33,131 nt of DNA from a virus (IMGVR_UViG_3300021354_000020:1-33131); one strand, 5' to 3'; shown: positions 1-33,131, counted from the first letter of the stretch. Notes: a model not told the origin generated them from the letters alone. Numbers and translations: made by a program.

Positions 1-112
1 AATTACAGCGAGTGCGTTAAACACAAGTCAATCATCATTATTCCAACAAACATCTGCAACAAGTGCAATTACAGCGAGTGCGTTAAACACAAGTCAATCA
101 TCATTATTCCAA
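1..112 (+). repeat. 66-bp-period direct repeat in fibre shaft
   Basis: Bases 1-46 recur exactly at 67-112, a 66-bp period (22 codons) inside the fibre-like gene. The unit encodes the ITASALNTSQSSLFQ segment. The array continues leftward beyond the window edge, so its copy number is unknown. Confidence 0.85.
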
Positions 113-829
113 GCTACTAGTGCAACATCTAATATTAGACAAACAATTTCTAAATTACAACCATTCTATATGGCAGTAGCATCCACAACTAATATTCCAG
201 CAAATACAATTCATTTTAGTCCTTTCAATGTTGATAATAATTTATCAGTGTCTGCAATAGAAGTACAAACTCTTATGTCAAATTCTTCCTCGGCAATCGC
301 AACATGGGGTAAAACTTTTCAACTTTCTTATGGATTTTATGCGGATGGTACTGGAACAAACTCGACACGAATAGAGCAAGTTGGAGCATCAACAACAGGA
401 ATGACAATTACTGCAAGTTCAAATGTTAGTATAGCATATTCTATTGGTCAAGGTGCAACAAGTGCAACATTTTCTTCCGCTGCTTCGAGTCACTCATTAT
501 TTAATAATTCTCTTGCTTTTAAAATTATAGCATTACCCATTTCTACATCTTTAGCACCAAATCGATACTATTATGCTCAGTTATTAAACTCCACGACTTC
601 TGGTGCAAACGTGGCAATTACAGTGTCACAACTTTTTAATAACCCTCCAGGGGGTGGTGCATCGTATATGTCTATGGGTATGACTGGAGTGTCTGCTGCG
701 AATCAAAGTAATTTAGGTGGTGTTGCTGGATTCATTTATTCTTCATCACAAGTTTCTATGGCAACTTCCTTTGCCAAGAGTGATTTTTCGAATTACAGTT
801 ACCAACCATTCATCAATATTAAAGCATAA
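2..829 (+). CDS. Fibre-like virion protein, C-terminal part (5' end outside window)
   Basis: The frame is open from base 2 to the stop at 827-829, so the gene begins before the window; the Met at 170 is probably internal. The first ~37 visible residues are a 22-residue repeat (SSLFQQTSATSAITASALN...), a short-period Ser/Ala/Thr shaft of the type seen in trimeric phage fibres. From about base 155 the sequence changes to a globular, beta-rich, Ser/Asn/Gly-rich domain of about 225 residues, including a glycine-rich loop (NNPPGGGASYMSMGMTG), resembling a fibre tip or receptor-binding domain. No enzymatic motif or transmembrane segment is visible. It lies directly upstream of another fibre-like gene and two genes before gp13, where T4-like phages keep whisker and fibre genes. 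The fibre role is inferred from composition, repeats and position; no specific family is recognised. Confidence 0.7.
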   Translation: MTASALNTSQSSLFQQTSATSAITASALNTSQSSLFQATSATSNIRQTISKLQPFYMAVASTTNIPANTIHFSPFNVDNNLSVSAIEVQTLMSNSSSAIATWGKTFQLSYGFYADGTGTNSTRIEQVGASTTGMTITASSNVSIAYSIGQGATSATFSSAASSHSLFNNSLAFKIIALPISTSLAPNRYYYAQLLNSTTSGANVAITVSQLFNNPPGGGASYMSMGMTGVSAANQSNLGGVAGFIYSSSQVSMATSFAKSDFSNYSYQPFINIKA

Positions 830-832
830 ATA
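825..832 (+). promoter_or_regulatory. Possible T4-type late promoter (CATAAATA, 7/8)
   Basis: CATAAATA overlaps the stop codon of the fibre-like gene, about 43 bases before the giant ORF start at 875. It differs by one base from the T4 late box TATAAATA, which occurs exactly elsewhere in the window. It is the best candidate for driving the giant gene; a further AT-rich stretch follows at 835-845. Confidence 0.35.
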
Positions 833-874
833 ACATATAATAAATCGATTAGATAAATCTAACAGAGAACAGGG

Positions 875-3800
875 ATGACTAAAGCGTTTCAGTACAATGG
901 GTTCCAGCTAAACTCTTTCCAAACATCATCTAATGTTTCTAAAACTGTTTCTGACCAAAGTGTATTTTGGAGTGGACCAACATATCTTTCGGCAAGTAGA
1001 AATACATTCAACCCAATATTCTTAAACAATGGTTCTGTTACTATTAGTGGTAACAATTCTGTTGGTCTTACCGTTTTAAATACTGTCGCACCTACTTGGA
1101 ATATAATTAGTTCCAATACTACTCTTACTTCCTCTGCAACAACTACATATAATGCATTTTTAATAGTATATTCTGCTACAACTTTAGTAGTCCCAAATAC
1201 ATCTACATTATTAATTGAATACTTACCAAACCCTGCAATTATTACGTATGCAGGTACATCTGTAAGTGGTATCCAATATACTTTAAACGGTACTGGTACT
1301 ACAGGTACTGTATCTTCTGGATACACTGGAACTAATGAAACAATTAGTTACGCGTTAAATGGGACTGGTACTACAGGTACTGTATCTACAGGGTATACAG
1401 GTACAAATGAAACAGTTACCAAGACCATTAATGGTTCAGGTACTACAGGTACTGTTGGTTCAATACAATCTATTGGTTATACATTAACGGGTACTAGTGC
1501 TTCTGCAACTGCATCTAATATACTAAATGATACTGTTACTCAAACCATTACTGGTACTACTGCAACAAGTTCTACTGGTTCTATTGATGTTAATGAAGTT
1601 ATTTCTGTTACCATCAATGGGACTGGCACTACAGGTACTGTATCTTCTGGATACACTGGAACTAATGAAACAATTACTCAAACCATTAATGGTACTACAG
1701 GTACAGCAACAGCAGGTTCAATACAATCTATTGGTTATACATTAACTGGTACTAGTACTACAGCAACAGCAGGTTCTATTGGTTCTATTGGTTATACATT
1801 AACTGGTACTTTAGCATCAGGTTCTGCATCTAATATACTAAATGACACTGTTACTCAAACCATTAATGGTACTACTGCAACAGGTTCTGCTGGTTCTATT
1901 GATACAACTGAAACAGTTTCTGTTACCATTAATGGGACAGGTACTGTAGGTACTGTATCAACAGGGTATACAGGTACAAATGAAACAGTTACTCAGACCA
2001 TTAATGGTGCTATTACTAGTGCAACAAGTTCTACTGGTTCTATTGATACAACTGAAACAATTAGTTACACCATTAATGGTGCTATTACTAGTGCAACAAG
2101 TTCTACTGGTTCTATTGATACAACTGAAACAATTAGTTACACCATTAATGGGACAGGTACTACTGCAACAAGTTCTGCTGGTTCTATTGATACAACTGAA
2201 ACAGTTTCTGTTACCATTAATGGTGCTATTACTAGTGCAACAAGTTCTGCTGGTTCAATTGATGTTAATGAAGTTATTTCTGTTACCATCAATGGTGGTA
2301 CTACAGGTACTGTATCTACTGGGTATACAGGAACTGATGAAACAATTAGTTACGCGTTAAATGGTACTAGTACTACAGCAACAGCAGGTTCAATACAATC
2401 TATTGGTTATACATTAACTGGTACTAGTGCTTCTGCAACTGCATCTAATATTTCGAATGACACTGTTACTCAAACCATTAATGGTACTACTGCAACAAGT
2501 TCTGCTGGTTCTATTGATACAAATGAAGTTATCAGTTATACATTAACTGGTACTACTGCAACAAGTTCTGCTGGTTCTATTGATACAACTGAAACAGTTT
2601 CTGTTACCATTAATGGTACTACTGCAACAAGTTCTGCTGGTTCTATTGATACAAATGAAGTTATCAGTTATACAATGTCTGTTGTTGGGTTATCTGGTAC
2701 TGTATCTACAGGTTATACAGGTACAGAAACAATTAGTTACACCATTAATGGTACTGGTACTACAGCAACAGCAGGTTCTATTGGTTCTATTGGTTATACA
2801 TTAACTGGTACTAGTGCTTCTGCAACTGCATCTAATATTTCGAATGACACTGTTACTCAGACCATCAATGGTACTAGTAATACTGCAACAAGTTCTGCTG
2901 GTTCAATTGATATAACTGAATCTATCAGTTATACACTATCTGTTGTTGGGTTATCTGGTACTGTATCTACAGGTTATACAGGAACTGATGAAACAATTAG
3001 TTACGCGTTAAATGGTACTGGTACTACAGGTACAGCAACAGCAGGTTCAATACAATCTATTGGTTATACATTAACTGGTACTAGTGCTCCTGCCACTGCA
3101 TCTAATATTTCAAGCGATACTGTTACTCAAACCATTAATGGTACTACTGCAACAAGTTCTGCTGGTTCAATTGATACAAATGAAGTTATCAGTTATACAA
3201 TGTCTGTTGTTGGGTTATCTGGTACTGTATCTACAGGTTATACAGGTACAGAAACAATTAGTTACGCGTTAAATGGTACTACATGTACAGCAACAGCAGG
3301 TTCAATACAATCTATTGGATACACATTAACTGGTACTAGTGCTTCTGCAACTGCATCTAATATTTCGAATGACACTGTTACCCAGATCATTACTGGTAAT
3401 GCTGCAACAAGTTCTACTGGTTCAATTGATGTTAATGAAGTTATCAGTTATACACTATCTGTTACTGGATTATCTGGTACTGTATCTACTGGGTACACAG
3501 GTACAAATGAAACAATTACTCAAACCATTAATGGTACTACAGGTACAGCAACAGCAGGTTCAATACAATCTATTGGATACACACTAAGTGGTACTAGTGC
3601 TTCTGCCACTGCATCTAATATACTAAATGATACTGTTACTCAGACCATCAATGGGACTGGTAATACTGCAACAAGTTCTGCTGGTTCAATTGATACAACT
3701 GAAACAGTTTCTGTTACAATTAATGGGACAGGTAACAGTGCAACAAGTTCTGTATCTAATATTAGTAGCATTAATACCACATACACTCCAAATACTTCAA

Positions 3801-6800
3801 GTTTATTTGCTACTGGCACAGCAAATAACCTTGGTGTAAAATCTATTACACAAACAGTATCAAATACAATTGGTGGTGTTAACTTAGTTAATAACCCAAC
3901 ATACGAAGTAAATGCAACAGTCAATGAATTTGTGCAGTGGGGCGATATTGCTCCGATTTTCGATGCAAATGGTACTACAGGAGTTTCCTACTCATTATCA
4001 TTAGATGTGAAATCTGCTGTAGCAGGTCCTGTCTTTATTTACATGCAGAATGGGAGCTCGTCGAGATATGTTTTTAGTGGTGGCGGGTTCAACGTTAATG
4101 CTACAACTACATATCAAAGATTCACCATTAATAACTTTAGTGTTGCAATTAACGTTCCAACTGATACTGCATCAATGTTGGCGGCATATGGTATTTATGG
4201 TACTGGTGTATTACCATCTATTAAAAATGTACAAATAGAATTAAACACAGTTGCAACTGCATTTGATCCTAATACACGATATACAACTACTACTAAAACT
4301 TTTAATTCTAATCTTGGTAGTAGATTAATTACAGAAACTATAGATGGTATAGTTCCAAGTGCAACAAGTTCTACAGGTTCAGTTGCTACCAATGTTGCTA
4401 CTAGTAGAACTATTAAAGCAGATCGGGAATACATTTGGTCAAATACCACAATATCTGGAACAGCGACATATCATTCTCTGATAGAAATTCCTGTTACTGT
4501 AATTGTTATTGTACCTGTATCTACTACCTTATTGGTAGACAGAACACCTGTATTATTTGCCACTACAAGTTCTTCGAGTGTTACTGATGCAATTAGTTGT
4601 GCATTAAATGGTACTGTAGGTACTGTATCTACAGGGTATACAGGTACAAATGAAACAGTTACCCAGACCATTAATGGTTCAGGTACTACAGGTACTGTTG
4701 GTTCAATACAATCTATTGGTTATACATTAACGGGTACTAGTGCTTCTGCAACTGCATCTAATATTTTAAATGACACTGTTACTCAAATCATTACTGGTAC
4801 TACTGCAACAAGTTCTGCTGGTTCTATTGATACAACTGATTCTATTAGTTATTCACTGGCAATATTTGGTCTTACTGCAACTACATCATCAATTGATGTT
4901 AATGAAGTTGTTAGTTACACACTCAATAATACTGGTACTAGTTCTTCTGTAACTGCTAGTTCAATCAAATCTATTGGTTATACATTAACTGGTACTAGTG
5001 CTTCTGCCACTGCATCTAATATTTTAAATGATGCTGTTACTCAGACCATCAATGGGACTGGTAATGCCGCAATAGGTTCTACTGGTTCAGTTGATACAAC
5101 TGAATCTATCAGTTATACACTATCTGTTACTGGGTTATCTGGTACTGTATCTACAGGTTATACTGGCACTGATGAAACAATTACTCAAACCATTAATGGT
5201 ACTACAGGTACAGCAACAGCAGGTTCTATTGGTTCTATTGGTTATACATTAACTGGTACTAGTGCTTCTGCCACTGCATCTAATATACTAAATGATACTG
5301 TTACTCAGACCACTAATGGTACTGGTACTACTGCAACAAGTTCTGCTGGTTCTATTGATATAACTGAAACAGTTTCTGTTACCTTAAACAATATTGGTGC
5401 TACAGCAACTGCAACTGCAGGTTCTATATTATCGGTAGCGATAAGTCAAGTAATATCTGGAGTTAGTGGTGCAACTGCAACAGCAGGTTCAGTTAGTGTT
5501 ATTAATGCTACTAGTAGAACTATTAAAGCAGATCGGGAATACATTTTCTCGAATGTAACTTTATCAGGCACAGCAACCTATCATTCATTATTAGAAATTC
5601 CTGCTACTGTAATTGTTACTATACCAACATCTGCTACCTTATTGGTAGACAGAACACCTGTATTATTTGCCACTACAAGTTCTTCTCCTGTAAATGACGC
5701 ACTAAGTTTTACATTAAACACTACTGGTTTATCTGCTACTGGATCTTTAAGTTCATTAAAATCTATTGGATATACAGTAGGTGGGGTATCAGGAACTTCT
5801 TTAGCAGGTTTTATTAAATCTATTGGTTATACAGTAGCAGGTGAAATTGCAACATCCTCACTCACAACTCTCGATACAAACGAATCTATAGCATATACTT
5901 TATCTACGGTAGGGTTATCTGCAACAAGTTCTACGGTATCAATCGAAACAAATGAAGTTATTTCTGTTACCATCAATGGTACTGGTAATACTGCAACTAG
6001 TTCTACTGGTTATACAGGAACTGATGAAACAGTCTCATTTACCTTAAACACTACTAGTAATACTGCAACAAGTTCTGCTGGTTCTATTGATACAACTGAA
6101 TCTATCAGTTATACACTATCTGTTACTGGATTATCTGGTACTGTATCAACAGGGTATACAGGTACAAATGAAACAATTAGTTACACACTCAATAATACAG
6201 GTACTACTGCAACAAGTTCTGCTGGTTCTATTGATACAACTGAAACAGTTTCTGTTACCATTAATGGTTCAGGTACTACTGCAACAAGTTCTACTGGTTC
6301 AATTGATACAACTGAAACAGTTTCTGTTACCATTAATGGGACAGGTACTACTGCAACAAGTTCTACAGTATCAATCGAAACAAATGAAGTTATTTCTGTT
6401 ACCATCAATGGTACAGGTACTACTGTAACAAGTTCTGCTGGTTCTATTGATACAACTGAAACAGTTTCTGTTACCATCAATGGTACTGGTAATACTGCAA
6501 CAAGTTCTGCTGGTTCTATTGATATAACTGAATCTATCAGTTATACACTATCTGTTACTGGATTATCTGCAACTAGTTCTACTGGTTCAATTGATATAAT
6601 TGAAGTTATTTCTGTTACCATTAATGGGACTGGTAATACTGCAACTAGTTCTACAGGTTCTATTGATACAACTGAATCTATCAGTTATACAATGTCTGTT
6701 GTTGGGTTATCTGGTACTGTATCAACAGGGTATACAGGAACTGATGAAACAGTTTCTGTTACCTTAAACAATATTGGTGCTACTGCAACAAGTTCTGCTG

Positions 6801-9800
6801 GTTCTATTGATATAACTGAATCTATCAGTTATACACTATCTGTTACTGGTAATACTGCAACTAGTTCTACAGGTTATACTGGCACTAATGAAACAGTTTC
6901 TGTTACCTTAAACAATATTGGTGCTACAGCAATTGGTTCTGTTTCCAATATTTCAAATGATACTGTTACCCAGATCATTAATAGTACAGGTAACTTTGCG
7001 ACTGCCACTTCAGGTTCTATACCATCATTAAGTTATGCCCACACTCTTTCTGGAGTAGTATTAACGAGTAATACTACTCCAGTTATTACTAATAATGATA
7101 TTAGTAGAACTATTAAAGCAGATCGTGAATACATTTACTCGAATGTAACTTTATCAGGCACAGCAACCTATCATTCATTATTAGAAATTGCAAATAGTGT
7201 TTTAGTAATAGTACCAACAAGTACATTATTAGTAGTAGACAGAACACCTGTATTATTCGCTGCTACAAGTTCTTCACTCATTTCAGATGCAATTAATGTA
7301 ACCCTGAATAATATTGGTACTGCTGCTTCTGCAATAAATGGTTCAATCAAATCTATTGGATACACATTAACTGGTACTAGTACTACAGCAACAGCAGGTT
7401 CAATACAATCTATTGGTTATACATTAACGGGTACTAATGCTTCAGCAACTGCATCTAATATTTCAAATGATACTGTTACCCAGATCATTAATGGTACTAC
7501 AGGTAACAGTGCAACAAGTTCTGCTGGTTCAATTGATATAACTGAATCTATCAGTTATACACTATCTGTTACTGGTAATACTGCAACTAGTTCTACAGGT
7601 TATACTGGCACTAATGAAACAGTTTCTGTTACCTTAAACACTACTAGTAATACTGCAACAAGTTCTGCTGGTTCAATTGATATAACTGAAACAGTTTCTG
7701 TTACCTTAAACAATATTGGTGCTACTGCAACAAGTTCTGCTGGTTCTATTGATACAACTGAAACAGTTTCTGTTACCTTAAACAATATTGGTGCTACTGC
7801 AATTGGTTCTGTTTCCAATATTTCAAATGATACTGTTACCCAGATCATTAATGGTACTACAGGTAACAGTGCAACAAGTTCTACTGGTTCTATACCATCG
7901 GTAGCGATAAGTCAAGTAATATCTGGAGTTAGTGGTGCAACTGCAATAGCAGGTTCAGTTAGTGTTATTAATGCTACTAGTAGAACTATTAAAGCAGATC
8001 GGGAATACATTTACTCGAATGTAACACTTTCTGGCACAGCAACCTATCATTCATTATTAGAAATTGCAAATAGTGTTTTAGTAATAGTACCAACAAGTAC
8101 ATTATTAGTAGTAGACAGAACACCCGTATTATTTGCTAATACAAGTTCTTCAAGTGTTAGTGATACAACAAGTTATTCTATTAATGGAATAGGTAATGTA
8201 GGTACTATAACTGCAGGTTCAATACAATCTATTGGATATACTGTATCTGGAGTATTAGGAACTGCAACAGCAAGTTCAATCAAATCTATTGGTTATACAT
8301 TAACGGGTACTAATGCTTCAGCAACTGCATCTAATATTTCAAGCGATACTGTTACCCAGATCATTAATGGTACTGGTACTACTGCAAATGTCACTTCAGG
8401 TTCTATTGATACAACTGAATCTATCAGTTATACACTATCTGTTACTGGATTATCTGGTACTGTATCAACAGGGTATACAGGTACAAATGAAACAATTAGT
8501 TACGCGTTAAATGGTACTAGTACTACTGCAACAAGTTCTGTAGGTTCTATTGATACAACTGAAACTGTTTCTGTTACCATCAATGGTACTGGTAATGCTG
8601 CTACAGGTTCTGTAGGTTCTATTGATACAACTGAAACAGTTTCTGTTACCTTAAACAATATTGGTACTACTGCAAATGTCACTTCAGGTTCTATTGATAC
8701 AACTGAAACAGTTTCTGTTACCATTAATGGTTCAGGTAATGCTGCTACAGGTTCTGTAGGTTCTATTGGTGTTAATGAAGTTATTAGTTACACACTCAAT
8801 AATACAGGTACTACAATAACTGCCACCACAGGTTCAGTTAGTGTTAATAATGATATTAGTAGAACTGTTAAAGCAGATCGGGAATACATTTACTCGAATG
8901 TAACTTTATCTGGAACGATAACCTATCATTCTCTGATAGAAATTGCAAATAGTGTTTTAGTAATAGTACCAATAAGTGCTACCTTATTAGTTGATAGAAC
9001 TCCTGTATTATTTGCTAATACAAGTTCTTCGAGTGTTACTGATGCAATTAATTGTACATTAACTGGTACTAGTACTTCTGCAACAGCAAGTTCAATCAAA
9101 TCTATTGGATATACCTTAACTGGTACTAGTACTTCTGCAACAGCAGGTTCAATACAATCTATTGGATACACACTAAGTGGTACTAGTGCTCCTGCGACTG
9201 CATCTAATATTTCAAGCGATACTGTTACCCAGATCATTAATGGTACTACTAGTAATACTGCAACAAGTTCTACTGGTTCAATTGATGTTAATGAAGTTAT
9301 CAGTTATACACTATCTGTTACTGGATTATCTGCTACAGGTTCTGTAGGTTCTATTGATACAACTGAAACAGTTTCTGTTACCATTAATGGTTCAGGTAAT
9401 GCTGCTACAAGTTCTGCTGGTTCTATTGATACAACTGAAACAATTAGTTACACCATTAATGGTTCAGGTAACAGTGCAACAAGTTCTACTGGTTCAATTG
9501 ATATAACTGAATCTATCAGTTATACACTATCTGTTGTTGGGTTATCTGGTACTGTATCTACAGGTTATACTGACACTAATGAAACAATTAGTTACACCAT
9601 TAATGGTACTGGTACTACTGCAACAAGTTCTACTGGTTCTATTGGTGTTAATGAAGTTATTAGTTACACACTCAATAATACAGGTACTACAATAACTGCC
9701 ACCACAGGTTCAGTTAGTTCTAATAATGATATTAGTAAAACTATTAAGGCAGACAGAGAACAGATATTTGTTGATACTACAATATCAGGCACAGCAACCT

Positions 9801-12800
9801 ATCATTCATTATTAGAAATTGTATATCCAGCACTGGTTATTGTACCAACATCTGCTACCTTATTAGTTGATAGAACTCATGTATTATTCGCTGCTACAAG
9901 TTCTTCAAGTGTTACTGATGCAATTAATTGTACATTAACTGGTACTAGTACTTCTGCAACAGCAAGTTCAATCAAATCTATTGGTTATACCTTAACTGGA
10001 GTATTAGGAACTGCAACAGCAAGTTCAATCAAATCTATTGGATACACATTAACGGGAGTATCAGCAACTACATCTGCAACATCTATTGATACTAATGATT
10101 CTATCAGTTATTCACTGGCAATATCTGGTCTTACTGCAACTACCAATTCATTTGATGTTAATGAAGTAGTTTCCCATACTATTTCTGGTGAACCATCTGT
10201 TGCAACCACAGGTTCAGTTAGTGCTAATAATGATATTAGTAGAACTATTAAAGCAGATCGGGAATACATTTACTCGAATGTAACTTTATCAGGCACAGCA
10301 ACCTATCATTCATTATTAGAAATTGTATATCCAGCACTGGTTATTGTGCCAGTTGCGAATTTATTAGTAGTTGATAGAACTCCTGTATTATTTGCTAATA
10401 CAAGTTCTTCGAGTGTTACTGATGCAATTAGTTGTACACTCAATAATACTGGGTTATCCGTAACTGTATCTACTGGGTATACAGGAACAAACGAATCTAT
10501 TTCTGTTACACCTAATACTACTGGTAATACCGCAACAAGTTCTACTGGTTCTATTGATACAAATGAAGTTATCAGTTATACAATGTCTGTTGTTGGGTTA
10601 TCTGGTACTGTATCTACAGGTTATACAGGAACTAATGAAACAATTAGTTACACCATTAATGGGACAGGTAACAGTGCAACAAGTTCTGCTGGTTCTATTG
10701 ATACAACTGAAACAGTTTCTGTTACCATCAATGGTACTGGTAATGTCGCTACAGGTACAGCAGGTTCAGTTAGTGTTATTAATGCTATTAGTAGAACTAT
10801 TAAAGCAGATCGGGAATACATTTACTCGAATGTAACACTTTCTGGTACTGTTACATATCATTCATTATTAGAAATTTTATATCCAGCACGGGTTATTGTA
10901 CCAACAAGTACATTATTAGTAGTTGATAGAACTCCTGTATTATTCGCTGCTACAAGTTCTTCAAGTGTTACTGACACACTAAGTTTTACATTAAATGGTA
11001 CTACAACAACTGCCACTTCAGGTTCTATTGATACAACCGATTCTATCAGTTATTCACTGGCAATATCTGGTCTTACTGCAACTACGTCATCGATTGATGT
11101 TAATGAAGTAGTTTCCCATACTATTTCTGGTGAACTCTCGACTGCTTCTTATGGTGGTTCTGTAACCCATGGTGACGTAGTTTATATTAAGGCAGACAGA
11201 GAACAGATATTTGTTGATACCACAATATCCGGAACAGCGACTTATCATTCATTATTAGAAATTTTATATCCAGCACGGGTTATTGTACCAACAAGTACAT
11301 TATTAGTAGTTGATAGAACTCCTGTATTATTTGCAAGTACAAGTTCTTCTAATGTAACTGACACACTAAGTTTTACATTAAACACTTCTACTTTATCTAC
11401 CAACACATCTACTGGTTATACTGGTACCAATGAAACAATAAGTGTAACTCTCAATACTTCTACTTTATCTGCTAATGCGTCCACTGGTTACACTGGAACT
11501 GATGAAACAGTTACCCAAACCATTAATGGTACAAGTGTAGGTACTGCAACTACATCAATTGATGTTAATGAAGTTGTTAGTTACACACTCAATAATACTG
11601 GGGCAAATGCTTCTGTAACTGCAGGTTCAGTAACCTATACAATTGGAACAAATAATGTTAGTAGAACTATTAAAGCAGATCGTGAATACATTTACTCAAA
11701 TGTAACTTTATCTGGAACGATAACCTATCATTCATTATTAGAAATTATTAATCCAGTTTTAGTAATAGTACCAACAAGTACATTATTAGTAGTTGATAGA
11801 ACTCCTGTATTATTTGCAAGTACAAGTTCTTCAAGTGTTAGTGATGCAATTAGTTGTACATTAAATGGTGCTGTTACTACAGCAACATCTGGTTACACTG
11901 GAACTGATGAATCAGTCAGTTACACACTGAATAATACTGGGACAAGTGCAATAGGTTCTGCTTCTAATGTTGGTACTAGATCAATAAGTGTAACACTGAA
12001 TAATACTGGTGCTTCTGCAACTGTAACTTCAGGTTCAATTGACACGACTGATTCTATCAGTTATTCGCTGGCAATATCTGGATTAACAGCAACTACATCA
12101 TCAATTGATGTTAATGAAGTTGTTAGTTACACACTGAATAATACTGGTGCTTCTGCAAATGTCACTTCAGGTTCAGTAACCTATACAATTGGAACAAATA
12201 ATGTTGATGTTACAGTTACAGGTTATGACTTAATAGCAACATCTGGTTATACAGGAACTAATGAAACAATTAGTTACACCATTAATGGTACTGGTAATGC
12301 TGCAACTGTAACTTCAGGTTCAATTGACACGACTGATTCTATCAGTTATTCGCTGGCAATATCTGGTCTTACTGCAACTACATCATCAATTGATGTTAAT
12401 GAAACAATTAGTTACACCATTAATGGTACAAGTGTAGGTACTGCAACTGTAACTTCAGGTTCAATTGACACGACTGATTCTATCAGTTATTCACTGGCAA
12501 TATCTGGTCTTACTGCAACTACATCATCAATTGATGTTAATGAAGTTGTTAGTTACACACTGAATAATACTGGTGCTTCTGCAACTGTAACTTCAGGTTC
12601 AATTGACACGACTGATTCTATCAGTTATTCACTATCAATATCTGGATTAACAGCAACTACATCATCAATTGATGTTAATGAAGTTGTTAGTTACACACTC
12701 AATAATACTGGTGCTTCTGCAACTGTAACTGCAAGCAATATTAGTTTTGTTATTACAGTTTCAACTACTTCTAATAATGCAAATACTGCAAATGGAATCG

Positions 12801-13999
12801 CAGGATCTATAACTGATGCGATAAGGAATACCGTATCAGGCAGTATTTCTACTGCAACTGCACAGTCGATTTACTCAATTGGTGAGTTGGTATCAGGGTC
12901 TACGATAAATGCTTCGAATGGGTCTTTAGCAACAGAATCAATAAGTGTTGTAGTTTCTGGTGATGTAGTAACTACCGATACTGGGTATGTTTCGGGAAAT
13001 AATAATATATTAAGAACAGTTTCTGGTAGTACAATAGGAACTGCATTCAACGGGGTAAGTTATACAGTTTCCCAGAACTTACATACTGAATTATTAAATG
13101 CGTCTACAGGTGCATTGGGTAAAAATGTTGATGTATTTACATCTACAATTGATTTGGTATTATTCCAAGCAGAAATTGGACATCTAGAAAGAATTTCAAA
13201 TACACTTTCTGGTAGTTTAATTTCTGCTTCACCAACAACAATTACAGCAGGTGCTGCGGTATATGGTATTACTGCATTATCGTCTACTGGCAATATAATA
13301 AGTAACCCAATTGGGTCTCTACAGGGTAGTACATTAACTATAGTTGATGGGTCAATTCAAATATTGGAATTGATCAATCCTACATTATCAGGTTCAATTG
13401 CTACAGTATTACCAACTTCGCCTATAAAAACTGTAGGTGGTGTAATATCGGGTGAACTTGTAACTACTTCTACAGGAAGTATTAGAAGTAATATTGACAA
13501 ATATTTAAATGGAAGTATCGGTAATACTTCTGATGGTAGTATCAATCTTACAGAATTAGTTTCATATACATTATCTGGAACTGTTGGTAATATACTTCTT
13601 GGATCAATAAATGATTCTATAAGTGTTAGAGTATTAGGTACGTTAGTTAATTCTTCAGTTAATTCTGTAACTAATGGTACTTCAATTTACTCAAATGCTC
13701 TTGTAGCAACTACTGGCAATTTATCAGATAGTTTCTCTTTATTCTTACATGGTACTTCTGCTACTGCATTATTGAGTAGTGTTATACCTAAATTGGGTAG
13801 TCCACTTACAAACAAACTAAAGATCGCATTTGATGATGATATTAATATACATTTATGCTTTGACTTTAATAGTGAATTAAGGTTCTTATTTGATAGGTTA
13901 TATCAATACATTGTTTCGTTTGATGCATATTTTTATAACGTCAAGATGGATAAAAACTCTAAAGATTATAAAGTCGATTTCGATGAACTTATTGAATAA
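875..13999 (+). CDS. Giant repetitive virion/fibre-like protein (4374 aa)
   Basis: This uninterrupted 13.1-kb frame is extremely rich in Thr, Ser, Gly, Ala and Asn and nearly free of Cys. Residues 1-125 form a non-repetitive start. From about residue 130 the protein is a long run of ~22-25-residue units of the form SYTLNGTGTTATSSAGSIDT with GYTGTNET variants, consistent with a beta-solenoid-like fibre. Residues ~996-1135 hold a different domain resembling a carbohydrate-binding jelly roll (ending VQIELNTVATAFDPN). Ten copies of a ~65-residue module starting TIKADRE begin at residues 1179-3598. From ~3960 the repeats diverge, and the last ~75 residues are globular, charged and aromatic (FDDDINIHLCFDFN...). 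No signal peptide or catalytic motif is visible. It sits immediately upstream of gp13, where T4 carries the fibritin gene. A long adhesive or structural fibre is the likely role; the exact function is unknown. Confidence 0.75.
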   Translation: MTKAFQYNGFQLNSFQTSSNVSKTVSDQSVFWSGPTYLSASRNTFNPIFLNNGSVTISGNNSVGLTVLNTVAPTWNIISSNTTLTSSATTTYNAFLIVYSATTLVVPNTSTLLIEYLPNPAIITYAGTSVSGIQYTLNGTGTTGTVSSGYTGTNETISYALNGTGTTGTVSTGYTGTNETVTKTINGSGTTGTVGSIQSIGYTLTGTSASATASNILNDTVTQTITGTTATSSTGSIDVNEVISVTINGTGTTGTVSSGYTGTNETITQTINGTTGTATAGSIQSIGYTLTGTSTTATAGSIGSIGYTLTGTLASGSASNILNDTVTQTINGTTATGSAGSIDTTETVSVTINGTGTVGTVSTGYTGTNETVTQTINGAITSATSSTGSIDTTETISYTINGAITSATSSTGSIDTTETISYTINGTGTTATSSAGSIDTTETVSVTINGAITSATSSAGSIDVNEVISVTINGGTTGTVSTGYTGTDETISYALNGTSTTATAGSIQSIGYTLTGTSASATASNISNDTVTQTINGTTATSSAGSIDTNEVISYTLTGTTATSSAGSIDTTETVSVTINGTTATSSAGSIDTNEVISYTMSVVGLSGTVSTGYTGTETISYTINGTGTTATAGSIGSIGYTLTGTSASATASNISNDTVTQTINGTSNTATSSAGSIDITESISYTLSVVGLSGTVSTGYTGTDETISYALNGTGTTGTATAGSIQSIGYTLTGTSAPATASNISSDTVTQTINGTTATSSAGSIDTNEVISYTMSVVGLSGTVSTGYTGTETISYALNGTTCTATAGSIQSIGYTLTGTSASATASNISNDTVTQIITGNAATSSTGSIDVNEVISYTLSVTGLSGTVSTGYTGTNETITQTINGTTGTATAGSIQSIGYTLSGTSASATASNILNDTVTQTINGTGNTATSSAGSIDTTETVSVTINGTGNSATSSVSNISSINTTYTPNTSSLFATGTANNLGVKSITQTVSNTIGGVNLVNNPTYEVNATVNEFVQWGDIAPIFDANGTTGVSYSLSLDVKSAVAGPVFIYMQNGSSSRYVFSGGGFNVNATTTYQRFTINNFSVAINVPTDTASMLAAYGIYGTGVLPSIKNVQIELNTVATAFDPNTRYTTTTKTFNSNLGSRLITETIDGIVPSATSSTGSVATNVATSRTIKADREYIWSNTTISGTATYHSLIEIPVTVIVIVPVSTTLLVDRTPVLFATTSSSSVTDAISCALNGTVGTVSTGYTGTNETVTQTINGSGTTGTVGSIQSIGYTLTGTSASATASNILNDTVTQIITGTTATSSAGSIDTTDSISYSLAIFGLTATTSSIDVNEVVSYTLNNTGTSSSVTASSIKSIGYTLTGTSASATASNILNDAVTQTINGTGNAAIGSTGSVDTTESISYTLSVTGLSGTVSTGYTGTDETITQTINGTTGTATAGSIGSIGYTLTGTSASATASNILNDTVTQTTNGTGTTATSSAGSIDITETVSVTLNNIGATATATAGSILSVAISQVISGVSGATATAGSVSVINATSRTIKADREYIFSNVTLSGTATYHSLLEIPATVIVTIPTSATLLVDRTPVLFATTSSSPVNDALSFTLNTTGLSATGSLSSLKSIGYTVGGVSGTSLAGFIKSIGYTVAGEIATSSLTTLDTNESIAYTLSTVGLSATSSTVSIETNEVISVTINGTGNTATSSTGYTGTDETVSFTLNTTSNTATSSAGSIDTTESISYTLSVTGLSGTVSTGYTGTNETISYTLNNTGTTATSSAGSIDTTETVSVTINGSGTTATSSTGSIDTTETVSVTINGTGTTATSSTVSIETNEVISVTINGTGTTVTSSAGSIDTTETVSVTINGTGNTATSSAGSIDITESISYTLSVTGLSATSSTGSIDIIEVISVTINGTGNTATSSTGSIDTTESISYTMSVVGLSGTVSTGYTGTDETVSVTLNNIGATATSSAGSIDITESISYTLSVTGNTATSSTGYTGTNETVSVTLNNIGATAIGSVSNISNDTVTQIINSTGNFATATSGSIPSLSYAHTLSGVVLTSNTTPVITNNDISRTIKADREYIYSNVTLSGTATYHSLLEIANSVLVIVPTSTLLVVDRTPVLFAATSSSLISDAINVTLNNIGTAASAINGSIKSIGYTLTGTSTTATAGSIQSIGYTLTGTNASATASNISNDTVTQIINGTTGNSATSSAGSIDITESISYTLSVTGNTATSSTGYTGTNETVSVTLNTTSNTATSSAGSIDITETVSVTLNNIGATATSSAGSIDTTETVSVTLNNIGATAIGSVSNISNDTVTQIINGTTGNSATSSTGSIPSVAISQVISGVSGATAIAGSVSVINATSRTIKADREYIYSNVTLSGTATYHSLLEIANSVLVIVPTSTLLVVDRTPVLFANTSSSSVSDTTSYSINGIGNVGTITAGSIQSIGYTVSGVLGTATASSIKSIGYTLTGTNASATASNISSDTVTQIINGTGTTANVTSGSIDTTESISYTLSVTGLSGTVSTGYTGTNETISYALNGTSTTATSSVGSIDTTETVSVTINGTGNAATGSVGSIDTTETVSVTLNNIGTTANVTSGSIDTTETVSVTINGSGNAATGSVGSIGVNEVISYTLNNTGTTITATTGSVSVNNDISRTVKADREYIYSNVTLSGTITYHSLIEIANSVLVIVPISATLLVDRTPVLFANTSSSSVTDAINCTLTGTSTSATASSIKSIGYTLTGTSTSATAGSIQSIGYTLSGTSAPATASNISSDTVTQIINGTTSNTATSSTGSIDVNEVISYTLSVTGLSATGSVGSIDTTETVSVTINGSGNAATSSAGSIDTTETISYTINGSGNSATSSTGSIDITESISYTLSVVGLSGTVSTGYTDTNETISYTINGTGTTATSSTGSIGVNEVISYTLNNTGTTITATTGSVSSNNDISKTIKADREQIFVDTTISGTATYHSLLEIVYPALVIVPTSATLLVDRTHVLFAATSSSSVTDAINCTLTGTSTSATASSIKSIGYTLTGVLGTATASSIKSIGYTLTGVSATTSATSIDTNDSISYSLAISGLTATTNSFDVNEVVSHTISGEPSVATTGSVSANNDISRTIKADREYIYSNVTLSGTATYHSLLEIVYPALVIVPVANLLVVDRTPVLFANTSSSSVTDAISCTLNNTGLSVTVSTGYTGTNESISVTPNTTGNTATSSTGSIDTNEVISYTMSVVGLSGTVSTGYTGTNETISYTINGTGNSATSSAGSIDTTETVSVTINGTGNVATGTAGSVSVINAISRTIKADREYIYSNVTLSGTVTYHSLLEILYPARVIVPTSTLLVVDRTPVLFAATSSSSVTDTLSFTLNGTTTTATSGSIDTTDSISYSLAISGLTATTSSIDVNEVVSHTISGELSTASYGGSVTHGDVVYIKADREQIFVDTTISGTATYHSLLEILYPARVIVPTSTLLVVDRTPVLFASTSSSNVTDTLSFTLNTSTLSTNTSTGYTGTNETISVTLNTSTLSANASTGYTGTDETVTQTINGTSVGTATTSIDVNEVVSYTLNNTGANASVTAGSVTYTIGTNNVSRTIKADREYIYSNVTLSGTITYHSLLEIINPVLVIVPTSTLLVVDRTPVLFASTSSSSVSDAISCTLNGAVTTATSGYTGTDESVSYTLNNTGTSAIGSASNVGTRSISVTLNNTGASATVTSGSIDTTDSISYSLAISGLTATTSSIDVNEVVSYTLNNTGASANVTSGSVTYTIGTNNVDVTVTGYDLIATSGYTGTNETISYTINGTGNAATVTSGSIDTTDSISYSLAISGLTATTSSIDVNETISYTINGTSVGTATVTSGSIDTTDSISYSLAISGLTATTSSIDVNEVVSYTLNNTGASATVTSGSIDTTDSISYSLSISGLTATTSSIDVNEVVSYTLNNTGASATVTASNISFVITVSTTSNNANTANGIAGSITDAIRNTVSGSISTATAQSIYSIGELVSGSTINASNGSLATESISVVVSGDVVTTDTGYVSGNNNILRTVSGSTIGTAFNGVSYTVSQNLHTELLNASTGALGKNVDVFTSTIDLVLFQAEIGHLERISNTLSGSLISASPTTITAGAAVYGITALSSTGNIISNPIGSLQGSTLTIVDGSIQILELINPTLSGSIATVLPTSPIKTVGGVISGELVTTSTGSIRSNIDKYLNGSIGNTSDGSINLTELVSYTLSGTVGNILLGSINDSISVRVLGTLVNSSVNSVTNGTSIYSNALVATTGNLSDSFSLFLHGTSATALLSSVIPKLGSPLTNKLKIAFDDDINIHLCFDFNSELRFLFDRLYQYIVSFDAYFYNVKMDKNSKDYKVDFDELIE
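3862..4280 (+). other. Carbohydrate-binding-module-like domain within giant protein
   Basis: Residues ~996-1135 of the giant protein are non-repetitive, with the pattern of CBM-type jelly-roll domains common in phage fibres: NLVNNPTYEV at the start, a SYSLSLDVKS strand, a TTTYQRFTIN strand, and the closing VQIELNTVATAFDPN (typical 'QLE...AT.F.P' end). It interrupts the repeats between the first short-repeat array and module copy 1. The assignment is by pattern recognition only; sugar binding is an inference. Confidence 0.45.
4409..11860 (+). repeat. Ten copies of the TIKADRE / LLVDRTPVLF module
   Basis: A ~65-residue module reads (S)RTIKADREYIYSN, then VTLSGTATYHSLLEI, then VIVPTSTLLVVDRTPVLFA. 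Copies start at bases 4409, 5519, 7109, 7985, 8864, 9740, 10244, 10796, 11183 and 11666, all in the same frame. Copies 6 (9740) and 9 (11183) share a variant start, KADREQIFVDTTISG. Copies 3 to 6 are spaced 876-879 bases apart, a higher-order repeat. The alternating hydrophobic pattern suggests a few beta-solenoid turns that may break the fibre into segments. Confidence 0.85.
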
Positions 14000-14003
14000 A
14001 AAC

Positions 14004-14011
14004 TATAAATA
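14004..14011 (+). promoter_or_regulatory. T4-type late promoter box before gp13
   Basis: An exact TATAAATA lies 22 bases before the gp13 start codon and just after the stop of the giant gene. In T4 this octamer is the whole late-promoter recognition sequence, read by the gp55 sigma with gp33/gp45. A ribosome-binding site AAAGGA (14021-14026) follows. Confidence 0.7.
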
Positions 14012-14032
14012 TAGAAAAACAAAGGAATTAAT

Positions 14033-15001
14033 ATGGCACTTGCAAGCAGAGAAGATTTAAAACAATATTGCCTTAGAGCATTGGGGTCTCCTGTTGTCAA
14101 TATCAACGTGGACGATGAACAATTAGAAGACAGAATTGATGAAGCATTAGAGTACTGGAGACTTTACCACCCAGAAGGTGTAGAAGAAGTCTATATTAAG
14201 TATATGATTACTGCATCAGTTATCACAATAACTACAAACAATGCAGGTTCTTTCTTTGCACAAGAACAAGTAAAGGGTGCAACTTCAGGTGCCACTGCTA
14301 TATTAACTTCAGAAGGAAAAACTGTATCTGCTGGTAATACTTTATTAGTTGGCGATATATTGGGCACTTTCATTGATGGTGAAACTATAACAGGTGCTTC
14401 CTCAGGTGTATCTGCTACATTGGCACTTACTAATTCTGTCGTGAAGGGTGTATATGATAACAAGTATATTACTTTACCAGATTTGTTATATGGTGTAACA
14501 AGAGTCATACCAATGGCACAAACATCATCTTCAAAGAATATGTTTGACTTACAATACCAATTGAGACTACATGATCTATATGATGTAACAAGTACATCAT
14601 TAGTTTATTATAAAACTATGATGAATCATTTAGATTTAATTGATTTCGAATTAAATGCTAAACCTAATATACGTTATAATAGATTCACAAATGTCCTTCA
14701 TATCGATACTAAATGGATAGTTAATAGTGCAGTAGGTGACTTTATCATAGTTGATGGTTATATGGCAATGGATCCTACTTCTTATCCCAAATTATGGAAT
14801 GAAATATGGTTGAAACATTATGTGACTTCTTTATTCAAAAAGCAATGGGGTACGAATCTTTCTAAATTTTCTGGACTTCAACTTCCAGGTGGAGTCACGC
14901 TAGATGGACCATCTATTCATGATGATGCAGTTAATGAAATTAAGGACCTTGAAGAAGAATTGCTATTAAAAGCAGCACCTTGCAGCTTTTTTACGGGGTG
15001 A
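14033..15001 (+). CDS. gp13: Neck protein gp13
   Basis: This 322-residue protein matches the T4 gp13 head-completion/neck family, which with gp14 closes the filled capsid and forms the tail-joining platform. Family features are the N-terminal SREDLKQYCLRALGSPVVNI and VDDEQLEDRIDEALEYW, the LHDLYDVTSTSLVYYKTMMNH region, and a C-terminal HDDAVNEIKDLEEELLLK helix. Residues ~55-140 contain an extra beta-type segment (GATSGATAILTSEG ... IDGETITGASSGVSATL), a repeat-like domain common in aquatic phage structural proteins. The start at 14033 has AAAGGA eight to twelve bases upstream and an exact late promoter. The last codons overlap a terminator-like hairpin, and an endonuclease gene separates it from gp14. 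Confidence 0.88.
   Translation: MALASREDLKQYCLRALGSPVVNINVDDEQLEDRIDEALEYWRLYHPEGVEEVYIKYMITASVITITTNNAGSFFAQEQVKGATSGATAILTSEGKTVSAGNTLLVGDILGTFIDGETITGASSGVSATLALTNSVVKGVYDNKYITLPDLLYGVTRVIPMAQTSSSKNMFDLQYQLRLHDLYDVTSTSLVYYKTMMNHLDLIDFELNAKPNIRYNRFTNVLHIDTKWIVNSAVGDFIIVDGYMAMDPTSYPKLWNEIWLKHYVTSLFKKQWGTNLSKFSGLQLPGGVTLDGPSIHDDAVNEIKDLEEELLLKAAPCSFFTG
14968..14992 (+). terminator. Terminator-like hairpin at the 3' end of gp13
   Basis: AAAAGC (14968-14973) pairs with GCTTTT (14985-14990), with an inner GC/GC pair and loop ACCTT, followed by further T residues. It lies within the last codons of gp13, ahead of the HEG-associated hairpin, and could reduce read-through into the endonuclease gene. 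The stem is short, so it may be fortuitous. Confidence 0.3.
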
Positions 15002-15026
15002 ACGTTAAAATATTATAATTATAGAT

Positions 15027-15056
15027 GTAGATCACGAAGCAGCAACTTCCATCTAC
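15027..15056 (+). ncRNA. HEG-associated two-stem RNA hairpin, copy A
   Basis: Outer stem GTAGAT (15027-15032) with ATCTAC (15051-15056); 5' bulge CAC; inner stem GAAG (15036-15039) with CTTC (15046-15049); loop CAGCAA; then TCTAA just 3'. The same architecture occurs at 19757-19787 before the other GIY-YIG-type gene. Both stems differ there but remain complementary, while CACGA, GCAGCAA and TCTAA are kept. It lies 25 bases after the gp13 stop and 34 bases before the endonuclease start. A role in processing, stability or translation control of HEG mRNA is an inference. Confidence 0.55.
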
Positions 15057-15090
15057 TCTAACCATTCTAACATTAATTACAGGAACTAAT

Positions 15091-15966
15091 ATGATCAGCA
15101 AAGATATTTATACACCATATTTTTATATTATTCAACATAAAGAATCTAAAAAATTGTATGCGGGTTCTAGGTATGCTAAAGAATGTCACCCAGATGAATT
15201 TATGCAATCCAATGGATATACAACATCATCTAATACTATTAATGATATTATAAATCAAGAAGGATTGGATTCATTTGAAATTTTAAGGATTGACATCAAT
15301 TGTGATGGATTGCATCCTTATGATTATGAAACATTATTTTTAGAAACTATGGACTGTGCTAGTTCTCCTGATTGGTATAATGGACATAATAATAAATTTA
15401 AGAATATGCCAGAGTTTTATTTTGGTTCTAATAAACTCAACTCAATTATATTTGAAAAATATGGTGTTTATAATTGCATGAATATAGAAGAAATAAAACT
15501 TAAACAAAAAGTTGCAGAAAAGAAAACTTTGATGGAAAAATATGGTGTTGATCATAATATGAAAATACTCGGTATAGCTAAAAAAGCATCTGAAAAAAGA
15601 ATTGATAGTTGGAAATTGTCTGAAACTGGTAGATCACCTTTATTTGGTAGAACTGGTATTATGTGTGCTGGTACTGGTGTTGAACATAATATATCAGATG
15701 AAGGTCGTAAAGTTTTATCTGAAAATGGTAAAAGAAGAAAAAATATACCAAATCCAAAATTATCGATATATCAAAAAACCCAAGGTAATTTCGTAACAAA
15801 CAATCCAATGAACGATCCAGAAAAAAGGAAAAAAGTAGGAATGAGTAAATTGGGAAAAAGGTCTTATATCAATCCATCTATATCAAATAAAAGAAAAATG
15901 TTTATACCAGGTGAAGAACCAGCTGGATATATTTCTATTTCTAATTACAATCGGTTCATGGGATAA
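15091..15966 (+). CDS. Free-standing GIY-YIG-like homing endonuclease between gp13 and gp14
   Basis: This 291-residue protein starts with a degenerate GIY-YIG core: PYFYIIQHKESKKLYAGSRY, giving the 'YI...YAG' pair and a following Arg, and a later Glu in YDYETLFLETMDC. The nuclease part spans about residues 9-110. Residues ~125-180 contain two copies of an EKYGV-type element (EKYGVYNCMNIEEIKLKQK and EKYGVDHNMKILGIAKK), seen as DNA-binding repeats in phage endonucleases. The rest is Lys-rich, with a NUMOD3-like KKVGMSKLGKRSY segment. AGGAA (15081-15085) is the ribosome-binding site. It interrupts the normally adjacent gp13-gp14 pair, and its tail overlaps the gp14 translation-initiation region. 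It was probably acquired as a selfish mobile gene; catalytic activity is uncertain because the motifs are degenerate. Confidence 0.7.
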   Translation: MISKDIYTPYFYIIQHKESKKLYAGSRYAKECHPDEFMQSNGYTTSSNTINDIINQEGLDSFEILRIDINCDGLHPYDYETLFLETMDCASSPDWYNGHNNKFKNMPEFYFGSNKLNSIIFEKYGVYNCMNIEEIKLKQKVAEKKTLMEKYGVDHNMKILGIAKKASEKRIDSWKLSETGRSPLFGRTGIMCAGTGVEHNISDEGRKVLSENGKRRKNIPNPKLSIYQKTQGNFVTNNPMNDPEKRKKVGMSKLGKRSYINPSISNKRKMFIPGEEPAGYISISNYNRFMG

Positions 15967-15969
15967 TTT

Positions 15970-16641
15970 ATGTCTACTTTAAATCCATACTTTGCTTCGG
16001 GTGTTACACAAGGTACTTCAGCTGAACAGAATCTCATAGAAGAATTAATTATCGAGTGTCTTGATATCTACGGTGTAGAAGTTCAATATATTCCAAGGAC
16101 TTTAGTCTCTAAAGACGAGTTACTTGGTGAAGATCGTCTATCAAAATTTGAAAATGCATTTCCTATTTCTGCATATTTCGAGAATATAGATACATTTGAT
16201 GGTGGTGGGTATATGATCCAGAAATTTGGACTTATGGTGGAGCAATCCGCAACAATTACAATTGCCAGAAAGAAGTGGAATGATTTGATTGGTAAGACCA
16301 ATACAACTATTCTACCTAATAGACCTGCAGAAGGGGATTTGATATACTTTCCATTGTCTAAAGGATTATTTGAGATTAAATTTGTCCAACATCAGGATCC
16401 CTTCTATCAATTGGGTAAACTATATGTCTATAAATTACAAATAGAATTGTTTTCATATTCATCAGAAATACTCAATACTGGTAATGATGATGTTGATGTA
16501 TTCGAAACATTAAAATCTTTTGATCCTACTATAAATGCCGATGTGGATACACCAGATTCTTACGGTGACAATACCAAGTTTAAAACTAAAGCAACTGGTT
16601 TAGTTCAAAATACCAGTAATATATTTGGAGATGTATTATAA
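15970..16641 (+). CDS. gp14: Neck protein gp14
   Basis: At 223 residues this resembles T4 gp14 (256 aa), the neck protein that sits below gp13 and connects head to tail. Recognisable features are the N-terminal LNPYFASGVTQGTSAEQNLIEELIIECLDIYGVEVQYIPR, a central ARKKWNDLIG, PAEGDLIYFPLSKGLFEIKFVQ and the PFYQLGKLYVYKLQIELFSYSSE segment (long runs abbreviated by their key residues). It begins three bases after the endonuclease stop, so its ribosome-binding region lies within the 3' end of that gene. It overlaps gp15 by one base (TAATG), which implies translational coupling. Confidence 0.88.
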   Translation: MSTLNPYFASGVTQGTSAEQNLIEELIIECLDIYGVEVQYIPRTLVSKDELLGEDRLSKFENAFPISAYFENIDTFDGGGYMIQKFGLMVEQSATITIARKKWNDLIGKTNTTILPNRPAEGDLIYFPLSKGLFEIKFVQHQDPFYQLGKLYVYKLQIELFSYSSEILNTGNDDVDVFETLKSFDPTINADVDTPDSYGDNTKFKTKATGLVQNTSNIFGDVL

Positions 16642-17387
16642 TGTTAGGTCATGATCCATATTACTACGGCATCATAAAAAAAACTATTACTGCATTTGGA
16701 GCATTATTTTCAGATATTAAAATTGAAAGAAGAAAAGATGATTCAGTATCTGGTACTGTTATTCAGACTTTACAAGTACCTTTGGCATATAGTCCCAAAG
16801 AAAAATGGGTGGTACGTATTGATTCTGATCCTAATCTTGAAAACAATACATATACATCATTGCCAAGATTAGCATTTGAGATTACTGGTTACTCATATGA
16901 TGGTCAAAGAAAGACTAATAGGGCACAGCAAATAACATGTGCTTCGGGTACTACAACTGCAAAAGTCATGGCAACTCCTACACCTTATAACGTAGATATT
17001 TCTTTATACATATTGACTAAAACTCAAGAAGATGCTTTACAAATTATAGAGCAGATTCTTCCATTCTTCACTCCAGAGTATACGTTATCGATTAATGCTG
17101 TTCCGAATATGAATCTCATTCAGGATATTCCTGTTATTCTTAACAATATTTCTGTGCAAGATGATTATGATGGTGACTTTCAGACCAGACGTTTTGTAAC
17201 TCATACATTAACATTTACGTTGAAGATGAATCTATTTGGTCCACAGAATACTAATAAGATCATTACTAAGGTATTTACTAACATCAGCGAGAATCTGAAT
17301 ATGACTAATGATGTAGCAAACTTAACTATCATTGGTAATGAAACTACTGGAACTATAACAAGTGAAACATGGTTAGAACATTTCTAA
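16641..17387 (+). CDS. gp15: Tail sheath stabiliser / tail completion protein gp15
   Basis: This 248-residue protein matches the T4 gp15 family, which forms a hexameric ring capping the tail tube and sheath and docks to the neck. Diagnostic parts are the start MLGHDPYYYGIIKKTITAFGA, the LPRLAFEITGYSYD stretch, TPYNVDISLYILTKTQEDALQIIEQILPFF, and the C-terminal YDGDFQTRRFVTHTLTF and LFGP. The start codon overlaps the gp14 stop by one base, with GGAGATG upstream. Its final codons fall inside the 70-bp repeat that precedes gp17. No gp16 (small terminase) gene follows it, unlike the T4 order. Confidence 0.88.
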   Translation: MLGHDPYYYGIIKKTITAFGALFSDIKIERRKDDSVSGTVIQTLQVPLAYSPKEKWVVRIDSDPNLENNTYTSLPRLAFEITGYSYDGQRKTNRAQQITCASGTTTAKVMATPTPYNVDISLYILTKTQEDALQIIEQILPFFTPEYTLSINAVPNMNLIQDIPVILNNISVQDDYDGDFQTRRFVTHTLTFTLKMNLFGPQNTNKIITKVFTNISENLNMTNDVANLTIIGNETTGTITSETWLEHF

Positions 17388-17450
17388 TAAGACCTCACAC
17401 CAAACCTAACACAGTTAGTATACATTATAATCCAAATAAAGTAAAGCCCT
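17381..17450 (+). repeat. 70-bp intergenic repeat, copy 1 (before gp17)
   Basis: The stretch starting TTTCTAATAAGACCTCACAC recurs at 33061-33130 with 66 of 70 bases identical; the first 44 are exact and the differences are at offsets 45, 46, 51 and 53. It contains a small CTAAC/GTTAG hairpin and a TATACA. It includes the gp15 stop codon and fills nearly all the gp15-gp17 gap. A shared regulatory element such as a non-late promoter or processing site is plausible, and a small mobile repeat is the alternative. Confidence 0.85.
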
Positions 17451-17464
17451 AATACGAAAATAAA

Positions 17465-17824
17465 ATGGCATCTGAAACTTATAATAATAATCCAAATCTT
17501 AAAGGTGCAAACGTAAATGTTGCTTATACCAAGCAACAGATTGCTGAGTACATAAAGTGTAAAAATGATCCCGTTTATTTTATAGATACCTACTGTAAAA
17601 TAATTTCTCTTGACCATGGTATCATACCTTTCAAGTTATACGATTGTCAAAAAAATAAAGTACAAATTATCCATGATAATAGAAAAGTTATTCTTATGGA
17701 GGGAAGACAGCAGGGAAAATGTTTTGAAAAAGAGACTAAATACAACATCAGAAATAAAATCACTGGAGAAGTATTAAATGTCACAGCAGAAGAATTCCAC
17801 AAACTATGTAACAAGAATTTGTAA
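17465..17824 (+). CDS. gp17: Terminase large subunit fragment N (TerL-N) fused to intein-1 N-half
   Basis: The 119-residue product has two parts. Residues 1-85 are the N-terminal part of a T4-type gp17 packaging ATPase (KNDPVYFIDTYCKI, PFKLYDCQ, VILMEGRQQGK), ending inside the Walker A P-loop. Residues 86-119 are an intein N-half starting with the splicing nucleophile Cys86 (CFEKETKYNIRNKITGEVLN), followed by a stop. On its own the fragment lacks the P-loop Thr, Walker B and nuclease. It would be joined in trans to the next piece, whose intein half ends ...SHN followed by Thr, restoring GRQQGKT. The stop codon lies in a hairpin (17807-17835), and the following endonuclease ORF overlaps by 47 bases. 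Confidence 0.88.
   Translation: MASETYNNNPNLKGANVNVAYTKQQIAEYIKCKNDPVYFIDTYCKIISLDHGIIPFKLYDCQKNKVQIIHDNRKVILMEGRQQGKCFEKETKYNIRNKITGEVLNVTAEEFHKLCNKNL
17720..17821 (+). other. Split intein 1, N-half (34 aa)
   Basis: Residues 86-119 of TerL-N begin with Cys directly after the P-loop GK and carry an intein block-A pattern with IRNKITGEVLN, a signature found in many phage inteins. Canonical split inteins have N-halves near 100 residues; this one stops after 34, before the TxxH-type block B, which is on the C-half. It is therefore an atypically split intein. Confidence 0.85.
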
Positions 17825-18782
17825 AATTTGTTACAATAATTTTTTAGGATATAAAACTGCTGTTATATGTTCTGATGAGTGTAGGAAAATAAATTCTTCT
17901 AATAGTAAAGAACTGAGCAGAAAGAAATCTGTAGAGAATTCTCATATTAAATATTCATCTGATAGCGATATTAATTCTTTTATTGAATGTAAAATATGCG
18001 GGTATAGGTCGCCTGATATAGGTTCTCATATATTAATACACGACATAAAACCAGAAGAATATAAAAAAGAACATGGTGAAGTTGTTTGTGTAAATAAAAA
18101 AATATTGTTTGTTGGAGAAAACAATCCAGCATATAATCATGGTGGTAAATTATCTCCATTCAGCAAAAATTTTATACATTATAAATCAGATGAATATATT
18201 GAAAATTTAAAACAAGAGTCGGTAAAAACTAAAATTAAAAATAATAGTAATCCGCTTACCGTAGGATATTATACTTCGCGAGGAATGTCACTAGAAGAAG
18301 CAGAATCAAAATTATCAGATAGACAAAGAACATTCTCCTTAGAAAAGTGTATAGAAAAACATGGTGAAATAGAGGGATTAAAAGTCTGGAGTGACAGACA
18401 ATATAAGTGGTCTAAATCTTTTAAAAAACAAAATTATTCTAAAATATCTCAAGAGTTGTTTGATGAATTATATAAATATTACAATTCTACTGAAATTTAC
18501 TATGCCACAAAGGATAAATCTATAGATAAAAATCAGGAATATAGATTACGACTAATCGATGGTTCATTAGTTTTGCCAGATTTTATATGCATGGACTCAA
18601 AAAAGATAATAGAATTTGATGGTGATTATTGGCACAGTGAACAAGTAGCAAACCCGTCAAAAGAGAAAGATAGGGATTATAGAATATTAAACAGTGGATA
18701 TTCATTATTACATATAAGAGAGTATGATTTTAAGAACGATAGACAGAAAGTTATTGAAGAATGTTTAAATTATCTGATATAG
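17778..18782 (+). CDS. Homing endonuclease with zinc fingers and Vsr-like (EDxHD-type) nuclease domain
   Basis: This 334-residue protein lies between the two halves of intein 1. Near the N-terminus is a Cys-ribbon (CKIC at 15-18 with Cys31 and Cys35), then a C2H2-like finger (CKICGYRSPDIGSHILIHDI, ~residues 69-88) followed by an EEYKKEHG helix, a common DNA-binding module in phage endonucleases. The C-terminal ~90 residues resemble the Vsr/EDxHD fold: QEYRLRLIDGSLVLPDF, KKIIEFDGDYWH, then YSLLHIREYDF. Endonucleases of this family were described inside 'fractured genes' with split inteins. GGAG at 17765-17768 is a good ribosome-binding site within the intein N-half. The ORF overlaps TerL-N by 47 bases and TerL-M by 22. 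The start is fixed by the need to include the first CxxC. Confidence 0.8.
   Translation: MSQQKNSTNYVTRICKICYNNFLGYKTAVICSDECRKINSSNSKELSRKKSVENSHIKYSSDSDINSFIECKICGYRSPDIGSHILIHDIKPEEYKKEHGEVVCVNKKILFVGENNPAYNHGGKLSPFSKNFIHYKSDEYIENLKQESVKTKIKNNSNPLTVGYYTSRGMSLEEAESKLSDRQRTFSLEKCIEKHGEIEGLKVWSDRQYKWSKSFKKQNYSKISQELFDELYKYYNSTEIYYATKDKSIDKNQEYRLRLIDGSLVLPDFICMDSKKIIEFDGDYWHSEQVANPSKEKDRDYRILNSGYSLLHIREYDFKNDRQKVIEECLNYLI
17807..17835 (+). other. Hairpin spanning the stop of TerL-N
   Basis: TGTAACAA (17807-17814) pairs with TTGTTACA (17828-17835). An inner ATTT (17817-17820) pairs with AAAT (17824-17827) around loop GTA, with a two-base GA bulge on the 5' side. The TerL-N stop TAA (17822-17824) is in the tip, and a T-run follows near 17840. 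It also lies in the start region of the endonuclease ORF. It might attenuate or coordinate expression of the two overlapping genes. Confidence 0.4.
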
Positions 18783-19126
18783 TAAGTAGAAAATTTATAG
18801 AATCATTTGATGCTTCTGATTGGGAGGTAGAAACTGAGGATGGGTTTAAATCTATTATTTCTGCCAATAAAACTATTGAATATCAAGTTTATCATTTAAA
18901 ATTAGATAATGGATTAGAAATTAAATGTGCAGATACACATATTTTAATTGATGAAAATTATAATGAAATATATGCTGTAGATTCTTTGAACCATTCCATT
19001 ATAACTAAATTTGGTATTGCCTCAGTTATATCTATAGAGGATCTCGGTTATTCAGAAAATATGTATGATCTATCTGTAGATTCAGAAGATCATACTTTTT
19101 ACACAAATGATATTTTATCACATAAT
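18761..19126 (+). other. Split intein 1, C-half (122 aa)
   Basis: This half contains a block-B-like segment (LEIKCADTHILI, with His60), a block-F segment (MYDLSVDSEDHTFYTNDI) and block G ending Ser-His-Asn, followed by Thr (+1 nucleophile) at 19127. With the 34-residue N-half the intein is 156 residues, normal for a mini-intein. The block-B Thr of the usual TxxH appears replaced by Ala. Confidence 0.85.
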
Positions 19127-19786
19127 ACTCAGACCTCTGCTGCATATATTCTTTGGTATGTCAATTTTAATGATGCGAAACATGTAGCAATTTTGGCGAA
19201 CAAATCCTCTGCTGCACGAGAGGTAATGAGTAGACTTCAATTGATGTTTGAGTTATTACCTGCTTGGTTGAAACGAGGTGTCAAAACTTGGAATAAGGGT
19301 GATATAGAATTAGATAATGCTTCAAAGGTTTTCACTGCGGCGACTACTGGTTCTGGTATCCGTGGTAAAACTGTTAATATGTTATACATAGATGAGACCG
19401 CCTTTATTGCTAACACCGTTGCAGAGGAGTTCTTTACTTCGGTTTACCCTACAATTTCTTCTGGCACAACATCTAAAATATTACTTAGTTCTACTCCACT
19501 TGGATACAATCACTTCTGGAAGTTCTGGACAGATGCTGAAAAAGGTGCTAACGACTTTGTGCCTTTATTCATTCCTTATTGGGAAATTCCAGGAAGAGAC
19601 GAAGCATGGGCAGAAGAACAAAGAAGGCAACTTGGTGAACTGAAATATTGTCAGGAAGTTTTGTGTGTTGCAGGAAATACTATTATAACTTTGCAAGATA
19701 CTGAAACTGGAAAAATTATAAATATACCTATAGAAGAAGCATATAATTTAATAAATGCTAGTCACGATGCAGCAAACATCTACTAG
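18761..19786 (+). CDS. gp17: Terminase middle fragment (TerL-M) flanked by intein-1 C-half and intein-2 N-half
   Basis: The 341-residue product has three parts. Residues 1-122 are the C-half of intein 1, ending FYTNDILSHN. Residues 123-301 are TerL sequence: TQTSAAYILWYV completes Walker A, LYIDE (208-212) is Walker B, and SSTP (243-246) is the ATPase coupling motif, ending RQLGELKYCQEVL. Residues 302-341 are the N-half of intein 2, starting CVAGNTIITLQDTETGK. The piece therefore needs splicing at both ends. Its start codon lies in the last 22 bases of the upstream endonuclease, with no strong ribosome-binding site, suggesting translational coupling. Its last codons form the 5' part of the HEG-associated hairpin. 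All key ATPase residues are intact, arguing against a decayed gene. Confidence 0.88.
   Translation: MFKLSDIVSRKFIESFDASDWEVETEDGFKSIISANKTIEYQVYHLKLDNGLEIKCADTHILIDENYNEIYAVDSLNHSIITKFGIASVISIEDLGYSENMYDLSVDSEDHTFYTNDILSHNTQTSAAYILWYVNFNDAKHVAILANKSSAAREVMSRLQLMFELLPAWLKRGVKTWNKGDIELDNASKVFTAATTGSGIRGKTVNMLYIDETAFIANTVAEEFFTSVYPTISSGTTSKILLSSTPLGYNHFWKFWTDAEKGANDFVPLFIPYWEIPGRDEAWAEEQRRQLGELKYCQEVLCVAGNTIITLQDTETGKIINIPIEEAYNLINASHDAANIY
19664..19783 (+). other. Split intein 2, N-half (40 aa or less)
   Basis: It begins with Cys302 of TerL-M after ...KYCQEVL and reads CVAGNTIITLQDTETGK then INIPIEEAYNLI. The start resembles, from memory, the 25-residue N-half of the AceL-TerL intein (CVYGDT...). 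The last ~9 residues (ASHDAANIY) are encoded by the HEG-associated hairpin, so the functional intein part may be only about 30 residues. Confidence 0.82.
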
Positions 19787-19787
19787 C
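19757..19787 (+). ncRNA. HEG-associated two-stem RNA hairpin, copy B
   Basis: Outer stem GCTAGT (19757-19762) with ACTAGC (19782-19787); 5' bulge CAC; inner stem GATG (19766-19769) with CATC (19777-19780); loop CAGCAAA; then TCTAA. It covaries with copy A at 15027-15056. Here the hairpin overlaps coding sequence: the TAG stop of TerL-M (19784-19786) lies in the 3' arm of the outer stem. The endonuclease start follows 25 bases later. Confidence 0.55.
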
Positions 19788-19812
19788 TCTAATGTCATAA
19801 GAGGACACCAGC

Positions 19813-20574
19813 ATGAATATTTATACTCCCATTGAACAACCTACATATCTCTATATCAAACAACACTCAGTTACTGGTCTAAAATACTTAGGCAAAACAA
19901 CTAGAGATCCATACAAATATAATGGTTCTGGTAAGCATTGGATTCGCCATATTAAAAAACATGGTAAAGAACATATAGTTACGCTATGGGTGTCAGATCT
20001 CTTTCATGATACCTCCATTGTTGATTATGCCTTGCAATTGTCCAAAGAATATAGCATTGTAGAATCTAAGGAATGGGCTAATCTAAAACCCGAAAATGGA
20101 TTAGATGGTACAATTCCTGGACTAAAATTTACGTTAGAACAGAGACAAAAATGTTCAGAAAATCATTGGGCTAAAGGTTTATCAAGAGAATTAAATCCTA
20201 ATACAGGTTCTAAAAGATCTAAAGAAGCTAAGAAAAATATATCTAAAAGTAAAATAGGTAAACCAAATCTAAAGTTAAAAGGTAGAATTCCTTCAATTCA
20301 TACTAGAGAATTATGGTCAGAAATACGAAAAGGAAAAAATATCAATATAAAAGAAGATAGAAAGAAAGAATTATTAGAATTATATTCTAAAGTATTTACT
20401 TTATATAATTCAAAACCGTCTTTACATATTAAATATGATTATATTGCTAAAAATGGAAAGTGGTTTTCATATGAAAATGCTTTTGCTAAATCATTTGCAT
20501 CTGATTTTAATGTATCAGCTAGAACTATATTAAATATATTAAGAAAAACACAAATATTACAAAATGAACTCTAG
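19813..20574 (+). CDS. GIY-YIG homing endonuclease with NUMOD3-like motifs, inside split intein 2
   Basis: This 253-residue protein lies between the halves of intein 2. The N-terminal ~100 residues carry a GIY-YIG nuclease core: PTYLYIKQHSVTGLKYLGKT, then Arg in TTRDPYKYNGSG, a mid-domain YALQLSKEYSIVES with the candidate catalytic Glu, and NLKPENGLDG. Residues ~110-160 are Lys/Ser-rich with NUMOD3-type elements (RSKEAKKNISKSKIGKPN, LKGRIPSIHT), which bind DNA in such enzymes. The C-terminus has a helix-turn-helix-like FNVSARTILNILRK. GAGGA (19801-19805) is a good ribosome-binding site. It overlaps the TerL-C start by 11 bases. It probably cuts intein-free terminase genes so that the cassette spreads, a role inferred from its location. 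Confidence 0.82.
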   Translation: MNIYTPIEQPTYLYIKQHSVTGLKYLGKTTRDPYKYNGSGKHWIRHIKKHGKEHIVTLWVSDLFHDTSIVDYALQLSKEYSIVESKEWANLKPENGLDGTIPGLKFTLEQRQKCSENHWAKGLSRELNPNTGSKRSKEAKKNISKSKIGKPNLKLKGRIPSIHTRELWSEIRKGKNINIKEDRKKELLELYSKVFTLYNSKPSLHIKYDYIAKNGKWFSYENAFAKSFASDFNVSARTILNILRKTQILQNEL

Positions 20575-20863
20575 ATATAAAATATTGACTCCTTCTGGGT
20601 TTCAATCCTTTGATGGTATCATTAAAAATAAAAGGAACACTATACAAATATCATTTGTAGATGATAGTAATATTATAGTAACAGAAAATCATAGATTTAT
20701 AGATAATGATAAAGAAATTATTGCAGGATTATTGAGTACTGGAGATGTTTTAAATGATAAAATAATTGTTGATATTATTTCTTATGGTGAAATAGATGTA
20801 TATGATCCAATAAATGTTGATAATGGAAATTTATATTATTCAAATGATTTAATTTCTCACAAT
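20564..20863 (+). other. Split intein 2, C-half (100 aa, AceL-TerL-like)
   Basis: The half contains KILTPSGFQSFDGI, block B with a full TxxH (VTENHRF), block F (VYDPINVDNGNLYYSNDLI) and the terminal Ser-His-Asn, followed by Cys (+1 nucleophile) at 20864. The YDPINV element and the insertion site before C-x-FLG match what I recall of the AceL-TerL intein. The usual block-F His appears to be Asn (NGNLYY). Confidence 0.85.
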
Positions 20864-21670
20864 TGCTCCTTTTTAGGTTCTAGTTCTACATTATTACCAT
20901 CAGATGTTCTTTCTAAGTTATCTGCCGATGTAATAATACACCATAAAGATGGGCTTGATATATATGAAGAACCACAAAAAGATCACATCTATGTTATAAC
21001 TGCTGATGTTGCAAAAGGTGTCGGTGGGGATAATTCTGCGTTTCATGTAATTGACATAACAGAAACTCCGTACAAACAAGTAGCAAAGTATAAAGATAAC
21101 CTTATAAGTCCATTACTATATCCAAATATAATTTATAAAGTAGGTAAAGATTATAATAATGCGTTTGTTTTATTGGAGATAAATATATCAGAACAAGTTG
21201 CACATATTTTACATTATGAGTTAGAATATGAAAATATGATTCTAATAAATAAGACTCAAAAAGGATTAAATAGAGGTCAGATAGCAGGGTCTGGGTTTGG
21301 TAGCAAACCTATGTTAGGTGTTAATACTGACAAGAAGACAAAAAGAATTGGTTGTGCGAATTTAAAATCATTAGTTAGTGAAAACAAATTAATAATTAGA
21401 GATGCCGATACTATAGGTGAATTATCCACCTTTATTGAAGTAAAAGATTCGTTTGCTGCCGATGATGGGTACAAAGATGATTTAGTGATGGCACTAGTCA
21501 TTTTCGGTTGGTTAACATCCCAGCAATTTTTTAAAGAATTAAACAATGTGAATCTACGAAATTTATTATATGCTAACCAAATGAGGGAAATAGAAGATTT
21601 GACTCCATTTGGATTTTTTAATGACGGTAATGAATTAGAACATGAATTCATACCATTAATAAATTTCTGA
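20564..21670 (+). CDS. gp17: Terminase C-terminal fragment (TerL-C) fused to intein-2 C-half
   Basis: The 368-residue product starts with the 100-residue C-half of intein 2 (ending LYYSNDLISHN), followed by Cys101 and TerL sequence CSFLGSSSTLLPSDVLSKL, corresponding to the CEF(L/M)G segment of T4 gp17. The RNase-H-like headful nuclease follows, with candidate metal ligands Asp148 (ITADVAKG), Glu205 (FVLLEINIS) and Asp305/Asp306 (YKDDLVMAL). After two trans-splicing steps the mature terminase would be 85+179+268 = 532 residues, a usual TerL length. The start codon lies within the endonuclease 3' end, with only a weak ribosome-binding site. The protein packages DNA into proheads and cuts concatemers. 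Confidence 0.88.
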   Translation: MNSRYKILTPSGFQSFDGIIKNKRNTIQISFVDDSNIIVTENHRFIDNDKEIIAGLLSTGDVLNDKIIVDIISYGEIDVYDPINVDNGNLYYSNDLISHNCSFLGSSSTLLPSDVLSKLSADVIIHHKDGLDIYEEPQKDHIYVITADVAKGVGGDNSAFHVIDITETPYKQVAKYKDNLISPLLYPNIIYKVGKDYNNAFVLLEINISEQVAHILHYELEYENMILINKTQKGLNRGQIAGSGFGSKPMLGVNTDKKTKRIGCANLKSLVSENKLIIRDADTIGELSTFIEVKDSFAADDGYKDDLVMALVIFGWLTSQQFFKELNNVNLRNLLYANQMREIEDLTPFGFFNDGNELEHEFIPLINF

Positions 21671-21682
21671 AAGTTTAAATAA

Positions 21683-21690
21683 TATAAATA
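21683..21690 (+). promoter_or_regulatory. T4-type late promoter box before gp18
   Basis: An exact TATAAATA lies 13 bases after the TerL-C stop and about 63 bases before the sheath gene. The sheath gene has a strong ribosome-binding site, AGGAG (21743-21747). Confidence 0.65.
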
Positions 21691-21753
21691 ATACAATGGA
21701 TTGATAATTGATTCATATTAAACACATAATATAATATAATTTAGGAGAATACA

Positions 21754-23679
21754 ATGGCATACGCATTATCGCCTGGAATAACAGTAACTGAAAAAGATTT
21801 CACATCTATTGTTCCTTCTGTAGCTGCATCAACAGGAGCATTTGCTGGTGTATTTCAGTGGGGTCCAACATTATACCCAACTCAAATAACAAATGAGAAT
21901 GATTTAGTTGCATTATTCGGTAAGCCGTCTGCAAATACTTTCGAATCATTCTTCACTGCTGCAAATTTTTTATCATATACAAATTCATTATATGTTACTA
22001 GACAAGATTCTACTGGTCTTAATGCTGTTGGTAGTTTAGATAGTTCACAGATTGCTGCAGGTACTGCACAAAACATTGGTAATATTGACGTATATAATAC
22101 TTCATTTTTAGGTGGTGCTAATACTAGTCATTGGGCAGCAAAATATAAAGGCACTTTCGGTAATTCATTGAAAATATCTTTTGCTGACTCTGCTACATTT
22201 AAAAATTTAGCATTGACTGGAACTGCTTATGCAATCACATTGGGTGGTACTGCATTAACTGCAACTGGTTCTAAATTTTTAACTGAGTTACATATTGGCG
22301 CTATTATTAAAGACACTACGGGTGCGTTAGTAGGAACTGTTACTGCGATTGCCTCTGATACTGCTGCTACTGTCGATAAAGCCCTTATAGCATTATCTAA
22401 TGCTACTGGTGTAAAGGCAGATTGGGCATATTATCAGCAATTTGATTCTGCTCCTGGAACTTCTACTTATGCTACATCATCAAATGCGACAAATGACGAA
22501 TTACATGTTATCGTAATTGATGAAGATGGTACATTTACTGGTTCTGCGGGTACAGTATTAGAAAAATTTGCTTATGTTTCAAAAGCATTAGATGCAAGAA
22601 AATATGATGGTTCAAATAACTATTTCAGAGATGTTATCAATTCATCTTCAAAATATATTTACTGGTTAAAAAATACTACTAACGTGGTAAGTGGTTCATC
22701 AAACTGGGGTTCAGTTGCTGCAGGTGTAACATTTAAATCTTTAATTGGTGCTATGACAACTTCTCTTGCTGGTGGTACTGATGATTATAGTACAACACCA
22801 GACACTTATGCAACCGCTGCGTGGGCATTATATTCTGACGAAAGATATGATGTAAGATTATTACCATTGGGTAAAGCAACTGCGGCAGTTGCATCTTCAG
22901 TGGTTAGTCTTGCTGAAAATAGACTAGATTGTATTGCATTTATTTCACCACAAAATATATCTACTGGTAATGTTATTACTGGTAATGGTAGTGCTGCTAC
23001 TGATGCATTGTTTGCATACAAATCTGCAGTAACTCCTGTTTCTTCATATTCATTCTTTGATTCTGGTTACAAATATCAATATGACCGATACAATGATGTT
23101 TATCGATGGGTTCCATTAAATGGAGATATCGCAGGTCTTGCTGCAAGAACAGATTACACTAATGATGCTTGGTGGTCATTTGCTGGTTTGAATCGTGGTC
23201 AAATCAAAAATGTTGTTAAATTAGCAGTTAACCCAACTAAAACAGATCGCAATACTCTATATCAATCAAGTATCAATTCTGTTGTATCATTTCCTAATCA
23301 AGGTGTGATATTATTTGGTGATAGAACTGGTACAACTAAACCTTCTGCATTTAGAGAAGTGGGTATCCGTAGATTGTTTATTCTTCTTGAAAAATCAATC
23401 GGTAAAGCATCTGAATACCAATTATTCGAGTTTAATGATTCTTTCACAAGAGCACAATTTAAAAATTTAGTTGAACCTTTCTTAAGAGATGTAAAAGGTA
23501 GACGTGGTGTTACTGATTTTAAAGTAGTTTGTGATGATACTAACAATTCTGCAGATGTTCAAAATCGTCAAGAATTTGTTGGTGATATCTATATCAAACC
23601 AAATCACTCGATCAATTTTATCACTCTAAATTTCATCGCAACAAAAGCCGGTGTTGATTTTAGTGTAGTTGGTGCTTAA
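21754..23679 (+). CDS. gp18: Tail sheath protein gp18
   Basis: At 641 residues this is close to T4 gp18 (659), the contractile sheath subunit. The N-terminus MAYALSPGITVTEKDFTSIVP and the FAGVFQWGP motif are typical. The conserved C-terminal domain contains FREVGIRRLFILLEKSI, FEFNDSFTRAQFKNLVEPFLRDVKGRRG and VGDIYIKPNHSINFITLNFIA (key residues). Residues ~157-225 form an apparent beta-domain insertion between KISFADSATF and YYQQFDSAPGTSTYA; a related domain occurs in the protein at 28062. An exact late promoter precedes the gene and an intrinsic terminator follows, so it may be transcribed on its own at high level, as expected for an abundant structural protein. Confidence 0.93.
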   Translation: MAYALSPGITVTEKDFTSIVPSVAASTGAFAGVFQWGPTLYPTQITNENDLVALFGKPSANTFESFFTAANFLSYTNSLYVTRQDSTGLNAVGSLDSSQIAAGTAQNIGNIDVYNTSFLGGANTSHWAAKYKGTFGNSLKISFADSATFKNLALTGTAYAITLGGTALTATGSKFLTELHIGAIIKDTTGALVGTVTAIASDTAATVDKALIALSNATGVKADWAYYQQFDSAPGTSTYATSSNATNDELHVIVIDEDGTFTGSAGTVLEKFAYVSKALDARKYDGSNNYFRDVINSSSKYIYWLKNTTNVVSGSSNWGSVAAGVTFKSLIGAMTTSLAGGTDDYSTTPDTYATAAWALYSDERYDVRLLPLGKATAAVASSVVSLAENRLDCIAFISPQNISTGNVITGNGSAATDALFAYKSAVTPVSSYSFFDSGYKYQYDRYNDVYRWVPLNGDIAGLAARTDYTNDAWWSFAGLNRGQIKNVVKLAVNPTKTDRNTLYQSSINSVVSFPNQGVILFGDRTGTTKPSAFREVGIRRLFILLEKSIGKASEYQLFEFNDSFTRAQFKNLVEPFLRDVKGRRGVTDFKVVCDDTNNSADVQNRQEFVGDIYIKPNHSINFITLNFIATKAGVDFSVVGA

Positions 23680-23687
23680 CTAATATT

Positions 23688-23709
23688 AGGGAGTTGAAAC
23701 ATACTCCCT
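23688..23709 (+). terminator. Intrinsic terminator after gp18
   Basis: AGGGAGT (23688-23694) pairs with ACTCCCT (23703-23709), a 7-bp stem with an 8-base loop TGAAACAT, followed by TTTATT. It begins eight bases after the sheath stop and just before the gp19 late promoter. Confidence 0.75.
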
Positions 23710-23716
23710 TTATTCA

Positions 23717-23724
23717 TATAAATA
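23717..23724 (+). promoter_or_regulatory. T4-type late promoter box before gp19
   Basis: An exact TATAAATA lies right after the gp18 terminator and 28 bases before the gp19 ATG, with AAAAGGA between. The terminator-promoter pair resets transcription between sheath and tube genes. Confidence 0.7.
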
Positions 23725-23752
23725 AATAAAATATTAAAAAGGATTATCGCAC

Positions 23753-24355
23753 ATGGCTAATATATCAGATTTCAAATCACAATTAATTGGTGGAGGTGCA
23801 AGAGCAAATCAGTTCAGAGCATATCTTCACTTTCCAACTTATGTAACATTTGGAGCATTGGAAGGTGCTAGGGCACAGTTCTTATGTAAATCAGCATCAT
23901 TACCCGCATCAACTATTACACCTGTGCCCATTCAATACAGAGGCAGAGAGATAAATGTTGCAGGTGAAAGAACTTTCCAACCTTGGACTGTTACAATCTA
24001 TAATGATGTAACATTTGGGTTAAGAAATGCTTTTGAAACATGGCAAGCAGGTATTCAAAGATATGCTGCAACAGAAGGTAAAACAAATCCTGCTGATTAT
24101 CAAGTTGAGTTAGAAATTCATCAATTAGATAGAAATGGTGCACCACTGAAAGTTTATAGATTTACTGATGCTTTCCCAACTTCTATTAGTCAAATTGCAT
24201 TAGATTATGATGCAGCAAATCAAATCGAAACATTTGATGTTGAATTTACTTATAACTACTTTACATCAAACAAAGGTACAGATACAGATGGTTCTTCATT
24301 TGGTGTTAACTTATCTATTGACACTCCAATTGGGACTATCCCATTCAGTCTTTAA
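23753..24355 (+). CDS. gp19: Tail tube protein gp19
   Basis: This 200-residue protein (T4 gp19 is 163) belongs to the T4 gp19 tail-tube family, which forms the inner tube through which DNA passes. Visible family features are ANQFRAYLHFPTYVTFG, AQFLCKSASLPASTITPVPI, YRGREINVAGERTFQPWTVTIYND (key part), and the C-terminal FPTSISQIALDYDAANQIETFDVEFTYNYF (key part). The last ~25 residues (GTDTDGSSFGVNLSI...) form a flexible tail. It has its own late promoter and lies 20 bases before gp20. Confidence 0.92.
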   Translation: MANISDFKSQLIGGGARANQFRAYLHFPTYVTFGALEGARAQFLCKSASLPASTITPVPIQYRGREINVAGERTFQPWTVTIYNDVTFGLRNAFETWQAGIQRYAATEGKTNPADYQVELEIHQLDRNGAPLKVYRFTDAFPTSISQIALDYDAANQIETFDVEFTYNYFTSNKGTDTDGSSFGVNLSIDTPIGTIPFSL

Positions 24356-24375
24356 GAATTAACTGAGAAAATATT

Positions 24376-25872
24376 ATGGCATTGAATTTGTTTGGGTTAG
24401 ATTTCTCGAGTAAGAAGAAAAAAGTCAAGGAGAATCCACTTAGTGTGGTGCCTCCTAGTACTGATGATGGTAGTACAGTCATTACCACATCATCGGGTGC
24501 GGCAAACCATTATGGTCTTGTACTTGATATGGATTCTATTGTCAAGAATGAAAATGACTTAATTCGTAGATACCGAGAAATTGCTCAATATTCAGATTGT
24601 GATGCCGCTATCACCGATATTGTCAATGAGGCAATTGTTTCAGATGATGAAAAATCAATTGAAATTAAACTTGACGATGTAAAGATATCTGATGGTATAA
24701 AAAAGAAAATTAAAGACGAATTCCAAGAAGTTTTAAATCTTTTGGATTTTGAGGAATTCGGTCCTGACATCTTCCGCCAGTGGTATATCGATGGAAGAGT
24801 TTATTATCAAGTACTTATTGATCCTGCCAATATCAAGAAGGGTATTACTGAGTTACGTAAAATTGACCCAAGAAAAATCCGTAGAATTAAGAATGTTAAG
24901 AAAGAACGGAATGATAAAGGCATTGATGTTGTAACTAATATTGAAGAATACTATATCTATAATGATAAAGGTATTAGTGAACAAACTTCTCAAGGTGTAA
25001 AACTTTCTGTTGATTCTATTGTATATTGTCCATCTGGATTAATTGATCCAAATTCGGGTATGACTCTAGGTCATTTGCATAAAGCAGTTAAACCTACCAA
25101 TCAATTAAAAATGATTGAGGATGCTATTGTAATTTATCGTATATCGAGAGCACCTGAAAGAAGAATATTCTATATTGACGTAGGTAACTTACCAAAGTTA
25201 AAAGCAGAGCAATATGTAAATGACATTATGAACAAGTTTCGTAATAAAGTTGTTTATGATGCTACAACTGGTGAAGTAAGGAATGACAGAAAACACCTAT
25301 CAATGATGGAAGATTTCTGGATGCCACGTAGAGAAGGTGGTAAAGGTACAGAGATTACTACATTACAAGGTGGACAGAATTTAAGTAATATTGAAGATAT
25401 CCAATATTTTCAGAATAAATTGTTCCAATCATTAAATGTACCACTAGGAAGATTGCAACCTACACAGGGATTTAGTTTAGGTCGATCCAATGAAATAACT
25501 CGTGAAGAAGTAAAGTTTAATAAGTTCGTAGTTAGATTGCGTAAGAAGTTCTCAAACTTACTAATGGATTCCTTAAGAATTCAACTTATTGCAAAAGGTA
25601 TTTTAAACGAAGATGACTGGTTAGAGATAAAAAATAAAATCCAGTTTGATTTTCAAAGAGACAATTATTTCGCGGAATTAAAAGATAATGAAATATTAAT
25701 GACTCGACTTGCTGCACTGCAGCAAATAGATTTATATGTAGGTAAATACTATTCTATAGAATGGGTTGCTAAAAATGTATTGATGCAATCGGACGATGAC
25801 ATTAAAGAAATATCGAAGCAAAATGCTGAGAATCCACCTCCTGAACCAGACGATGGTCAAGGTCAAAACTAA
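24376..25872 (+). CDS. gp20: Portal vertex protein gp20
   Basis: At 498 residues this matches T4 gp20 (524), the dodecameric portal through which the terminase packages DNA and on which the neck assembles. Characteristic segments are LIRRYREIAQYSDCDAAITDIVNEAIVSDD, the FGPDIFRQWYIDGRVYYQVLID region, ELRKIDPRKIRRI, ISRAPERRIFYIDVGNLPK, the MEDFWMPRREGGKGTEI loop and LGRSNEITREEVKFNKFV (key parts quoted). The C-terminus is acidic and Pro-rich (ENPPPEPDDGQGQN). It is followed after 12 bases by the prohead core gene with an AAAAGGA ribosome-binding site, so the two are cotranscribed. Confidence 0.94.
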   Translation: MALNLFGLDFSSKKKKVKENPLSVVPPSTDDGSTVITTSSGAANHYGLVLDMDSIVKNENDLIRRYREIAQYSDCDAAITDIVNEAIVSDDEKSIEIKLDDVKISDGIKKKIKDEFQEVLNLLDFEEFGPDIFRQWYIDGRVYYQVLIDPANIKKGITELRKIDPRKIRRIKNVKKERNDKGIDVVTNIEEYYIYNDKGISEQTSQGVKLSVDSIVYCPSGLIDPNSGMTLGHLHKAVKPTNQLKMIEDAIVIYRISRAPERRIFYIDVGNLPKLKAEQYVNDIMNKFRNKVVYDATTGEVRNDRKHLSMMEDFWMPRREGGKGTEITTLQGGQNLSNIEDIQYFQNKLFQSLNVPLGRLQPTQGFSLGRSNEITREEVKFNKFVVRLRKKFSNLLMDSLRIQLIAKGILNEDDWLEIKNKIQFDFQRDNYFAELKDNEILMTRLAALQQIDLYVGKYYSIEWVAKNVLMQSDDDIKEISKQNAENPPPEPDDGQGQN

Positions 25873-25884
25873 AAGGAAAAAACA

Positions 25885-27504
25885 ATGATTAGAGATTTAA
25901 TTGACGCCATCGCAGAAGGTAATACGCTGGCAATCGACGATAGTTTCAATGCTGTTATGGCAAGCAAAATTTCAGAGCGATTAGATGATATGCGAGTATC
26001 TGTTGCTCAAAATGTGTTTGGTTCAGTTGATGAATTAGACGAAGAACAACTGGATGAGAAGTCAGAACAAGCGAAAAGAAATAAAATCCAAAAAAACTTA
26101 ATGGATACTTCTCGCGGTGCTAAATGGAAATTACAAAATAATATGACTAGCGACGATGTTCGAAATTGGGATGGTAAACATAAAACCACTCAAGCGCAAA
26201 ACAAAGCAATCGGTCGTGCATTACGTAGCGAAGATATAGATGAAGCAGTTGGTACTGCAGCTAAGTATGCTGGTAAAACTGGTATAATGGGTGGTAAGTA
26301 TAAATCAACTGACAAGGCTCTTGAATTAACTGGTGATAAGTTTAATGCATGGAGAGCTAAGCAATCTGCTAAAAAATCTGCTGAACACAAAGGACAAGAT
26401 CCAAAGTTGGCGGCAGCAGGTTATGGCAAGCATATGGTAGATATCGAGAAAGCCAAGAAAAATGCTGATGCTCGTGGAGTTGATGCTTCTCATTTGAACT
26501 GGAAACATCGTAATGGTGTAGTAAGTAACCGTCGTTTACCTGAAGAATTTTATCTTGAAGATTATTCAATCGAAGAACTACAAGATTTTATGATGTCAGA
26601 AGACTTTGAACAACTAGATGAATTAAGTAAGAAAACTTTAGGTTCTTATGTTAAGAAAGCAAGTTTGGACAATGCTGACCGTGGCATTAATTATGGATAT
26701 AATTCAAGCGGCAATCATAAATCTTTAGATAAAATGGTTAAAAGATCTAAAAATATCGATAAAGCAGTTGACAAATTAACTAAAGAAGAATTCTATCTTG
26801 AAGATTATTCAGTTGAAGAACTAGAAGATTTCATGATGTCTGAAGAATTTGAACAATTGGATGAGGTATCACAAAAAACATTAACAACATATATCCATAA
26901 AGCAGCTCCAGAAGGAACAGCATTAGATTCTTTGCCGAATAAACGCCATAAAGGAGTTCTGTTGGCTTTACAAAAAAAATATCCTAATGTTACATTTAAA
27001 GGAAAGAAAGTTAAAGTTCCCAGTACAAATGAAGAGTTAGAGCAACAAATTGATGAAAAAGTTTGGGATGCTGATGGTAGAAATACTACAGAATTGAAAA
27101 AACAAGTTAGAGGTTTAGGTGATGAACATTTAAAAGATTGGTCAAAAAATAAAAAAAGTATTTTTGATACTAAAACTAAAAAAGTCCAAGATAGAATCAT
27201 CTCTCATGAAATTAAAAAACGCGGTTTGAATAAAGAAGAATTTGACCTAGACGAAGCACGTGAAGAACGTGGTGACATGGGCGTAGATCGTTCACCAAGT
27301 GGTAGTTGCCGAGGTAGTAGTATGCATTCTATGGATATTGCTAAACAATCTGGGTATACACATGCTGTTATGCATTCTGGTACAAAGGGTGGTATTGATA
27401 CATATCATACTACAAAAGCAGGTGCTGAAAAAAGATTAACAGCAGTTAGAAAGAAACATGGTATTCCTGAATACAGCACTAGAGCAAGAATCGCAGAACT
27501 ATAA
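25885..27504 (+). CDS. Prohead core protein, gp67-like N-terminus with long repeat extension
   Basis: The first ~45 residues (MIRDLIDAIAEGNTLAIDDS ... MASKISERLDDMRVSVAQNVFG) match the pattern of T4 gp67, the small prohead-core protein, and the gene occupies the gp67 position right after gp20. T4 gp67 is only ~80 residues, whereas this protein is 539. The extension is Lys/Asp/Glu-rich and includes two copies (residues 221-260 and 302-341) of a module EEFYLEDYS(I/V)EEL.DFMMSE then FEQLDELSKKTLGSYVKKA, also found in the gp22-like protein. The last ~80 residues (SGSCRGSSMHSMDIAKQSGYTH...) look like a separate small domain. Multiple (L/I)xE sites could serve gp21 cleavage. An internal core or scaffold role is inferred from position and N-terminus. 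Confidence 0.72.
   Translation: MIRDLIDAIAEGNTLAIDDSFNAVMASKISERLDDMRVSVAQNVFGSVDELDEEQLDEKSEQAKRNKIQKNLMDTSRGAKWKLQNNMTSDDVRNWDGKHKTTQAQNKAIGRALRSEDIDEAVGTAAKYAGKTGIMGGKYKSTDKALELTGDKFNAWRAKQSAKKSAEHKGQDPKLAAAGYGKHMVDIEKAKKNADARGVDASHLNWKHRNGVVSNRRLPEEFYLEDYSIEELQDFMMSEDFEQLDELSKKTLGSYVKKASLDNADRGINYGYNSSGNHKSLDKMVKRSKNIDKAVDKLTKEEFYLEDYSVEELEDFMMSEEFEQLDEVSQKTLTTYIHKAAPEGTALDSLPNKRHKGVLLALQKKYPNVTFKGKKVKVPSTNEELEQQIDEKVWDADGRNTTELKKQVRGLGDEHLKDWSKNKKSIFDTKTKKVQDRIISHEIKKRGLNKEEFDLDEAREERGDMGVDRSPSGSCRGSSMHSMDIAKQSGYTHAVMHSGTKGGIDTYHTTKAGAEKRLTAVRKKHGIPEYSTRARIAEL
26545..26907 (+). repeat. Two in-gene copies of the 'FMMSEDFEQLDELSKKTLGSY' module
   Basis: Copies encode residues 221-260 (26545-26664) and 302-341 (26788-26907) of the gp67-like protein. 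A third copy is in the gp22-like gene (residues 44-80, 29580-29690). Copy 1 and the gp22 copy are highly similar at the DNA level, including the downstream AAAGCAGTTGACAAA segment. Confidence 0.85.
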
Positions 27505-28058
27505 TGAACTATTCAAAGTTTTCTTCTAATATAAACAAAACCTTGACAGGTGTAGATATTCGAAAGAGTATCTACATCTTTGGTCATACTATTCAGGAAA
27601 CTTTTGATAACACTATTTTAATTGATAATAAAGATACTTATTGTAAAGATATATCAGAAGCTAAAAGATATATTATTCAGCAATTAAATGCTGATACAAT
27701 AAAACAAGAAATTATTAATGAAGTATATAATAATAAACCTAGGATAGCTAATATCATAAAAGAAGAACATGGTATTAAAGTAACTAATAACATTATTGAT
27801 CAATATATTGACCTTGCTACCAGTAAATCCTTTACCACTGATCCTGTAGTCTTCCGATTAAGAGAAATGAATCAATATGATTCTATCATAGAAAATAAGA
27901 CTCATTATATCTTGGAAGATGGATCTTGTGTTGCTATAAATAATCAAACTCAAAAAGTTATAAATAACTTATTAGAAAATAAAACTGATGTTATAGAGTT
28001 TATGAATAAAGGTTCTGAAAACTTTTTAAACATTCTAGCTGTACTCATAAAGGATTAA
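27504..28058 (+). CDS. Protein of unknown function in the prohead cluster
   Basis: This 184-residue, mostly helical, charged protein (MNYSKFSSNINKTLTGVDIR...) is not recognised. It has no signal peptide, transmembrane segment or enzymatic motif. A mid segment HYILEDGSCVAINNQTQKVINNLLEN resembles a small beta-hairpin followed by a helix. Its start overlaps the stop of the gp67-like gene by one base (TAATG), so it is translationally coupled, and the next gene follows after three bases. T4 has gp68, another core protein of ~140 residues, in the equivalent position, so a core or capsid-assembly role is possible, but I see no convincing similarity. Confidence 0.7.
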   Translation: MNYSKFSSNINKTLTGVDIRKSIYIFGHTIQETFDNTILIDNKDTYCKDISEAKRYIIQQLNADTIKQEIINEVYNNKPRIANIIKEEHGIKVTNNIIDQYIDLATSKSFTTDPVVFRLREMNQYDSIIENKTHYILEDGSCVAINNQTQKVINNLLENKTDVIEFMNKGSENFLNILAVLIKD

Positions 28059-28061
28059 AAC

Positions 28062-28733
28062 ATGGCACTATTAACAAAAACAGTACAAAAGGTCACAGAG
28101 AGTGAGGCAATTGTAAAAATTTCAGGTAGTGATACAGGTGCTGCCGTTATTTCATTGGCAACTGACTTATTACCATATTCACCTAGTGTAGCAGGTGCAG
28201 GTACTGTTACTATTGGTACAGGTGCAACTTCTATAGTTGGGGTTGGAACTTCATTTGCTACTGCTTCTCATGTTAACGCAAAGATATATAACTCGTCAGG
28301 TACTTATGTTGGTACTATCACTTCTGTAACTGATACGACACATGCTACACTTTCTGCAAATGGTGCAGTTGCTATTGCAGGTACAACATATAATATATCA
28401 TATGCTACTCAAGTTGTAAATGGTACTCCAACAGTGAATATCATTGGATTCCAGTGGGCAGGAGAACCTGGAGCAATATATAAAATCAATAGAAATAGTG
28501 TCCGTGTTGCATCTTTACTTGCAGATAACGGAAACTTTATGGATTTCGTTGAATTATTTCCACCAGAACCAACACAAAATACTTCCGATATTTCGGTAAA
28601 CATCTTAACAGCAGCAGCTGCTGCAGTACAAGGTGAAGTATGGATAAGATTGAGAAAGATTGATGGTTATGTAAGCAAAATAGAAACTGCTCAATTTGGT
28701 ACTTATGATAATACATTAGTACAAGGAAGTTAA
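28062..28733 (+). CDS. Putative virion structural protein with beta-domain insertion
   Basis: The 223-residue protein has an N-terminal part (ALLTKTVQKVTESEAIVKISG) and a C-terminal part (VNIIGFQWAGEPGAIYKINRN ... VWIRLRKIDGYVSKIETAQFGTYDN) that would together form a ~150-residue beta-rich protein. They are separated at residues ~46-115 by a domain of the form TVTIGTGATSIVGVGTSFAT ... GTYVGTITSVTDTTHATLSA, similar to the insertion in gp18. Small proteins of this type lie between the portal and protease genes in aquatic T4-like phages and are usually listed as structural. It is packed tightly between neighbours (3 bases upstream, 1 base downstream). A capsid-associated role is inferred from position. 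Confidence 0.68.
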   Translation: MALLTKTVQKVTESEAIVKISGSDTGAAVISLATDLLPYSPSVAGAGTVTIGTGATSIVGVGTSFATASHVNAKIYNSSGTYVGTITSVTDTTHATLSANGAVAIAGTTYNISYATQVVNGTPTVNIIGFQWAGEPGAIYKINRNSVRVASLLADNGNFMDFVELFPPEPTQNTSDISVNILTAAAAAVQGEVWIRLRKIDGYVSKIETAQFGTYDNTLVQGS

Positions 28734-28734
28734 T

Positions 28735-29400
28735 ATGAAGTTATTAATAGACTCATCTGATTTTAATTACAAGGAACAAACACCTGTAAAAAATATAATA
28801 TCAGAAAGCTTGGGTAAAGGTAAAAAATACTATATCCAAGGTATATTTGCTCAATCTGAAAAGCAAAACCGTAATGGTAGAAACTACCCAAAACCAGTTA
28901 TGGAAAAGGCTATTTCAGATTATCAAAAGATAATCGATTCCAAAAGGTCTTTAGGAGAAATGAAACATCCTGCAAGCCCCCAAGTTGATTTGGAGAGAGC
29001 TTCTCATATTATAGAATCATTAACATGGGAAGGCAATGATGTGATAGGTAAAGCAAGAATATTAACAAATTTGCCGATGGGAATAATTGCTAAGGGATTA
29101 ATTGATGAGGGAGTTCAATTTGGTGTATCTACACGAGGACTTGGCTCTTTAATTGAAAAAAATGGTGTTAATGTAGTCCAACCCGATTTTATAATATCAG
29201 CAGTTGATATTGTTGGAGATCCATCAGGTCCAGACTGTTGGGTGTCTGGTCTTATGGAAAATGCTGAATGGATATATCAAGATGGAAAATTTGAAATGAT
29301 TGCTAATGCTGCTAAAAGAACCATAACAAAAGCAACATCAATGAATTTAGAAGAGCAAAAAATACTTGCCTTCCAACACTTTTTACGCAGTATTAAGTAA
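28735..29400 (+). CDS. gp21: Prohead core protease gp21
   Basis: At 221 residues (T4 gp21 is 212) this is the serine protease that cleaves prohead core proteins and the N-terminus of gp23 during head maturation. It shows YYIQGIFAQSEKQNRNGRNYP, then GEMKHP with candidate catalytic His78, PMGIIAKGLIDEGVQFGVSTRG with candidate nucleophile Ser132, and DFIISAVDIVGDPSGPDCWV, where an Asp may complete the site. This order is typical of the herpesvirus-assemblin-like S77/U9 prohead protease family. It starts one base after the preceding gene. A late promoter follows before gp22. Confidence 0.92.
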   Translation: MKLLIDSSDFNYKEQTPVKNIISESLGKGKKYYIQGIFAQSEKQNRNGRNYPKPVMEKAISDYQKIIDSKRSLGEMKHPASPQVDLERASHIIESLTWEGNDVIGKARILTNLPMGIIAKGLIDEGVQFGVSTRGLGSLIEKNGVNVVQPDFIISAVDIVGDPSGPDCWVSGLMENAEWIYQDGKFEMIANAAKRTITKATSMNLEEQKILAFQHFLRSIK

Positions 29401-29412
29401 AAATTAAATTTT

Positions 29413-29420
29413 TATAAATA
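29413..29420 (+). promoter_or_regulatory. T4-type late promoter box before gp22
   Basis: An exact TATAAATA lies 13 bases after the gp21 stop and 30 bases before the gp22 ATG, followed by a strong AGGAG ribosome-binding site (29439-29443). It probably drives gp22 and gp23 together, because no box lies between them. Confidence 0.7.
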
Positions 29421-29450
29421 ATAAAAGATATACAAATTAGGAGATATTAA

Positions 29451-30578
29451 ATGTCAATTGATGCAAAGATTGCAGAAATTATGGAAGAGTCTAAACTGTT
29501 AGGTTTAGGTGAAGAAGTAATTGAAGAAGAAGTAATTGAACAAGAAGAATTAGACGAAGATGCTATTATTGAAGAATTAGGATTAAGCGATTACTCAATC
29601 GAAGATCTAGAAGATTTTATGATGTCTGAAGATTTTGAGCAGTTAGATGAGTTATCTAAAAAGACTTTAGGTTCTTATGTTAAGAAAGCAACATCTGATG
29701 TTGGTCTTGCGGGTTTTGTTAAGGGTGTAACTGTTACTGATCCCACAAGAAGTAAAGAATATGAACACGCAGCTAGTATGAATAAAAAACGTAAGGTTGG
29801 TATTAATAAAGCAGTTGACAAAATAACTAAAGAATCAATCGATGTTTCTGCTGATGTTGATGCTTTAATGTTTGGTGAATCTTTATCTGAAGAATTTAGA
29901 GAAAAAGCGGCGACTATTTTTGAGTCTGCTGTTGTTGTACGTGTTAAAGAAGAAGTTGCACGTTTAGAAGAAGAATTTGAAGAAAAACTTGCAGAGCAAG
30001 TTGATTCAATTACTGAGGGTTTAGTTGATAAAATTGATGGTTACCTTGACTATATTGTCGAGCAGTGGATTGAACAGAATGAAATCGCCCTTGAAAGTGG
30101 TATTAAAACAGACATCATGGAATCTTTTATTACTGGTATGAAAGGTCTTTTCGAAGAACATTATATTGATGTTCCAGAAGAGAAATATGACGTACTAGGT
30201 GAAATGGAAGCAAAAATTGATGCTCTTGAAGAAAAATTAGACGAGCAAGTTGAAAGAAATATTGATCTTAAAAAATCGCTTTCTGAAGCAACTCGTAAAG
30301 AAATTGTTAAAACTATTAGTGAAGGATTAACTGATACTGAAACAGAAAAATTCTTGGCACTTGCCGAAGAATTGACTTATGACAGTGAAGATTCTTTCCA
30401 AACTAAAGTTCAAACAATTCGTGAAAACTATTTCAATGGTACTAAAACAACTCGCAGTTTAGTGCAATCAGTTGTTACTGATTCACCTGTGGATGAATTG
30501 AATGAAGATACTCAGTATCAAAACATTGATCCTACAGTTGCTGCATATGTGAATGCTATTAAAAACTTAAACAACTAA
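29451..30578 (+). CDS. gp22: Prohead scaffold protein gp22-like
   Basis: The 375-residue acidic, helical protein occupies the gp22 position between protease and major capsid gene; T4 gp22 is 269 residues and forms the main prohead core. From ~residue 130 it has long coiled-coil helices (FREKAATIFESAVVVRVKEE, ARLEEEFEEKLAEQVDSITE, LEEKLDEQVERNIDLKKSLS) and a C-terminal SEGLTDTETEKFLALAEEL segment typical of gp22. The N-terminal ~40 residues are a Glu-rich tract (EEVIEEEVIEQEELDED). Residues 44-80 contain the FMMSEDFEQLDELSKKTLGSY module shared with the gp67-like protein, which accounts for part of the extra length. Many I/L-x-E sites are candidate gp21 cleavage points. Confidence 0.88.
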   Translation: MSIDAKIAEIMEESKLLGLGEEVIEEEVIEQEELDEDAIIEELGLSDYSIEDLEDFMMSEDFEQLDELSKKTLGSYVKKATSDVGLAGFVKGVTVTDPTRSKEYEHAASMNKKRKVGINKAVDKITKESIDVSADVDALMFGESLSEEFREKAATIFESAVVVRVKEEVARLEEEFEEKLAEQVDSITEGLVDKIDGYLDYIVEQWIEQNEIALESGIKTDIMESFITGMKGLFEEHYIDVPEEKYDVLGEMEAKIDALEEKLDEQVERNIDLKKSLSEATRKEIVKTISEGLTDTETEKFLALAEELTYDSEDSFQTKVQTIRENYFNGTKTTRSLVQSVVTDSPVDELNEDTQYQNIDPTVAAYVNAIKNLNN

Positions 30579-30596
30579 AACTAAAGGAATAAAAAA

Positions 30597-31958
30597 ATGG
30601 ATTATAATCGTAAAGATTTATTAGAAAAATGGGCGCCTGTCATCGACATGGACGGTGTTACTGTAAAAGACTCACAAAGACGTGGTGACTTAGCAGTAAT
30701 TTTAGAAAACCAACAACGTGAACAAGCTAAATCATACGATGCTTATGGTATGATTAACGAAACAATCACACCAACAAACTCTGGCGGTAACTCTGGTGGT
30801 TTAAGTGGTCTTTCTGGTGGTGGTACTTTTGCTGCTTCTAACAGTACTTCTGCTGTTGCTGGTTTCGATCCTGTATTGATTAACTTAGTACGTCGTGCTA
30901 TGCCTCAGTTGATTGCATATGATGTTGCTGGCGTTCAACCAATGACTCAACCAACTGGTTTGATCTTCGCAATGAAATCTCGTTATGCTACTTCTGGTAA
31001 CCCAGTTGGTGCTGAAGCATTATATAACGAAGCAGATTCTGGAAAATCAGGTGCTGGTACACAAGCTGGTAATGATCCTACTGCTACTACTGGTTATACT
31101 ACTGGTTCAGGTATGGCTACATCAACTGCTGAGAGTGTAACTCCTGCTGAAATGGGTTTCTCTATCGAGAAAACTTCAGTTGTTGCTAAAACTCGTGCGT
31201 TGAAAGCTGAGTACTCAATCGAGTTAGCACAAGACTTAAAATCAGTTCATGGTTTAGACGCTGAAGCAGAATTAAGCAAAATCTTATCAACTGAAATTCT
31301 TGCTGAAATCAACCGTGAAGTTGTTCGTACAATCTACACAACTGCTTACCGTGGTGCTCAAGTTGGTACTGCTAGTGCTGGTATCTTTGATCTTGACGTT
31401 GACTCAAATGGTCGTTGGTCTGTTGAGAAATTCAAAGGTTTATTATTCCAAATCGAAAGAGAAGCAAACGCTATCGCACAGTTAACTCGTCGTGGTCGTG
31501 GTAACTTCATCATCTGTTCTTCTGACGTAGCATCTGCGTTAGCAATGGCTGGTGTATTAGATTATGCTCCTGCATTATCAACTGGTTTAAATGTTGACGA
31601 AGCATCTACTACTTTTGCTGGTATCTTAAACGGTAAATATAAAGTTTATGTTGACCCATATTCAGGTGGTAATAACCCTAACTCAGTAACTACTGGTGCA
31701 ACTGGTCAGTTCTTCACTGTTGGTTATAAAGGTTCTTCTGCATTTGATGCTGGTTTATTCTACTGCCCATATGTACCATTACAATTGGTTCGTGCAGTTG
31801 ATCCTGCTACTTTCCAACCAAAAATTGGTTTCAAAACTCGTTACGGTTTAGTTGCTAACCCAATGGTTGACTTAGATGACAGTTCTGGTTCATTAAATGA
31901 CCTAACTGCTAACAAAAATTACTACTATAGATTCGTCACCGTTAAAAACTTAATGTAA
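30597..31958 (+). CDS. gp23: Major capsid protein gp23
   Basis: At 453 residues (T4 gp23 is 521) this is the HK97-fold major capsid protein. Hallmarks are the N-terminal DLLEKWAPVID and ILENQQREQ, then LVRRAMPQLIAYDVAGVQPM, PTGLIFAMKSRYA, KTRALKAEYSIELAQDLKSVHGLDAEAELSKIL (key part), NREVVRTIYTTAY, RRGRGNFIICSSDVASAL and LVANPM near the end. By analogy with T4 (cleavage after an LTE motif near residue 65), gp21 probably cleaves after Ile-Asn-Glu55, just before a Gly/Ser-rich linker. Codon use is visibly optimised (many CGT Arg and GGT Gly codons), as expected for the most abundant protein. A strong terminator follows. Confidence 0.95.
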   Translation: MDYNRKDLLEKWAPVIDMDGVTVKDSQRRGDLAVILENQQREQAKSYDAYGMINETITPTNSGGNSGGLSGLSGGGTFAASNSTSAVAGFDPVLINLVRRAMPQLIAYDVAGVQPMTQPTGLIFAMKSRYATSGNPVGAEALYNEADSGKSGAGTQAGNDPTATTGYTTGSGMATSTAESVTPAEMGFSIEKTSVVAKTRALKAEYSIELAQDLKSVHGLDAEAELSKILSTEILAEINREVVRTIYTTAYRGAQVGTASAGIFDLDVDSNGRWSVEKFKGLLFQIEREANAIAQLTRRGRGNFIICSSDVASALAMAGVLDYAPALSTGLNVDEASTTFAGILNGKYKVYVDPYSGGNNPNSVTTGATGQFFTVGYKGSSAFDAGLFYCPYVPLQLVRAVDPATFQPKIGFKTRYGLVANPMVDLDDSSGSLNDLTANKNYYYRFVTVKNLM

Positions 31959-31989
31959 CGATATCAATAGGTTATAGTAATCTAATTAG

Positions 31990-32014
31990 AAGGGGACGAA
32001 AGTCCCCTTTTTTT
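31990..32014 (+). terminator. Strong intrinsic terminator after gp23
   Basis: AAGGGGAC (31990-31997) pairs with GTCCCCTT (32002-32009) around a GAAA tetraloop, followed by a T-run to 32014. This is a classic rho-independent terminator ending the gp22-gp23 unit. Confidence 0.92.
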
Positions 32015-32047
32015 ATATAAAAAGATTTATTACTGTTTCAAATCGGT

Positions 32048-32055
32048 AATAAATA
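32048..32055 (+). promoter_or_regulatory. Possible late promoter variant (AATAAATA)
   Basis: AATAAATA lies 21 bases before the ATG at 32077, differing from TATAAATA at the first base. It is the only candidate between the gp23 terminator and the next gene, at the same distance seen before gp13. Confidence 0.35.
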
Positions 32056-32076
32056 GTAAAACAACTGAGGGTTACT

Positions 32077-32604
32077 ATGCCAAATCTTACATGTCCACTT
32101 CCAGCAAATATTAATCCATTATCCCCAAATGGGTTCAATTTCTCAATATCAAAATTACCAGAAGTATCATTCTTTTGTCAAGAAGTCAATCTTCCTGGGA
32201 TCAGTACTCAGACTGCTGAAATGAATACTCCATTTTCTTTGTTGCCTTTTGCAGGGGATATAATCACATATGAGGATTTACAAGTTCAGTTTCTAGTAGA
32301 TGAAAATATGCTCAATTATACTGCTATATACAATTGGTTAATAGGATTAGGGTTTCCTGAAGACAATAAGCAATTCTCCGATTTTACTAATAATGCTATA
32401 GGTGGTTATAGTAGAACAGATAGAGAATTCTCCGATGCTACTTTACAAATATTAGGGAGTAATAATCAACCTGTCAAATCAATACATTTTATTGATATAT
32501 TGCCTATTAATTTAAGTACATTGACTTTTCAATCTACAAATACCGATGTTAATTACTTGGTGGGATCTGCTACTTTTAAAATAAGTAGATATAATTTTAT
32601 ATAA
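32077..32604 (+). CDS. gp19-superfamily tail/baseplate protein
   Basis: The 175-residue protein has the pattern of the T4 gp19 tail-tube superfamily: GFNFSISKLPEVSFFCQEVNLPG at the start, TPFSLLPFAGDIITYEDLQVQFLVDE in the middle, NYTAIYNWLIGLGFPED, and a closing strand set PVKSIHFIDILPINLSTLTFQ then VGSATFKISRYNFI (key parts). In T4 the baseplate proteins gp48 and gp54 are structurally related to gp19, and aquatic T4-like phages keep a small protein of this type downstream of gp23. A tube-initiator or baseplate role is likely but not certain; gp3 (tail terminator), often at this position in cyanophages, is an alternative. It lies just after the gp23 terminator and 12 bases before uvsY. Confidence 0.65.
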   Translation: MPNLTCPLPANINPLSPNGFNFSISKLPEVSFFCQEVNLPGISTQTAEMNTPFSLLPFAGDIITYEDLQVQFLVDENMLNYTAIYNWLIGLGFPEDNKQFSDFTNNAIGGYSRTDREFSDATLQILGSNNQPVKSIHFIDILPINLSTLTFQSTNTDVNYLVGSATFKISRYNFI

Positions 32605-32616
32605 TAGAGGAATATT

Positions 32617-33057
32617 ATGGCAACAATTGATGAACTTTTGAATGAATGGGATTTAGACTCTGAAATGGATGACAATCACATCTCGGATGAATCTATTAGA
32701 GTCCCAAAATTGCATGCTAAGTATATTAGATACTTGATGCAATCAAAACTTAAAGTCACTAAATATCAAAATGATTTTAATGTCCTAAAAAAGACTAAAT
32801 TTCGTTATTATCGGGGTGAACTTTCAAGAGAGGAATTAACTGATTTACAATGGGAACAGTGGCAAGGTACTAAACCTTTGAAGAATGAATCTGACCAATT
32901 CCTTGAGGGAGATACCGATTTAAATAATATCAAGGTAAAGATAGAGTATTTAAATTCTATGATTTATTTACTTGAATCTATTCTTACACAGGTTAAAGCA
33001 AGGGACTGGCAATTAAAAACTATATTAGATCATAAGAAGTTCTTAGCAGGTAACTAA
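32617..33057 (+). CDS. uvsY: UvsY recombination mediator
   Basis: At 146 residues (T4 UvsY is 137) this matches the recombination mediator that loads the UvsX recombinase on gp32-coated single-stranded DNA. Shared features are the helical LHAKYIRYLMQSKLKVTKYQ region, KKTKFRYYRGELSREELTDL (compare the LDYYSGRGD region in T4), and the C-terminal ILTQVKARDWQLKTILDHKKFLAGN, which follows the T4 pattern 'AIKSRGFAIKHIQDMRAFEAGK' (key residues quoted in part). AGAGGAA upstream is a good ribosome-binding site. It is the only DNA-metabolism gene in the window besides the terminase. The 70-bp repeat follows three bases after its stop. Confidence 0.88.
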   Translation: MATIDELLNEWDLDSEMDDNHISDESIRVPKLHAKYIRYLMQSKLKVTKYQNDFNVLKKTKFRYYRGELSREELTDLQWEQWQGTKPLKNESDQFLEGDTDLNNIKVKIEYLNSMIYLLESILTQVKARDWQLKTILDHKKFLAGN

Positions 33058-33060
33058 AGC

Positions 33061-33130
33061 TTTCTAATAAGACCTCACACCAAACCTAACACAGTTAGTA
33101 TACACCATAAACAAAATAAAGTAAAGCCCT
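33061..33130 (+). repeat. 70-bp intergenic repeat, copy 2 (after uvsY)
   Basis: This is the second copy of the 17381-17450 repeat, 66/70 identical without gaps and in the same orientation, starting three bases after the uvsY stop. The TATAAT present in copy 1 is CATAAA here, but TATACA and the CTAAC/GTTAG hairpin are kept. The downstream gene lies outside the window. Confidence 0.85.
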
Positions 33131-33131
33131 T

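What the first reader, a model, noticed from the sequence alone, without database searches (positions are those of the whole stretch)
17465..21670. Terminase large subunit encoded in three pieces joined by two different split inteins
TerL-N ends ...GRQQGK then Cys (intein-1 N-half). TerL-M begins with a C-half ending SHN then TQTSAAY, and ends ...KYCQEVL then Cys (intein-2 N-half). TerL-C begins with a C-half ending SHN then CSFLG. Removing both inteins gives one continuous ~532-residue TerL with intact Walker A, Walker B, coupling and nuclease motifs. Split inteins in phage terminases are known, but two consecutive ones in one gene, requiring two orthogonal trans-splicing events for a packaging motor, would be very unusual.
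Basis: partly seen in the sequence, partly recalled or inferred. Interest (0 to 1): 0.95.

Follow-up and report, generated by a model that had tools for sequence, protein, structure and literature searches.

The report
Packaging motor spliced from three pieces
In this uncultivated T4-like phage the gene for the DNA-packaging motor is cut into three separately translated pieces that two different self-splicing protein elements (split inteins, each with its own DNA-cutting gene beside it) should stitch back together, and searching shows this is one of a recurrent class of such multiply broken motor genes, some in four pieces.

Summary
A T4 gp17-type TerL is encoded as TerL-N/IntN1 (17465-17824), IntC1/TerL-M/IntN2 (18761-19786) and IntC2/TerL-C (20564-21670). 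Removing the inteins gives 532 residues colinear with T4 gp17 (E about 1e-93) and with dozens of intact relatives, with no gap or duplication at either junction. The breaks fall inside Walker A (GRQQGK^T) and just before the ATPase-nuclease boundary (QEVL^CSFLG). Each split intein encloses a homing-endonuclease gene: EDxHD/Vsr-like at site 1, GIY-YIG-like at site 2.

Relatives supply the whole allele series: neither intein, site 1 only, site 2 only, both. All pieces are under purifying selection. Intein-2 halves are 99% identical to those in another phage while the flanking exteins are 73-82%, a lateral-transfer footprint.

The arrangement is not unique. Of 150 TerL clusters (a sample enriched for inteins), 21 are called with two or more split inteins (16 with junction residues seen for at least two) and four with three. 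Intein 2 belongs to the AceL-TerL/Cat family of atypically split inteins. I found no earlier report of multiply fractured TerL, but the key 2009 paper was not readable. Splicing and orthogonality are inferred, not shown.

The parts
17465..17719 (+). TerL-N extein, 85 aa, ends inside Walker A (GRQQGK; K corresponds to T4 gp17 K166)
17720..17824 (+). Intein 1 N-half (IntN1), 34 aa, starts Cys; then stop
   Evidence: dN/dS 0.047 against L001
17778..18782 (+). Homing-endonuclease ORF 1, 334 aa, EDxHD/Vsr-like C-terminal nuclease (EFDGDYWH); overlaps the end of IntN1 and the start of IntC1
   Evidence: DUF559 9.6e-6, weak Vsr, best Foldseek match the I-Bth0305I catalytic domain 3r3p (low-confidence model)
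18761..19126 (+). Intein 1 C-half (IntC1), 122 aa, ends SHN; +1 residue Thr
   Evidence: Pfam Intein_splicing, TIGR01443; Cat, gp41-1 and VidaL structures
19127..19663 (+). TerL-M extein, 179 aa: rest of Walker A, Walker B (LYIDE), coupling motif (SSTP)
   Evidence: Terminase_6N 2.4e-11
19664..19786 (+). Intein 2 N-half (IntN2), 40 aa, starts Cys; then stop
   Evidence: 99.2% nt identity to L083
19813..20574 (+). Homing-endonuclease ORF 2, 253 aa, GIY-YIG/NUMOD3-like; overlaps the start of IntC2
   Evidence: phrog_314 homing endonuclease 1.3e-8; weak NUMOD3
20564..20863 (+). Intein 2 C-half (IntC2), 100 aa, ends SHN; +1 residue Cys
   Evidence: CatC (6dsl) 5.7e-13, gp41-1 3.5e-5
20864..21670 (+). 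TerL-C extein, 268 aa: end of ATPase and RNase-H-like nuclease
   Evidence: Terminase_6C 1.2e-10

Best explanation
This is a doubly fractured TerL gene. Two atypically split (short IntN) class-1 type inteins, each with a free-standing homing-endonuclease gene between its halves, have invaded two conserved sites of one T4 gp17-type terminase gene. Translation gives five products: TerL-N/IntN1, HE1, IntC1/TerL-M/IntN2, HE2 and IntC2/TerL-C. IntN1 pairs with IntC1 and IntN2 with IntC2. Cys1 starts each N-S acyl shift, the chain is transferred to Thr+1 (intein 1) or Cys+1 (intein 2), and cyclisation of the C-terminal Asn releases the intein. Both ligations are needed for one 532-aa packaging ATPase-nuclease. 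Each endonuclease would cut intein-free TerL alleles at its own site, spreading its split intein as one block. Gene anatomy, extein continuity, empty-site alleles, site-specific intein groups, selection and a lateral-transfer footprint are shown here. Splicing, the pairing rules and nuclease activity are inferred from the families.
For: Junctions and halves. Colinearity of the spliced extein with T4 gp17 and with intact relatives. Intein family matches. Endonuclease matches. Allele series: none in about 70 loci; site 1 only in L001, L004, L085, L086, L091; site 2 only in L002/L083 and L011; both in L003. Site specificity of C-halves: site-1 nearest relatives at the same site 53/53, site-2 42/44; 12 label changes on the tree against 56 in shuffles. 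Purifying selection: dN/dS 0.05 (IntN1), 0.13 (IntC1), 0.12 (HE1), 0.04-0.07 (extein M), 0.11-0.14 (extein C), 0.16 (IntC2 against L084). Transfer footprint: IntN2 and IntC2 dS 0.04 and 0.017 against extein dS about 1.4. Trans-splicing is reported for AceL-TerL and GOS-TerL (PMC11766414).
Against: No splicing, expression or cleavage data. The record is a 33-kb fragment, so another TerL elsewhere in the genome cannot be excluded. IntN1 and IntN2 are related, so cross-pairing is possible; IntN2 with IntC1 on TerL-M could even cyclise that piece. HE assignments are weak by sequence (one search finds no credible structure match for HE2), and the HE1 structure model has low confidence.
Confidence: 0.88

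Rival explanations
1. The pieces do not splice. TerL works as a complex of three separate subunits, and the intein remnants are decayed or serve only as docking domains.
For: No direct splicing data. T4-like phages have a known genes-in-pieces case, the split NrdA that works as two peptides (Friedrich 2007, cited in PMC10448857).
Against: Break 1 lies between the Lys and Thr of the Walker A P-loop, where the catalytic fold would hardly form from two chains. Cys1, the block B His, the penultimate His and the terminal Asn are kept at both inteins. All halves with enough divergence to measure are under purifying selection.
Confidence: 0.07
2. The locus is being inactivated (pseudogene), or is a frameshift or assembly artefact, and a complete TerL exists elsewhere.
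For: The record is a fragment of one metagenomic assembly.
Against: Each break contains about 1.2-1.4 kb with an intact ORF. The same breaks recur in independent contigs (L001, L003, L002 and L083 from two metagenomes). dN/dS of the TerL pieces is 0.04-0.14. TerL sits in its usual place before gp18-gp19-gp20.
Confidence: 0.03
3. The interruptions are removed at RNA level (group I or II introns carrying endonuclease ORFs), not at protein level.
For: TerL introns exist in phages (ICP1, PMC10448857). The Campylobacter phage IBB_35 TerL interruption was described as an intein plus an intron (PMC3322345).
Against: The interruptions begin and end in frame with intein blocks (Cys1 ... SHN^T and SHN^C), match intein families, and the pieces have their own starts and stops. 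The Rfam tool was not run on the window.
Confidence: 0.02

Closest known systems
AceL-TerL, GOS-TerL and the Cat consensus (naturally and atypically split TerL inteins)
   Same: TerL host, short IntN (25-37 aa) and long IntC (104-115 aa) (PMC11766414). IntC2 matches CatC at 5.7e-13. From memory the AceL-TerL flank is CEFLG, the same site as intein 2.
   Different: Those were described one per gene from fragments. Here a second split intein from a different group sits in the same gene, at Walker A, with +1 Thr.
Fractured genes (Dassa et al. 2009, NAR 37:2560)
   Same: Conserved phage gene broken by a split intein with a free-standing Vsr-like endonuclease between the halves (from memory of the abstract; full text not held).
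   Different: Two breaks in one gene, hence a middle piece with an intein half at each end; the second endonuclease is GIY-YIG-like.
Kuttervirus/Ackermannviridae TerL mini-intein (Salmonella phages Vi01 and Maynard; Vibrio Kuja)
   Same: Same Walker A insertion site; IntC1-related sequence.
   Different: Contiguous, spliced in cis, no endonuclease gene inside.
Vibrio phage VP-1 TerL
   Same: Inteins at the same two sites; site 2 is split and has a GIY-YIG-like nuclease.
   Different: Site-1 intein is cis; the nuclease is fused in frame to IntN2.
Campylobacter phages IBB_35 and CP21 TerL
   Same: Isolates with several TerL inteins, at least one split.
   Different: Other sites (Walker B region). 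The IBB_35 paper calls it an intein plus an intron (PMC3322345).

Membership tests
T4 gp17-type terminase large subunit | Spliced product colinear with gp17, with Walker A, Walker B and RNase-H nuclease residues | tested here: met
Class 1 intein (each of the two) | N-terminal Cys, block B His, penultimate His, C-terminal Asn, +1 Cys/Ser/Thr | tested here: met
   Cys1 in both; ADTHIL and TENHRF; SHN^T and SHN^C
Class 1 intein (each of the two) | Catalyses protein splicing | not testable with these tools
   needs co-expression
AceL-TerL/Cat atypically split inteins | Homologous IntC and IntN of about 25-40 aa | tested here: met
   intein 2: CatC 5.7e-13, IntN 40 aa. Intein 1: CatC 2.5e-6, IntN 34 aa, a separate site-1 group
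Fractured gene with enclosed endonuclease | Two intein halves on separate ORFs with an HE ORF between | tested here: met
   both breaks
EDxHD (Vsr-like) homing endonuclease, HE1 | Vsr-like fold and motif | tested here: inconclusive
   motif EFDGDYWH conserved; best Foldseek match I-Bth0305I, E 6.6e-3, model pLDDT 66
GIY-YIG homing endonuclease, HE2 | GIY-YIG domain | tested here: inconclusive
   phrog_314 homing endonuclease 1.3e-8, weak NUMOD3; no credible PDB match
Orthogonal split-intein pair | No cross-splicing between the pairs | not testable with these tools
   C-halves lack a BLAST match at E 0.01; N-halves share 9 of 31 residues

The most novel reading that the evidence does not exclude
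A natural protein that must be assembled from three (in relatives four) polypeptides by two or three orthogonal trans-splicing reactions. TerL of uncultivated T4-like phages would be a repeated target of stacked, site-specific split inteins that each break a conserved motif, with lateral exchange of endonuclease cassettes inside the split inteins.
Probability: 0.75. Interest if true: 0.75.

Novelty: new variant of a known kind. Interest (0 to 1): 0.64.

Why it matters
Tandem three-segment trans-splicing with orthogonal split inteins is an engineering goal (PMC12707363). Here nature appears to do it for an essential motor, so these loci are ready-made, co-evolved pairs to test for orthogonality. 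The allele series (none, either, both, three) allows study of how a gene passes from whole to multiply fractured while staying under purifying selection. It also warns that annotation pipelines will report such terminases as fragments or miss them, and TerL is a standard phage marker gene.

Tried and rejected
Uniqueness of the double break: rejected. Late-promoter motifs (TATAAATA) driving the inner pieces: 10 matches against 7.8 expected, not above chance. Sequence search for structures of the endonucleases: nothing credible. AlphaFold of the TerL-M piece: mean pLDDT 54, not used further. Dassa 2009 and Stevens 2018 are not held. A short automatic third insertion in L116 (227 nt) and a first one in L229 are not inteins and are not counted as such. 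Small-terminase search (PF11053) in the record: nothing, but the controls did not ring either.

Full report
WHAT IS THERE. The window is one IMG/VR virus record of 33,131 bases holding a T4-like head-tail cluster: an adaptor gene, gp14-type neck protein, gp15, the terminase region, gp18 sheath, gp19 tube, gp20 portal. The terminase region has five overlapping or closely spaced + strand ORFs: TerL-N (17465-17824), HE1 (17778-18782), TerL-M (18761-19786), HE2 (19813-20574) and TerL-C (20564-21670). TerL-N ends GRQQGK and then runs into a 34-aa intein N-half starting with Cys. TerL-M opens with a 122-aa intein C-half ending SHN and closes with a 40-aa N-half starting with Cys. TerL-C opens with a 100-aa C-half ending SHN.

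ARE THE EXTEINS CONTINUOUS? Removing both inteins gives 532 residues that align without a gap at either junction to T4 gp17 (3ezk, E 1.6e-93). By that alignment break 1 is between the Walker A residues equivalent to K166 and T167, and break 2 is after the residue equivalent to 353, just before the ATPase-nuclease boundary (boundary from general knowledge of gp17). About 70 related loci have the same protein in one uninterrupted ORF, which gives the empty-site controls.

ARE THEY INTEINS? IntC1 matches Pfam Intein_splicing and TIGR01443 (Intein_splicing is below its curated cut-off, TIGR01443 above its own) and the solved Cat, gp41-1, GyrA and VidaL inteins. IntC2 matches CatC at 5.7e-13. Cys1, the block B His, the penultimate His and the terminal Asn are present in both; the +1 residue is Thr for intein 1 and Cys for intein 2. 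The short N-half and long C-half are the atypical split of AceL-TerL (25+104), GOS-TerL (37+115) and Cat-TerL (30+104) (PMC11766414).

WHAT LIES BETWEEN THE HALVES. HE1 has a conserved EFDGDYWH motif, weak DUF559 and Vsr family matches, and a low-confidence model whose best structural match is the catalytic domain of I-Bth0305I. HE2 matches a homing-endonuclease family (phrog_314) and has a GIY-YIG-like N-terminus. At site 1, L085 and L091 carry an HE with a related N-terminal part but a different, GIY-YIG-like C-terminal domain, and at site 2 L003 and L104 carry another GIY-YIG-like gene. So the endonuclease changes while the intein site stays.

THE ALLELE SERIES. Tblastn of the spliced protein over related contigs gives neither intein (most loci), site 1 only (L001, L004, L085, L086, L091), site 2 only (L002/L083, L011) and both (the window and L003). 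Extending the search with C-half alignments and a TerL HMM and clustering at 95% gives 150 TerL clusters from 233 loci: 55 without an intein, 62 with one, 33 with two or more. By the automatic clusters have two or more split inteins. In 16 of these I saw the N- and C-junction residues of at least two split inteins. Four (L104, L112, L161, L213) have three split inteins; in L112 the third N-half was not located. L104 was read in detail: TerL in four polypeptides with three endonucleases. Because loci were fetched with intein queries, these are not population frequencies. Isolates show milder forms: Vibrio phage VP-1 has a cis intein at site 1 and a split one at site 2; Campylobacter phage IBB_35 has one cis and two split inteins, with a middle extein of only eight residues (CNIIVVDE), which its authors described as an intein plus an intron.

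INDEPENDENT ELEMENTS. Nearest relatives of C-halves are at the same site in 53/53 (site 1) and 42/44 (site 2) cases. The two C-halves of the window have no BLAST match to each other at E 0.01, and site labels need 12 changes on the tree against 56 in shuffles (many forks unresolved). N-halves follow the same pattern more weakly (46/48 and 33/41). This fits two elements that arrived separately.

MOVEMENT AND SELECTION. Against L083, intein-2 halves are 99% identical at DNA level (dS 0.04 and 0.017), while flanking exteins are 82% and 73% (dS about 1.4) and the middle of HE2 is 77%. The outer edges of high identity coincide with the intein boundaries. I read this as lateral transfer of intein 2, plus separate exchange or conversion of the endonuclease between its halves. 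Site 1 against L001 shows a milder contrast (dS 0.5-0.9 in the intein and HE1, about 2 in exteins). All coding parts with enough divergence have dN/dS well below 1, so the pieces are kept functional after fracturing.

MECHANISM. Shown: anatomy, continuity, conserved catalytic residues, selection, transfer footprint. Inferred: two trans-splicing reactions, cognate pairing, homing by HE1 and HE2, translation of the inner pieces by coupling to the overlapping HE ORFs. Wrong pairing would have visible consequences: IntN1 with IntC2 would join TerL-N to TerL-C without the middle, and IntN2 with IntC1 could cyclise TerL-M. Cross-reactivity of short N-halves is documented for another intein (PMC3443213), and GOS-TerL accepts the AceL N-half (PMC11766414), so orthogonality needs a test.

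NOVELTY. Split TerL inteins, fractured genes with Vsr-like endonucleases, and proteins with two cis inteins (M. smegmatis DnaB, PMC6195587) are known. Searches of the open library found no report of one gene broken by two or more split inteins in nature. Important subscription papers are not held, so this is absence in that library only. I file it as a new variant of a known kind.

Noticed in passing
window 15091-15966: Free-standing homing-endonuclease-like ORF (DUF7487, phrog_3339) between the adaptor gene and the gp14-type neck gene, a third such gene in this cluster.
   Followed up: partly
window 17388-17464: No room for a small terminase (gp16) gene between gp15 and TerL, unlike L004 and L104, which have a short ORF there; the same absence is reported for Campylobacter phage IBB_35 (PMC3322345). 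The PF11053 search was uninformative.
   Followed up: partly
window 19813-20563: HE2 is a mosaic against L083: 77% in the middle but 88-93% at its ends and 99% in the intein halves around it, suggesting cassette exchange of endonucleases inside a split intein.
   Followed up: partly
L085:3931-4998 and L091:3667-4743: Site-1 endonuclease with the Vsr-like nuclease domain replaced by a GIY-YIG-like C-terminus.
   Followed up: no
L250:3502-8778 (IBB_35) and L257:5508-9818 (CP21): TerL of isolated Campylobacter phages carries three inteins; in IBB_35 the middle polypeptide would contribute only the eight residues CNIIVVDE around Walker B. Published as intein plus intron. A frame break near 7555-7562 in L250 is unexplained.
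   Followed up: partly
L251 and L252:4998-6326 (PC5, CP81): Fletchervirus TerL C-part begins with an intein C-half at the Walker B site; no N-part was found in the ~10-kb stretch fetched, so the two halves appear to lie far apart in the genome.
   Followed up: no
L235:1283-2296 and L229:2292-3356: A truncated, intein-free TerL N-terminal copy lies directly upstream of the intein-bearing TerL.
   Followed up: no
window 875-13999: Single ORF of 4374 aa; no Pfam match in the first 1442 aa.
   Followed up: no
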